A DNA stretch of 64,000 bases from Viola odorata (lineage: Eukaryota; Streptophyta; Magnoliopsida; Malpighiales; Violaceae): positions 33,872,836-33,936,835 of the forward strand of contig OY829538.1 in assembly GCA_963691705.1 (NCBI GenBank), in the 5' to 3' direction. Of this stretch, positions 1 through 64,000 are shown piece by piece. Both the position numbers and the translations under genes were made by a program. The notes beneath the pieces were generated by a model that did no database searches, was not told where the DNA came from, and saw nothing but the letters and a program-made list of their open reading frames with translations. How positions within the stretch are numbered: position 1 is the first letter of the stretch; the number at the start of each line of letters is the position of its first letter.

Positions 1-292
1 TGGCCTGAGAATCCACGTACAATTATTTGAGCTACTTGTTTATCAGTATTGCCTCTTAATCTGTATATTGTAGCTGCCATCATCATGGCTTCTAGTATGT
101 TTATTTTATTATGTTCACTTTGTCCATCTAGATTCCATTCCGTAATACTTTGGCTATCATAATTAGCTTGAATTCTAGTATTCATTTCTTCTGATTGTAT
201 ATCAGGAAAAAAAGGTGTTGGATAAAAATGTTTAATTTTTGGTTTCTGGTAATTCCTACCTCTGAGTTTATTTATTTCTAATTCTTTAAATT
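1..292 (-). pseudogene. Endogenous caulimovirid, coat-protein part of polyprotein (downstream piece)
   Basis: Read on the minus strand, this stretch is one open frame with no stop. It contains the pattern ITEWNLDG, then LEAMMMAATIYRLRG and QIIVRGFSG, which I recognise as the capsid region of plant endogenous pararetroviruses (Caulimoviridae, petuvirus/florendovirus type). It runs off the left edge of the window. It is the downstream half of the viral frame whose upstream half ends at 14716; the Tat-1 retrotransposon lies between. The frame is the same on both sides once one copy of the target duplication is discounted, so this was a single polyprotein frame when Tat-1 landed. The role is inferred from the family; it is a fixed, inactive genomic copy. 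Confidence 0.7.
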
Positions 293-639
293 TGATAACA
301 ATCCACCTAACGACAAGGGTATTTCCATCTCTTATCCCGCATGGAAAGATCGGAACCACTGTTCCTACCTCTACGGTAGGATCGAGGCTGTCATCTCCCC
401 CGTTAAGAGGCTAACGCTAGGAGAGCTGACATCACGAGGGGGGTCCCCACATCCACCTTCTGGACAACCAGAGGTGCCATCCCACCCCAAGGGAAAAGCA
501 CCAACTGTTATCTCGCCTGGGTAACAACCATGTCTCCACGCACCGCCCTGACGGTATATCACAACATGGGCAAACCCCTGCCCCTGACGGGACCGGTTGC
601 TCCCTAGCAAACTTACTCGCGCGGAAACGCTTCTTTCAT

Positions 640-648
640 CTATAAATA
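640..648 (+). promoter_or_regulatory. TATA box of Tat-1 LTR promoter
   Basis: CTATAAATA sits in the LTR about 200 bp before its end, the expected place for the U3/R boundary. The identical motif is in the 3' LTR at 14505-14513 and in both Tat-2 LTRs. Confidence 0.75.
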
Positions 649-740
649 CCTCCCCCACAAAGGAGGAAGGTAAGCACGAATTACTGGCCCAAGCTCTGCC
701 AAATTCACTACACATACTGACTTAAGCATCGGAGTGTTTC

Positions 741-761
741 CGCCGGAGACCCCCTCCGGCG
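741..761 (+). other. Conserved LTR stem-loop CGCCGGAG/CTCCGGCG
   Basis: Perfect 8-bp stem CGCCGGAG/CTCCGGCG with a 5-nt C-rich loop, preceded by ACTGACTTAAGCATCGGAGT. The same leader and stem occur in the 3' LTR (14607-14627) and in the Tat-2 LTRs (21360-21380 and 44146-44167), although the rest of the LTRs has diverged strongly. It lies downstream of the TATA box, so it should be in the transcript (R/U5). A role in RNA folding, termination or packaging is inferred. Confidence 0.6.
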
Positions 762-852
762 TAATGCAGGTACTGCGGACCGCCGTGGGCACTAATCTGA
801 GAGGACCAATTTCTCCATATATCCTTCGGCAGAAGACAAATTCTTATCAAAT

Positions 853-868
853 TGGTGCTCTCGTTGAG
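853..868 (+). other. Primer-binding site of Tat-1 (candidate)
   Basis: TGGTGCTCTCGTTGAG begins three bases after the 5' LTR end, where the tRNA primer pairs. Tat-2 has the near-identical TGGTGCTTTCATTGAG at the same place (21470-21485). I could not assign the tRNA species. Confidence 0.6.
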
Positions 869-935
869 AGTGTTGGTTCTATTAAGTAAGCATCCTTAAT
901 AACCAAGCTCCTTCCTCCCCGAAGCTAGAAGGGTT

Positions 936-3302
936 ATGGCCTCGGAGTCAGATCCCGCGCTTTCCCAATCCTCTAGCATCCCCTACAACACCCGCCGACG
1001 ACTTTTTGCTTTCACTACCTCTGATATCTCTACTCCAGTGCAAGTTGTCACTGCGGGAGAATCAGATCCTCCTCCTGGGCAGAGTACGGAAGAAATTACA
1101 TTCCAGATTTGTTCCCCCTTTTCCCACATAGCGGGAACCAGTCATTCTACCCCCCAAGCAAGTAGATCCACGATAGGTGAAGCAAACAACCCTTTCACAA
1201 GCTCAATAGCAGCTCTCCAAGCTCAATTGGATCAGTTGACAGAGATGGCTGCTGGATTTACTCCTCATGCCTCGAGACCTGGTGTGTCCTCCCGAATAGT
1301 TTTCACTCCGTCCAATGTCAACGAACGACCAATATCGCCCCGACGATCTAGGGGACTCCCGTCCTCCTTACCTTTTTCCTCGGCCCCCATAAATGTCCCG
1401 CCGCTCACGCGAGGACCTGTTGAACATTCTGGACAATACAGGGGGGAAATCCCTATCCCTGAGGTAGCCCGCCGACATGATGAGCACAGAGAACACTGGG
1501 ATGATCGGCGGAGGGAGATATTCCGAGAGCAATCTCCTAGATACAGTGAGAGATCTAGCAACAGAGGTCGACGAGCTCGAACCGCAAGAAGCCGTAGCCG
1601 ATCTCCCAAGCGGCATCAAGAATATGACCCTCAGAATCCCAGATATGATATTGAAATTCCACACCCGCATCAGCCTCGTGGGGTCCCTGATATTAACGCT
1701 GGCCATCCGTTCAGTTACCGTGTCAGGCACCACAGGGTCCATCGGCATGTGAAACTCCCTACAGAATCATATGATGGCACGAAAGATCCCATTTCTCACC
1801 TCAATAAGGTGAAAGACTTTGTGCAATTCCAAACCCGCAGTGATGCTGCATTATGTCAGATCTTCGTAATGACGCTGTCAGGAGTGGCACGTCTTTGGTT
1901 TGAGGGACTCCCGGCCGGGTCTATTGATAATTTTTCTCAACTGGAAGAAAAATTCAAAAGTCGGTTTAGCACGGCTATTCCTATCAGGAAGTCAGCAGCT
2001 GCACTATTCGATATTCATCGAAGACCGCAGGAATCATTGAACGAATTTTTACATCGATTTGATCTTGAAATGTCCCTAACGCTAGGGGTCACTATTGATT
2101 ATGCGGTTGAGGCCCTGAAACGCAATTGTCGATATGGTAAATTGAGAGACACATTAACGGTGGACCCGCCGCTAACCCTGGATGCGTTGAGGCTAAAAGC
2201 GCATAACTATACGAGGATGGAAGAGGAGGAAAATAGGGAATGGATCCGAAACATGCCAACGGACCCATACTTGGCCCTTAACGCCCCGAATAGCAGCGTC
2301 CCTGACACGCGACCCACTGAGGATCATGGACAACGAAAAGAGCATACTGTCAAGGCCTCTAACCGGCAGAGAGGCAATTTCTCGAAAGGAAGACCCGGAG
2401 GGTCCCCTACTCGGAAACAAGCAGATCCGCCAAAGGGCCGGATATATGATCCTGACCTTCCATCTCTTATACTCCCAAGGGCTGAAATCCTAGCGATAGT
2501 CCAACAGCGAAATGTGCCCATTAGATATCCAGCTCCTGTGAAGCCAGGAGTGATCATGGGAGGAAGGGAAAACGCGTATTTCAAGTTCCACAAGGTCAAG
2601 GGACATTCAACAGATGTATGCAGAGAACTGAAATTGGCCATAGAGCGATTGGTCAAAGAGGGCTACCTCGGAGAATTTGCCACCAAGGCAAGAGAAGAGG
2701 CTAGAAACAACCCAACTGGAATGACAACTGATCAGAGGCAAACGCCTTTACACGCCACGGGGGATAACGCAATTCCCCTAGGACAAAATAGAGAAGCTCT
2801 CGTTGTTCATAGCGATCAGATGCCTATGATTAATATCATCGCCGGGGGAACACCCTACTTCGAGGAGGCCATACCACAAATGCCCAATCCTGGGGAAAAG
2901 CGCAAGCGAGAGAACGCGCAGGTAAAAATTGAGGCGATCAGTGCCTTAGACAGAATGATATTGTCCTTCTCAGAAGAAGACGAAAAAGGCATTGTTTTCC
3001 CGCATAACGACGCGTTGGTAGTAACACCCGTCATTGGAAGTCATGGGGTGAGAAGAACCCTTGTTGACAATGGGAGCGCAGTAAATCTATTTTCGTTGGA
3101 AGCATACAATTTGATGAAACGCCCTGACGGCGAGCTAGCGCCATGCATGAGGCCAATTGTTGGGATTGATGGGGTACCGATTCCGATAGCCGGAATAACA
3201 TCCTTGCCAGTGTACTTTCGAGAAGACACCTCCAAGCGATCGAAAGAGCTACTATTCCTGGTCATGGACTTAATGTTACCATATAACGCCATACTGGGGT
3301 GA
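936..3302 (+). CDS. gag: Tat-1 gag and protease (788 aa, ended by a premature TGA)
   Basis: Capsid polyprotein plus the aspartic protease of Tat-1. The N-terminus (to about residue 230) is Ser/Pro- and Arg/Ser-rich. The capsid core runs from about residue 271 (PTESYDGTKDP) to 431, with FVMTLSGVARLWFEGLP. A Tat-type zinc motif near residue 547 reads YFKFHKVKGHSTDVC; the first Cys, present in Tat-2 (YCKFHKARGHS), is Phe here. The protease active site is LVDNGSAVNLFSLEAYNL near residue 706. The start is the first ATG after the primer-binding site and matches the Tat-2 start (MTSESEP). The TGA at 3300-3302 sits where Tat-2 has CGA (Arg) in ILGRPFLN, so it is a premature stop inside the protease/RT linker and not the natural gag end. 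Confidence 0.85.
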   Translation: MASESDPALSQSSSIPYNTRRRLFAFTTSDISTPVQVVTAGESDPPPGQSTEEITFQICSPFSHIAGTSHSTPQASRSTIGEANNPFTSSIAALQAQLDQLTEMAAGFTPHASRPGVSSRIVFTPSNVNERPISPRRSRGLPSSLPFSSAPINVPPLTRGPVEHSGQYRGEIPIPEVARRHDEHREHWDDRRREIFREQSPRYSERSSNRGRRARTARSRSRSPKRHQEYDPQNPRYDIEIPHPHQPRGVPDINAGHPFSYRVRHHRVHRHVKLPTESYDGTKDPISHLNKVKDFVQFQTRSDAALCQIFVMTLSGVARLWFEGLPAGSIDNFSQLEEKFKSRFSTAIPIRKSAAALFDIHRRPQESLNEFLHRFDLEMSLTLGVTIDYAVEALKRNCRYGKLRDTLTVDPPLTLDALRLKAHNYTRMEEEENREWIRNMPTDPYLALNAPNSSVPDTRPTEDHGQRKEHTVKASNRQRGNFSKGRPGGSPTRKQADPPKGRIYDPDLPSLILPRAEILAIVQQRNVPIRYPAPVKPGVIMGGRENAYFKFHKVKGHSTDVCRELKLAIERLVKEGYLGEFATKAREEARNNPTGMTTDQRQTPLHATGDNAIPLGQNREALVVHSDQMPMINIIAGGTPYFEEAIPQMPNPGEKRKRENAQVKIEAISALDRMILSFSEEDEKGIVFPHNDALVVTPVIGSHGVRRTLVDNGSAVNLFSLEAYNLMKRPDGELAPCMRPIVGIDGVPIPIAGITSLPVYFREDTSKRSKELLFLVMDLMLPYNAILG

Positions 3303-4436
3303 CCGTTCCTCAATCGTTTCGGGGCAACGATATCCCAAAAACACATGCGGATGAAATACCCCTCGTGGAACGGCGTGGTCTCAATCAAAGGAGACCAGAA
3401 ACTGGCAGCTGAGTGTTATTCGCTTATGACTCAAAGGAGTTGTGACCGCTATGTTTGCGTGGCAGATGATCCCTTTGATGATAAAGACGAAAAGCGTACT
3501 CAACCGCTCGATCAAATGATGTCAATACCTGTCGGAGAGGACAGTGAAGCGAACCTCTTGATTAGCGAGAAACTAAGCCCCAAAGAGAAGGTGCAATTAG
3601 CTCGACTGTTAAGAAAATGTAAAGGGGAATTCGCGTGGAAACCGGCAGACATGCCAGGAATCTCGCGAGAGGTCGCAGAACACCGGTTAAACGTTAGCCT
3701 CGACGCTAAGCCCGTCCAATAAAAACGACGCGCCTTCTCACCAGAAAAGATAGCGGCCATCGAGAAAGAGCTACTAAAGCTCATAGATGCGGGCTTCATC
3801 CAAGAAGTCTAATACCCAACCTGGCTGGCTAACCCTGTGTTAGTCCCTAAGCCTAACGGCGGTTGACGCATGTGCATCGATTTCACTGACTTGAACAGCG
3901 CCTGCCCCAAAGATTGCTATCCCCTTCCCCGAATCGACCAGTTGGTCGACCAAACTGCTGGGTACGCCTACCTGAGCTCCTTAGATGCTAACTTCGGGTA
4001 TCACCAAATCCCTATGGCCATAGAAGACGAAGAAAAAACTGCCTTCATCACCCCTAGGGCTACATATTGCTACACCGCAATGCCGTTTGGGCTGAAGAAC
4101 GTCGGGGCAACATTCCAGCGCATGGCGAATAAGGTTTTTGAAAAGCAAATCGGGAAAAAAGTAGAGGCTTAAGTGGACGATATCCTGATTAAAAGTCAAA
4201 GCTTCAAAGACCACCTTGCTGATTTGGAAGAAGTTTTCAATGTGATGAAAAAGTACAAAATGAAACTGAATCCACGAAAGTGTATGTTCGCATTCCAAAC
4301 GGGTAAATTCTTGGGCTACGTGGTCAGCCGGAAGGGTATCCAACCCAACCCTTCAAAGATAAAGGCCATTCAAGACATGATATCCCCTTGGACCGTCAAA
4401 AACATACAGAAGCTCATCGCGGCATCATCGCGTTAG
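3303..4436 (+). pseudogene. pol: Tat-1 reverse transcriptase (broken)
   Basis: Continues the gag-protease frame. Recognisable RT blocks are RMCIDFTDLNSACPKDCYPLPRI, YLSSLDANFGYHQIPM, TAMPFGLKNVGATFQRM and VDDILIKS. In-frame stops, checked against Tat-2, are TAA near 3719 (CAA in Tat-2), TAA near 3811 (CAA), TGA near 3865 (TGG) and TAA at 4170-4172. The last replaces the Tyr of the catalytic YVDD motif, leaving only VDD, so this copy cannot make active RT. A frameshift near 4410-4425 leads into the RNase H frame. It would have copied the element RNA into cDNA in cytoplasmic particles. Confidence 0.85.
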
Positions 4437-5575
4437 GACGGTTCATATCTAAGCAAGGCGAGAGATGCCTGCCTTTTTTCAAGGTCATTCGAAACAAGGC
4501 CCCATTCGGGTGGACAGAGGAATGCGAAAATGCATTTGCAGGGCTGAAAGCTTACTTGTCATCCGATCTAGTGGTAACGAGGCCTGAGTCCGGCGATGAG
4601 CTATATCTATACTTGGGAATAGCCGACGAGGTAGTCAGCGCCGTCCTTGTGCGAAGCGAAGAGCATGTACACCGCCCTGTATTTTTTGTGAGTCACATAT
4701 TGAAAGATGCTGAGCTGCGATACGCTCGCATCGAGAAGATATCGCTTGCCCTAGTACAGGCAACGCGAAAGATGGACCGATACTTCCAAGCCCACCCTGT
4801 CACTGTGCTCACTGATCAGCCGCTGAGAAAAATCTTTAGAAAGCCTAAGTCTTCAGGGAGGATGTTGATTTGGGCAATCGAGCTTGAACAATATGGGCTG
4901 CAGTATAGAGCCAAACCGGTGATTAAAGCCCAAGCGTTAGCAGACTTCATAGCGGAATGCACATTCACCAAAGATGCGTCGGCAGACCCGTCAGAGGAAG
5001 AACCAGAAAATTCATGCCTACCGTACCCGGAAATGTTAGCGGACTCATGGGTTATTCATGTGGACGGAGCAAAAAATCAAGAGCTAGCAAGTGCAAGTAT
5101 TTTCCTGGTGGGACCAGACGGCATGGAATTGCGATACACCATCAGAATCCTGCAGCCGTTATCCAACAATGCCGCTGAATACGAAGCGCTGCTGGCAGGG
5201 CTCAGAATTGGAAACAGCTTCTCCGTCGAAGCCTCTACCATTGCGGAGGAGGAATGCGGCTTGCGCCTAAAAATAGGAGGAGACTCTAAATTGATAATGG
5301 ATCAAGTCCTAGAAAACTCCCAAGCCCGAGAACCCATCATGATTCAATACTTGGCCAAAGTAAAGCGTGAGCTGTCGGAGATGCAGAAAAAAGGCACTCG
5401 GGTCACCTTTGAACATATCCCTAGAGAAAACAATGAAGAGGCTGATAGCCTCGCCAAGATGGCAGCCAACGTGGAAGCCTTCATACCCAACGAAGTGCAC
5501 TACGGGGAGTTATCCATACCCTCTTTCATGGAAGAACAAGCATCGCTCTGTGTGGAAGAAATAGAAAGCGACTAG
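4423..5575 (+). CDS. pol: Tat-1 RNase H and second, archaeal-type RNase H
   Basis: One open frame with two RNase H domains in a row. The first, Ty3-type, has ALGRFISKQGERCLPFF, the shared DELYLYLGIADEVVSAVLV and PVTVLTDQPLRKIF. The second (about 5040-5480) has the four acidic blocks of an archaeal-like RNase H: VIHVDGAKNQ (Asp), AAEYEALLAGLRIG (Glu), IGGDSKLIMDQVL (Asp) and NNEEADSLAKMA (Asp). This extra domain is established for Tat-lineage plant elements. RNase H degrades the RNA strand during reverse transcription. The frame ends at TAG 5573-5575, where Tat-2 has TGG (Trp). Confidence 0.85.
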
Positions 5576-6807
5576 AGAACCCAGTGATAGAATATCTGAA
5601 ACATGACAAGCTGTTAGAGGAGAGCACGGAAAGGAGGAAAATCCTGAAACGAGCGGCGCGATGAACATATTACAACGGAGAGTTAGTACGGAGGTGTTTT
5701 TCCCATCCTGCCGCTAAGTGCATAACAGAGCAAGAAGGCTTGCATGTGCTATGAGAAATTCACGAAGGGATATGCGGCATGCACATCGCCAGCGATACAC
5801 TGGCAGCCCAAGTGTTTCGGTCGGGATTCTACTGGCCCACAATACGAGGAGATTGCCATAACTTCGTGAAAACCTGTCAGAAATGTCAGGAATATGCTAG
5901 GATTCCTCGAAAACCGGCCGCGCAAATTTCAGAAATAATCGCTCCATGCCCGTTTGCCAAATGGGGCATTGAAATTTTAGGCCCGTTTCCAAAGGCTAGA
6001 TCTCAGTTGAAATTCGTGATCGTGGCGGTAGACTACCTCACAAAATGGGCCGAAGCCGAAGCGTTAGCCACCATCACCACTGAAAAAATTTGGCATTTTT
6101 TCAAACACCAAGTCATTATGCGATTCGGGGTGCCGCGCATACTGATTAGCGACAATGGAACGCAGTTCACAAGCAAATTCTTCAGGGATCAGTGTGCGGA
6201 ATTTCAGATCGAACAAAGGTTCTCTTCCGTGGCGCACCCTCAAACCAATGGCCAAGCAGAAGTAACCAACCGCAACATCCTTAGTGGCATCAAAAGAAAC
6301 CTAGAAGGATCCAAAAAGAAATGGCCAGATGAACTGCCATACGTACTATAGGCCTATCGCATGACTGTCAAGGCCGGCACTGGAGAGACCCCGTTTGCGT
6401 TAACATTCGGAACTGAAGCTGTCACACCGGTTGAGATCGGAACGATGAGCCTTCGGGTGGCTCATTTCAAAGAAGAAAATAATGAGGAAAGGTTACGTGC
6501 TAACCTTGACGCCCTACCGGAAACACATGAGGAAACTCTCCTGAAAACTATGCACTACAAAAGAAAAATGGCACAATACCACAACCGGCAAGTGAGAGAG
6601 CGATTGCTCAAAGCTGGAGATTTAGTGCTCAAAGATAGACGAGCGGCAGGGCAACGTATGGGAAAACTCAGCCCAAACTGGGATGGACCGTATCGCGTCA
6701 CCCGTGTTGTGGGAAGAGGAGCTTACCACTTGGAAACGCTCGAGGGAATACCCCTGCAAAACTCTTGGAATATAGCTCGGCTGAAGCTATACCACGCCAG
6801 GAACTAG
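5576..6807 (+). pseudogene. pol: Tat-1 integrase (broken)
   Basis: Integrase would insert the cDNA into chromosomes. Visible are an HHCC zinc-binding region (HEGICGMH ... CQKCQEYA, 5760-5900) and a catalytic core ending ISDNGTQFTSKFF and PQTNGQAEVTNR, then a C-terminal region to TAG 6805-6807. The first catalytic Asp, in WGIDILGPF of Tat-2, is Glu here (GAA 5971-5973), which should inactivate it. Stops occur near 5662 and 5752 (TGA) and at 6349-6351 (TAG for TGG). The end matches Tat-2 (NSWNIARLKLYH). Confidence 0.85.
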
Positions 6808-6889
6808 CCCATCCTATCTGGTAATATCAATGATATTCTAACAAGATATATTTTCCTGTGCGTTTGCTGTTGATAAAATGCAGATAGTG

Positions 6890-7400
6890 AAGAATGCCAG
6901 GAGTGAAAATCCTATCCTTGTGATGGCTGGTCCAGATCAGACAGCTCACTAAGATGAGGCACGCCCTGGCATGGCTAAGCGTTGGGAGTGAAAATCCTAT
7001 CATTTTGGCAACCGTGCTCCCATAGATGGCCCATTAAGACGAGGCACGACCCCAAACGCTCCCGGGAGTGAAAATCCTATCCTTGTGGCAACAGTGCTCA
7101 CATAGACGGCCCACTAAGACGAGGCACGCCCCGGTATCGTTGGGAGTGAAAATCCTATCCTTGTGGCAATCGTGCTCCCATAGACGGCCCATTAAGGCGA
7201 GGCACGACCCCAAGGAGAGACCAACTCCATCCTGGACGTGAAAATCCTATCCTTGTGGTAACCGTGCTCACATAGACGGCCCATTAAGACGAGGCACGTT
7301 CCAGAGACGCGAGGTTTCAACGCTTGGGAGTGAAAATCCTATCCTTGTGATGACCGGTCTTGATCAGACAGCTCACTAAGACGAGGCACACCCCAAGCCG
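6890..7400 (+). repeat. Tandem repeat block between pol and antisense cassette (Tat-1)
   Basis: About six imperfect units of roughly 75-100 bp. Each has a GAGTGAAAATCCTATCCTTG box, then GACGGCCCATTAAGACGAGG and CACGCCCC. Copies start near 6900, 6987, 7064, 7141, 7237 and 7327. Tat-2 has a matching block of about five units at 34827-35280. Hypervariable tandem repeats at this position are known in Tat/Ogre elements. It lies where sense pol and antisense gene 1 transcripts would converge. Confidence 0.85.
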
Positions 7401-7753
7401 ATCTTCGACATACGGAAAGGAAGGATACCCCAGCTAGTAACTGAGCGGTTGACACCCGGTGAAGCAAAGTTGGAAAGAGATCCATACCGCAACAACACCG
7501 TCACGACAGTCCTAGTAAGGCTAGAGTTTGCTCCTTAACAACAAAGGGTGGCGTAAAGCTAAGCGCAACATGTGCAGAGGTAGCACAACAAACGTTATGG
7601 GCTGACAATTTCACAAGCAGTAAGGAGAAACAAGGTAAATGAAAACAGTCCAAAGCCGCGGATTAATCAAGAAAAAGTAACATTGTCAATATTACAAAAC
7701 AAAAGGGGGCGCATCAGCCACAACAGTAAAAACAGACGTATCAAGAATGATGT
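7401..7753. other. Spacer downstream of antisense gene 1
   Basis: No open frame or repeat recognised. It presumably holds the 3' untranslated region of antisense gene 1. Confidence 0.4.
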
Positions 7754-9695
7754 CTAAGGAGCAGGTGATGCACCGCCTCCTTCCTGCTGAGTAGATCTCC
7801 AGCGATGAAAGCCCTTATCAGTGACGGTGGCGATCCTCTCTTCAAAATACCGACCAAGAAAATCAGCGTCGAGGTTATCTATCCCGTGCTTAAGCATAAA
7901 ACCGTCAGACATGATGCCCCCGCCTTCTTTCAAATACCAACGGCTCTTCTCAGCAGAAAGAGCGAGATCGGCGGACAGCTCAGCGTTCCGCTGTCTCTCT
8001 TGACGAAGCTTATCCTCCAGCTCTTGCTTAGCAGTTGTTACCTCCTGAACAGCAACCGCGGCCTCCCGTTTGGCAGCCTCCATCTCTTGCTTAGCAGTTG
8101 TTGCCTCCTGAGCAGCAACTGCGGCCTCCTGTTTGGCAGCCTCCGACTCTTGTTTGGCAGCAGCAACGACATTCATGTAACCCTGACGCTCTGATAGTAG
8201 TCTGTTCAGCTCCCCCTGCCCGTTTGCCTCCACTTTAGCGTTTTCTTCATCCATATAATGGAGATGGCAGAGCGAGGAAAATAGCTGGGAGCGAAGAAAG
8301 TTTATACGCTCCTGCTGGCTCCTAGCCGCAAGGGCATCTCTCTCTCTTGGAATAGACATTATCTCAGCTGCCAATAAGGAGGTACATGAGAGGACATAGT
8401 CAGGAGGAGCATCCGCCGAAAACTGCAAGTAGTTATCTCGGAAGGAGCGCAGGCTGAACCTGTGAGTAGGCATCAGAGGAGGAGCATAAGTTGAGGCGTG
8501 AACCATCAAGCTGGGAGTAGGGCCACCTATCGCAGCAATCGGAGGAGACACTGGAACAAAAAGCAAGGTGGGAGGAGAAGAGGGTCGACTAATGGTACCG
8601 TCAGCGTTAGGGACAGAAAGCCCGTCACCCCCGAGCACTTCGCCATGATGAGCCATCAGATTGGAATAAATTGGAGAATCACTCAAAACCTGAGGACCAC
8701 CGCCAAAATTGGCACCCTGCGGCTGCTCAACTGGCACACCCCCAAGGACAGCCCCAGAAGGATTGGCAGCAGATGAAGTCGGGCTTTGTTGAAACTCATA
8801 ACGAGCCTTCTTTTGACGCTCTCGAAGGACGTCTGTCATAGACATGTCGTCTTGAGAGGAAGAATGAGCGGAAACAGTGGCGGTTTCCTGGATAGCACAA
8901 AGTATAATGAGAAAGTGGCACGAAGAGAAAAGGAAACCATAAGAAGAGACAAATACGTACTTAAGCACCTGAAGGAGCTAGAGGAATCCCAGAGAGAATC
9001 GGGCTAGCAGTTGCCTCTGAAGAGGCGACAGTATGAGAGGAAACGGAAGGCGTAGTACGTGTCTGCCTAGCCCTTTTCTTCCTTACGGCGCGAGTACGAA
9101 GAGGCAGTTGGGCAACGTCTGGAGCGGTAGCAGTAATTTCCCCTTCAGCAGTGGTAGCAGTAGACTCGATGGTAATTTCCCCTTCAGCAGACTCGATGCC
9201 CATGAGTTTCCAGGTGAAGGGCTTTAAGGAGTCATCTTCATAACGAGGGGATATCGATATAACCCCCTTGCGGGAATATAACTGGAAGATATCGCGAAGC
9301 AATACCAAGGTGGGAGAAGCAATCCCTTTAAAACGACACAAAGCGACAAATGCACTAACAACGCAAATCGCGTTGGGGCTCAACTAAGCCGGAGCCAGAT
9401 CAGAATCGGCCAACAACAATTTCACAAGCGGGTCAAGGGGAAGACAAAACCCATGGTCAAACAACTTGGCATACAACATTCTACTATTAGCGGGTAAAAC
9501 GCTGTTCAGGCGAAGAGATTCAGAGGCAGCACAAACGGGATAATCTCGGGGAAATCGACCCTTAGACCCGGCAAGCTTGCGATTAATCAAGGCTAGCGTG
9601 TAAAGGGAGGTGGGTGTATTATCAATCTTTTCTTCCCCGGCAGACCTCAGAGGATCCCCTTCCTCGGAAGATTTTTTAGCACGGGTCTTAGCCAT
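7754..9695 (-). pseudogene. Tat-1 antisense gene 1: Transpos_gypsy-like domain + coiled coil, intron-bearing
   Basis: ATG at 9695 (MAKTRAKKS), matching the Tat-2 homologue (MAKTRRPES). The N-terminal part (KLFDHGFCLPLDPLVKLLL, FVALCRFKGIASPTLVLLRD, ISPRYEDDSLKPFTWKL) fits the plant 'putative gypsy-type transposon' domain. TAG at 9384-9386 replaces a Gln codon. About 80 residues after GIESA, plus the first intron, are missing relative to Tat-2. A GT-AG intron at 8888-8960 (GTACGT...CCAG, phase 0) matches intron B of Tat-2; TAA at 8961-8963 is the codon just before its donor. The last exon (378 codons, open) encodes a Ser/Pro/Gly-rich linker and a long Ala/Glu/Lys coiled coil with repeats such as AAKQEAAVAAQEATTAKQE. 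Function unknown; the domain name does not establish transposase activity. Confidence 0.7.
9126..9200. repeat. Short tandem duplication inside antisense gene 1
   Basis: GGTAATTTCCCCTTCAGCAG and neighbouring bases occur twice about 40 bp apart, encoding a repeated EGEIT...TAE motif. It lies at the junction where about 80 residues present in Tat-2 are missing. Confidence 0.6.
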
Positions 9696-9835
9696 AATTA
9701 ACAAAGGAAAAAAAGGAGGGAAGAAAAAAAGTGTGTACCTTCGCAAAAAGAATACCAGCAGTCTCGAACCAGAAAAGAAGAAGCGGCGCGGGTGCAAAAG
9801 AAGAGATTAAAAAAGAAAGAGGAGGTAGGGAAAAC

Positions 9836-9846
9836 ATTATATATAA
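9836..9846 (-). promoter_or_regulatory. TATA box of Tat-1 antisense gene 1
   Basis: Minus strand reads GGTTATATATAATG about 145 bp before the ATG at 9695. Tat-2 has GGTTATAAAACC about 160 bp before its gene 1 ATG. Confidence 0.65.
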
Positions 9847-10032
9847 CCCTGAAAGGGCACTACCAATTAGCAGCTGACACATGGCGAAGCAGCGCGTCAA
9901 AAGAGGAAGCGCGCGCGTGAAGGCATAAATTTTAAAACAAACGCGCAAGAGGAAATAAGTTTAAAACAATGATGAAACACTTCAGTACTCGCGTCTCCCT
10001 AGAAGATGCCTGCTTCGAGCGCCTCTCTGAAG

Positions 10033-10044
10033 GGACACGTGTCC
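10033..10044. promoter_or_regulatory. Palindromic G-box upstream of antisense gene 1
   Basis: GGACACGTGTCC is a perfect palindrome with a CACGTG core, about 190 bp upstream of the TATA box. Tat-2 has GGACACGTGTG at the equivalent place (38354-38364). G-boxes bind plant bZIP and bHLH factors; regulation here is inferred. The rest of 9847-10363 shows no gene. Confidence 0.6.
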
Positions 10045-10363
10045 TCCTCCATCATTACTTTTCAAAATCGCATTAAATGAAGGATTACGACATTTAATGA
10101 CCTAAGAAGCAGCGCTAGCTCCACCAAACGGCACGGCACGACAATAATAAGAAAGAGAACGAAGAGGCAACGGTAGCATTACAATGAATCAAACGGTGCA
10201 ATAAGAGTTACATAACATCAGCGTTATTATAGAAGAATTAATGTTAGACAATCCCCAGCAAAGAATAAAATAAAGCAACGGGAACAACAACAAAGGAGGG
10301 ACCAGGAACCCGTCGTGAAACTTAAGGCACCCGTCAAAGGAAGATCACGCGCTACCGTTGCCG

Positions 10364-12151
10364 TCAGCCCCTCTCCCCATCCGGAGTGGAAGAATCGTTC
10401 CCACCTTTGCCAACCTCATCCATTACAATAGAAACGTAATCAGCAATCTGGGCCGGATCAGAAGGATTACCTTTGAAACGGGCTGCAAATCCAGAAACAA
10501 AGGCCTCCAAAACCTTCTTCTTTCGCAGCTCTTCCCTTAATGGTGCTCTGGCAGACTCTTCATCTTGGGCCAGCATCTCCTCGCGAAGAAGAAGATTCTT
10601 TTTTCTCTCTAACGATAACTCGGCCTCCAGAACCTCCATTCTCGCTCTCTCGGCAGACTTCTCTCTGCTCAGCTCCTTTTGAGACTCGTCATAAAGACGC
10701 GTTAGCAGTCTCGCATGGTCCGCCGACTTATCAAGTTGCACCTTTTGAACGCGCATTGCGTTAGAGAAATTTCATGACTCGCGATCGTGAATCTCGAACA
10801 GATAGTTCAGATAGCGGAAGTTATCCAAGGAATCATTCACAACATGTCGAAGACGGGCCGCTGGAGGAAGCTGAAGGAATTTCTCTTTCTCTGACCGAGA
10901 GCTCATCATTTCCCCTATCAGGGGCGTGGTAAACTCATCTCTAGAAAAGGGTTGAGGAACCCCGACAGCACGAAGACCGTCAAAACAGAACCCTGCCAAG
11001 TTCATGTGATAGGCTGGGGCATCGTTAGGACCACCATAGGAAAGATTGATTGGCAGAACTGAACCCTCAGTAAGCACATTCGTGATAGGAGTAAAGAATA
11101 GCTTGGGAAGGGCTCTAGGCGACGGCCCAGCCACTGAGTCCACAGCAGAAGATGTGGTCGTCACGTCGAGAATGCAATGAGAAATCGGGGAATCAGGAAC
11201 GGCAGCTGTAGGAGGAGGACATGCTGTCGGAGGAATCTCCGCCTCGGTAAAACAAGTGGCAGCTGACACCCCAATAATTTTCTCTGGCTGGGAAGTCCTT
11301 CCCCTAGGAGAAGCGACAGGTGTAGAACCAGTTGTCGCGTCAGCAGAAGACGTCCCGATAGCCTGTTCGCTCGCATCCACTCGGAGCCTTTTCCGACGTA
11401 GGGAAGAAGTAATGGAAGAGGCATGACAAAGGTCAGGCTTAGCATCTGTATCCTCGTCGTCACTATCGACCAACCTTGTCGCAGTTTGGCTAGATTCCGC
11501 CCCCTTGCGACGATCCGGTAGCCAATTCTCCACGAAGAGAGAAGCTCGAGCGGAACCGCCGAACCTTCGCCCTCCTTGGGCAACCGTTTTGGTTCTCCTC
11601 CTGGGAGGCTGAGCGTGTCCCTGATTGGACCCCCCAGTAGGAGGGGAAGCTGGTAAAGTTTGGAGCGGTACAACATTCAAAGGAACGCCGGTATCACCTG
11701 GGAACCGAGCGTTAGCATAAAAAAAATATATTATGAAAAGAGGCAGACTCACCCATAATGCACTCCTCCAGAGGCTTGAATAAAGCGAAGTCACGGATGC
11801 GATAACAGGTGTCCTCGTCTAACAAAGCGTTAGCCTGCTCTGGCTCAGCTCTGGTTAATATCGCGGGATTCTTCCAAATGGGGCCTATGAGCTCCTGATT
11901 GAAATTAATACGCCACAAACGACACCGTGTTTCTCCATCTTAAAATAAAGTAGCCTAAAAGAACCCCATGCCGGATTATAAAGCCGCATGTAGCTTTCAG
12001 GAGCAGAGGGTTCGTGCCCAGGAGGAAAGGTGATACCGTGTTCCTCCAGCTCGGCCTTCAGAACCACATCGCAGGTAAAAACACTGGGCGATTGAGCGAC
12101 CTCTGGATCCATGGGTTTCCAGAGGACCTGGCGAGGCCTATTTCTAACCAT
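10364..12151 (-). pseudogene. Tat-1 antisense gene 2: Transpos_gypsy-like domain + coiled coil, intron-bearing
   Basis: Exon 1 starts at ATG 12151 (MVRNRPRQV) with VVLKAELEEHGITFPPG and WGSFRLLYFKM. It then loses about 110 residues present in Tat-2, with a frame change, and resumes at WRINFNQELIG ... FKPLEECIMG. The intron at 11698-11752 has donor GTGAGT and acceptor TTCCCAG, phase 1, exactly where Tat-2 has its intron. Exon 2 (10364-11697) is open except for one TGA at 10772-10774. It encodes a Pro/Ser-rich linker (PLNVVPLQTLPASPP, RRRTKTVA, WLPDRR), a region ending LDNFRYLNYLFEIHDRES, and a coiled coil (KSAERARMEVLEAELSLERK). It is a paralogue of gene 1 in domain order. Function unknown. 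Confidence 0.7.
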
Positions 12152-12332
12152 AATAAGCCAGCAAAAAGGGAAAATCTGAGAAGGATTAAAGTGGTACCTT
12201 AGATGGAAAGATCTACGGGAGAATCAGAAGAGGACGGCGGACGACCGGAAAGTTATTCGGAGAAGAAAGCGAAGGAAGACGAAGGGAAAAATTCGAAGCG
12301 GGGGCAAAAAGTTTTGGAAAGAGAAAATGGTC

Positions 12333-12342
12333 CTTTTTAAAG
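12333..12342 (-). promoter_or_regulatory. TATA-like box of Tat-1 antisense gene 2
   Basis: Minus strand CTTTAAAAAG, about 182 bp before the ATG at 12151. Tat-2 has CCTTTATAAGGG about 190 bp before its ATG. A G-box/ACGCGT pair lies further upstream in both. Confidence 0.55.
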
Positions 12343-12384
12343 GATTAAAATGCCACCGCATTAATTAAGCCGCCAGTCATGCAA

Positions 12385-12415
12385 GGACGCGTGGAAAAAG
12401 AAATTGGCCACGTGG
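12385..12415. promoter_or_regulatory. ACGCGT and G-box motifs upstream of antisense gene 2
   Basis: GGACGCGTGG (12385-12394) and GCCACGTGG (12407-12415) lie 45-80 bp upstream of the TATA-like box. Tat-2 has both motifs upstream of its gene 2 (41137-41147 and 41156-41166), in the opposite order. The rest of 12152-12633 shows no gene. Confidence 0.55.
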
Positions 12416-12633
12416 AAAGCATTAAAGAACTCGAAGAGAGAAGTTATTTCCCTAAAAGAACGACAGACTTGATCCAGTCAAAGTAACCGCGAAACGATTG
12501 CCTCGGCAAGGCTAACCGCTTGCGTTAGCTGTCAACAAGACCAACAGGCTAACGGGAAATAACGACAAAAGAAAAAGGCAGAAAACATCATCTCATTCAC
12601 AAAATGCCAACAGGCATATACAACACAAAGGCG

Positions 12634-13086
12634 TTAATCCTCATCAGCCCAGTCCGCGTCATAGCAGTAATCATAGTCCTCTAGGGACGATGGTAATCCA
12701 CTGTTGTAGGAAAGGGAATATTCGGCAGGTTTAGGCACAAGCTTTGTCGCGTGGGCTACCATCTTGTCATAACAGGCACGAGAACTCTCCCCAATAGTAG
12801 AAGTTGCCGGCCTCGAGTCAGTGCCATGAGTAAGGGCCTCTTTCTCGGAAGGAGGAGGAGGGGCAGACGATGACGTTTCAACACCTTTCGATAGCATCAG
12901 GTAGTGGGGCACAAAGCCTGCAAAGAAGGACTCAAAGGTCTGCTTCTTCGCTTTCACTGGCTTCTTGCGACCCTGACGTCTGGCGAGGTATTTGGTAGGT
13001 CTCCACGGTGGTGTCAGAAGGGGATCATCCGAATCTGGCGAAGTCGGAGGAATTGGCAAGGAATCGCGCTCATAAAAATTTGTCAT
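12634..13086 (-). CDS. Tat-1 antisense gene 3: small Pro-rich/basic protein (150 aa)
   Basis: I do not recognise this family. It is open from ATG 13086 (MTNFYERDSLPIPPTSPDSDD), a start chosen because the Tat-2 homologue (41375-41797) begins at the same place. Three parts are shared: an N-terminal RDSLP-PPTSPDSD ... PPWRP motif; a basic cluster RRQGRKKPVKAKKQTFESFF that could be a nuclear localisation signal (inference); and an acidic, aromatic C-terminus YCYDADWADED. The middle is Ser/Pro-rich and diverged. No stop or frameshift is present, unlike gag-pol of the same element. A TATA box lies 68 bp upstream. An upstream in-frame Met at 13203 exists but is not conserved. Confidence 0.65.
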   Translation of the reverse strand: MTNFYERDSLPIPPTSPDSDDPLLTPPWRPTKYLARRQGRKKPVKAKKQTFESFFAGFVPHYLMLSKGVETSSSAPPPPSEKEALTHGTDSRPATSTIGESSRACYDKMVAHATKLVPKPAEYSLSYNSGLPSSLEDYDYCYDADWADED

Positions 13087-13153
13087 TCTGACCTGCAAAA
13101 AAGAAAGAGAAGGAAAAGAGGAAGATAAACAGGGAAAGGGGAAAGCATTTCCC

Positions 13154-13162
13154 TTAAATAGC
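13154..13162 (-). promoter_or_regulatory. TATA box of Tat-1 antisense gene 3
   Basis: Minus strand GGCTATTTAAGG, 68 bp before the ATG at 13086. Tat-2 has GGCTATTTAATGG 70 bp before its ATG. Confidence 0.6.
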
Positions 13163-13392
13163 CGAGGAAGCACTCCGATCCTCGCGCGGATCCTGAGAAA
13201 CAATTAAGATGCCTGGGAGAAATAACCGCAATAGCAGAATCCGATCCGGCACAAGCATAGCTACTCGATAAATGCGCCAATCAAAAGGCACCAAACAACC
13301 ACCCAGTCACCTGTTCCTGGAAAATGGCCCTGGAAACAGTTGAGACAGAACATTCATTGAACATAACCACGGCAATGGCTATGTCCCGAGGT

Positions 13393-13413
13393 GGGCTCAT
13401 TTTCAGTTGGGCT
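13393..13413. promoter_or_regulatory. Conserved TCATTTTCAGTTGGGCT motif upstream of antisense gene 3
   Basis: The same motif sits directly before the 3' LTR (14135-14155). Tat-2 has it at 42101-42119 (upstream of gene 3) and 43647-43667 (before the 3' LTR). Its distance to the gene 3 TATA box is about 230 bp in Tat-1 and 225 bp in Tat-2. Function unknown. Apart from this motif, 13163-13574 shows nothing recognisable. Confidence 0.6.
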
Positions 13414-13574
13414 CATAATGAATATCCCAACTAAAGCATCAAGGGATCGAGCGGGAAAAAGAAGATTCGATAACAAGCGGAAGCAACCATTTATTTATGG
13501 CCTAAGCGGCCGAAGAAGTCTAGGAATATACAAAAAACATAAAAGAAAATAACAAGAGGAGGCAAAGGCAGCAG

Positions 13575-13958
13575 TCAAGCATTAGATCCGGCGTCATCTT
13601 CCCCGGGCACAACAGGAACCTCCCTCAAAGCATCAGCAACGGAGGTCAACTCAGCCGAACAGGCCCTCATGCCTTTCAAGCGGCAGGCCAATAGGTCCTT
13701 CCTCTGCTGCAGCATCGAAACTACCACATCGAGATGAGCAGTAGTGATGGCCAGCTTCGCCAAGCTCTCCAGAGGGCTAAAGTCCTCCAAAGATATCCCT
13801 AGCTGCTTAGACAAAACAGGAGTCAGAATTCCCTGCAATTCTAGAATGTCCTCGGAGGTCTTAAGGATCATCCTCTCCAGGAAACCGATATCGCCCTCAG
13901 TAAGCTTCTTCAGGGTCAAAGTCTTAGAGATCAGGAAATTTCTAGTTAGCTCATCCAT
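13575..13958 (-). CDS. Tat-1 antisense gene 4: small helical protein (127 aa)
   Basis: I do not recognise the family. It is intact from ATG 13958 (MDELTRNFLISKTLTLKKL) to a stop at 13575. The start is supported by the Tat-2 homologue (MDHLTKQFLLSKGHTLKNL). Blocks shared with Tat-2 are GDIGFLE, LKTSEDILELQG-LTP, SLEDFSPLE, MLQQRKD and LKGMR, with a C-terminus ending DAGS. The composition suggests a mostly helical protein. It has no Cys/His zinc pattern, signal peptide or membrane segment. It is the gene nearest the 3' LTR and has a TATA box 61 bp upstream. More than half the residues match Tat-2 by eye, which suggests it was under selection as a protein. Confidence 0.65.
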   Translation of the reverse strand: MDELTRNFLISKTLTLKKLTEGDIGFLERMILKTSEDILELQGILTPVLSKQLGISLEDFSPLESLAKLAITTAHLDVVVSMLQQRKDLLACRLKGMRACSAELTSVADALREVPVVPGEDDAGSNA

Positions 13959-14018
13959 AGTGAAAGGTGGAAAGAAAGGACGAAAAGGTGTGGAGAAATT
14001 CACATAAAAAGAAGCTTC

Positions 14019-14027
14019 AATTTATAG
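14019..14027 (-). promoter_or_regulatory. TATA box of Tat-1 antisense gene 4
   Basis: Minus strand GCTATAAATT, 61 bp before the ATG at 13958. Tat-2 has CCTATAAATC 55 bp before its ATG. Confidence 0.7.
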
Positions 14028-14134
14028 CTCCTGGACAAGTATAGTCAGGGTCAGCTCGTTTCCTGACAAAGAGCCGCTCCGGTACGAAGAGAACTAACAC
14101 ATGAAGAAGAGGCGATAGCCCTTGGTAAACACTC

Positions 14135-14155
14135 GGGCTCATTTTCAGTTGGGCT
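14135..14155. other. Pre-3'-LTR motif in the place of a polypurine tract
   Basis: TCATTTTCAGTTGGGCT lies two bases before the 3' LTR. Plus-strand priming normally needs a polypurine tract here, but this is not purine-rich. The Tat-2 copy (43647-43667) is identical, so the motif is conserved. Confidence 0.6.
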
Positions 14156-14157
14156 TA

Positions 14158-14715
14158 TGATAACAATCCACCTAACGACAAGGGTATTTCCGTCTCTTAT
14201 CCCGCATGGAAAGATTGGAACCACTGTTCCTACCTCCACGGTAGGATCGAGGCTGTCATCTCCCCCGTTAAGAGGCTAACGCTAGGAGAGCTGACATCAC
14301 GAAGGGGGGTCCCCACATCCACCTTCTGGACAACCAGAGGTGCCATCCCACCCCAAGGGAAACGCACCAACCGTTACCTCGCCTGGGTAACAAGCATGTC
14401 TCCACGCACCGCCCTGACGGTATATCACAACATGGGCAAACCCCTGCCCCTGACGGGACCGGTTGCTCCCTAGCAAACTTACTCGCGCGGAAATGCTTCT
14501 TTCATCTATAAATACCTCCCCCACAAAGGAGGAAGGTAAGCACGAATTACTGGCCCAAGCTCTGCCAAATTCACTACACATACTGACTTAAGCATCGGAG
14601 TGTTTCCGCCGGAGACCCCCTCCGGCGTATTGCAGGTACTACGGACCGCCGTGGGCACTGATCTGAGAGGACCAATTTCTCCATATATCCTTCGGCAGAA
14701 GACAAATTCTTATCA
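14158..14715 (+). repeat. 3' LTR of Tat-1
   Basis: Direct repeat of 293-849, about 98% identical by eye. It contains the TATA box (14505-14513) and the stem-loop (14607-14627). Followed by GAATT, the near-copy of AAATT before the 5' LTR. Confidence 0.95.
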
Positions 14716-15419
14716 GAATTGTTCTAAGATTTCTTCAATATCTTGTTCTTTAACCTCATCGGTTAAAACAGTAATTTGATCTTTTGATTTTAGATTCAAA
14801 TTATTCAATTTCTTTTCTATTTTTTCTAGGATTTCCTCTTCTTTTGAAAATTTGAAATTCATTTGAAAGTTTGGCATTTCATTTGGTTTGAAAAATGGTT
14901 GGCTAAGTTTTTTAGTCCTTCCTATATTTTCTTGTTTTTTACTTCCTTCTGTTCCTGAAGTATAGCTTTTATACTGAATGGCCGGAGGAATATTATCTTC
15001 TATTATGTTTAGTTGTTGTGCCATAGTATTTAGTAATACGTTCGTATAATTATTCTGTGATTGAATATTCTTTATATCTTTTATATTTATTTCTCTATTT
15101 TTTCCCTAATTTATTTAATGGGAGAAGCAAAGATTTTGGTATTATGATGATTGATTATTACTTCTTCTAGTGGCGGATAAACAAATCTAACTTCTGTATT
15201 TGATGATTTTTTCCAAGTTTGTATTGATGATTTTATTACACTCACATTCTTTATGTCAGTTAAATCAGTTTGTTGATTTAGCCATTTGAAGAAAGGAATG
15301 TGTGTTTGTAATGATTCTAAGTCTGAATAAAATCTTTCTTGGATATAATCCTTCTCTTCTTTAGTGTAAGCTTTAAAGAATTGAGTTCTTAATTTATATA
15401 ATGAAGGGTCATAAAATTC
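14716..15419 (-). pseudogene. Endogenous caulimovirid, region between movement and coat domains
   Basis: The minus strand has an open frame from an ATG at 15024 to the Tat-1 insertion point. It contains a Lys/Glu-rich stretch (KFSKEEEILEKIEKKLNNL) of the kind found between the movement protein and capsid in caulimovirid polyproteins. From 15025 to 15419 there are AT-rich viral remnants broken by stops. The frame at the insertion point matches that of 1-292. Confidence 0.6.
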
Positions 15420-16535
15420 TCATCGTAATCTTTCTTTGTCTATTTTATATTCTTTTTTAATCATGTTTATCTGACTTGAATATCTCATATCACTATAAGA
15501 AGGTGAAGGTGACTTTAGCGTCTCATTATCATAAGTTTGAAAACTATTTTGTTCTGCATAATAAGGTTTTGGAATTCTTCTATTAAAATCTACACCTCTT
15601 AATATAGAGTTTGATAAACTTCTTGTTATTCTTGATCTTGGTATATCTATATCACTTGTAGATCTTTGAAAGTTTGTAATATTTAAGGTTCTCATATTAG
15701 GTTCAAATATTAGCTTAATATTACTTTGTTCATCTTCTTCTGCTATTGCAGGTTGAGTTCTTGGGATTATGGCTTGTGCCTCGTTTGCTTTAGGTAAGAT
15801 CCATTCATTAGAAAATGTTACTTGATTCCATTGTAGTAGTTTCGGGGTTTGTATCATGGCGTGTTCCATATTGGCCTCTATTAGGAGTGTTTCATTTTTA
15901 GGAGAATGCCTTATGGCTTTTGGACTTATGTTTGTGGACATAACTTTGTAATATATTCTATATATTAATGCAATATTTCTTGAATTTTCAATCATATTAT
16001 CAAGTGTCTTAATGTTTAGAATTAGAGTTTTTAATATGTTTGGATCGAACAAAGATACCGTAAAATCTAGATAACAATTCAAGTAGACTGGTCCTTTAAC
16101 CATATTTGACTGAAATACAGCAAAAAATGAATCATCAAATTTTACAAATCTTGCATCTCTTAAGCACATGGGTATAGGAGAGTCAAGACCTTGCCTATGC
16201 AAAGTTTTCACAGCAATTTGAATTAATCCTATATGTAAGAATTTATACTTTCGTCTGAATTCTTCAATTTGGTGTGATTCGATTAACCCAATTGATTCTT
16301 CATGAGAATTTATAGGAACCATTTGTTCTGTTGTTTCTATTAGATAATCTTGAAATAATTCAAATGTTCCAATTTGATATACCTTTTTCTTAGGTTCTTT
16401 AGGAATTGTCCAATTCCTTAGTTGTTGTTAAATCTATGCAATATATACTTCTTGACGATTATAGTCTTCTAGACTATTATCTATTATATCTTGTTCATTA
16501 TTAGTATAATTATTTTTGCTAAAGCTTCCAAACAT
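15420..16535 (-). pseudogene. Endogenous caulimovirid movement protein region
   Basis: Minus strand. The frame begins at an ATG at 16533-16535 and has two in-frame nonsense codons (TAG, TAA) about 33 codons in. It is then open to 15420 over about 300 residues. It contains LHIGLIQIAVKTLHRQGLD and PIPMCLRDARF, with the typical middle block of the 30K-superfamily movement protein of caulimovirids. Such proteins widen plasmodesmata for cell-to-cell spread. This copy is a decayed genomic fossil; no downstream RT part is inside the window. Confidence 0.75.
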
Positions 16536-16804
16536 TCTTCTGATCCTTTTCATAATAACAAAGCTTTATTGCGATTCTTCAATTAAATATAAAGATAAAA
16601 ATATTACTCTTCTTAATTATTACACCAAGAGATATGCCTATTTGGTCGGGACCATCACCAGGACCACCACTTCCTGGACTGACCAAAGAATTTTCTGGCT
16701 GACCAAGCGCCCAAATGAGCTACCTCTTATTGAAAGAAATAAATAAAGAATAATATCCTTACCTCTACCCCCTCTTGACGTGAGAGCTACTGGCTCCGCT
16801 ACCT
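16536..16804 (-). other. Endogenous caulimovirid leader with candidate primer-binding site
   Basis: On the minus strand, AGGTAGCGGAGCCAG at 16790-16804 matches 11 of 14 positions of the initiator-Met primer-binding motif TGGTATCAGAGCCA. It lies about 255 bases before the viral start codon, a sensible distance for a leader. No gene is seen in this leader. Confidence 0.45.
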
Positions 16805-16944
16805 AAGTGCAATTGAAAATATAGGGATCCGTGAGGTCAAGTTGGACAAATATAGAAACTCTACGAGTCATTAAGCCTAAAAGTTTGGGTGTTCCTATGA
16901 TACCCAAACCTATTTTTGGGCACCGGTTCCCAACTAATATATCA

Positions 16945-17530
16945 AATGCGGAAGCTAGAAGAATTTTATCAATGTCTTCAATCTCCATCATTTTTTTCAT
17001 AAAGAGCTTCCACATTGAGTTGATTCTTACTTAAGTCTTTGATTGCCTCTCCCGTTAGTATCTTAACATTATTATGTTAAGAAGTGCGCGGTTTTTTCCT
17101 ATATGATCTTTTATGTGGCATTAGGTTAGTGGATGAAGATTCTTTACCTTTCGTCATCTCATCAAATATGAAATCATCCTCTAGAAGAAACGATCCCACC
17201 TCATCAGTATCATTCAACTCTATGTCTTGCATAGACTTTGCCCAATTTCCACTTGCCATGTCCTTTCCAACGACAAATGACATTTCATCATACATTTTGA
17301 TCTTTTTTTCAGATAACTCTCATGATTAGGATGTGCCTGTTTAAAAAATCAAGACAAAATTATTTCATGACAATAATTTGACTAAAAATCTTTTATTGCA
17401 TGTAAATTTTAGAATTGACAATATACATACTAGAATTTCTTCATCATAGACATTATTGTCTGTAGTAATCATTTTCAAGTTTTCATCCCATCCAAAGCTA
17501 CTCTTTGCTCAAATTTTAGTTATTGTCACC
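16945..17530 (-). pseudogene. Myb/SANT-like DNA-binding protein fragment (decayed)
   Basis: On the minus strand I read SFGWDENLKMITTDNNVYDEE, then HPNHESYLKK, MYDEMSFVVGKDMASGNWAKS and later EALYEK ... MEIEDIDKILLASAFDILVGN. This order fits plant Myb/SANT-like proteins (as in L10-interacting MYB proteins and PIF/Harbinger-associated Myb genes): the end of the SANT domain, the (Y)DEM-V-GKDMA-G-WAKS block and a C-terminal helix. A one-base frameshift near 17300, stop codons and a probable intron around 17340-17410 show it is not functional. It lies between the caulimovirid and the Athila LTR; which was there first is unclear. Confidence 0.5.
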
Positions 17531-18856
17531 CATTATTTTTTAATAGTTTTGAGATGATTTTCAACATGATGAGGAAGACATCCAACATTGATTAGGTCCT
17601 CTTTTAGCTATTTATTCCGATCTAAATGCTAGTGATTTTCTATCATGATGCTACTGAAATGTATTGTTTTTCTCCCTTTTTGCAGAAAAGTGGCAATTAA
17701 AGGCATTTAGAAGAAAAAGGTTGCAAAGAGCACTTCAAGATCATTTCAAAATAAAGAGTTGTAGCAGGCCTAGGATGCTGATCATCCCAGTCACGCGATA
17801 AAATCCTAGCTATAAAAACTCATCAAAAGCGCAACAGAATCTCATCAGCAGAAGTTTATAGTAGAGTAGAAGTCAACAAAGACTATCACTTCAAGAGGAA
17901 GAATTCTAATAGGAGAGGAAGATTCGATACCCTAGATGATGCTTGTAAAAGACCCAACAAAGCAGAAGTCTGTGGTATAGAGGATTATGAGGGAAGAAAA
18001 TAGTTCTCCAAGAACATTGTTGGAGATGATAGAACAATAATTTTACTTTACTTATGTTTTATTTCCCTATAGTTTTGAACTTAGTTATGATTTCCATGCG
18101 TAGCTAAATATCAAATTCTTGGTGAAAACTTAAGGTTCCAATTTGATCTTTGTGAGATCTAATGAAACTTCATATTTTCTTATTTGTATTCTTTTAAATC
18201 TTGCTTAATTGTTTATCTTATCTTCAATTAGTTTACGAATTGGCTACTCTTAAATTTATTAGGATGAGTATTGCTGGCTTAGATTAACCGTCTGTAATCA
18301 TGATTGAGCTAAGCATCGCAGACGCAATCCCGAGTTTGCCTAGGTTAGGAATCAAAGGATTTTGGTTAAAGAGTTGGGTGTCCCAGATCTTGTCCTAGAA
18401 TAGTCTTTTCCCGAACTTAATCAATCACTTTAGTTAAATCTTATAAGCGTACCTTCAGGTAATTTGATATAGGAGGAGAGTAGGAGTTCTAAACAAAACT
18501 AAACTCTATAGTTGTTCTATGAATTTGAATTAACCATCTCTGGATCAATGATCAGAAGATTAATATTAGAACCTCAACTTAAGTCTTCACCGGGAGTTTT
18601 TCCTCATTATTAAATCTCAACTCTTATTGTTTAATCTGCATTCTTTAATTATTATTCTAGGTCTTGAAGTATATTTACAATTTACTTAAAACAATCTCTT
18701 GGTTTTGAAACCATAACTTTTCTTACTTTTCACCTGGTTAAATAAGATGGTTCCCATTGTCTCTACGGAACAATCCTTTTCCACTGTCTACAATCCTTTT
18801 TGTAGTTTACTTCTAGTTGTAAATTGAATTATTTTTTACGGTATCGATGGCCGATC
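17530..18856 (+). repeat. Athila 5' LTR (left edge approximate)
   Basis: Athila-like layout: TATA box CTATAAAAA (17810-17818), a long AT-rich body with GCGTAGCTAAAT, CCATTGTCTCTACGG near 18756, and an end at GGCCGATCA before the primer-binding region. The exact start is not fixed because the second LTR is outside the window. Confidence 0.5.
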
Positions 18857-18866
18857 AAAGTTTTGC

Positions 18867-18880
18867 ATTGGTGCCCAGGA
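18867..18880 (+). other. Athila primer-binding region (degenerate)
   Basis: ATTGGTGCCCAGGA lies just after the LTR end. Athila elements typically have TGGCGCCGTTGCCGGGG here; this copy is decayed. Confidence 0.4.
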
Positions 18881-18910
18881 CAACATGTGTAACTGATTTT
18901 TTTCTTGTTT

Positions 18911-20868
18911 ATGACTTGCTCTTCAAACTCAGAAATACTATCATTGAATCCTAAGTTAACAAAGACCGAAGATGCATTAAGAAAACTTGCTCAGAAGAAA
19001 AAGCTAGAAGAACAAAGATCCAGGACTCAAGACTCCAAAACTTTTTCGTCAGCATCCAACCCATATCACCACAATTTCGTCGTAGATCAAGAACCACATT
19101 TAGAACTAGAAGACATGGCTGTAAATGAGGGAGATGCAGCTACAGAAGCAACAAGAGTCACTGCTGAAGTTGCTGGACATGAAGCAAATATGGCACCTAA
19201 TCGAACGCTAAGAGAGCTGAATGCATGTCCAACCCCTACTTCATCGAGCTGCATTGTGTACGTTCTAGTGGAACGTGACTGGATTGTCAAGAACACCACA
19301 ACTTAGAGCCTTTCTAAGTTCGATGGAACATATGGAGAAAATCCATATGATCACTTGAAGGAGTTACATTGGGCTTGCGAGTCTCTCAAACCACAAGATG
19401 TTGATATTGAAAGAGAACATGGCTGCTCCATGGAGAAGCTAAGAGATAGTTCTTTAACCTACCAACCCGTACCATTACATCTTGGGATCAGATTAGTATT
19501 GAATTTCTAAAAAAGTATTATCTTGCCCGTATTGTTGGAGCCTCTCGAAAAAATTTGGTTTCAATTTAGCAAGAGCAAGATGAGAACTTCGGGTAATATT
19601 ATTCAAGGTTCAAAAGGATGCAATCATTATGCCCTACTCATGGAGTGGCAGACTAGTCCCTCATATAATACTTTTATAATGGGATGAGCCAGAGTGCTAA
19701 AGAGAAACTCGATGCAACTAGTTATAGAGCTCTCTTAGATCTAACACTAGCCGCTGCTAAACTCTTGATCAAGACCATGGAGGATAATTGCCATCAGAAT
19801 GGTGTGTCTTGCTGAACTCTATATAGTAATGAGGTGAAAATGGTATCAATGGAGAATAGGATGAGGAAGTTGACCACTTTACTCCAGAATCTTATGGCTA
19901 GTCCTACACAATAGGTTATGGTTTGCGGACTATGTCAAAACCCTAAACATCCAACTGATCAATGCCTATTGGTTAACAAGGAAGTTTAGGTTAATGGAAT
20001 CAATAACTACAATCAAGGGCAGAAGAGTTATGGGAATAACTACAGCCAGCCTTGGAGGAACTACCCCAACTTTAGCTTATCTCAACCGAGTCAACTACCG
20101 TTTAATTTCCAGAACTTTGTACCAAGACCTCTACAACAACAAATGCCTCCTCAACCACAACAATAATAGTTTCCAGCACCAACCCAATAATTGATGATCA
20201 TTGGATCTTCCTTTGAAGAAATGGTGAAATAGTTCATGCTAGCAACACAGTCTAGTATCCAAAACTTACAAGCTCCAGTAGAACAAATAGCCTCATCAAG
20301 TGGAATTAAAAAATGATGGACCATCTAGTCTGCCTTCGCAAATAGAGAACTACCCAAAGCATCAGGTCAATGCAGTCACATTGAGAAGTGGCACAATCAC
20401 TCTTGAGCGATAGATGCCAATTCTAGACCAAGAACAGAAAAAAGAGCCACTTGAAAGTGAAGTGGAAGCGACTCTAGCAGAACCAAAAGTAGAAAGACTG
20501 GAAAATATAGTGACTTAAGAGACAAGAATTTCAACACCAAATTCAGAGAGAGTCCAGGTAACTCATCCACCCTTTCCAGTAAGGTTCTACAAGACCAAGA
20601 AGGAAAGGGCGGATGATGAAATTATGGAAACTTTTAAGAAAGTTGCAATCAAATTATGAATTTTTTTTGAAAGAACTCTGTACTAACGGTAAGAATGAGC
20701 AAGAATGTTTCAACGGTATTCTAGAAAAAGTTGCCAGTCAAGTGTAAAGATCAAGGGATGTTCACTATTCCTTGTATCATTGGTTCAAAAGCACTAGAGA
20801 AAGCACTTTGTGATCTTGGAGCTGGAATAAACGTCATGCTACTCTCCATCTACAAATTTCTTGGGTTA
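18911..20868 (+). pseudogene. gag: Athila gag and start of protease (broken)
   Basis: ATG at 18911 starts a frame with NRTLRELNACPTPTSS, then after a stop SLSKFDGTYGENPYDHLKELHWAC, the Athila capsid pattern. Near 19920 a zinc knuckle (CGLCQNPKHPTDQC) is followed by the usual Asn/Pro/Gln-rich stretch with WRNYPNFS. A Ser/Glu-rich spacer contains ITLRSGT-like sequence (NAVTLRSGTI). The protease starts with KALEKALCDLGAGINVMLLSIYKFLGL, with Athila-type DLGA as active site, and is cut by Tat-2 at 20868. Several frameshifts and stops. Confidence 0.75.
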
Positions 20869-21466
20869 TGATAACAATTAAGACAATCCTAAGGGCATTG
20901 CTGTAATTATGACCCCTGAGGAGAACAAAATCCTATAGCCCTATCGAACATCTAAGCTATCGCCGCTAGACTATGAGGTGTTTTTTGGGATGGTCGATAT
21001 CAGCAGGGGGGAGGTCTCACGTGTCTCTGCACGCACGACATCATCCCATCCCAGGGCAGCCACGACACCACCCACGGAGTTATCGCCCCCGGCATCACCA
21101 TGGGTATCGCCCTCGGCACCCTCCTCGGAGGTATCGCTCGTGACGTCAGATCCAGGTATCGCCCGTGATGTCAGATCCAGGTATCGCCCGTGACATCAGC
21201 TAGAGCGTTATCTTTCCGTGATATCGCCCTTTTGCCCAGATATCGCCCCAACGGCCTATAAATACCCCCTCATTTTTATAACATCGTGTAAGCCTAAGAT
21301 TGCCCTCTAGAACCTCTGCTATTTTGAACCCCTTACTGACTTAAGCATCGGAGTGTCTACGCCGGAGCCCCCCTCCGGCGCTTTGCAAGTGTGTCCGACA
21401 TCAGCTACAACAACTCTGACCAACAGTAGCCATCATCCCGATCGTCTCAAAGATAGAATCTTATCA
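20869..21466 (+). repeat. 5' LTR of Tat-2
   Basis: Direct repeat of 43670-44253. It has a short array of GTATCGCCCGTGACGTCAG units (about 21132-21200), a TATA box (CTATAAATAC, 21256-21265) and the conserved stem-loop (21360-21380). It carries six Gs where the 3' LTR has about twenty. Confidence 0.95.
21132..21200 (+). promoter_or_regulatory. TGACGTCA-type repeat array upstream of the Tat-2 TATA box
   Basis: Units of about 24 bp, GTATCGCCCGTGACGTCAG plus ATCCAG. The first keeps a perfect TGACGTCA palindrome; later ones read TGATGTCA and TGACATCA. TGACG motifs are bound by plant TGA-type bZIP factors. The array ends about 55 bp before the TATA box, so it is a likely U3 enhancer (inference). 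Confidence 0.55.
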
Positions 21467-21469
21467 AAT

Positions 21470-21485
21470 TGGTGCTTTCATTGAG
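21470..21485 (+). other. Primer-binding site of Tat-2 (candidate)
   Basis: TGGTGCTTTCATTGAG starts three bases after the LTR end, matching the Tat-1 site. The primer tRNA is not identified. Confidence 0.6.
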
Positions 21486-21552
21486 AGCCTTGGTCCATTA
21501 AGTGAGCGTCCTTAATAGCCAAGCTCTATTTTACCCGAAGATCGGAACGATC

Positions 21553-22233
21553 ATGACTTCTGAGTCAGAGCCGACGTGACCCTCATCCTCTAATATTCCT
21601 TTTTCGATCCGTAGACAGTTATTCCCTTTTGCTACTGTTGATCTTTCTGTGACAGTGCAACAAATCACTCTGGAATCTTCGGATCTTTCGGCTAGGTTGG
21701 CAGGGGAAACCCCCTCCTCTCAGACGATCATTTCGTCATCCCAGATGGCGGGATCTAGCTTTTCTACTCCTCCTCCGAGGGGATTTGTGTTGAACAGTAC
21801 AGACTACCCTTTTGCAAGTGAAATAGCGGCCCTTCGTTCTCGGTTGGACTATTTGACTGAAATGGCTAGAAGAATCACACCTGAGGTTTCTGGGTCGAAT
21901 GTCCCTCCCCGTGTCATGTTCACGCCATCTATTGTCATCGAGCGGCCCTTGTCACCGTTGTTACAAGAAAACCTCCAACCGACTTTGCCTACAACAGATA
22001 CCCCGATTAGTTTTGTGCAACTCACTCAAGGACGAGTGGAGCCTTATGTGCCACAGGTGCCACAAGTTCCAATCCCTCAGGAGGATCGGCACCTTGATGA
22101 GGTTAGAAACCATTGGGACGGTCGAAGAGAAGGAACGAATAGAGGTTTATCTCCCGAGTACAGTGAAACATCCAGTAGCAGAAGATATTGAACTCGTTCG
22201 CCCAGGAGCCACAGCCAGTCCCCTAGGCGACAT
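21553..22233 (+). pseudogene. gag: Tat-2 gag, N-terminal part (split by CRM-F)
   Basis: ATG at 21553 (MTSESEP) with a TGA at codon 9, then open from about 21580 as PSSSNIPFSIRRQLFPF, parallel to Tat-1 gag. Ser/Pro-rich with an Arg/Ser stretch (TRSPRSHSQSPRRH). A TGA near 22188 follows SSSRRY. It is cut at 22233 by CRM-F; the frame continues at 29525 after one GACAT copy is discounted. Confidence 0.8.
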
Positions 22234-23064
22234 TGATACGATCCTAGTTGCGTAGGATGCGTAACGAATAATTCCCGATCTAGTTCTAGGCTTGGATTTC
22301 GATGCGGAAGAATGATAACTCAATACGACTGTTTAACCCTGCTAATATCTGTGTATTAGCCAACCTAAACTTATCGAATGAGGTTCTTGAAACGATCTCT
22401 AACCCTGCTAATATCCTGTATTAGCCAAACTAGAGCTACGATTCAATGGGGTGGATGTTCGGGTTTTACTTGCTATCCTAATCGAGTATCCGGACTCAAT
22501 GAGGGACAAGGTTTGCGAAGAACAATTGAGAAAAATCTCTGATTTTTATTTCAAGATAACGTAAAGAAAATAATGAAGAAGGTGGCTCCTTTAAAAAGGA
22601 GAAACCCTAAATCCTTACAATGGGAAACCTTCCCTTAATAGAACTCCTAATTAATTAATTAAAATAAATTCAGACTAATTTAATTAGTTAATAAAAATAG
22701 CTAAATAAATAATGGAAGGTCCGAATTTGCAGTCACTAGAGTCGTTGACGCTAAGGCACAGAGTCATTAGCGTCAACGACGCCAACCTCTATCTAAGAGA
22801 GCCCTTCAAAATAGTCACTAGAGTCGTTGACACTAAGCTTAGAGTCAATGACGCTAACCACTGTTTCTTCAAGATTTGCTCTGGCTTTCGATGATAAGAT
22901 AACTCACTAGACGTGGGTTCTTCTCGAGCAACACAGCTTCCTCGATGAGTGTCTCACACTGTAACTCCTTGTAGATAAGCTGAGAGAGCCTCGCTTGCAA
23001 CTCCTTGCTCCTCGCTCGAGTCATTGGTCCATTCGGTGGTAAAGGCAGGCCTGGATTCGTATCA
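22234..23064 (-). repeat. CRM-F 3' LTR (left copy)
   Basis: 831 bp, matching 28689-29519 with no length change. On the minus strand it begins TGATACGAATCC and contains the last part of the integrase frame (to 22869). Confidence 0.95.
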
Positions 23065-24365
23065 TTCCCTCCCTCTTGGAAAGGATTCGCCCTCGAATCC
23101 GGACCAACATCAGCCGCAACATCAGCATCCTCAGCATCATCGCCTACATCAAACAACGTTAAGTCAGAAACGTTGAAAGTGGCACTCACGGTACCATACT
23201 CACATGGCAAGTCAAGTTTGTAGGCATTGTTGTTGATCTTCTCGACGATCTGGAATGGACCGTCGCCCCTATTAGACATCTTGCCACGGCGTTGGGCTGG
23301 AAACCGTTCCCGGCGTAAGTGGAGCCACACCCAATCACCAACATTGAAGGAGGCGGTCTTCCTTCCGTCATTCCTCTTGTTTGCCAACTTCTCATTCATT
23401 CGCTCAATATTTTGTTTCGCCTTCTCGTGTAACTTCTTCACTACTTCTGCCTTCTTTGCTCCATCTAAGCTAGACACATCACTTAAAGGTAAAGGAATCA
23501 AATCCAATGGTGTCATAGGATTAAAACCATACACGAGTTCAAATGGTGAATAATGAGTAGTAGAATGAATAGCACGGTTGTAAGCAAATTCAATAAATGG
23601 TAGGCACTCTACCCATGTGGACACATGCTTACGGACCAATGTACGCAATAGAGAACCCAAGGTTTGGTTCACTACCTCTGTTTGACCGTCAGTTTGTGGA
23701 TGATAAGAAGTAGAATAAAGCAATTTTGTACCAAGTCTCTTCCACAAAACACGCCAAAAATGACTTAGAAATTTACTATCCCTATCACTGACAATAGATA
23801 ACGGTATACCATGCAAACGCACAACTTCTTTAAAGAACAAATCAGCAATAGCAGTAGCATCATGAGTAGTAGCACATGGAATAAAATGGGCCATCTTAGA
23901 AAATCTATCCACGACTACAAAAATACTATCCTTCCCATGCCTAGATTTAGGTAATCCTACAACAAAGTCCATGGACAGATCGGTCCAAGGATGGGAAGGG
24001 ACAGGTAATGGCATGTATTCGCCATGACTGGCCACTTTAGATTTGGCCTTTCGGCACACTAAACATCTAGCAACTACGCGGACCACGTCGCGTTTCATAT
24101 GGGGCCAATAAAAGTGGTCTTTAAGCACATCAAGAGTCTTGGTCACACCAAAGTGACCCATCAAACCACCACAATGTGACTCTTGCACAAACAATTCTCG
24201 TAATAAGTAACCCTCATGTCTATAAAATTCAGATTCGGCTCTAGTCATGCATGTATTATATGTCACCGAAATCAACATCAGCAGGGTACAGTTCAATAAT
24301 GTGCGCAAACCCAAGCAACTTAGCACTAAGAGAAGAAAGAAGTACATACCTCCGTGATAGTGCAT
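22869..24365 (-). CDS. pol: CRM-F integrase (C-terminus runs into the 3' LTR)
   Basis: Zinc-binding region [15 protein letters not shown] ... CLVCRKAKS. Catalytic core with [15 protein letters not shown] (Asp), [14 protein letters not shown] (Asp) and [15 protein letters not shown] (Glu), so the DDE triad is intact. [18 protein letters not shown] and the [21 protein letters not shown] block follow. The frame crosses the LTR boundary at 23064 and ends at 22869 with [21 protein letters not shown] and about 40 more residues. No chromodomain or obvious CR motif is visible. A frameshift near 24256-24290 separates it from RNase H, so translation as one polyprotein is broken. Confidence 0.88.
23065..23077 (-). 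other. CRM-F polypurine tract
   Basis: Minus strand AAGAGGGAGGGAA directly precedes the 3' LTR start TGATACGAATCC, as expected for plus-strand DNA priming. Confidence 0.75.
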
Positions 24366-24771
24366 CAGCCACTACATTTTCCTTACCTTGCTTGTATTGG
24401 ATATGATATGGGAAGGGCTTGATGAATTCCATCCATGTCGCATGGCGTCGGTTCAGTTTCCCTTGCCCCTTGAGGTACTTCAAGCTTAGGTGATCCATGT
24501 GGACAATGAACTCTCGCGGCATTAGGTAATGCTACCAAACTTCAAGTGCCCGCACAAGAGCGTAGAGCTCCTTGTCATAAGTCGGGTACCGGAGTTGGGC
24601 ATCCTTTAGCTTCTCACTGAAATAGGCTATTGGGCGCTTCTCCTGCATCAGTACAACACCAATCCCGATCCCACTCGCATCGCATTCCACTTCAAATGCT
24701 TTGTCAAAGTCTGGTAGGGCCAAGACGGGCGCCGAAGATAAGCGGTCCTTAAGTGTCCGAAATGCATCCTC
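24256..24771 (-). pseudogene. pol: CRM-F RNase H (broken)
   Basis: Continues from RT after a TAG at 24772. [30 protein letters not shown] and [15 protein letters not shown] are the Ty3-type RNase H blocks. A TAG at 24532-24534 follows, then [24 protein letters not shown] and [14 protein letters not shown] frameshift before 24256 leads into integrase. Confidence 0.85.
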
Positions 24772-27582
24772 CTACGGTTGCTCCCACCTGAAAGGAACAC
24801 TCTTTTTAGTTAGCTCATTTAAAGGTACAACTATAGTACTGAAATCTTTAACAAACCGCCTGTAAAAACTCGCAAGGCCGTGAAACGAGCGCACGTCACT
24901 TGCATTCTTCGGAGTTGGCCACTCTTTGATCGCCTTGATCTTCTCCTCGTCAACCTTCACACCTTCGACACTAACAATGAAACCAAGAAAACTAACTTGT
25001 TCCAAAGCAAAGGAACACTTAGTGAGTTTAGCATATAATTGTTGTTCACGCAGTGTAACAAAAACAGCTCTAAGATGCGAAACATGTTCATCAATGGATT
25101 TGCTGTAAATTAATATGTCATCAAAATAAACCACAACAAATTTACCAATAAAATGCCTAAGAACATGATTCATTAGTCTCATGAAAGTACTAGGTGCGTT
25201 GGTCAGTCCAAAAGGCATGACCATCCACTCATAAAGACCATACTTTGTTTTAAAAGCTGTTTTCCATTCATCACCCTCTTTCATGCGAATCTGATGATAG
25301 CCACTCATTAAATCAATCTTAGAGAATACTTGACTACCAGTTAGTTCATCTAACATATCATCTAAACGAGGTATAGGGTGTCGATATTTTACAGTGATTT
25401 TATTGATGGCACGACAGTCAACACACATACGCCAAGTTCCATCCTTTTTCGGTACTAAGATCACTGGAACAACGCATGGGGATAGGCTTTCTCTCACATA
25501 GCCACGGCTCAGAAACTCATCAACTTGTCTATGTAACTCCTTGGTCTCCTCGGGATTGCTCCTATATGCTGGTTTGTTCGGGATAGTTGATCCGGGCACG
25601 AAATCAATTTGGTGCTCGATTCCGCGAATAGGTGGTAGCCCCGGAGGCATCTCATCAGGTATGACATCCTTGAATTCCTGCAAAAGATTAGCAATACCAA
25701 TATGCATAGAACTCATAGGGTTATGATTAGAAGAATTTAAGCAAAATGATTTAAAACGAAGAAGAATCAGTGGGTGGCTTACGCCAAAACTAGATTTTTG
25801 TAACAGCAAAGCTTGCCTCACTTCTCTCCCTTTGGCGAATATATTTAATTTCTTTTTCTCACTTTCGCCCACTCTCGCATGCTCTCTGTTTTCATGCGGG
25901 CTGTTTTGCTCACTTGCACTCTTCCCATGCTCTCTGTTTTCATAGGGGCTGTTTTTCTCACGTTTTCCCTCCACATGCTCTCTATTTTCATGTGAGCTGT
26001 TTTTCTCTCGTTTACTCTCTTTCTTTTCAACACTCAGGCCTCCTCTCTCTCTCTCTATTTTTTTTGTAATCTCAAATTCAGCATAGGACTTGATCAGCCA
26101 TTGTTGATCCTCGAAAACTTCCATCGGTGTCAATGGAGCAAGAGTGAACTTCTTCCCATCTTTGACCAATTTGTATCGATTAGTTTTCCCTTCATGATTG
26201 GCCTTTCTGTCAAACCGCCATGGTCGTCCAAGTAATACATGGCTCGACTGCATAGGGACAACATCACAAAGGATCTCATCCTCGTACTTCCCAATAGTGA
26301 ATGAAACTAATACTTGCGCTGTCACTTTTAACTCACTACCATCATTCATCCACTGCAACGAGTAAGGCTTCGGATGCTTCATAGTGGTCAATCCCAACTT
26401 ATGAACCAACAAGGTACTAGCACAATTAGTACAACTCCCATTATCAATGATCAGGGAACATACCTTTTTATTGATCCAACATCGAGCGTGGAAGAGATTC
26501 TCTCGTTGTTCTTCCTCACATACCTCGATCTTGGGTTGAGCGCTGAGATTGCGCCTAACCACGAGATTGACATTATGGCTGTCAACCTTCTGCTCACCAT
26601 CATCCGAGCTGTCTCCCTCAAATTCTCCTCCCACACAATCAGAATCACCACACTCCAAATCATCGTCTGAATATAGATCTCCATTATCGCGTATAAGCAA
26701 AATTCGCTTATTAGGACAATCAGCTTGCCTATGACCACTTCCTTGACACTTGAAACAGATTATATCCCTAGTAGGAACCCTGTTGGTTGCAGTAGAAGAG
26801 TTATTACCATTGTTCCGAGAAGGTGGTGGGGTGTTTGTCGTACCCTTGGACACATAGTGGGGCGGTGCTCCCTTTCGTGTTTCCTGCGCAACCTTACTAC
26901 CCTTCTCCCATGGCTTCCATGGTGTAGTCTTCCCGCTAGTTGTAGAGGAACTAGTCAAAGAAGACTTCTCCTTGTTCCGCTGTTTCTCAATCTTGATAGG
27001 CATGTGTAACATCTCCCGAAGATTGGTGTAATATGTCAGCTCTAAGGCATCGACGATCCCCTGATTAAGACCACTCAAAAATCTGGCCATTCTTGCCTCA
27101 ACACTTTCAACCACCTGTGCTCTAGCCAGTGCTATTTCCATCTCGTTGAAGTATTCACTAACACTCCTACTCCCTTGAGTCATAGGCTGTATTCTCTGAT
27201 GGAGGTCACGCTGAAAATATGCGGGTACAAATCGTTCCTTCATCAATGCCTTCATATCCTCCCAAGTAGCCACGGGACCAGCTCTAAGTCGGATACGGTC
27301 TTGATTAATTTGATCCCACCAATGGACCGCATAATCACTGAACTCAACCGCTGCCAACTTCACTTTCTTATCCTCTGAATAGTTATGGCAAAGGAAAATA
27401 GCTTCCACCTTTCGCTCCCACTTAAGGTAGGCATCGGGGTCATCCTTTCCGTCGAATGGTGGAATTTTCAGTTTAATACCGCTGAGATTGGAGTCGATTC
27501 GTTCTTCATTCCTAGGCTGCCGCTCATGAGCTCGTGCACGCCTATCGTCCATCAACCTCACGCTCATCGTGCCACTGATCAT
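24772..27582 (-). CDS. gag-pol: CRM-F gag core, protease and reverse transcriptase
   Basis: Open for 936 codons. Capsid near residues 35-200 (IPPFDGKDDPDAYLKWERKVE, RFVPAYFQRDLHQRI). CCHC knuckle CFKCQGSGHRQADCP near residue 275. Protease active site LIIDNGSCTNCAST near 377. A charged linker has three copies of a KKNS/ENREH motif (about residues 515-575). RT from about residue 680 contains [35 protein letters not shown] and [12 protein letters not shown], an intact catalytic motif. It ends at a TAG after VPFRWEQP where RNase H should continue. The frame of the true gag start lies upstream (27946) and is joined by a frameshift near 27545-27580. Confidence 0.9.
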   Translation of the reverse strand: MISGTMSVRLMDDRRARAHERQPRNEERIDSNLSGIKLKIPPFDGKDDPDAYLKWERKVEAIFLCHNYSEDKKVKLAAVEFSDYAVHWWDQINQDRIRLRAGPVATWEDMKALMKERFVPAYFQRDLHQRIQPMTQGSRSVSEYFNEMEIALARAQVVESVEARMARFLSGLNQGIVDALELTYYTNLREMLHMPIKIEKQRNKEKSSLTSSSTTSGKTTPWKPWEKGSKVAQETRKGAPPHYVSKGTTNTPPPSRNNGNNSSTATNRVPTRDIICFKCQGSGHRQADCPNKRILLIRDNGDLYSDDDLECGDSDCVGGEFEGDSSDDGEQKVDSHNVNLVVRRNLSAQPKIEVCEEEQRENLFHARCWINKKVCSLIIDNGSCTNCASTLLVHKLGLTTMKHPKPYSLQWMNDGSELKVTAQVLVSFTIGKYEDEILCDVVPMQSSHVLLGRPWRFDRKANHEGKTNRYKLVKDGKKFTLAPLTPMEVFEDQQWLIKSYAEFEITKKIERERGGLSVEKKESKREKNSSHENREHVEGKREKNSPYENREHGKSASEQNSPHENREHARVGESEKKKLNIFAKGREVRQALLLQKSSFGVSHPLILLRFKSFCLNSSNHNPMSSMHIGIANLLQEFKDVIPDEMPPGLPPIRGIEHQIDFVPGSTIPNKPAYRSNPEETKELHRQVDEFLSRGYVRESLSPCVVPVILVPKKDGTWRMCVDCRAINKITVKYRHPIPRLDDMLDELTGSQVFSKIDLMSGYHQIRMKEGDEWKTAFKTKYGLYEWMVMPFGLTNAPSTFMRLMNHVLRHFIGKFVVVYFDDILIYSKSIDEHVSHLRAVFVTLREQQLYAKLTKCSFALEQVSFLGFIVSVEGVKVDEEKIKAIKEWPTPKNASDVRSFHGLASFYRRFVKDFSTIVVPLNELTKKSVPFRWEQP

Positions 27583-27946
27583 GGAATGCTTGGTGCTCCT
27601 CTAAATTAGCATTCCTTTGTGGATTACGCAAAGGTACACGCCTACGCTCCACATTGTTCAGTATGGGACCAGTAACAAACCGAGTATCATCATCTTCCCC
27701 TCCACCAACAAACCCGTCCGGTAGGCCTCCAAACAAACCCCGGTTATTCCCTCCTGTCCGAGGTATATCATACATATGCCCTGCGTTTTCCGGATTGAGG
27801 CTTTGAGTATAATGTGGGGTAGACACTTCTTCTTTCTTGCTTGAAGATTCATTCACCTTAGTCTCCAAAGCAGCAAACCTCGCCGTAAGGTCCTTGAGAA
27901 CAGTGAGAATATCCGTGTTCTCAACTCCCTCCGTACCTCTTGACAT
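27542..27946 (-). pseudogene. gag: CRM-F gag N-terminus
   Basis: ATG at 27946 (MSRGTEGVENTDIL) starts a coiled N-terminal region (LKDLTARFAALETKVNE), then DIPRTGGNNRGLF and an acidic stretch. It stops at 27542; a frame change near 27545-27580 leads into the capsid frame. Similar CRM N-termini occur in CRM-G. Confidence 0.7.
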
Positions 27947-27989
27947 CCTGAAACTCACAACACGAACAACAACGTAAAATTGCACTAAC

Positions 27990-28674
27990 CTAGCACTCCC
28001 TCACGTGTTTACTCTCGTGTTTAAACTCTCTATTAATCTCATCAAAATTCACTCAAATAGCTGCTCAATTGTTCCTGCACAAACGTTAGTTGACTCAAGA
28101 ATTTCAAAGAACAAGCTTCCAAGAAGACTCTCAACGACAACTAGCTTCGAAACAATTTTGGATGTAAAATAATTGAATAGCTGCAACAAGCAATCACTAG
28201 ACAAGTATCTTACTGGAGTAGTAATTAATGAACAGGAATCAAAGGAAAGCTCAATTATCACGGAATGGACTCAATTAATTCCAAATCGTGAATGAATTGT
28301 GCGCACGATTTTAAAGATTACAACCTGCAACTTCAATAACTTCCAATTCTAACCACCAAATTCAATGATTCTTTTGCAATAACTTCACAATATTTGTAGT
28401 ATTTCTTTTCCTTTCTTTTCTCTGTGATTTTTTTTTTTTTTTTGATTTTTGATTTTTGATTTTTGATTCTAGCAACAAACGAAATTAACAAGCAAATAGT
28501 GCAAAATTCCTCTTTTTGTTTTTTTTTTTTTTTTCGTCAGAGCGTTACGACACACAAAACAAACTAACACAAGGGACGCAAGGAGATTGATTTGAGATTG
28601 GAGTAGAAAGAGAATCAATCTCAACAAGGAAAACTGTAAATATAACGATGGATACCAAACCTGAGAACGCCTTT
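27990..28674 (-). other. CRM-F leader between primer-binding site and gag
   Basis: No gene. AT-rich with runs of T (about 28431-28445 and 28517-28534). Confidence 0.6.
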
Positions 28675-28686
28675 GCTCCGCTACCA
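28675..28686 (-). other. CRM-F primer-binding site TGGTAGCGGAGC
   Basis: Minus strand TGGTAGCGGAGC starts two bases after the 5' LTR end. The same 12-mer, with the same two-base gap, follows the 5' LTRs of CRM-G and CRM-H. It resembles the initiator-Met site TGGTATCAGAGC but differs at three positions; the tRNA was not identified. Confidence 0.7.
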
Positions 28687-28688
28687 AC

Positions 28689-29519
28689 TGATACGATCCT
28701 AGTTGTGTAGGATGCGTAACGAATAATTCCCGATCTAGTTCTAGGCTTGGATTTCAATGCGGAAGAATGATAACTCAATACGACTGTTTAACCCTGCTAA
28801 TATCTGTGTATTAGCCAACCTAAACTTATCGAATGAGGTTCTTGAAACGATCTCTAACCCTGCTAATATCCTGTATTAGCCAAACTAGAGCTACGATTCA
28901 ATGGGGTGGATGTTCGGGTTTTACTTGCTATCCTAATCGAGTATCCGGACTCAATGAGGGACAAGGTTCGCGAAGAACAATTGAGAAAAATCTCTGATTT
29001 TTATTTCAAGATAACGTATAGAAAATAATGAAGAAGGTGGCTCCTTTAAAAAGGAGAAACCCTAAATCCTTACAATGGGAAACCTTCCCTTAATAGAACT
29101 CCTAATTAATTAATTAAAATAAATTCAGACTAATTTAATTAATTAATAAAAATAGCTAAATAAATAATGGAAGGTCCGAATTTGCAGTCACTAGAGTCGT
29201 TGACGCTAATGCACAGAGTCATTAGCGTCAACGACGCCAACCTCTGTCTAAGAGAGCCCTTCAAAACAGTCACTAGAGTCGTTGACACTAAGCTTAGAGT
29301 CAATGACGCTAACCACTGTTTCTTCAAGATTTGCTCTGGCTTTCGACGACAAGACAACTCACTAGACGTGGGTTCTTCTCACGCAACACAGCTTCCTCGA
29401 TGAGTGTCTCACACTGTAACTCCTTGTAGATAAGCTGAGAGAGCCTCGCTTGCAACTCCTTGCTCCTCGCTCGAGTCATTGGTCCATTCGGTGGTAAAGG
29501 CAGGCCTGGATTCGTATCA
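28689..29519 (-). repeat. CRM-F 5' LTR (right copy)
   Basis: 831 bp. It carries a silent copy of the integrase C-terminus on the minus strand ([17 protein letters not shown]...), because pol overlaps the LTR. Starts TGATACGA on the plus strand and ends TCGTATCA. Confidence 0.95.
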
Positions 29520-31030
29520 GACATCCTACGCCAGATCCGCGGAATCGGAGGTGTCACGCGGAAATATCTCCCCCGCGCCATGCGCGTGAAATCCTTGATG
29601 ACACATCGGGTCACCCATTTAGCCGTCGTATAAGGTGCCATAAGGTCAGCCGACATGTGAAGCTTCCCACTGAGACTTATGACGGCACCAGAGATCCTAT
29701 TTCCCACGTCAATAAGGTGAAAGATTTTGTTCAATTTCAGACTCACAGTGATGCGGCGTTATGCCAAATATTTGTTATGACATTATCAGGAGTTGCGCGT
29801 CTCTGGTTCGAGGGCCTTCCTAGCGGATCTATTAGCAACTTCTCACAATTGGAATCTAAGTTTTGGAGCAGATTCAGTACAGCGATTCCAATCAGGAAAT
29901 CCGCCGCCGCGTTATTTGACATACGTCGAATGCCTCAAGAAACTTTGAAGGAATTTCTCAGTCGATTCGATCTGGAAATGTCACTAACACCGGGTGTTAC
30001 CATTGATTTCGCTATAGAAGTCCTGAAAAAGAACTGCCGTTATAGTAAATTGAAAGATGCACTGATGGTGGACCCTCCAGCGACTTTAGACGCGTTAAGA
30101 CTTAAAGTCCATAATTACGCAAAAATGGAAGAAGAGGAAAACAGAGATAGAGCCTATAACATGCCGCCTGAGGCCCCTCTAATTCCTAACGCTCCTACAA
30201 TTACCATTCCTGACGACCGCCTCATCGACGATTATGCTCAACGGAAAGATCATATTCCCAAAACCTCCAATAGGCGGAAAGGTAACTCTTCGAAGGGAAA
30301 GCCTGGTAATTCCCCTACTCAGCGTCAAGGAGATCCTTCTAAAGGTCGGATGTACGACCCTGATTTCCCTTCCCTTAATCTACCAAGGGCGGAGATTTTA
30401 GCGATAGTGGAGAAGCGAAACCTTCCCATCCATTACCCTGCGCCTGTGAAGCCCGGAGTGCTTCTAGGGAGAAGAGAAAACACTTATTGCAAGTTCCACA
30501 AAGCCAGGGGGCACTCCATAGAAGTATGCAGAGAATTAAAATCGGCAATTGAATGTTTGGTGGAAGAAGGTTACTTGGGAGAATTCGCCGCCAAAGTAAG
30601 AGAAGACGCCAGAAACAATCCTACGAAAAGGATGGCAGACGACCGAGAAGTACCTCCTCGCGTCCCAGAGAAGGATAATATTCTTGGAGGGAGAGGTAAA
30701 GAAGCTTTCACAGTAGACGACGAGGACTTCCCTATGGTTAACATCATAGCTGGAGGGACTCCTTATATGGATGGATCAGAGCAATTGGTGACCGCATTAG
30801 GAGATAAACGCAAACGGGATGACGTGCTAAAGAAATGTGAAGCGATAAGCATCCTAGATCGCATGATATTAGCCTTCTCAGAAGAGGACGAAAAAGGCGT
30901 TGTTTATCCGCATAATGACGCATTGGTGGTTACGCCCATCATCGCCAGTCACAGAGTCAGAAGAACTCTTGTTGATAACCGGAGTGCGGTGAACCTCTTC
31001 TCGTTAGAGGCCTACAATCTCATGAAATAA
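29520..31030 (+). pseudogene. gag: Tat-2 gag (rest) and protease
   Basis: Resumes after CRM-F in the frame interrupted at 22233. Capsid: KLPTETYDGTRDPISHVNKVK, IFVMTLSGVARLWFEGLPSG and FDLEMSLTPGVTIDFAIEVL. Zinc motif YCKFHKARGHSIEVC (Cys present, unlike Tat-1). Protease site LVDNRSAVNLFSLEAYNL, with Arg in place of the conserved Gly of DNGS. TAA at 31028-31030 follows LMK, where Tat-1 reads LMKRPDGE. Confidence 0.85.
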
Positions 31031-32251
31031 CCCGACAACGAGTTAACACCATCCAAGAAACCCATAATTAGAGTGGACGGGGTCCCGATCCCTGTCACAG
31101 GGATAACTACTTTGCTCGTGTACTTTAGAGAAGACACCTCCAAGCGATCAGAGGACCTGTTATTCCTTGTCGTGGACTTAAACTTGCCTTACAATGTCAT
31201 ACTTGGACGACCCTTCCTCAACCTCTTTAGAGCTGTGATATCTCAGAAGCATCTGAAGATGAAATACCCCTCCTGGGACGGAGTGGTATCGACAAAAGGC
31301 AACCAAAAATTGGCGGCTGAATGCTACTTGCTCATGACTCAAAAGAGTTGCGATAGATATGTATGTATAACGGTGGACCCATACGAACAGGGTGATGGGA
31401 AGCGCGCTCAGCCTCTAGACAAAATGGTGCCCATACCAGTGAACGACATAGAAGAAGCAAGCTTCCTAGTCAGCGAAAAGCTCAGTCCAGCGGAAAACCT
31501 TCAATTAGCCCGGTTATTGAACAAATGTCAAGGAGAGTTCGCGTGGAAACCCGCAGACATACCGGGTATATCACGGGAAATAGCCGAACACCGGCTCAAT
31601 GTTGACCTTGGCGCCAGGCCGGTTATGCAAAAGCGGCGCGCATTCTCTATGGAAAAAGCTTTAGATGTTGATAAAGAAGTGGCAAAGCTCCTTGACGCAG
31701 GGTTCATCCGCGAAGTTCAATACCCTACTTGGTTAGCCAAGCCGGTTCTTGTTCCTAAGCCCAATGGAGACTGGCGCATGTGTATCGACTTTACTGATTT
31801 GAACGATGCTTGCCCTAAGGATTGCTACCCGCTTCCCCGTATTGACCAATTAGTCGATCAGACTGCCGGGTACGCATATTTGAGTTCACTTGACGCTAAC
31901 TCCGGATACCACCAAATTCTCATGGCCGTTGAAGATGAAGAAAAGACTGCCTTCATCACTCCTAAGGCCACTTACTGTTATACGGCGATGCTGTTTGGGC
32001 TAAAGAACGCTGGGGCGACGTTCCAACGTATGGCAAACAAGATATTCGAAGAACAGATAGGGAGGAATGTGGAAGCATACGTTGATGATATATTGGTAAA
32101 GAGTGCGAACTTTCAGGATCACTTACAGGATCTGAAAGAAGTCTTTAACGTGATGAAAAGGCACAGCATGAAACTGAACCCCCAAAAATGCATGTTTGCG
32201 TTTCAGACGGGGAAATTCCTAGGCTACGTAGTCAGCCAGAAAGGAATCTAG
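31031..32251 (+). CDS. pol: Tat-2 reverse transcriptase
   Basis: Open from about 31073 for 392 codons. ILGRPFLNLFRAV, then DWRMCIDFTDLNDACPKDCYPLPRI, YLSSLDANSGYHQILM, TAMLFGLKNAGATFQRM (Leu for Pro in MPFGL) and AYVDDILVKS, so the YVDD catalytic motif is intact. Ends at TAG 32249-32251 (CAA in Tat-1). Confidence 0.85.
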   Translation, partial: PDNELTPSKKPIIRVDGVPIPVTGITTLLVYFREDTSKRSEDLLFLVVDLNLPYNVILGRPFLNLFRAVISQKHLKMKYPSWDGVVSTKGNQKLAAECYLLMTQKSCDRYVCITVDPYEQGDGKRAQPLDKMVPIPVNDIEEASFLVSEKLSPAENLQLARLLNKCQGEFAWKPADIPGISREIAEHRLNVDLGARPVMQKRRAFSMEKALDVDKEVAKLLDAGFIREVQYPTWLAKPVLVPKPNGDWRMCIDFTDLNDACPKDCYPLPRIDQLVDQTAGYAYLSSLDANSGYHQILMAVEDEEKTAFITPKATYCYTAMLFGLKNAGATFQRMANKIFEEQIGRNVEAYVDDILVKSANFQDHLQDLKEVFNVMKRHSMKLNPQKCMFAFQTGKFLGYVVSQKGI

Positions 32252-33721
32252 CCTAACCCATCAAAGATTAAAGCCATACAAGACATGATTTTTCCGAGAA
32301 CCGTTAAGGAGGTACAAAGGCTAACAGGGCACGTTATCGCCCTAGGGCGATTTATTTCCAAACAAGGCGAGAAATATCTCCCATTTTTCAAAATCATACG
32401 CAAGAAAGCACCGTTCGGGTGGACCCCAGAATGTGAAGAGGCATTCGTTAGCCTAAAAGATTACCTATCGTCTGACCTACTGCTGACAAGGCCGGAGCCG
32501 GGTGATACTTTATATTTATACCTCGGCGCTGCTGATGAAGTGGTTAGTGCCATCCTCGTTCACGACGATAGCCACACTCACCGCCCTGTATATTTTGTAA
32601 GTCACGTTCTGAAAGATGCGGAACTGCGATACGCCCGAATTGAGAAAATAGCGTTCGCACTAATACAAGCCACTCGAAAAATGGGCAGATACTTCCAGTC
32701 CTACCCCGTTATCGTGCTTACAGACCAACCTCTGAAGAGAATATTTTGAAAGCCTGAGTCCTCATGAAGAATGTTAATCTGGGCGCTCAAACTCGAGCAG
32801 TACGGGCTGAGGTATCAGTCCCGACCGTCCGTGAAGGCTCAAATCCTGGCAAATTTTATAGCAGAATGCACCTTTACAGAAGATCCGTTAACAGATGTAC
32901 CTGAAGAGGAGTGGGGCGACCTGGATCTCCCATTTTCGGAAACTTATACGGACCTCTGGATCATTCATGTAGATGGAGCTAAAAACCAAGAATTAGCTAG
33001 AGCCGGAATCTTCATAAATGGGCCGCACGATATGCGAATACAGTACGCCATCCGAATTCTGCAGCCGTTATCCAGCAACGTGGCAGAGTACGAGGCGTTA
33101 CTAGCCGGACTCAGGATAGGGAGAAGCCTTTCTTCCAAAGGTAGGCACGATACCGGAAGAATAGGAGACCTGCGTCTAAAAATTTGTGGTGACTCCAAAC
33201 TGGTGATTGACCAGGTCTTGGGGCACTCTCAGGCCCGGGAGCCCATCATGATCCAATACCTCGCCAAGGTGAAACGAGAGCTGTTGGAAATAAAGAAAGA
33301 AGGCATGCAAGTCAGCTTTGAGCACGTTCCCCGAGAGGATAACGCCGAAGCTGACAATCTCGCCAAGTTGCCCGCGAACTCGGAAGCGTCCATACCCAAA
33401 GGTGTGTATTACCGTGAGTTACCTGTACCTTCCTTCATGGAAGAGCAAGCATCTCTGTGTGTGGAAGAACTCGAGAATGACTGGCGGGTCCCCGTAATCA
33501 AATACTTTAAACACGAAGAACTGCCTGTGGATATCGCTGAAAAGAAAAGGGTGCTGAGACAGGCAACTCGCTGTACGTACTATGACGGGGACTTGGTTTG
33601 GAGGTGTTTTTCTCACCCAGTCGCCAAATGTATAACAGAACAAGAGGGTCTTCACACCTTGCGCGAAATTCACGAAGGGGTGTGCGGTATGCACGTGTCG
33701 GGTGGCACCCTGGCTGCATAA
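32252..33721 (+). pseudogene. pol: Tat-2 RNase H and archaeal-type RNase H (broken)
   Basis: RNase H: VIALGRFISKQGEKYLPFF, LYLYLGAADEVVSAILV and PVIVLTDQPLKRIF, with two TGA stops near 32747-32767. Second RNase H: IIHVDGAKNQELA (Asp), VAEYEALLAGLRIG (Glu), ICGDSKLVIDQVL (Asp) and DNAEADNLAKL (Asp), all four acidic residues kept. The early zinc part of integrase (HEGVCGMHVSGG) follows, up to TAA 33719-33721. Confidence 0.85.
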
Positions 33722-34716
33722 GTCTTCAGATCTGGGATTCTATTGGCCCACCATCCGGAGAGATTGCCACAACTATGTGCATACTTGCCCGAATTGTCAG
33801 GAGTTCTCTAAACTTCCTCGACGTCCCGACACCAAAATATTCGAGATTATCGTTCCTTGCCCTTTTGCTAAATGGGGGATCGATATCCTGGGCCCATTTC
33901 CAAAGGCAAGGTCCCAACTGAAATTTGTGATAGTGGCAGTGGACTACTTTACGAAGTGGGCGGAAGCTGAAGCGGTCGCCAACATCACGGCGGAAAAAAC
34001 TTAGCGTTTCTTCAAACACCAAGTTATCATGAGGTTTGGCGTACCCCGCATCCTAGTCAGCGATAACGGAACACAGTTCACCAGCCAATTCTTCAAAGAC
34101 CAGTGCTCGAAATTCGAGATTGAGCAGCGATTCTCTTCTGTGGCTCACCTACAAACCAATGGGCAAGCGGAAGTGACCAACCGGGGCATCCTCAGCGGTA
34201 TTAAGAAAAACCTGGAGGGGTCTAAAATGAAGTGGGCCGACGAGCTGTCATATGTGATATGGGCGTACCGCATGACCGTTAAAACCAGTACCAGAGAAAC
34301 ACCTTCACATTGGCCTTCAGAACCGAGGCTATTATTCCAGTAGAAATCGGTACCGTGAGCCTGCGAGTGGCTCACTTTCGGGAGGAGCTGAATGAGGAAA
34401 GGTTACAAGCTAACTTTGATGCGTTACCAGAGGTACGAGAAGAAACCCTCATGAAAACGCTACATTACAAGCGAAAGATGGCCCGTTATCACAACGGGCG
34501 CGTCAAAGAACGGTTGCTGAAGGCAGGCGACTTGGTGCTCAGAGGCAAGCGAGCGGCTGGTCAATGTGTGGGGAAGCTCAGTCCAAACTAGGATAGGCCG
34601 TATCGCGTTACCCGCGTTATCGGGAAAGGAGCCAATCATCTGGAGACACTCGATGATACTCCCTTACCTAACTCTTGGAACATCGCTCGTTTGAAATTAT
34701 ATCATCCTAGAACTTG
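33722..34716 (+). pseudogene. pol: Tat-2 integrase (broken)
   Basis: After a frameshift: FYWPTIRRDCHNYVHTCPNCQ (zinc region), WGIDILGPFPKA (first catalytic Asp present), YFTKWAEAEAVANI, then TAG for Trp near 34003. VSDNGTQFTSQFF and QTNGQAEVTNR complete the DDE core. A frameshift near 34310-34320 and a TAG near 34589 follow. The C-terminus NSWNIARLKLYHPRT ends at about 34716. Confidence 0.85.
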
Positions 34717-34826
34717 ATTTTATCTGCACCTTTGACTGATGCCAACCCTAACCTTAGCTAACGCTCAGTGAGAGAGCTTTCTTAGGTGTTTGTGGTTGCT
34801 TTTGTGCAGATAAAGAAGGGGGATCC

Positions 34827-35280
34827 TGGGAGTGAAAAGTCTTATCCTTATGACGGCCGGTCCTGATTAGACGACTCGCTAAGTGAGGGCACGACCCAGC
34901 ATGCCTTGAACTAGCGTCGGGATTGAAAGGTCCCTGACGCCCCCAGGAGTGAAAAGTCCTATCCTTGTGATGACCGATCTTGATCAGATGGCTCACTAAG
35001 TGAGGGCACTTCTCGGTATCCTTGGGAGTGAAAAGCCCTTTTCTTGTACTGACCGTTCTCATGGAGACGGCCCATCAAGACAAGGCACGCCCCAGGGAAA
35101 TAGTAACTTTATTCTAGAAATGAAAAGTCCTATCTTAGTGACCGGGCTAATATAGACGGCTCATTAAGTGAGGGCACGATTCTAGACGTGAGGACAACGC
35201 CTGAAAGTGAAAAACCCTAGCCTTGTGACGGCCTGTCCTGATCCGACGGCTCACTAAGATGAGGCACTTTCCAGGCCGAC
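34827..35280 (+). repeat. Tandem repeat block between pol and antisense cassette (Tat-2)
   Basis: About five imperfect units with GGGAGTGAAAAGTCTTATCC, GACGGCTCACTAAG and GAGGCAC boxes, starting near 34830, 34946, 35026, 35115 and 35210. The boxes match the Tat-1 block, so the repeat family predates the split of the two elements. The spacer 35281-35845 shows no gene. Confidence 0.8.
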
Positions 35281-35845
35281 CGTGGAAATATGAAAATGCG
35301 AAGAATCGCGAAATCCCAGCTAGTAACCAGATGCGTGATCCCTGGTGAAGTATAAAGCTGATAGAAAAAGCGATTCACGTGGTTTTGGTATTAACGCCCT
35401 ATGACGGCAGCAGAAAGGCTCCTACGGGTAATTACTGTCTCTTATAGCATGTTATGCTACTAATGGTTTACAATTAAGAATGTGCAGAATACTTTTCGAG
35501 CGGCAGAAAGATTGATGATCGCACAAATGGCGATATCATGAGACTCGTCCGGGAAGCTAACTCGATACCGACCTCAGCAATTTCTGTTGCCGAAATGCTA
35601 GGAGCCTACTCGAGAAAGTAAACACATAATGTTATCGGGGCGACAATGACGCTAAGGGAGTTTCAAAAAGTGAAAACTAAAGAAAGGGAAAGACAACGAT
35701 AAAGATATAAATTGTTTGAATACATGAAAAGGCCTTTGAGGGGTCACGAGTTCTAAGGCTCAAAAGAATAACGCCATGGAGGTAAAAAACAAAAAGCCTG
35801 GCAATTCCCGATAGCTACAGAAGAGGCAGCGAAGCTTTAGGGTGC

Positions 35846-38028
35846 GTCAGCCCTTGGGGTTCCTCCGTTTCCAGCCCTCTGCCTTAGCTTGGCGAAAACC
35901 CGCAACATTGAGGTCGGCAGACTTCTATTTGAAAGCCCTCGTGACCTCCTCACCTTTATACGCCTCTACCCCATGGACCTCCTCGAAGCAATCCACCAAA
36001 ATAATGGCAGTCCGCTCGACATGCCATAGACACTTATCGGCTGACTCCTCCTCTAGAGCGGCCTTCCCTTCCTCCAGGGCAACTTTCTCCCTTGCCAAAG
36101 ATGACTTCTCTTCTTCCAGGGTGACATTCTTGGCTTTTTCCGCTGTCAAGGCAGCATCAAGGGTGGATTCGTCTTGTCATCGTCAATCTTAGAGAGGAAA
36201 GCCTCCCGTTCGGCAGCGGACGATAATATCTGGGCAGCCAATAAAGCGAAAACCTCATCCGAGCCATCACCCCCGATAGCCGCCAAGCCTGTGTTGCGAA
36301 AATCATATAAGCCAACTTGATGAGTCACAGTACCGGACTCACTCACCGAACTTAGATCAGCAGCAAAATTAAAGGTGGTGGCCTCTTCGCCGGAACGTTG
36401 CGACAATGGAACGCTCGAAGGGACGAACACCAGGGAAACAGGAGGGTGAACCTGTGTAAAAGTACCCCCTTGGATGATGTAGGAACCATGGGAATGGTAG
36501 CCCGAAAAGTCCTGCAAACCCTCTTGGTAGTCCAGGTTAGGAGGATATGAGTGAACAAGCCCGCCGAAAGAATTGGGCGAAGCCCCGAAAGACTAAGTTG
36601 TACCCATGTTTACGAGAAACTCAGAGGGGTGATTCTGGGGAACAGCCGTGGAAACGAAGGTGCTGGCAGGTCTGACTTCCGTCACAGCGACAGTAGAGGA
36701 TAAGCTACCGCCCTCACCCTCCGAACGAGGTCTCTTCTTGGAACCACCCAACACATAACCCATCTCCATATCGCCTATGGGAGATGCGGAAGTAGGAGCA
36801 ACAACAGTATCCTACAAAGAACACAGTATAAAATGCAGATAAGAGAAATAGATGAAATAATGACAGACATCAATGTACAGCATATCGCGGCCAAAAAGCA
36901 CACTCACAACAGCAGTGTCAAGAGGAGGCGCCTCTGAAGAAGCTGCCGCGTCCGGAGAGGGAGTGAGAGCGGCAACGCTTCTTGTTCTCTTCTTCTTTAG
37001 GGACTTTAGAAGAAGATGACTGAGTAGGATGAGCAGCGACGGTCACGATGGGGATACCCGAAGGAATGTCGGTATTTCCCTCACCAGCCGAGGAAGAGGA
37101 TACTTGAGCGAGGCTCGCGGAAGCAGCGGTTGATACAATTGGGTTATCAGTAGCTTCCGTGGAGACAACCCTCTCATTTTCTTCTCTTTCCCGAGCCCTT
37201 TTTAGTCATCTCCTAACGCTCTCAGGCGTGTAATTGGGATCCGTCGCTTCATGATCGCAAAATAACGTTAGCGTTAGTATCAGCAGTAATAAGGAAGGAA
37301 GCAACACGACACTCACGTCTAACACAGGATTGAATGTCCGCCCCGCATGCCAGATAATGGGTGTGAACGCTGATTTCCAGTTGAAGCAATTTATCTAACC
37401 AGCCTTGTTCAAGCTGAGGAAGGCTCTCTGGCCGACCCCAGGCACTATCCTTGACGTCTTGGTTAAACCCAGATCGCCACCAGGAATCAGGAACTTCAGG
37501 AAGATCTACCACAAAGAACTCCTTTTTCCAAGCCTCGACGGAAGACTCAATGTGGAGGAGTTTCCAAGTAAAGGACTTGAGTGAGTCATCATCATAACGG
37601 GGCGATATCGTTATCACACCTCGACACTTCATCAACTTAAAAACTGACTTAAGCAACAAAAGGGTAGGGGAAGTGATCCCCTTATATTTACAAAGTTCCA
37701 GAAAGGCATAAACACAGCAATATGCATTTGGGGCTAATTGGACGGGATTCAAATCACAAGCAATAAGCAATTGTTTTATGAAAGGGTCGACGGGAAGCCC
37801 GAAACCATAACAGAACATTTGTGCGTACAGAACCCTACGTTTGCCCGTCAAAATGTTGTTCAAGCATATCGACTCAGGGGCAATGGAGGCCTTATAACCG
37901 ACAGGGATAACAGCATTATGTGCAGCTAAATGCTCATTAAGAGCGGCTTCAGAGGTGATACTGCTAATCATAATATCCATCGTTTTCTCATCGGTAGACT
38001 TCGACTCAGGGCGGCGAGTCTTAGCCAT
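35846..38028 (-). pseudogene. Tat-2 antisense gene 1: Transpos_gypsy-like domain + coiled coil, two introns
   Basis: Exon 1 (37317-38028, open, 237 codons) starts MAKTRRPESKS and holds the full domain: AQMFCYGFGLPVDPFIKQLL, CCVYAFLELCKYKGITSPTL, ISPRYDDDSLKSFTWKL, VEAWKKEFFVVDLP and WWRSGFN. Intron A (37247-37316, phase 1) has donor GTGAGT and a consensus branch site TACTAAC. Exon 2 (36908-37246) has one TGA and a one-base frameshift. Intron B (36812-36907, phase 0) runs GTGAGT to TTTGTAG. Exon 3 encodes a Ser/Pro-rich linker (SKKRPRSEGEGG), then after a TAG and a frameshift near 36150 a coiled coil (EEEKSSLAREKVALEEGKAAL). The end is uncertain (about 35846-35925). Biochemical function unknown. 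Confidence 0.72.
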
Positions 38029-38188
38029 GAAAGAAATAAGAAATTAAAGAAGAAGAAGACGATGGAAGAAAATAGGAAATACCTTTAGAGTCTTCGAGAA
38101 CCCTGAACGGAGGAGAGAAAACAAGACAGCTAGAGAGAATATGAAGAAAGTAGAATGACAAAAGTAAGAAAAAGAAATAAGTGTTGGG

Positions 38189-38198
38189 TTTTATAACC
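38189..38198 (-). promoter_or_regulatory. TATA box of Tat-2 antisense gene 1
   Basis: Minus strand GGTTATAAAACC, about 160 bp before the ATG at 38028. GGACACGTGTG (G-box, 38354-38364) lies about 155 bp further upstream. The same pair occurs in Tat-1. No gene is seen in 38365-38690. Confidence 0.65.
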
Positions 38199-38690
38199 CT
38201 AGTCGCCAAAAGAAACGATGGACGCTGTAGTCGTTGCGTGAGGAGCGTCACAAGGAACAGACTCAAGCAATGAGTACAATTCTAGAGAAGCGCGGCAACG
38301 CTTCAATTTTACTAAAATTCTAGAGCACGCTAGCCCTCGGTGCCCTAAAGAACGGACACGTGTGTCTGTGCCATCACGACTTTTCTCTCGCATTAATGAG
38401 AGGATCATGAGCATTAAATGCTCTGAAAAGCAGAAATGATTTATGGAATAAGACAAGAGCGATATTGCAATAATGGAGATAACGCAGGATGGCGTTAGCC
38501 AAGCCGGCAGCTTTCGAGATAACGCGGGAAAGCAAAACAAAGATCAGTTATTATCTAAGAATGAAGTACAGATATTGTTGCGCGATAAGGCGTTATTACA
38601 AAACAAAGGAAGCAAATAAAGAGGAAAATCCTCCAAAGGGTCAACCTTGACTAATCATGGTCCAGCACGGATATCGCAGCTGCCATTCCC

Positions 38691-40903
38691 CTACTCCTCC
38701 CCGAAAGAAAGAAAATCTCCCTCGCTTTGGCCTAAATCCTTTATTTTCTTGGAGGCGTAATCAGCCAACTTAGATGAATCAACAGTCCCTTGGCGATAGA
38801 GATCTGTAAATCCGGCGATACAGACCTCCATGGTCTTGTTTTTCCACCAAGCTATCTTCGAAGGTACTTTGGCCAGATCCGCGTCGTGGGACGATATCTC
38901 TTCATGAAGGAGAGAGTTTCTTTTATCGGCCGTCACCAATTCCGCCTCCAGCAGCTCTACCTTAGCCTTCCCCTTTGATTTTTCTCGCGCAAGCTCGGCG
39001 CGACAGTCGTTCAACTCTGCCTGGGTTCGACCTTGAAGTTCGACAGCTCTGTTACCTCCACCAAAGCGGCGTCTAGTTGTTCCTTTGAACCGGGAGAATG
39101 CCGAACCTTATCGCTCTGATCCTCGAGAAAATAATGTAGCTCGCGGAAGCTGGCCAGCATGTCGTTCAGAAGGAGTGTATGCTGAATTTCAGGGGGATGC
39201 CGCAGGAACTCTTCCTTGTCCTTCGAAGAACTGAACATTTGGCCCACTATAGAGCCTACCGGCTCATCTCACAATAACAGATCCGATATCCCTAAAGCGC
39301 GAAGCCCGTTAGTACCAAAAGATGACAGATCCAGCTGGTATGCGACATTTCCTTAAGGACTTTGAGGGGAAAGATTGGCGACATAGGGAGGAGAGCAACT
39401 TTTTGCGGAACTACCAATGCCCGAGATCGAAGAAAGGAATAAGGGTTGAGGCTTCCTCGGGAGAGGATTAAGAGGAACAGTTGGGTTCGAAACCGGCATG
39501 GTCACATCCGGAATACAGGAAGAGATCGGAGAATCAGGGCCACCAGACGGCAAGGGTGAGTCCACCACCGCCGAAACCTCATTAGCTTTGGAAGGAACGG
39601 AAGAAGGCACCTTGAAAACCTCCGCCACCTACGAGGTACTCGCGACATGAGAAGTGTCAACCCCCGCGGTAGGAACTGCGTTAACTTCCCTCAAGGGAGG
39701 AACCGGTGGGCTAGTTTTCTCTTTTCGGGTTTTCTTTCGGAGACGCTCTATCTCGGCAGCCATCTCTTCGCTATCGTCCTCGGTTGACTCCGCCGCGGGA
39801 TCATTTTTTCTCGCCCTAAGCTTTATTCATTGGGCAAGGGTGGCGTGACATAGCTCAGAACCGACATCCATGCTCTCGCTATCGCTGTCAACTATTCCAG
39901 TCGCAGGACCACTCGGAGTCACTCCCCTGCCCCGAGGCGGCAACCAATTCTCAAGAAAATAAGAAGGTTGAGCGGAAGCACTGCGTGTTGCGACGGTCTT
40001 AATTCTCCTTCTCCTCGGCGGGATAGTCGGATGGTTGGAGTTTTCAGGTGGTGGAGAAGGGGGTAATGTCTAAAGCGGCACCACGTTCAGAGGAGTGTTA
40101 TTTCCCCCGAAGGAATGACCCTCAGCGCTACCTGCCAGCAAAACATATTAACATAGCAAGTAAATCGAAGCGATAATGTGGCAAAAGAAAAACTCACCAA
40201 CGACACACTCTTTCAAGGGTCTGAAATGAGCAAATTCCAGAATGCGGAAAGGCCCTTCTATTTCTAACAGGGCGGTAACATGGGACACATCAGTACCAGA
40301 CAGCACTTCTGGTTTTCTTCAAGCGGCGCTGGTAATCTCTCGGTTAAAACCCCCGCGCCACAAGTGGGACGGCAGGCGAAGGGTGAAGAAGCCATTTTTC
40401 CAGTTGTCCACGCTCTCCTCAAAACCTTGAAAGTTCTGCCAGAAAAATTGCACGATGGCGTCATTCCATCTTGGGGTGATATCCACCAAGCAGTCGTGAC
40501 AGCTCAAGTTGAAAAATGTGCGGAATAGATCGAGGGATGGAGTGAAAATACGTTTCATCTCGCATGCCCGAAGGAAGGCATAAATCCCACACCAGGAAGG
40601 CGGAGTTATTTGAACGGGATTAAGATCATAATGATTTAGCAGCTTCATCAGAGAAGTATGGATCGGGAGATGAAACCTGTAGAGGAACATCTTGAAATAA
40701 ACCAACCGGAACGTTCCCCACATGGCATCATGAAGCCAAATATCCATCGTAGGGATATAAGGGCGGCAACCCAAGGGGAAGGTGATACCGTTCTCCTCTA
40801 ACTCTGCCCTCAAAACTTCATTACAATAAAAAATACTACGAGCTCTCCTAGCCTCGAGATCTATGGGATTTTCGACACCGGCAATGGCTCTAGCACGAGA
40901 CAT
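38691..40903 (-). pseudogene. Tat-2 antisense gene 2: Transpos_gypsy-like domain + coiled coil, intron-bearing
   Basis: Exon 1 (40198-40903) starts MSRARAIAGVENP and contains EVLRAELEENGITFPLG, WGTFRLVYFKMFLYRFHLPIH, PPSWCGIYAFLRACEMKRI, ITPRWNDAIVQFFWQNF and LPSHLWRGGFN. TGA at 40319-40321 is its only stop. It ends FRPLKECVVG at a phase-1 intron (40132-40197, GTGAGT to TGGCAG), the same place as in Tat-1. Exon 2 begins with PLNVVPL, then a TAG where Tat-1 has CAG. A Pro-rich linker, IERLRKKTRKEK, DSPISSCIPDVT, FRELHYFLEDQ and a coiled coil (KVELLEAELVTADKRN) follow, with several further stops and a frameshift near 39011. Confidence 0.7.
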
Positions 40904-41090
40904 AGGGGACTGGAAAAATAAAGCTACGACGAGGGAGGAACAAAATACCTGGAGCAAGAAGCCAGTAAACTGGCCATCGGCGCGGGCGAGCAGTTGTAGA
41001 AACTCCTCTTGAGCAGGAAGAAGCACAGGAGAAAGAGAAAGTGTGAAAATTTCAAAGTATTGGCAAAAGTAATGAAAGAGAATAGCGGTT

Positions 41091-41166
41091 CCCTTATAAA
41101 GGTCGAACTTGAAGAAGAGACAGCCTGTAAAAGTGAGACACGTGCGGAATAGAAAGCGACGCGTGG
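41091..41166 (-). promoter_or_regulatory. Promoter of Tat-2 antisense gene 2
   Basis: TATA box (minus strand CCTTTATAAGGG, 41091-41102), about 190 bp before the ATG at 40903, with GACACGTGCGG (41137-41147) and GACGCGTGG (41156-41166) upstream. Tat-1 has the same motif set. The rest of 40904-41374 shows no gene. Confidence 0.6.
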
Positions 41167-41374
41167 ACAGACATTTATGTCTTTGGGAGAAGACAGTTAC
41201 CGACTAAAAACCGAAAGACGGTTGCACCCAGCAACAGGTATCCCTCCGCGACAACCCTTGACGCTTGAAAAAATGGCGCGAGAAGGCGATAGGAGAACAA
41301 AGGGAAAATGAAGTGTTATCTTATTCATTTTTAAAAAGCCATACGGCATCTACAAAGAGGCAAGACACGCTAAA

Positions 41375-41797
41375 CTAATCGCCATCAGACCAAGAGATAT
41401 CATAACAATAAACTACATCATCATCTGAGAACGTTAGCTCCCTACTGACGGGAGGGAAACGCTCATCAACCCTTTTTCTTATGTGTATCATTGATCGGCC
41501 TGACTCCTCCTCAGCGGCTGGCGTCACCGTTTCAACGCCCGCGTAGGTAGGGAGAGCTATTTTTGGCGAATCACGAGGAAGAAGAGATGGTTCATCCCCC
41601 TTTTGAACAGAAGAGGCGGGAGAATTAAAAAGCAGTTCAAACACCTTTAAGGCCTTTTTCCTCAGCCTCTTGCGACCCCGTCGGTGGGCGAACGGCCTCC
41701 ACGGAGGTGACGGAGGAGGATTGTCTGAATCTGGCGAAGTCGGAGGAGTTGGTAGAGAATCCCGCGCAGCAGTATCCAAAAAATAAGAATCAGCCAT
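41375..41797 (-). CDS. Tat-2 antisense gene 3: small Pro-rich/basic protein (140 aa)
   Basis: Open from ATG 41797 (MADSYFLDTAARDSLPTPP). Same plan as the Tat-1 copy: RDSLPTPPTSPDSD ... PPWRP, a basic cluster HRRGRKRLRKKALKVFELLF, a diverged middle and an acidic, aromatic C-terminus YCYDISWSDGD. No stop or frameshift, although pol of the same element is broken. A nuclear role is suggested only by the basic cluster. No known family recognised. Confidence 0.65.
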   Translation of the reverse strand: MADSYFLDTAARDSLPTPPTSPDSDNPPPSPPWRPFAHRRGRKRLRKKALKVFELLFNSPASSVQKGDEPSLLPRDSPKIALPTYAGVETVTPAAEEESGRSMIHIRKRVDERFPPVSRELTFSDDDVVYCYDISWSDGD

Positions 41798-41866
41798 GAG
41801 ATCACAGGCAAGCTGCCGAGAGGAAAAATAAACAAGAAGATGAACGGAAATAGGGGAAAGGATCCC

Positions 41867-41876
41867 ATTAAATAGC
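41867..41876 (-). promoter_or_regulatory. TATA box of Tat-2 antisense gene 3
   Basis: Minus strand GGCTATTTAATGG, 70 bp before the ATG at 41797 (68 bp in Tat-1). Confidence 0.6.
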
Positions 41877-42100
41877 CAAAAAAGGGGGAAAAGCTTTTCG
41901 ATCATCCGACACGACTCTTGAGAACTGACACGCGTACAACCTAGAGTACAAATCTAGATTTGCAGTCACGCCTGTTGGAATCTCCCACAGATCGAGGAAA
42001 ACCGAACATTAGCCCAATCAGTTGACAATGAAGCGGTGGCGCAGAATTAATGCAGAACAGTTAGCGAGGAAACCGTCGTGAAAAAACCGTCCAATGACCG

Positions 42101-42119
42101 ACTCGTTTTCAGTTGGGCT
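42101..42119. promoter_or_regulatory. Conserved TTTTCAGTTGGGCT motif upstream of antisense gene 3
   Basis: Second internal copy of the pre-3'-LTR motif, about 225 bp upstream of the gene 3 TATA box, as in Tat-1 (about 230 bp). Confidence 0.55.
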
Positions 42120-42278
42120 GAGGAGGCCTCCAATAAAAAAAAGACAAATGGCGCATTGAAGAAGAAGAATAGTGGAAAGTGGCATAATAAAAACAGTTTA
42201 TTTATTATGGCCTAACGGCCGAGAGGTACAGCAGCGTAAAAAGAAAAAAGAAAAAAGGCTCAAAGGGAGCCACCGCCG

Positions 42279-42656
42279 TCAGGCGTCGGAACCAGCATCC
42301 TCGGGTATAATGGGAATATCTCTCAGGGAGTCCATGACCAGAGTAAGGTCAGTAGAGGTGACCCTCATCCCCTTCAGGCAGTACCCCAGCATGTCCTTGC
42401 GCTGCTGCAGCATGGCGATCACCACTTAAATCCGAGCGATGGAGGTGGCCAACTTCGACACGTTCTCTAAAGGACTGAAATCCTCCAGAGATGTAGCTCC
42501 CAGCCTGGAATGGAGTGGGGTCAGCATCCCTTGCAACTCCAAGATGTCCTCGGAGGTCTTGATCAGCATGTTCTCTAGGAACCCGATGTCACCATCATTG
42601 AGGTTCTTGAGAGTATGGCCCTTGGAAAGGAGGAATTGTTTGGTCAAATGATCCAT
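42279..42656 (-). pseudogene. Tat-2 antisense gene 4: small helical protein, one stop
   Basis: ATG at 42656 (MDHLTKQFLLSKGHTLKNL). Aligns end to end with the 127-aa Tat-1 protein: GDIGFLENMLIKTSEDILELQG, SLEDFSPLENVSKLA, then TAA at 42426-42428 where Tat-1 has Asp, continuing VVIAMLQQRKDMLG, CLKGMRVTS and SLREIPIIPEDAGSDA to TGA 42279-42281. The alignment past the stop shows a recent single lesion in a once-functional gene. TATA box (CCTATAAATC, 42711-42720) 55 bp upstream. Confidence 0.65.
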
Positions 42657-42710
42657 GATGCAGATTATGAAAGAAAAAGATGAGATGAACTTGAGTGGAG
42701 AAAGCTCTCA

Positions 42711-42720
42711 GATTTATAGG
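42711..42720 (-). promoter_or_regulatory. TATA box of Tat-2 antisense gene 4
   Basis: Minus strand CCTATAAATC, 55 bp before the ATG at 42656; Tat-1 has GCTATAAATT at 61 bp. Confidence 0.7.
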
Positions 42721-42889
42721 CTCCGAGAAATGGGCATTTGGAAAGATGAGGTCCTCAAAAGACGAGTCGCCCCGTTACCATCAAAGACCGATGGGCCTGA
42801 TGCGGAAACGAGGATCGACGTCAGCATGCTACTAAGGATGCAGGTACTCGAGAGGAGTACGAGCTAGAATCCTGGAAAACGCGAAGGAG

Positions 42890-43085
42890 CGCGATATTAT
42901 AGGTAGCCATGACGTAAAAACCGTACGATTGTAGGTATCCACAGTCTAAGGCCGTGTCGATGTCGCAGGTAGTTCCTAGCAGCGTAAAACCTAGCCGATA
43001 TTGCGGGTATCTGGTGGTATAAAGCCGCTCTAATCGTAGGCAACCAATGGCATAAAACCGCGTCAATATCGCTGACTCCATGAGC
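42890..43085. repeat. Degenerate short repeats upstream of Tat-2 antisense gene 4
   Basis: About four loose units of 40-55 bp built on GCGTAAAACC ... CGATATTGCGGGTATC and TCGTAGGCAACC. Tat-1 has only about 130 bp between the gene 4 TATA box and the LTR, so this roughly 0.9-kb segment (42721-43646) is extra in Tat-2. No gene is seen in it. Confidence 0.4.
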
Positions 43086-43669
43086 GGAAAGGAAAGAAAG
43101 AACCCGTGTGTTCTCAAAACCCTCTGTAAGTACAAAGTTTACTAATATCTCCGTAGAATACCTATCTACTCTACGTGTTTGCAGTTCGCACGAAATACCG
43201 ATGGACCCGGAATGTATGCGAACCTAACTCAACGGTAGGAACCTAGTTAGAGCCCGCGGCGACATCAACAGTGGTCCGTCAGCATCGACAACTCTCCTAT
43301 AGCACGGACGAGTTTGTAACCTTTTGAGCGCTGCTGATGACCCAGGCAGGTTAATACCGCTAGGCGAAAGTGACACCCTAATGGTTCCGGACGAGTTAGC
43401 GGCGTCTCTCGCTGGTTCCCTGGCACCCCATGAGGACGGGTCTTTGGACGAGCACGAAGACCGAAATCCGCTTGCTCGGAGGAAAAGCTCCAGACCTAGG
43501 CGCTGCCTATCGTTCAATCAATCTTTGTCTTATCGAAACAGACAAAGAAGCTCGATGATCCTATAAGCGCATTACCCTAAGAAGGAAAGGATCCTCACCT
43601 AAGATCTTCGATATGGATAGAGAGCGATAGGCCTTGGTAAACACTCGGGCTCATTTTCAGTTGGGCTTA

Positions 43670-44253
43670 TGATAACAATTAAGACAATCCTAAGGGCATT
43701 GCTGTAATTATGACCCCTGAGGAGGACAAAATCTTATAGCCCTATCAGACATCTAAGCTATTGCCGCTAGACTATGAGGTGTTTTCTGGGATAGTCGACA
43801 TCAGCGGGGGGGGGGGGGGGGGGGGAGGTCTCACACACGGCATCATCCCATCCCAGGGCAGCCACGACACCACCCACGGAGTTATCACCCCCGGCATCAC
43901 CATGGGTATCGCCCTCGGCACCCTCCTCGGAGGTAACGCCCGTGACGTCAGATCCAGGTATCGCCCGTGACGTCAGATCCAGGTATCGCCCATGATGTCA
44001 GATCCAGGTATCGCCCGTGACGTCAGATATCGCCCAGCGGCCTATAAATACCCCCTCATTTTTATAACATCGGGTAAGCCTAAGATTGCCCTCTAGAACC
44101 TCTGCTATTTTGAACCCCTTACTGACTTAAGCATCGGAGTGTCTACGCCGGAGCCCCCCCTCCGGCGCTTTGCAGGTGTGTCCGACGTCAGCTATAGCAA
44201 CTCTGACCAACAGTAGCCATCGTCCCATTCGTCTCAAAGATCGAATCTTATCA
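43670..44253 (+). repeat. 3' LTR of Tat-2
   Basis: Pairs with 20869-21466. It contains a run of about 20 G (43806-43825), about four TGACGTCA-type units (43930-44025, three with the perfect octamer), a TATA box (44042-44050) and the stem-loop (44146-44167). Followed by GGTTA, the exact target duplication. Preceded by the TCATTTTCAGTTGGGCT motif. Confidence 0.95.
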
Positions 44254-46878
44254 GGTTAGGACCTTTGAAAGAAACAAGAATGGTGATCCAACTAGCAAAT
44301 CGATTAGTAATGTTCCCTGAAGGATTAGTAGAGGACGTCTTAGTTAAAATAGGAGAATTTATTTTTTCTTTTGATTTCTACGTTGTTGACATGCAGGATG
44401 ACAACTCTACTAAATCAATAGATGTCTTACTAGGAAGGTTGTCCTTGAGGACATCGAGAGAAAAAAATGATGTATTCGAGGGTGGTATTTCTTTAGAATT
44501 TGATGGTAAAATCGTGAAATTTAACTTGTATGATGCGATGCGATACCCGAACGACTTTAGAATTTAACGATGGTAAAATGTATAAATTTTATTGATGCTA
44601 CCGAGCCAATATCTAAACAATTATTTGAGATGGATGCTACTGACCCACTTGAATATGTCTTGAGCTAGAGTTTAGCAAGAGATCTAGAGGAAGGATTAAT
44701 CGCTTCCAAACTGGAATTGAAGGAACTGCCAGACCATTTGAATATATTCATTTCTAGGCCTAGAAGAGACCTTACCGGTGATTATATCTAACAAATTTGG
44801 TTCATTGGAAGGGGAAAAACTATTGCAGGTGCTGAGAGAATATAAAGAGGCAATCAGGTGGACAATCACGAATATTAAAGGTATTCCGCCATCAATCTAC
44901 ACTCACAAACTTAGATGAAGGCGAAAAAGAGGTCAAACAATCTCAAAGAAGATTGAACCAATTGATGATGGAGGTTATGAAGAAGGAGATACCCGAACTT
45001 CTAGATGCGGGGTTATAAACTCGATATTCGACAATAAATGGGTATGCCCTGTACAAGTTGTTCCTAAGAAATCAGGAATAATAACTATTGTTCAAGGCCA
45101 AGATGGGAGATTAGTCGTCACAAGAGTACAAAATAGTTGAAGAGTATACATAGATTACAAGAGACTCAAAGCATCAACCAGAAAGGACGACTTTCCTTTA
45201 CCATTTATAGATTAGATGCTTGAAAGATTATTTGGTAAAACTCATTACTATTGTTTAGATAGTTTTTAGGTTTTCACTAAATATCGATAGCCCTAGAAGA
45301 TCAGGAGAAGACTAACTTCACTTGCCCCTTCGGTACATTCACATACAGACGTATGCCTTTTGGATTGTGCAATGCACTCGCCACCTTTCAAAAGTGTATG
45401 GTAAGTATTTTTTCAGAATTCATTGAAAAAGGGATCTAGGTATTTATGGATGACTTTACTATCTACAGTAATTCATTTGATGAATGTCTAGATAATTTAA
45501 GAAAAAATCTAAAAAGATGCTTGGAAACTAATCTAATATTAAACTATGAGAAATGTCATTTTATGGTTGATTAATGTCTAATGTTATGGCTTGTCATTTC
45601 GCATAAGGGCATAGAGGTTGATAAAGCTAAATTGGATGTCATAGAAACTTTTCCTTACCCTACCTGTGTACAGGAAGTGCGATATTTTCTAGGTCATGTA
45701 GGTTTTTATAGACGATTCATAAAAGATTTCTCAAAAATTGCCGAACAGATGTGCCGACTCCTTAAAAAATGTGTCGAATTCAATTTTGGAGACAACTATA
45801 AAATTACCTTGGACAAGCTCAAGAGGAAACTAACCACATTATCAATCATGCAAGCTCCAGACTAGAACTTTCCCTTCGATATCATGTGCGATGCAAGTAA
45901 TTCAACTGTTAGTGCTATTCTAGGCAAAAAATGAGGGTGCAACCCATATGTCATCTATTATGCATCCAGGATGCTAGATGATGCGCAAAATAACCACACC
46001 ACTATTGAAAAGGAGTTTCTCGCCATAGTTTTTGCTTCAGAAAAATTTCGTTCATACTTACTTTGTACTAAAGTAATTGTTTATTCTGACCATGCAACAC
46101 TTAGTTATCTTCTGATCAAGAAGGAAGCAAAGCCTCACTTGATTAGATGGGTCCTACTATTACTAGAGTTTGACCTAGAGATTCGAGACAAGAAAGGAAA
46201 GGAAAATCTAGCAGCTGACCACTTGAACCGGATCTTGCATGATGAAGATCCAACTCCACTTCATGACAAATTCTCTGAGGAACATCTACTTCAAGCCCAA
46301 GAAGTAAGACCCTAGTATACTGATATTGTCAACTATCTTACAACAAAGAAATTTCATAGAGATTACACGTCACGTGAGAAAGAAAAGATCAAGAGTGACT
46401 CAAGACACTAGGTATGGGATGAGTCGTACCTTTGGAGGCATTGTGCAAATCAAATGATCAGGAGTTGCATAACTGAATATGAGGTACCATTTGTTTTAAA
46501 ATTTTATCATTCCTTTGCATGTGAGGGGATTTTGGCCCCAAAAGAACAACTTTGAAAGTCCTAGAGTCAGGATTGTTTTGGCCCACACTTTTTAAGGATA
46601 GCTATTTGTTTTGTAAAGCATGTCCTGCTTGCCAACGAGTAGGTAGAATAGGGAGAAGAGATGGGATGCCACATAATCAAATTATCACATGTGAGGTTTT
46701 TGATGTTTTGGTATAGACTTCATGAGACCTTTTCCCAATTTTAGTGGTAATAATTACATTTTGCTTATTATTGACTATGTATCAAAATGGATAAAATCTA
46801 AGGCCATGCGATCTAATGACACAAAAATTATTGTTCTTTATTTGCACTAACATCATAAACAAGTTTGGAACACCTAAG
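44254..46878 (+). pseudogene. pol: Athila protease end, RT, RNase H and start of integrase (broken)
   Basis: Resumes the Athila protease after Tat-2: RMVIQLANRLVMFPEGLVEDVLVK and FYVVDMQDD are the Athila protease/linker pattern. RT is heavily decayed, but WRVYIDYKRLKASTRKDDFPLPF, FMDDFTIYS (catalytic motif) and SHKGIEVDKAKLDVIETFPYP are readable. RNase [40 protein letters not shown] and [14 protein letters not shown]. Early integrase has CKACPACQRVGRIGRRDGMP and stops at FGTPK, where CRM-G is inserted. Confidence 0.8.
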
Positions 46879-47444
46879 TGATGCGATCTGAGTTCTCTTT
46901 CGAAGAATTGGATGCAATTGTGCTTTACAGCTAAGGATCTAGCTCGAGTTATCAACTAAACTAGTGGTGGTTTATGAACAAATTGGATAAATGATGCGGA
47001 AATGAAATGATGAAGAACGCAGCGGAAATAATAAGAATATGATTAACAAGGAGGCAGATCAATATTGATGGAAAATTTGCTATTGGATAATTAATTAAAA
47101 AAATGATTGATTAACAATAAACAACAAATCACACTCACCAATAAACAACCAAACACAAAAATCCAAGATATTGATTGATTACAAATATCTTAAAAATTGT
47201 ATAAGGATTAAACACACAAACAGTAAATTAAAGGTTGAAAACTATGGATCTTTTACTTGCAATATATCAAGTCGTCTTCTAGACTTGACTCTCACAAGGT
47301 GAGTTTCTGTTGTTTAGAGGGCAGAGTATTCTTTAACGCAAGCAATAAAAACTTTACACAAAAACTGCCTAAAATGAGAAAAGGAGTTCGCTATTTACTG
47401 AAAAGTATGAAGCAGTTCCGTTAGACAGCTGGACGGGTCAACCC
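46879..47444 (-). repeat. CRM-G 3' LTR (truncated)
   Basis: Matches 53313-53845 closely, up to CAACCCACTAGAG. The remaining part of the LTR and the last part of integrase are deleted at about 47445. Confidence 0.85.
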
Positions 47445-48449
47445 ACTAGAGAGGCTCAATTTTCCTTGGCGCTGTTGTGAAAATATGTCCTTGCGCCAAT
47501 ATAACCAAACCCATTGGCATGGCTCAAACAACTTCAGTGTCTTGTCCTTGCGCCATTTGATGACCTCTCTAGCGTTCATTGCTTCTATGTTCTTTTGGAC
47601 CTCTGTGTGCAACTTCTTGACCTCCTCTGCCTTGGTTTCACCATCTACACACTTAAGCACACTCAAAGGTAATGGTAAGAGATCAAGAGGGGTCAGGGGT
47701 TGAAACCCGTATACCATCTCAAACGGAGAAAAACCAAAGGTAGAGTGACATGCATGGTTATACGCAAATTCAATAAAAGGGATGTTATCTTCCCATCTGG
47801 TACCATTTGTTTCAACCATGACTCTTAGAAGTGATCGTAATGTCCTATTTACCACTTCCGTTTGTCCATCCGTTTGACGATGACACGTAGTGGAGAAGAG
47901 AAGTTTGGTACCGAGGTGGGACCATAAGGTTCGCCAAAAATGACTTAAAAATTTAGTATCTCGGTCACTCACAATAGTCCTAGGCATGCCATGCAAACGT
48001 ACCACATGTTGAAAGAATAGATGAGCAATGCGAACGACATCATGAGTCCTCGCACATGGAATAAAATGCGCCATTTTAGAAAAATGGTCAACCACAACAA
48101 AAATAGAATCATTACCGGCCTTAGACCTTTGCAGTCCTAGAATAAAATCCATTGATAAATCAACCCAGGGATGACTAGCTACCGGTAATGGCATATAAGT
48201 TGCATAATGCATGGATGTTGACTTAGCCCGTTTGCACACAAGGCATCTAGTAATGACTTTCGTCACATAAATTTTCATTTTCGGCAAGAAGAGATGCACT
48301 TTTAAAGCATGCAATATTTTTGTAATACCAAAATGACCATTTAATCCACCCTCATGGGCTTCCAACACTAGTAATTCCCATATGGTAGACTTGGGTATGC
48401 AAAGTTGTATGTGTTTGAATAGGAATTCGTCATGCTTTATAAAATGCAA
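47445..48449 (-). pseudogene. pol: CRM-G integrase (3' end deleted)
   Basis: HEGGLNGHFGITKIL ... CLVCKRAKS (zinc region), WVDLSMDFILGLQRSKAGND (Asp), IVSDRDTKFLSHFW (Asp), [15 protein letters not shown] (Glu) and EMVYGFQPLTPLDLLPLP. The frame ends just after RQGKLSLS, where CRM-F and CRM-H continue for another 100-150 residues. The last few codons (to 47421) come from the LTR by deletion. Confidence 0.85.
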
Positions 48450-48623
48450 GTAGGGTCCTTTATCACATGTAACATATAAGTCACGAAAGGTTTCATCATG
48501 TCTATAAAGGTTTACTAGATGGGTAAATCCAAAACATTTAACATCAAGTTAATTAATGAGCATGTACCTCCTGGAGAGAGCGTCGGAAACCACATTCTCC
48601 TTGTTCTTTTTGTACTTGATGGT

Positions 48624-49214
48624 TTAATGGTAGGCTTCAATAAGTTCCATCCACTTGGCATGCCGTTTGTTGAGCTTCGATTGCCCCAGTAGGTACTTTA
48701 GGCTCAAATGATCCGTATGGATAACAAATTGGTTCGGCAATAGGTAATTTTCCCAAACCATAAGCGATCTCACCAAGGCATACAACTCCCTGTCATACGT
48801 GGAATAGTTGAGTTGCGCTTCTGATAAATTCTTGCTGAAATAGGCTATCAGGTGCCCTTGTTGAGTAACCACTACACCGATACCTATCCCGCTAGCGTCG
48901 CACTCCAATTCAAATGCCTTGTTGAAATCCGGTAATGATAGTACCGATGACTGCATGAGCCGACTCTTCAACTCCCGGAAGGCTTCTTTCAATTTGTCTC
49001 CCCATTCAATCGGTACATTCGTCTTTGTGAGCTCGTTTAGAGGAGCGACTATCATCGAGAAATTAGGAACAAATCTTCGATAGAAACTAGCCAGACCATG
49101 GAAGGACCTGACGTCACTGCCGTTCCACGGGCATGACCATTCCCGGATGGCCTTCACCTTGTCTTCATCAACCTGTACTCCGTCTGTACTTACAACAAAA
49201 CCAAGGAAATGCAC
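48624..49214 (-). pseudogene. pol: CRM-G RNase H
   Basis: [67 protein letters not shown] and [20 protein letters not shown]. Stops separate it from RT and integrase. The link to integrase (48450-48623) is present but frameshifted. Confidence 0.85.
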
Positions 49215-50135
49215 TCAAACTAAACAAAATTCACACTTAGTTAATTTGGCACATAATTTATGAATCCTAAGTGTGTGGAGTACGATGCGTAAGTGGGTAA
49301 CATGTGTTTCAAGTGAAGGGTTGTAGATAAGGATGTCGTCAAAGTAAACAACAATAAAATATCCGATAAAATCACGCACCACATGGTTCATCAAACACAT
49401 GAAAGTACTTGGAGTGTTAGAGCGGCCGAATAGAATTACCATCCATTTGTACAAACTGTACTTTATTTTGAAGGCGGTCTTCCATTCATATCCTTCATGC
49501 ATACGGATCTGGTGATATACGCTCATCAAATCTATTTTGGAATAGACGGTACTACCACTCAACTCATCCAACATGTCATCGAGGCGCAGAATGGGATGAC
49601 GGTACTTGATGGGGATTTTGTTGATGGCCCGACAGTCCACACACATGCGCCACATTCCGTCTTTCTTAGGTACTAATAGTACCGGTACTGCGCATGGCGA
49701 CATACTCTCTCGGATGAATCCCTTACTCATAAGATCGTCTACCTAATGTTGAAGCTCCTTGGTTTCTTCCGGGTTGCACCGGTCAGTTGGTCGGTTGGAT
49801 AATGTCGATCCTGGTACTAGGTCAATGTTATGCTCAATCCCTCTAATGGGAGGTAGGCCTATCGGTATCTCTTTCGGGAACACATCATTGAACTCCTGCA
49901 AGAGGGAAACAATCAGACTGGGTAGGGAAGAAAGGTCAGGACTAATAGTTAAATAATATTCTTTGTACCGAAGTACAAGACGTTGTTTGTTAGAATGCAA
50001 TGCATGCCTCACATCGCTTCCCTTCACAAACACAATCAATGATTTGAGTTCATCTTTTCGGTCATGCTTGATTTTTTCATGACGTATGTTTTGCTCATTT
50101 CCTTCTTTTTTGTCTACACTCTTTTCCCCTCGCAA
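49215..50135 (-). pseudogene. pol: CRM-G reverse transcriptase
   Basis: The linker IVSLLQEFNDVFPKEIPIGLPPIRGIEH leads to RT blocks [35 protein letters not shown] and [20 protein letters not shown] is changed to [10 protein letters not shown] stop near 49741 breaks the frame. Confidence 0.85.
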
Positions 50136-50268
50136 TCGCTCTTGCTCACTCTCGTTACCGTGCTAACTCTTTTCATGGTGTGTTTTGCCCTCTCAGCTTA
50201 CTCTCTTCTCTCCACTCTTCTCTCTCAAACTCTTTGCTATATGGAACTCAGCGCTAGCTTTTTTCCAT

Positions 50269-50950
50269 TTATCGTTGGTCCTCACAGACTTGATACGGTG
50301 AGAGAGGTGGAATACTAAACTTTTTACCGTTATGGGTAAGTTGGATTTTATTGGTGCATCCATCATGAATTACATTCCTATCAAACTGCCATGGGCAACC
50401 AAAAAGAAGATGGCTAGCATCCATCGGTACAACATCACACAGACATTCATCCTCATATCTACCCATCTTGAAGTTCATCAGAACTTGCTCCTTAACCTTA
50501 ACCTCCCTGTCATCATTGAACCAATGAAGTGAATAAGGCTTAGGATGCGGCGTCGTTGGCAGATTCAACTTACTCACTAAAATATGGCTTGCGGTATCTA
50601 CCACACTTCCGTTATCCATAATCATGGATACAATCTTACCACGCACCTCACATCGAGAATGAAAGAGGTTCTCCCTTTGCTCATCATCCAGCTTAACGTG
50701 GGCGTCTAAACTCCTCCGCATAACCAATGTCATTGCCAAAGCCGGTAGAATTTCTTCTTCATCACTGCCCGTTACTGTTTCCTCATCCCGATAGTGTCCC
50801 TCATGTGGAAATTCTTCTTCCTCACTATCGGTCTCATACTTCCCTTCCCTAATGACAATCACATGACGGTTTGGACAGTCGGATGAAATATGCCCTCTCC
50901 CTCGACACTTGAAGCATTCAATGTTGGAAGAGTATTTTCTACGTGGTGGG
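50269..50950 (-). pseudogene. pol: CRM-G zinc knuckle and protease
   Basis: CFKCRGRGHISSDCP (near 50875-50925), then protease IVSMIMDNGSVVDTASHILV and VVPMDASHLLFGCPWQFDRN. A frameshift near 50280 separates it from the following linker. Confidence 0.8.
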
Positions 50951-51072
50951 TTGGAGGGTACCAGATTAGATGTTACCGATATAGGGTTGGGTTTGGTAAA
51001 AGGTGTGTAAGGTTTCGTTGTAGAAGACGGATTTGTTTTGGTGGAAGGTAGGGCTTTTGGATGTTCTTTGGC

Positions 51073-52356
51073 TTAAGGCTTCCAAGGTGATTTAGGCTGA
51101 GATAAGTAGATCTTAGAAGGGTTGGTGTTTCGGCTAGGGAAGTTTTTCCGTTTGGCGGATTCATGGGCTTCTACCGTCAAGGCGTAGTGTAACATAGACT
51201 GTAGAGTTTCAAAATCCCGTAACTCAAGCTTGTATTTAATTTTCTCATTCACACTATTAAAAAATCTAGCCATAGTTACCTCTTCATCTTCATGGGTATC
51301 GGTTTGTGTGAGAAAAGACTCAAGCTTATTGTAATAGTCTCCCACGGACTTCGTCCCTTGGAACCAGTTTTGCAAGTCCCGTTTGTAGAAAGATAGTACA
51401 AACCTCTCCCTCATAACCTGTTTCATCTCTTCCCATGTCCAGATGACCCTTGCCTCATGCCTCTCCTGACAGACTTTCTCTCACCAGCTAACGACATAAT
51501 CGTCAAACTCCATAGCAGCAAGTTTCACTCTCTTACCCTCCGAATACTAATGGCAATTGAAAATACGCTGGATTTTTCCCTCCCATTTGATGTACTCAGA
51601 CGGGTCAGTAGTTCCTTAGAAGGTAGGAATTTGTACTTTTATGTTGTTCAAGTTATCGTCATACCGAGGTTCTAGTAACCTTTCTCTTCTTCCCCGATTC
51701 ATTTGCTCTCTCTTCTCATAACCATCAAAATCATCATTTACTTCTTAATATACATACTCATAAAACTCTCGCATATGGTAAGGAGTAGTACGGCCTTGCA
51801 GGTGAGGGACTAAAGCTTGATGGTTACCGGTAGAAGTACCTTCGCCTTGGTGAAGTGCCCGGTTACCGGTAACTAGCGACAACTCGTTAACTTCAGGTTT
51901 ACTGATATATTGAGGACCTCATTCCTGTGGCTATCTGGTTGTGTAGCTACGGTGACACTGAGCATCGTAGCCTTAGGCCTGGAGGTCTTGAAGCACAAAG
52001 GCGTGCTCTTCGGTATTAGCGAGGCCTTGTCGGGGACCCGTGGTAAGGGTATTAGGAAAACCTTGGTTGACTACCCCCTTGCCTCCTCCATACCAATCAT
52101 CGTTATCATGACCCTCAGACTCCGTCTCGTAGATTCCATCTTTGATTACCTCCCTACGTGGCTTGAAGATAACGGGTTTGGAATCTTTCGGACCCTTCAT
52201 AACATTAATGGGTTTACCTTGTGCCAGCATGAAGGACTGAAATATTTCCCTCAGCTCCGCTTGGCCTCGTTCCATGGCCTCAATCTTAGTCATCAACAAT
52301 GGACTCGCCTTAACGGATTTGGCATCATTGTTGTTGACTACACTTTCGGTAGACAT
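51073..52356 (-). pseudogene. gag: CRM-G gag
   Basis: ATG at 52356 (MSTESVVNNNDAKSV) with coiled KIEAMERGQAELREIFQSF, then stops. The capsid continues near 51426-51073 with MKQVMRERFVLSFYKRDLQNWFQG and FFNSVNEKIKYKLELRD. Several stops and frameshifts lie between. Confidence 0.75.
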
Positions 52357-53298
52357 TATGAAATTTGTACCTCCACAAGTAGCAAATGTTAGTGAAACTC
52401 TCTCCCTTATGTGTTTGCCTTCATGCTTAAGCGCTCGTAAAAGTTGTTCTCACAAATTCGACCAATTTCTTGATTCCGATATGGTGTTTACAAGTTTGTG
52501 CAACCTGACGGTTCACTGTCAATCAATCCTTTCATTTCAAAATATCCACCACAAGACTCAACAAGAAAGGCACACAAATAAAGACTCAGAAGCAAAAGAA
52601 GGAAAATTGAAAGCAAACAAGACTCAAGGAATGGAAATCAGAGTGTTCAATCAGCCCAATCCATTTAATTTTGTTTTCCTGTCCCGATATAGTCCTTTTT
52701 TTTCTTTTTTTTACTTTTTTTTCTTTTTGTAACAGAATTTGTCTCTTTCTACAACTACCATGTGTTGTTATAACAAGAAGGAGAAAAAAACAAGGACAGT
52801 TGTCCCCTCTTAGGAAACTCTATTGCGTGTTGCCCAAAAAGAGGTAAACTGTTTCTAAAACTCAATAAAATGGAAACAGACGATTGTAATGGATCAAACA
52901 CTAATATTTTTTTAACCAGCTCAAGAACAGTCAAGAACACATTGAAATGTTCTTAACTAGAGATTTCAAATTGGTGCAAAGCTTGGGAAAAAACAAATAG
53001 CTAATTGTGGTATTCTGGACTCGACACAAAAGACAACACAACAAATTCAACCAAGAAGGAATAAAAAAGATTGGTTGAAAGCAATGAAAACTGGACAACT
53101 TGATGAACACCAAGAACACCTATATTCTAGAAATTTGCGATTGTTAAATCCAGTGCTCAAAAGATTCAGAAAATTTACCAATAGCTTAGTAGCTCAACTC
53201 AATACGTAAATCTCACAATAACAACGATTTTCTGACATAAATTTGTAAAGATCTTAACAAAAATCAGAAAACCCAAACTGATAACTCAAGGTAACTAA
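52357..53298 (-). other. CRM-G leader
   Basis: No gene recognised; T-rich tract at about 52690-52735. Lies between the primer-binding site and gag. Confidence 0.6.
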
Positions 53299-53310
53299 GC
53301 TCCGCTACCA
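53299..53310 (-). other. CRM-G primer-binding site TGGTAGCGGAGC
   Basis: Minus strand TGGTAGCGGAGC two bases after the 5' LTR end; identical to CRM-F and CRM-H. Confidence 0.7.
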
Positions 53311-53312
53311 CT

Positions 53313-54025
53313 TGACGTGATCCAAGTTCCCTTTCGAAGAATCGGATGTGATTGAGCTTTGCAGCTAAGGATCTAGCTCGAGTTATCAACTAAACTAATG
53401 GTGGTTTATGAACAGATTGGATGAATGATGCGTAAATGAAATGATGAAGAACGCAACGAAAATAATAAGAAGATGATTAACAAGGAAGCGGATCAATATT
53501 GATGGAAAATTTACAGTTGGATAATTAATTCAAAAACAATTGATTAACAATTAACAACAAATCACACTCGCGAGTAAACAACCAAACATAGAAATCCAAG
53601 GATTTAACACACAAACAGTAAATTAAAGGTTGACGACTGTGGATCTTTTACTTGCAATGAATCAAATCATCTTTTGGACTTGATGCTCACAAGGTGAGTT
53701 TCTGGTGTTTAGAGGGCGGAGTATTCTCTAACGTGAGCAATAAACACTTTACACAAAAACTGCCAAAAATGAGAAAAGGAGTTCATTATTTATACTGAAA
53801 AGTATGAAGCAGTTCCGTTAGATAGGTGGACGTGTCAACCCACTAGAGTTTCCGGTAGATAGTGCTTCCCGGTAACTCCTCGAAGGCTTCTAATAGTTGA
53901 TAGTTCCCGACACTCGGTGCTCCTCGATAACTCTATGGAAATATTCTGAAAGTTGACTGTTCCCAGTAGCTCTCCCAAAAGCTTCCTGATGACTCTCGGT
54001 AACTCCTCTATAATCTTCCGGAAGT
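53313..54025 (-). repeat. CRM-G 5' LTR, part 1
   Basis: Starts TGACGTGATCC on the plus strand and matches 46879-47444. The part beyond 53845 is a loose tandem series of GGTAACTCC/GAAAGTTGAC units. Interrupted by CRM-H at 54026. Confidence 0.85.
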
Positions 54026-54720
54026 TGATACGAGCATGGGAGCTCACATATACTCCACGGGATAGTGGTCATCTTATTGAAAGCCTTGAGAGCTGAAGAG
54101 ACCAACATAGCAGCCCGAGACCATTGGATGACGTGCGCCCGCACCGAGAACACTCTCGCTGAGCCTCACGGGAAGGCCGAGCAAGCGACGAGAATTCTCG
54201 CACCCGAACCCTAGCATCCCGTGAGAATCTGCGACAGCCTTAAGCCCGAGCGCTAGCCACCTATGGTCAAGTCCTTAAGTGAAGGGTAGTGTAGGGTTTT
54301 CCATGTAATAACTCCCAAGGTATAAATAGTAAGGCTTAACCTCTTTTATACCTTGTTTTTGATTTTAAGTGAGTATATCTCCATTCAAGACCAATTAGTT
54401 GGCTTAAGCCTTAGGGTTCCTAAAATAAGTTTTCATTCCTCTTGTTAATCTCGTCGGGTTGATCATTGCATGATCAAGTAAGGGTGAGCACGATTAAGAG
54501 ATCCTTGTAAACGTTTTGATTAAAAGTTTATATATTGTTTTCCATAATTTCCCTTCTACAATTCCTTCATATAATCCGCTACCTTAATACTCCCTAAACA
54601 TCCAAATATTCCGCACTCAATCCATCCTCAAGAGTTCATCAATCTCCTAAAGGAGACTAGATCCGTAGGCTCCAAGAACAACTCGGCTTCAATCCTTCCA
54701 ATCAAGGCCGAATGTTATCA
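54026..54720 (+). repeat. CRM-H 5' LTR
   Basis: Pairs with 61669-62372. TATA-like GTATAAATAG near 54320. Its first part is a duplicate of the integrase C-terminal coding tail. Confidence 0.92.
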
Positions 54721-54722
54721 AG

Positions 54723-54734
54723 TGGTAGCGGAGC
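54723..54734 (+). other. CRM-H primer-binding site TGGTAGCGGAGC
   Basis: Two bases after the 5' LTR end; the same 12-mer as in CRM-F and CRM-G. Confidence 0.7.
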
Positions 54735-56078
54735 TCCATCTGTCTTCTAGGTTGGTAAACTCTCTCCTTACGGTTGGAATCATCTTCTCCACCATAGCTT
54801 TTCTTCTTTGGCAAAAAATTCCATTTCACAACTGTTCCTCTCTTCGGTCGAAACCTCATTTCCTTGAATTTCTACGGTTCAAACACCTTTTTTCTTGTTT
54901 TCTATGGCTTAAACATTATTTTCTACCATAGGAGTCATTTTCTCTTCATTTGAAAATTTGGTGTTCTTGACATATTTTTGTCTTTTAGTGTGCTGATTTT
55001 GAAGAAACACAATTGCTGAATTGTTTAAGTGTTTTTGTGCATCTAACTGATCTTTTCTTCATCTTCTTATTGGTGATTAATTGCTATGATTATTGGAGCT
55101 TCCTATGGTGTCCATGAGAGCCATATGGACTTGCTTGTTTCTTAGCTAAGTGCCGAATTTTTGAGCTCCATTCCTAGCCGGCCACATCACCCCTTTTGTG
55201 AGCCAAGTATTTGCACTAATTGTGAGCCAAGCATTTCAGCTTGCTCACCACACTTCTCCCTCACAAAGTCAGCCCTTGTTTTGCATCCTTACATAATTTT
55301 TTCTTGTCATACACATCCACATCACTTGCATTGTCATCCACATAAAAACTGACACATCATCTTCACTTTCAACCTCACAATTTTGGCTTTTAATGAAAAC
55401 TTTCAAGAGCAAAACTACTTGTCTTTCACTTCTTATTTCAAGAATACTTGTCATACAAGTGTGTTCTCTGCACTCTTTGCAAAAACAGAAAAGAAAAGAA
55501 AGGAACTAAAAGATAGATAAAAAAAAAAGTGATCTAGTTCCTAAAACACAAAAAAAAAAAAAAAAAAAACATTTGAGTCATAAGCAAGGGACTACTTTTG
55601 TATGTGCATTGAAGTGAATCACATTGCTCTTAAGGTGTCTTTGTGGAAGAACACAAGTTTTGAATTCTATTTGTACTTTCAAATTTTGATTTTGATTTTC
55701 GCTCCGTTTCTTTTTCTTCTTGAGTTGTATTTTGAGGTAGCCTTTTCCTTTGTGTCTTGCATTTTCGTGCTTTATTTCCCACACCTTTTCTACTCTAGGT
55801 CATTGAGGTTCAATGTATTACATCATTGAGCTTCATTTCGGCCTTCTCTACCTTTCCTTCTAAGCTTGTTTTCCTTGCTTTCCTTGTGTTGTTTTGAGTC
55901 TTAGAGTTTGTGCTAAGCTACATTACTTGGTTTTGCGTGGAGATATGAGGGGGTGAGTTAGTGAGAGTATTAGAGTATTTGTGTGACACACGAGAGCCCA
56001 AACACGTGAGGGAGCAACTAACCCTTTATTTTTATTTTTTTTATTTGTGTTTGTTTCATTTTGTAGGTACATTTTAGT
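54735..56078 (+). other. CRM-H leader
   Basis: About 1.35 kb without a recognisable gene. Contains an A-run (55550-55569) and T-rich tracts. Short open frames here have no family pattern. Confidence 0.6.
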
Positions 56079-56645
56079 ATGTCTCGTGATATTGTTCCTT
56101 GGGTTGTCACTGAAGTGGCACCAGCCACCTCTACCTCGCCAGTAGATCACCTATCAACTCATATGGCTGCTCTAATCCATTAAGGAGCGAGCCTCGAACA
56201 TTCCAATTTGGCCATTTTGGAGGCCCTTGCCGTACTACACACGTCGGCGACCCTATAACCACCTTCGCCCTCACCTACCACACCCCTAGACTCATTTTAC
56301 TACCAAAGACCACAACCACTTAACCCTCCCCATACGGACTACTCTTGGTCACAATGCCAATGTGACATGGAGACAAGTGCGGGCGAGTGTAGTACTAGCC
56401 GCGAGGATGACTTTTGGGAAGGCGCACCCCACTCTCTCACCCTAGACACCAACGACAACCACTTCCCACATGGTAGCCAAGACCTTGACTCAACCCTAGC
56501 CCAAACACAACCCGAAACACAACCATAAATACTACCCCTAATCCAACAACCCACTCGACCGTGGCATGAGTTACACACTAGAGACCCACCGTTTAAGACA
56601 CCGCCTCCCCGCGAAGTGGACAAATGCTAGGTCATCCGGCGCAAC
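56079..56645 (+). pseudogene. gag: CRM-H gag remnant (capsid and zinc knuckle deleted)
   Basis: ATG at 56079 (MSRDIVPWVVTEVAPATS), then Pro/Thr/Ser-rich sequence and an acidic stretch (REDDFWEGAPHS), with several stops. It passes directly to protease sequence. The capsid core and CCHC knuckle present in CRM-F and CRM-G are missing. Confidence 0.65.
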
Positions 56646-56887
56646 TTGAGTATTATGACCAAGACGGATGACGAAGTCATGGAGCAAAGGGAAAATGTGT
56701 TCCACACGAGAGGAGTGGCAAACGAAATGGTCATTTCCATTATTATAGACAATGGAAGTTGCGTGGATGTGGCCAGTAACCTCCTTGTACACTCTTTGGG
56801 CCTCGAGACATCTAAACACCCACAACCATACGCTCTCAATTGGTTCAATGAGAACAACATGGTTGACTCGCCGTCAAAACAGGTCAA
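56646..56887 (+). pseudogene. pol: CRM-H protease, first part
   Basis: VFHTRGVANEMVISIIIDNGSCVDVASNLLVHSLGLE gives the intact DNGS active site; PYALNWFNENNMV follows. Interrupted at about 56887 by the 1.5-kb insertion; the frame resumes at 58414. Confidence 0.8.
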
Positions 56888-58413
56888 ATATAATAATAAA
56901 TCCCGAGGCCTAGATGCACAAATTAATTTACATACAGTGGTAACAGGGTCGATCCACAGGGAGAAAGTGAAATACTAAATCTTGCCCTAGATGTACGACA
57001 AAGATAACATGCAACTGAAAAGTAACACAAGGGGGTTTTGTTGGTTAACCTAGTTAACTGAGAGAGATCGAGGGCACTATAGCTAACAAAGAAAAAAAAA
57101 TAGAAATGGCAATCATAAACAAAGCTGTCAAAGGGGAAATAAGTTAAAATCGGATCTTAGCAAATGTATTTTCTCAGGTTGGGTCGAGGTCTCGTCAGTC
57201 ATCGACGCAAAGATAGTCCACTCTCATGCTACAGACATGCTATAGAGGCCAGGTACATTTAGGCCTCCTGCTTTCCTCTTAAGAGAAACAACCCCCCGTT
57301 TTCACTGTTAATAGGGTAGTCGTGACGTTGCACCGTCCTCCCAGCTCAAAGGCGGGGAGGCAATACTCACAATGCCCTTGAAGAAAAGGAAAGACACGTC
57401 TAGGGCTCGATGCCTCTCAGTTTGCGAGGCTCGCGACACTGCCCTAATTACTCACTTGCTCTAAATAGAACATACCAAACTACTGACAATCCATCTAGTG
57501 TCTACTCTATTCCAAAGCTTCGCGTTAGTTATAACAAAGGAAATGACGGAGATCTAGGATAGTAAATTAAAAGGTGATCAAGCTCCTAACAAAACTATCT
57601 AGATCTAGCATTAAAACAACAAGCAAATAAATATAGCTAAGAGAGTATATTAAAAATAGTTTGGTCTCGAGACTACCTCATGCAACCCTTAAAACACCCT
57701 TGCAAAGCTAAAGGACTTAGCTACTCATATTAATCAATAACAAAACAGAAGTAAAGAGGAGCATATAAGAGAAGAGAAATGAAAGGAAAATGCGATAATA
57801 TTCAATACCAGTCGGAGCTAAAGCTCCGATTTAGAGAGTAATGCCGGCGATGGCTACAAGGAAATGGGAGTGACAAATCCCAAGAAGAAACGTGAGCGGC
57901 TGCTCCCAAAAAGATCCTATGATGTAAAATGTAAGTAGTGATGCCCTAAAAACCCTACCACTACTGTTTAAATACTCTCAAAACTCACTAAAGGCCAAGG
58001 GAAAACTAAGAGAGAGAGACAAAAGAGGGAGGGTGCCCTAAAGGAATATTCGTAGGATAGCCAAAAGGAATCGGGGAAGGAATCCCGCTGGAATCTCGCT
58101 GTGCACGTCCTTGAAAAGAAGTCTGCACGTGCGGCAGTGAGCTTGGGCCAGAATACGGCTCTGAATGACAAAATTTGGCGCCTAGGGCTAGACGACACAA
58201 CTGGCTTCAGGGTCTTGATGAGAATAGGAACAACAAGGCCTCGACGCTTTTGCTCCTCAGCAGAATTCCACAAAAAAGGGCGTTTTTTGGCATCTTTTCC
58301 TCCTTTAGCTCAAATCTGCAAAAAGTGTGATTTCAAAGGAGAATTAGTAGAATCATGCCCAAGACAAGACCAAAAACATAGAGGAAAATATGGCCAAAAT
58401 ACTCTATATCAAT
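56888..58413. mobile_element. Unclassified 1.5-kb insertion in CRM-H protease
   Basis: Flanked by GGTCAA on both sides (56882-56887 and 58414-58419). Removing it with one copy restores the protease reading frame. It begins ATATAATAATAAATCCCGAGG, has ACAGGGTCGATCCACAGGGA near 56945, and ends CTCTATATCAAT. No TG...CA termini, terminal inverted repeats, poly(A) tail or transposase were seen. Open frames of up to about 100-200 codons inside show no family pattern. Confidence 0.7.
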
Positions 58414-60121
58414 GGTCAAGGTACACAAACAAGCCCTCATCCCTTTTCAAATTGGCACTTATATGGATGAAAGGTTGTGTGATGTCGCACCAATGCAATC
58501 CAGCCACCTTCTTTTGGGAAGACCATGGCAGTTTGATCGAAGGGCCATCCATGATGGTTTCTGAAACACTTACAAGCTGGAGCATGGGAACCGGAGGTTC
58601 CTCATTCCCTCACTTCCTCCTAGTCAAGTCTTGGAAGACCAGCTCATGTTTGAGAAGGCTTATGCCGTGTTTGAAATTTATTCTTCCATTCAAAAGAAAG
58701 ATGAGTGGAGTGGAGTGAAGAAAGTAAGTACTGAACTTGAGCAAAAGAGCGGGCATGAAAAAATAGAGCATGCGCCGAGTGGAGAGAAAAAGGAGAGTTG
58801 TGTAAGCATGAGTGAAAATACACAGCTTGAAAATAGTAAGCAAGCTAGTGAGTGTGTGAGTGGAGTGAAAATGAACAAAAAAGTGAGTTTATTTGCTAAA
58901 GGCAAAGATGTGAGGCACACTCTTATTTCACGAAAACCTTGTATTCTAATTAGGTTCAAGGACAACTGTTTACTTGCCACTGACACTAATCCTTCTCTTC
59001 CTAGCAATGTGTCTTCTATTTTGCTAGACTTCAAGGATATCTTTTCGGAGGAACTCCCCGATGGGCTGCCACCCGTACGCGGCATTGAGCACCGCATTGA
59101 CTTCCTACCGACTTCAACGCTGCCAAACAGACCGACGTATCGTTACAACCCCAAGGAAACTCACGAACTCCATACACAAATAGAGGGGTTGCTGGATAAG
59201 GGATTCATTAAGGAGAGCCTCTCCCCTTGCGTCGTCCCCGTACTACTTGTGCTAAAAAAGGATGGGAGTTGGCGCATGTGTATGGACTGCCGCGCCATCA
59301 GCAAGATCACGGTAAAGTATTCTCACCCTATCCCACGCTTGAATGATATGTTTGATGAACTGAGTAGCGCTATAATTTTTTCTAAAATTGACTTAGTAAG
59401 TGGATATCACCAAATCAGAATGCGTGAGGGAGACCAATGGAAAACAACTTTTAAAATAAAATTTGGACTTTATGAATGGTTGGTAATGCCTTTCGACCTT
59501 ACAAATGCACCTAGCACTTTTATGTGTTTAATGAATCACGTGCTTAGACCATTTATAGGGAAGTTTGTGGTGGTGTATTTTGATGATATCTTGTTTTATA
59601 GCACATCTTCTCAAGTCCACTTGGACCACCTGCACCAAATTTTCTCAACCTTTCGCAAACATCAGCTTTTCGCTAGGTTATCCAAATGCGAATTTTGTTT
59701 GGAAGAAGTGCACTTTCTTGGTTTTATTGTAGGTGCTTTAGGTCTCAAGATGGATAAGGAGAAGATAAAGGCCATTGCTGAATGGCCCACTCTAACCAAT
59801 GTGGGGGATGTCCGTTCTTTTCATGGGCTGGCCGGTTTTTATCGTCGCTTCGTGAAGGATTTCTCCTCTATCGCTGCCCACCTCAATACACTTACAAAGA
59901 AGAATGTTCCTTTTGTGTGGGGGAAAGAGCAAGAGCTAGCATTCACCACCCTCAAGGACTTGCTTTCCCCCATCCCGGTCCTCACCTTACCGAATTTTGA
60001 CAAGACATTTGAGGTAGAGTGTGACGCGAGCGGCATAGGCATTGGGGCTATTTTGATCCAAGGCAAGAGACCGGTGGCCTATTTTAGCAAAAAGCTGAAG
60101 GGTCCTCAACTCAATTATTGA
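58414..60121 (+). CDS. pol: CRM-H protease end, reverse transcriptase and RNase H start
   Basis: Protease continues ([33 protein letters not shown]). After a frame change near 58560-58630 comes a charged linker. RT follows: [52 protein letters not shown] (Gly to Asp) and [12 protein letters not shown]. Then [19 protein letters not shown] and RNase [32 protein letters not shown] at 60119-60121 stands where CRM-G has Ser in NYSTYD. Confidence 0.85.
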
Positions 60122-60520
60122 ACGTACGATAGGCAGTTGTACACGCTTGTGAGGGCCCTCAACGTGTGGGAACACTACTTGCTGCCCAAGGAATTCGTAG
60201 TCCATACAGACCATATGAGCCTAAAATACTTGAAGGGCCAAGGAAAGCTCAACAAGCGCCATGCCTCGTGGATGGAGTTCATCGAGCAATTCCCGTACCA
60301 CATCAAGTATTTGAAAGGGAAGGACAATGTTGTGGCAGATGCATTGTCCCAAAGGTACGCCCTTCTTACATCCCTTAACTCTCGCCTCTTAGGTTTCTCA
60401 CACCTTACCACTTTGTATACTTCTGATGTGGATTTTAAGGATGCCTTCCTTGCTTGTTCTAATGGTGCACACAACACTTTTATCTTACATGATATTTTCC
60501 TTTTTCTTAAGGACAAGTGA
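60122..60520 (+). CDS. pol: CRM-H RNase H end
   Basis: [41 protein letters not shown] and [15 protein letters not shown], in frame with the preceding block. It ends at TGA 60518-60520, just before the integrase zinc region. Confidence 0.85.
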
Positions 60521-61867
60521 TGCATTCCTAATTGTAGCACACGTGATTTACTTGTTAGAGAAGCACATGAGGGAGGGTTAATGGATCACTTTGGGGTAGA
60601 TAAGACTCTTGCAACACTTAATGAGCATTTCTTTTGGCCTAAGATGAAGAAAAATGTTGCTAAATTGGTTGCTGCTTGTGTTTCTTGTAAACACGCCAAG
60701 TCTAAGAGTCTTACACATGGTCTTTATATGCCCTTACCGGTTGCTGCTCACCCTTGGTGTGATATTTCAATGGATTTTGTGGTAGGCCTTCCTCGCTCCA
60801 AGCGAGGCAAGGATTCTTTATTTGTTGTGGTAGACCGTTTCTCTAAAATGGCACATTTCATTCCTTGTCACACCACAAATGATGCATCATACATTGCTAA
60901 TCTCTTTTTCCATCAGGTTGTTAGACTACATGGCATGCTGCGTATAATTGTTAGTGATAGGGACAGCAAGTTTCTTAGCCACTTTTGGCGTGTGTTATGG
61001 GCGAAATTGGGTACTAAATTACTTTTCTCCACTTCATGCCACCCTCAAACGGATGGCCAAACTGAAGTAGTTAATAGGACTTTAGGCACCATGTTACGCA
61101 TCATGATTCAACAATACTCTAAAGCTTGGGAAGATTGCATCCCTTTTATCGAGTTTGCTTACAATCGCACTATGCACTCCTACACATGTTTCTCTCCTTT
61201 TGAGCTCGTCTATGGGTTTAATCCTCTCACCCCCATAGACTTGCTGCCTATTTCCTTGAAGGATTGTACAAGTGTATATGGTGAAGCAAAGGCTGCCATG
61301 GTTCAGAAACTACACGCCAAGGCCAAGGGACGTTTGGAGACGGTAAATGCCAAGTTGATGGCTAAGCGCAACTCCGGCTGCCGCATCAAAACATTTGAAG
61401 TAGGCGATCGGGTTTGGGTACATTTGAGGAAATACAGATTTCCTACCCTTCGGGAGGGCAAGCTTAGCCAAAGGGGAGACAAACCTTTCCTCATTGTGGA
61501 GAAAATAAACGATAATGCTTACCGTTTGGACATCCCTCCTTCTTTTGGTAATATTAGCCCTACTTTCAATATTAATGACTTGTCCTCTTACTTTGTAGGT
61601 GATGATAAGGATCTTCAAGGAGATGAGCCTATAGATTCGAGGAAGAATCATCGCGAAGGGGGAGGGGATGATATGAGCACGGGAGCTCACGGATACTCCA
61701 CGCGTAGCAAGGGGATGGTGGTCGTCTTATTGAAAGCCTTGAGAGCCGAAGACACCAACACAGTAGCCCGAGACCATTGGATGATGTGCATCCGCACCGA
61801 GAACAATCTCACAGAGCCTCACGGGAAGACCGAGCAAGCCATGAGGATACTCGTACCCGAACCCTAG
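60521..61867 (+). CDS. pol: CRM-H integrase (C-terminus runs into the 3' LTR)
   Basis: In frame after the stop: REAHEGGLMDHFGVDKTLATL ... CVSCKHAKS (zinc region). [20 protein letters not shown] (Asp), [14 protein letters not shown] (Asp) and [15 protein letters not shown] (Glu) form an intact DDE triad. [18 protein letters not shown] and FLIVEKINDNAYRLDIP follow. The polypurine tract and the LTR start at 61669 lie inside the frame, which continues another 66 codons (GAHGYSTRSKGMVVV ...) to 61867. No chromodomain. Confidence 0.88.
   Translation, partial: CIPNCSTRDLLVREAHEGGLMDHFGVDKTLATLNEHFFWPKMKKNVAKLVAACVSCKHAKSKSLTHGLYMPLPVAAHPWCDISMDFVVGLPRSKRGKDSLFVVVDRFSKMAHFIPCHTTNDASYIANLFFHQVVRLHGMLRIIVSDRDSKFLSHFWRVLWAKLGTKLLFSTSCHPQTDGQTEVVNRTLGTMLRIMIQQYSKAWEDCIPFIEFAYNRTMHSYTCFSPFELVYGFNPLTPIDLLPISLKDCTSVYGEAKAAMVQKLHAKAKGRLETVNAKLMAKRNSGCRIKTFEVGDRVWVHLRKYRFPTLREGKLSQRGDKPFLIVEKINDNAYRLDIPPSFGNISPTFNINDLSSYFVGDDKDLQGDEPIDSRKNHREGGGDDMSTGAHGYSTRSKGMVVVLLKALRAEDTNTVARDHWMMCIRTENNLTEPHGKTEQAMRILVPEP
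61655..61668 (+). other. CRM-H polypurine tract
   Basis: GAAGGGGGAGGGGA directly before the 3' LTR; it is also coding (EGGGD). Confidence 0.8.
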
Positions 61868-62372
61868 CATCCCGTGAGAAGTCGCGGTAGCCTTGAGCCC
61901 GAGCGCTAGCCACCCGCGGTCAAGTCCTTAAGTGAAGGGTAGTGTAGGGTTTTCCATGTAATAACTCCCAAGGTATAAATAGTAGGGTTTAGCCTCTTTT
62001 ATACCTTGTCTTTGATTTTAAGTGAGTATATCTCCATTCAAGACCAATTAGTTGGCTTAAGCCTTAGGGGTCTTAAAATCGATTTTCATTCCTCTTGTTA
62101 ATCTCATCGGGTTGATCATTGTATTATCAAGTAAGGCTGAGCACGATTAAGAGATCCTTGTAAACGTTTGATTACAAGTTTATATATTGTTTTCCATAAT
62201 TTCCCTTATACAATTCCTTCATATAATCTGCTGCCTTAATACTCCCTAAACATCCAAATATTCCGCACTCAATCCGTCCTCAAGAGTTCATCAATCTCCT
62301 AAAGGAGACTAGATCCGAAGGCTCCAAGAACAACTCAGCTTCAATCCTTCCAATCAAGGCTAAATGTTATCA
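61669..62372 (+). repeat. CRM-H 3' LTR
   Basis: 704 bp, starts TGATATGAGCACG and ends AATGTTATCA; pairs with 54026-54720. Confidence 0.92.
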
Positions 62373-62650
62373 GTAGCTCTACCAGTAACTCTCCTGAAAG
62401 TTTCCTGATGACTCTCGGTAACTCCTCTGAAATCTTCCGGTTATTGACCATGACCGGTAACTACCTTCTAATACTTTCTGAGAGTTGACCGATAACTATC
62501 TGCGTCAGCGCGCGGGCTTTGAGATGGGATATTTCCGTCTTCATCACCATCTCTATCCATAGTGTCAGTTTCCTAGCTCTACTTCGGGTTACCGGTCCAC
62601 TCGACTCCATGTCCGGTTCTTGAAGCTTTAAGATATGCGTGATCGCATCA
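62373..62650 (-). repeat. CRM-G 5' LTR, part 2
   Basis: Ends GATCGCATCA, the inverted partner of TGATGCGATC at 46879. On the minus strand it encodes a pol C-terminal tail (EPDMESSGPVTRSRARKL), showing that CRM-G pol also overlapped its LTR. Its first 60 bases repeat 53966-54025. Confidence 0.8.
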
Positions 62651-63416
62651 CTAAGGTTATCATTAGCGATAGGGGTACACATTTTTGTAACAACGTCATG
62701 GTGGCTATGTTCAAAAGGTATGGAATCAATCACAAGGTCTTGACTTCCTATCACCCACAGACCAACAGAAAAGCTGAGGTTTCCAATAGAGAAATCAAGT
62801 CCATTCTCGAGAAGAATGTCAACCTGAGCAGGAAGGACTAGAGCTAGAAGTTGGACGATGCTCTGTGAGCATACAAAATAACGTATAAAGAGTTGATTGG
62901 AATAACACCATATAGGCTAGTCTATGGAAAAACACACCACTTACCAGTAGAGTTGCAATATAGAGCATACTAGGCCATTAGGAAGGCAACTTGGAGTTAG
63001 AGTCCATAGGAAAATAAAGAAAACTCCAACTCCAAGAGTTGGAAGAACTAAGACACAACGCCTACTCCAATTCAGTCTTGATCAAGGCCAAGAATAAAAC
63101 TTTCCATGATAAATTCATTATTACTAAAACTTTTTCGATAGGGCAGAAAGTTTTACCCTATAGTTCTAGTTTTAGACTCTTTTCTGGGAAGTTGAAATCT
63201 AGATTGACTGGACCATATATTGTTGTTAACATTTTTTATCATGGTGCAGTTGACATTAGAAGCTTGAGCACAAAGCACATTTTCAAGGTTAATGGTCAGA
63301 GACTTAAATCCTTCTACGAAGGTTTTGTTGAGTATGATGTGGAGGAACAAAACACTGAGTCACTCCAACCCCTGAAGCAACAACATGAGCCTCATTATGT
63401 CGAGCCTAAGAATTAA
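62651..63416 (+). pseudogene. pol: Athila integrase, C-terminal part
   Basis: Resumes after CRM-G at VIISDRGTHFCN (second catalytic Asp), then HPQTNRKAEVSNREIKSIL (Glu). After stops: LEELRHNAYSNSVLIKAKNKTFHDK, SIGQKVLPYSSSFRLFSGKLKSRLTGPYIV and HGAVDI, the Athila integrase C-terminus. It ends at 63416. GGGCGCTACTTGGGAGACAA just after it is the conserved Athila post-pol motif. Confidence 0.8.
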
Positions 63417-63779
63417 AACAAGGGCGCTACTTGGGAGACAACCCAAGTTTCTTTTCTATATTTCTCTTTATTTTATTTCATTTTATTATATTTTTATTTA
63501 TTTATTTCTCTTTTTATATTTTATTTTACCTTTCTACTTCTTTTTATTTTTCTATGGTAAAATTTACTCTTCTCAGTAGTAGGAAGATCGGAGGGAGAAG
63601 CGTGATCGCACGTCTTGGGAGAGATGAAGAGTTCTAATGGGTAAGAAATACCCATTTAAATACCAATTTCCTAACCGTTAGAACTCACTTCTCTTTGCAA
63701 CTCTTAAGTTTTCCCTCCAGAGTACGACTCCCTCTCCCTTCTCCTCTCCTCTCCTAAGCAGTTACCATTAACTACAACA
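63417..63779 (+). other. Athila post-pol spacer
   Basis: Begins with the GCGCTACTTGGGAGACAACC motif typical of Athila downstream of pol, then a T-rich stretch. No gene recognised. Confidence 0.6.
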
Positions 63780-64000
63780 ATGGCCATCATTAAGTCTAAC
63801 ACCTGTCGTGGAGGAGGAACCTCACTCTCCACCACTAGTCAACCAGTTCGCCAGACCACCTCTGAATCACCTTCATCCTCGAGGCCTGCAACCCTAGGTT
63901 CATCCTTCACCACTACTATTGATCCAGCCACGGTGGCCGTGGTTTACAGAGCGCCGCCATCCCCCACGCCATTCCTAGCGCACTCCTCGTCGTTGGATTC
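63780..64000 (+). CDS. Possible Athila ORF3 (env-like) start, cut by window edge
   Basis: ATG at 63780 opens a frame with no stop for 73 codons to the window end (MAIIKSNTCRGGGTSLSTTS ...), rich in Ser, Thr and Pro. Athila elements carry an env-like ORF at this position. The visible part is too short and low-complexity to confirm it, and no membrane segment is visible yet. Confidence 0.4.
   Translation, partial: MAIIKSNTCRGGGTSLSTTSQPVRQTTSESPSSSRPATLGSSFTTTIDPATVAVVYRAPPSPTPFLAHSSSLD

Follow-up and report, generated by a model that had tools for sequence, protein, structure and literature searches.

Four antisense genes with promoter-like boxes and an adjoining hairpin-like array in two Retand-type elements of Viola odorata

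Background

In some plant genomes Retand elements are numerous, and the reason why their antisense genes persist is treated as an open question in the available parts of the literature. According to the accessible text of Vicient 2025 (PMC11963269), antisense coding regions exist in all Retand clusters studied: with a limit of 600 bp, 104 antisense ORFs are given for 63 clusters, with TRP28 in 97%, and antisense TRP28 ORFs are considered typical of Retand. Further systems for comparison are gene23 of Grande, RIRE2, the Silene Retand ORFs and ORF2 of PvRetro13 (PMC7264820, PMC11728184, PMC4093653). As described in the available portions of these papers, each has one antisense gene, compared with four here; an exception is ORF3/4 of Retand-2, named in PMC11728184. 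For Grande gene23 an own promoter and a nuclear product are reported (PMC7264820).

Here we analyse two elements, Tat-1 and Tat-2, in a window of 64,000 nucleotides from Viola odorata. With the Retand elements of PMC11963269, as far as these are set out there, they share a region between pol and the 3' LTR that holds antisense ORFs, a TRP28 domain and tandem arrays. In contrast, TRP28 is represented in them by two paralogous genes, to which two small ones are added, with own TATA-like boxes and introns, and the distance from pol to the 3' LTR is approximately 7.35 kb in Tat-1 and 9 kb in Tat-2 (the latter may include later insertions) versus 2.9–6.6 kb. A description of a four-gene antisense set was not found in the parts of the Retand literature examined. 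At approximately 375–460 bp, genes 3 and 4 fall below the 600-bp limit of PMC11963269; ORFs under 600 bp without TRP28 are not displayed in its accessible text, and no word beginning with 'intron' was counted there. The novelty claimed in a previous sequence-only reading is in part anticipated by the known antisense TRP28 ORFs.

Results

The host elements

Both are Retand-type Ty3/gypsy elements and, judged by their LTR pairs and flanks, genuine insertions.

293..849, plus strand: 5' LTR of Tat-1, TG...CA ends; 3' LTR at 14158-14715
936..6807, plus strand: gag-pol of Tat-1, disrupted by stops and frame changes
20869..21466, plus strand: 5' LTR of Tat-2; 3' LTR at 43670-44253

The LTRs of Tat-1 are 97.5% identical over 562 columns, with AAATT/GAATT as flanks. 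Those of Tat-2 share 93.1% identity across 578 ungapped columns, the gapped blastn row giving 88.7%; the 5-bp target duplication GGTTA flanks this element on both sides, and a further LTR element is nested in it (22234-29519). According to the available part of PMC6317226, Ogre and Retand have in common a further RNase H domain, placed after the first and before the integrase. Tat-1 has this domain (RVT_3) between RT_RNaseH and the integrase, which follows in the next frame, in agreement with the Retand (Tat) lineage. An antisense TRP28 (PF04195) ORF between pol and the 3' LTR is found in Tat-2 with genes 1 and 2; in Tat-1 the match stays below the cut-off.

Order and conservation of the four genes

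In both elements four genes are located between pol and the 3' LTR on the strand opposite to gag-pol, in the antisense order 4-3-2-1.

7754..9695, minus strand: Tat-1 gene 1, TRP28 exon with one stop and a deletion, then a Ser/Pro-rich coiled-coil-like part
10364..12151, minus strand: Tat-1 gene 2, retaining an N-terminal part and later exons but lacking the TRP28 core through a deletion; intron at 11698-11752
12634..13086, minus strand: Tat-1 gene 3, open frame of 150 aa; Pro-rich at the N-terminus and acidic at the C-terminus, with a basic stretch
13575..13958, minus strand: Tat-1 gene 4, open frame of 127 aa, predicted to fold as a two-helix hairpin
35850..38028, minus strand: Tat-2 gene 1, lower boundary approximate; TRP28 exon at 37317-38028, then the intron (37247-37316) and later exons with interruptions
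38691..40903, minus strand: Tat-2 gene 2, interrupted frame; TRP28 exon and a coiled-coil-like 3' region, intron at 40132-40197
41375..41797, minus strand: Tat-2 gene 3, 140 aa, open
42279..42656, minus strand: Tat-2 gene 4, one in-frame stop

When the minus-strand frames of Tat-1 and Tat-2 were compared by blastp, genes 4, 2 and 1 matched in the same order, with identities of 63% and 58% for gene 4, 34–49% over pieces for gene 2, and 64%, 37% and 29% for gene 1. For gene 3 this comparison gave no match at E 0.01; its homology is based on an 80% identical DNA match of 75 nt, a global alignment of 42%, a tblastn match of 32% and the genome search. Mirror matches exist also in the plus-strand frames (best E 3e-22 versus 4e-30 on the minus strand).

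The searches were extended to one plant genome, in which a first look yielded 6,894 candidates for gene 4 and 5,147 for gene 3, 150 of each being scored. Over four genome hit lists, all 260 pairs lying on the same strand and no more than 12 kb apart kept the order 4-3-2-1, although these pairs are not independent; three pairs were on opposite strands, and chance predicts 0.9 for genes 4 and 3. All four genes were present at 12 of 20 sampled TRP28 loci. Hence, the proposed cassette of constant order is confirmed, and more strongly than first seen.

The ratio of dN to dS was below 1 in every pair used (77/77 for gene 4, 69/69 for gene 3, 92/92 for gene 2 and 70/70 for gene 1), with medians of 0.10, 0.35, 0.20 and 0.24, respectively, far from the value near 1 that would have spoken against selection. 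These sequence comparisons show that all four genes have been under purifying selection at the protein level. A third-position excess was found, and the start and stop codons of the genes are conserved. Because dN/dS averages over ancestral active copies, it does not show the copies in Tat-1 and Tat-2 themselves to work. Genes 3 and 4 of Tat-1 are open while pol is broken, as had been pointed out, but we rejected this as evidence of selection: their 277 codons would stay open with a chance of 0.49, assuming five pol stops (more stops give a lower chance).

Paralogy of the TRP28 genes 1 and 2

Comparison among the copies shows genes 1 and 2 to be old TRP28 (PF04195) paralogues, each with a predicted GT-AG intron. 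In a TRP28 tree, gene 1, gene 2 and the single type form one clade each. The Transpos_gypsy-like domain, which had been ascribed with a coiled coil to both genes in both elements, is confirmed for Tat-2, where genes 1 and 2 match PF04195 above the cut-off (E 4e-7 and 2e-10); in Tat-1, gene 1 has an in-frame stop and scores under the cut-off, and the domain core of gene 2 was lost through a deletion. Tat-1 gene 1 also contains a 63-nt (21-residue) repeat at 8014-8160. For the gene 1 intron, the donor GTGAGT is present in 13 of 14 rows and an AG acceptor, by eye, in all 14; for the gene 2 intron, donor and acceptor were detected by pattern in 13 of 20 rows, and in addition by string in Tat-1. 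The frame of Tat-2 gene 2 closes ahead of the intron.

A protein database search with the gene 2 exon of Tat-2 returned 288 candidates, none at E<=0.001. Six of seven cassette proteins had no match in NCBIfam, and the later exon of Tat-1 gene 1 only coiled-coil-like ones below the cut-off (TIGR04211, E 2e-4). The structure model of TRP28 was too weak to use (pLDDT 54); therefore, DNA binding rests on the prediction reported in the accessible text of PMC11963269.

Genes 3 and 4 encode small proteins

The gene 3 protein was expected to be Pro-rich and basic. It is Pro-rich but not basic overall, having 18–20 K+R versus 21–22 D+E in Tat-1 and Tat-2; there is an arginine-rich stretch such as RRRCRKRRRKDAAK and an acidic, YCYGISWSDGE-like end. 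The view of gene 4 as a helical protein of about 125 residues agrees with its 127 aa in Tat-1 and with the helical hairpin in the models, the best of which reached a pLDDT of 81 (means of 60–67 for four others). A two-helix hairpin resembles many folds. A PDB sequence search gave no match, and scans of viral and prokaryote contigs revealed no relatives.

Each gene has its own promoter-like box

14021..14026 (Tat-1) and 42713-42718 (Tat-2), minus strand: TATA box, gene 4
13154..13160 (Tat-1) and 41868-41874 (Tat-2), minus strand: TATTTAA box, gene 3
12335..12341 (Tat-1, TTTAAAA) and 41093-41098 (Tat-2, TATAAG), minus strand: TATA-like box, gene 2
12409-12414 (Tat-1) and 41139-41144 (Tat-2, by eye), minus strand: CACGTG upstream of gene 2
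9838..9845 (Tat-1) and 38190-38195 (Tat-2), minus strand: TATA box, gene 1
10036-10041 (Tat-1) and 38357-38362 (Tat-2), minus strand: CACGTG upstream of gene 1

A TATA-like box at a steady distance precedes gene 4 in 15/15 rows, gene 3 in 12/12 examined (Tat-2 among them), gene 2 in 16/17 and gene 1 in 13/15. The separate promoters that had been proposed are thus supported by a conserved promoter-like box before each gene. CACGTG occurs within 500 nt upstream of gene 2 in 16/17 rows (1.0 expected) and of gene 1 in 13/15 (0.9 expected), compared with 6/15 for gene 3 (1.2 expected) and 1/15 for gene 4 (1.4 expected). Boxes and introns of related copies are shared by descent. In 13 of 15 rows AATAAA follows the stop of gene 4 at 72–79 nt (other strand, 6 of 15); after gene 3 it occurs in 10 of 15 (other strand, 9 of 15).

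With an own TATA-like box for each gene and introns in genes 1 and 2, four transcription units are predicted, and the operon-like arrangement first suggested is rejected on the sequence. One polycistronic unit would have a single promoter; four conserved TATA-like boxes were found instead, with a conserved AATAAA after gene 4. We had also supposed that terminators dictate the antisense orientation; this was not borne out, since the gag-pol strand shows no depletion of AATAAA (89 vs 38).

A hairpin-like array adjoins the cassette

A tandem array of hairpin-like units of approximately 78 nt is located next to the four genes.

6893..7400, plus strand: Tat-1 array, six ~78-nt units; four listed by the model search, the remaining two each sharing three bases with a listed one next to it
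34822..35278, plus strand: Tat-2 array, five units, four of them listed by the model search

Such units were present in 18 of the 20 stretches fetched for the array, and the model search detected them in none of five single-TRP28 loci. The end stems co-vary: 95.7% of cells are paired, versus 33.0–47.5% when slid. Two of five co-variation measures do not clearly exceed shuffles; pairs with changes on both sides number 9 versus 6.9 in shuffles (42 of 500 reach 9), and further pair types 24 versus 24.7. The strand test counted 87 G-U versus 40 A-C, 44 of the 87 coming from one column pair. Folded singly, three of nine units had a z-score of -2.6 or lower and the other six of -1.56 to -0.11; some depart from the consensus fold. 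In RNAalifold with 91 units the outer stem was kept and the inner helices changed, so that only the outer stem is firm. Since the arms vary while pairing stays, a structure is favoured over a fixed DNA site. In Rfam nothing matched over the gathering score, the nearest entry being snoZ103 (20.2 bits vs 44).

Discussion

Proposed role

We regard the cassette, with a probability of roughly 0.6, as the accessory-gene module of a four-gene Retand (Tat) subgroup, whose separately transcribed genes would encode nuclear regulators. Each gene would be transcribed by RNA polymerase II, genes 1 and 2 under control of a G-box (CACGTG) and with spliced transcripts; as the genomic RNA is the opposite strand, antisense introns would survive retrotransposition. 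Dimers of the TRP28 coiled-coil proteins may bind element DNA or chromatin and so control expression or silencing of the element, possibly partnered by the products of genes 3 and 4 and with the structured array as candidate cis target. Conserved antisense introns are a good sign of real mRNA. Selection keeps all four antisense genes, and their promoter-like boxes and introns are open to testing with ordinary RNA data.

That these proteins instead serve the life cycle directly, by bringing the pre-integration complex into the nucleus, in assembly or in the packaging of RNA, is conceivable yet unlikely. The Grande product is nuclear and accessory-factor roles are discussed in the available part of PMC7264820; the gene 3 basic stretch could be a nuclear signal, and gene 4, as modelled, looks like a helical adaptor. 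However, separate promoter-like boxes and G-boxes would permit expression without genomic RNA, which is odd for a structural protein. Rather improbable is that the TRP28 proteins counteract silencing in the manner of VANC from VANDAL transposons, and would bind to the tandem array and relieve its methylation. The targets of VANC are often tandem repeats that vary between related elements (PMC5735166, accessible text), and the array is conserved in four-gene copies while the single-TRP28 elements L009, L011 and L025 carry others; the variation of the arms under kept pairing speaks more for structure.

That the antisense RNA itself is the product, pairing with genomic RNA and feeding small-RNA control with merely incidental ORFs, we consider very improbable. 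The available part of PMC7264820 considers regulation by antisense RNA in elements of this kind, but the third-position excess, the dN/dS medians of 0.10–0.35 with all pairs used below 1, and the conserved starts, stops and introns argue for coding; antisense RNA may act alongside the proteins. Hardly credible at all are decaying remnants or captured host genes of no function for the element: both copies in the window are partly broken, yet this reading is contradicted by dN/dS, that is by purifying selection, as well as by thousands of first-look candidates and the fixed order.

Comparison with known systems

A comparison within the genome is offered by elements with a single TRP28 gene, namely L009, L011, L018 and L025 (L014 is less clear). 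They have a TRP28 exon with intron-like sites at the same place as the four-gene copies, and the integrase of L009, L011 and L018 is 65–69% identical to that of Tat-1, Tat-2 and L010. Profile searches found neither gene 3 nor gene 4 in them (best E 0.58 and none), and a second TRP28 gene was not found within the stretch examined. The tandem arrays of L009, L011 and L025 do not consist of the hairpin units.

Rev/RRE combines a small basic regulator with structured RNA near the 3' end and has a resemblance only to the cassette. The likeness lies in two sequence features only, the gene 3 basic stretch and the structured array. By analogy one may speculate, at long odds, that the gene 3 protein and the co-varying array form a Rev/RRE- or Tat/TAR-like switch with its regulator encoded antisense under an own promoter, the TRP28 pair and gene 4 completing a virus-like kit. 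VANDAL is, unlike Retand, a DNA transposon. VANC and the cassette proteins are both element-encoded accessory proteins, VANC having tandem repeats as targets (PMC5735166, available part). The antisense gene HBZ of HTLV, named in the accessible text of PMC11963269, is likewise a resemblance only, as an antisense regulator. In the four-gene subgroup, what has been an 'antisense ORF' becomes a set of defined parts: a pair of TRP28 proteins, a further two small ones and a structured array.

Organization of the cassette in Tat-1 and Tat-2

The two Ty3/gypsy elements share the window with other LTR elements:

293-14715: Tat-1, LTR insertion, both LTRs present
20869-44253: Tat-2, LTR insertion, both LTRs present
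22234-29519: LTR retrotransposon inserted into the 5' part of Tat-2, with minus-strand ORFs and LTRs that are 98.4% identical
46879-53848 and 54026-62372: two more LTR elements

Reading the minus strand from the 3' LTR towards pol, both Tat-1 and Tat-2 contain genes 4, 3, 2 and 1 in turn, which confirms the antisense four-gene cassette of common order proposed in the sequence-only reading. In Tat-2, genes 1 and 2 are related as paralogues, with 32% identity along 203 residues (E about 1e-32), and both match the TRP28 family (PF04195) above the cut-off. In Tat-1, gene 1 is interrupted and gene 2 has lost the TRP28 domain core. The later exons of both genes are Ser/Pro-rich and coiled-coil-like at the end; a 21-residue repeat is found in the later part of Tat-1 gene 1.

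Gene 3 is the weakest of the four when Tat-1 and Tat-2 are compared: blastp at E 0.01 gave no match between them, and the likeness consists of 75 nt of DNA matching at 80%, a 42% alignment and a 32% tblastn match. The Pro-rich character noticed earlier is seen in a start of the RDSPPTPPTSPDSDNPPPSPPWRP kind common to the rows. By eye, 14 of 16 rows contain a stretch of 14 residues of which at least 8 are K/R; an end of the form YCY...W is likewise seen in 14 of 16, the exact C-terminal YCYGISWSDGE in 6 of 16. For gene 4, two long helices are predicted (three rows; best model pLDDT 81, four others 60-67), in agreement with its earlier description as helical. A AGCCCAACTGAAAA-like motif is located at the 3' LTR border of both elements, with a second copy between genes 4 and 3 (Tat-1 13393-13419; Tat-2 about 42101-42120, located by eye).

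Conservation of gene order and of coding sequence

The 699-Mb genome to which the window belongs (26 contigs) was searched for further copies. The first look yielded 11,413 candidates for PF04195, 12,670 for gene 1, 6,043 for the last exon of gene 2, 5,147 for gene 3 and 6,894 for gene 4, not all of them verified, and scoring was restricted to the best 150 of each list. When the four lists of best 150 were joined by position, the order 4-3-2-1 was found in 260 out of 260 same-strand pairs at most 12 kb apart, several of which may come from one element; there were three opposite-strand pairs, and 0.9 gene 4-gene 3 pairs would be expected by chance.

From the best 150 scored TRP28 rows 20 loci were sampled in roughly even steps, a non-random choice among all candidates, as 10-kb stretches in which elements may be cut. 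All four genes are present in 12 of these 20 (11 by tblastn, and L022 with the gene 3 profile). Partial sets are 3-2 (L010), 2-1 (L026) and a duplicated 4-3-2 fragment (L015, where parts of these genes occur twice in direct order at 3583-8006). Five loci (L009, L011, L014, L018, L025) possess one TRP28 gene each, and genes 3 and 4 are absent from them.

Synonymous sites have come close to saturation between Tat-1 and Tat-2; judged by eye, changes pile up at the third codon positions of the minus-strand frames in 12 of 13 rows, with slight exceptions. The median dN/dS among the loci was 0.10 for gene 4 (77 of 91 possible pairs), 0.35 for gene 3 (69 of 105), 0.20 for gene 2 exon 1 (92 of 120) and 0.24 for gene 1 exon 1 (70 of 105). 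Pairs were accepted at dS 0.05-1.0 and dropped under 60 codons, and rows were dropped if their length was not a multiple of three, was 250 nt or less or, for genes 1 and 2, if identity was 45% or less. Every pair used lies below 1, so a ratio near 1 for all four genes, which the sequence-only reading had named as one case against the cassette, is not what we find. In 11 of the 13 loci carrying gene 4, its frame runs from ATG to the usual stop without interruption.

Introns and promoter-like boxes

After its TRP28 exon, gene 1 has a predicted intron with the donor GTGAGT in 13 of 14 rows, AG in 14 of 14 (by eye) and a TACTAAY-like branch site. For gene 2, a pattern search recovered donor and acceptor in 13 of 20 rows, a set that includes flanking and broken copies, and a string match recovered them in Tat-1. 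Like sites occur in the four rows listed of the single TRP28 type. Gene 1, gene 2 and the single type form one clade each in an unrooted tree, for which the tool flags long branches. Since rows of all three classes share like predicted splice sites, the TRP28 intron seems to be older than their split.

TATA-like boxes stand at steady spacing ahead of each gene's start. The gene 4 box, CTATAAAT, is found at -56 to -68 (15 of 15), that of gene 3, GGCTATTTAA or AGCTATTTAA, at -73 to -79 in 12 of 12 rows examined, a count from which the 45% identity filter removed L012, L015 and Tat-1, whose box was seen separately. Gene 2 is preceded by CCTTTATAAGG or a variant close to it (16 of 17, none in L019), gene 1 by AGGGTTATAAAA or a similarly close variant (13 of 15, none in L021 and L023). 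CACGTG lies upstream of gene 2 in 16 of 17 rows and of gene 1 in 13 of 15; for gene 3 the count is 6 of 15, for gene 4 it is 1 of 15. Downstream of gene 4, AATAAA occurs in 13 of 15 rows, compared with 6 of 15 for the opposite strand; after gene 3 it is 10 versus 9 of 15. With a steadily placed box for each gene, the cassette would, by its sequence, be four transcription units rather than the operon-like region assumed before.

The neighbouring array

Between pol and gene 1 there is a tandem array (Tat-1 6893-7400, Tat-2 34822-35278) of hairpin-like units of about 78 nt, whose core strands are constant and whose end arms vary among units while complementarity is mostly kept. The end stems co-vary, and the array is found with four-gene elements, not at single-TRP28 loci. 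A structure-free alignment of the units has both-sided changes at six pairs. With a model built from 11 units, 91 units were detected in 20 of the 41 sources searched: the window, L010 and 18 of the 20 stretches retrieved as expected array carriers. The model found none in the retrieved stretches L036 and L048 and none in the five single-TRP28 loci, among which the L009, L011 and L018 stretches reach related pol; most four-gene loci of the 20-locus sample end short of the array position. In an alignment fitted to the model, with related and hence non-independent units, the end stems pair in 95.7% of cells versus 33.0-47.5% for slid versions, and 173 cells have a both-sided change versus 55 in shuffles. 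The pairs with both-sided change (9 versus 6.9 in shuffles) and the pair types (24 versus 24.7) do not stand out. Folded singly, 3 of 9 units were clearly better than shuffles, and Rfam gave no family above threshold for the array. Other tandem arrays, of 105-116-nt units and hairpin-rich in look (by eye), lie between the TRP28 gene and pol in L009, L011 and L025.

Possible role and relation to known elements

Because of the codon constraint, the fixed order, the separate promoter-like boxes and the introns, four protein genes serving the element fit best. For their products we favour a role in nuclear regulation, as a nuclear location is reported for the Grande product (PMC7264820) and DNA binding is predicted for TRP28 (PMC11963269). 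A Rev/RRE-like system would be a bold reading by analogy. In the titles and abstract starts of the papers listed by literature searches, with subscription papers mostly missing, neither the four-gene set nor introns in antisense cassette genes nor structure in such arrays is described.

According to Pfam, an additional RNase H separates the RNase H of Tat-1 from its integrase. Since a second RNase H in that place is the criterion for Ogre or Retand in PMC6317226, Tat-1 belongs to one of the two, and the antisense TRP28 points to Retand rather than Ogre. Pol and the 3' LTR lie about 7.35 kb apart in Tat-1 and about 9 kb in Tat-2, where later insertions may be included; both distances exceed the 2.9-6.6 kb of the Retand clusters of PMC11963269.
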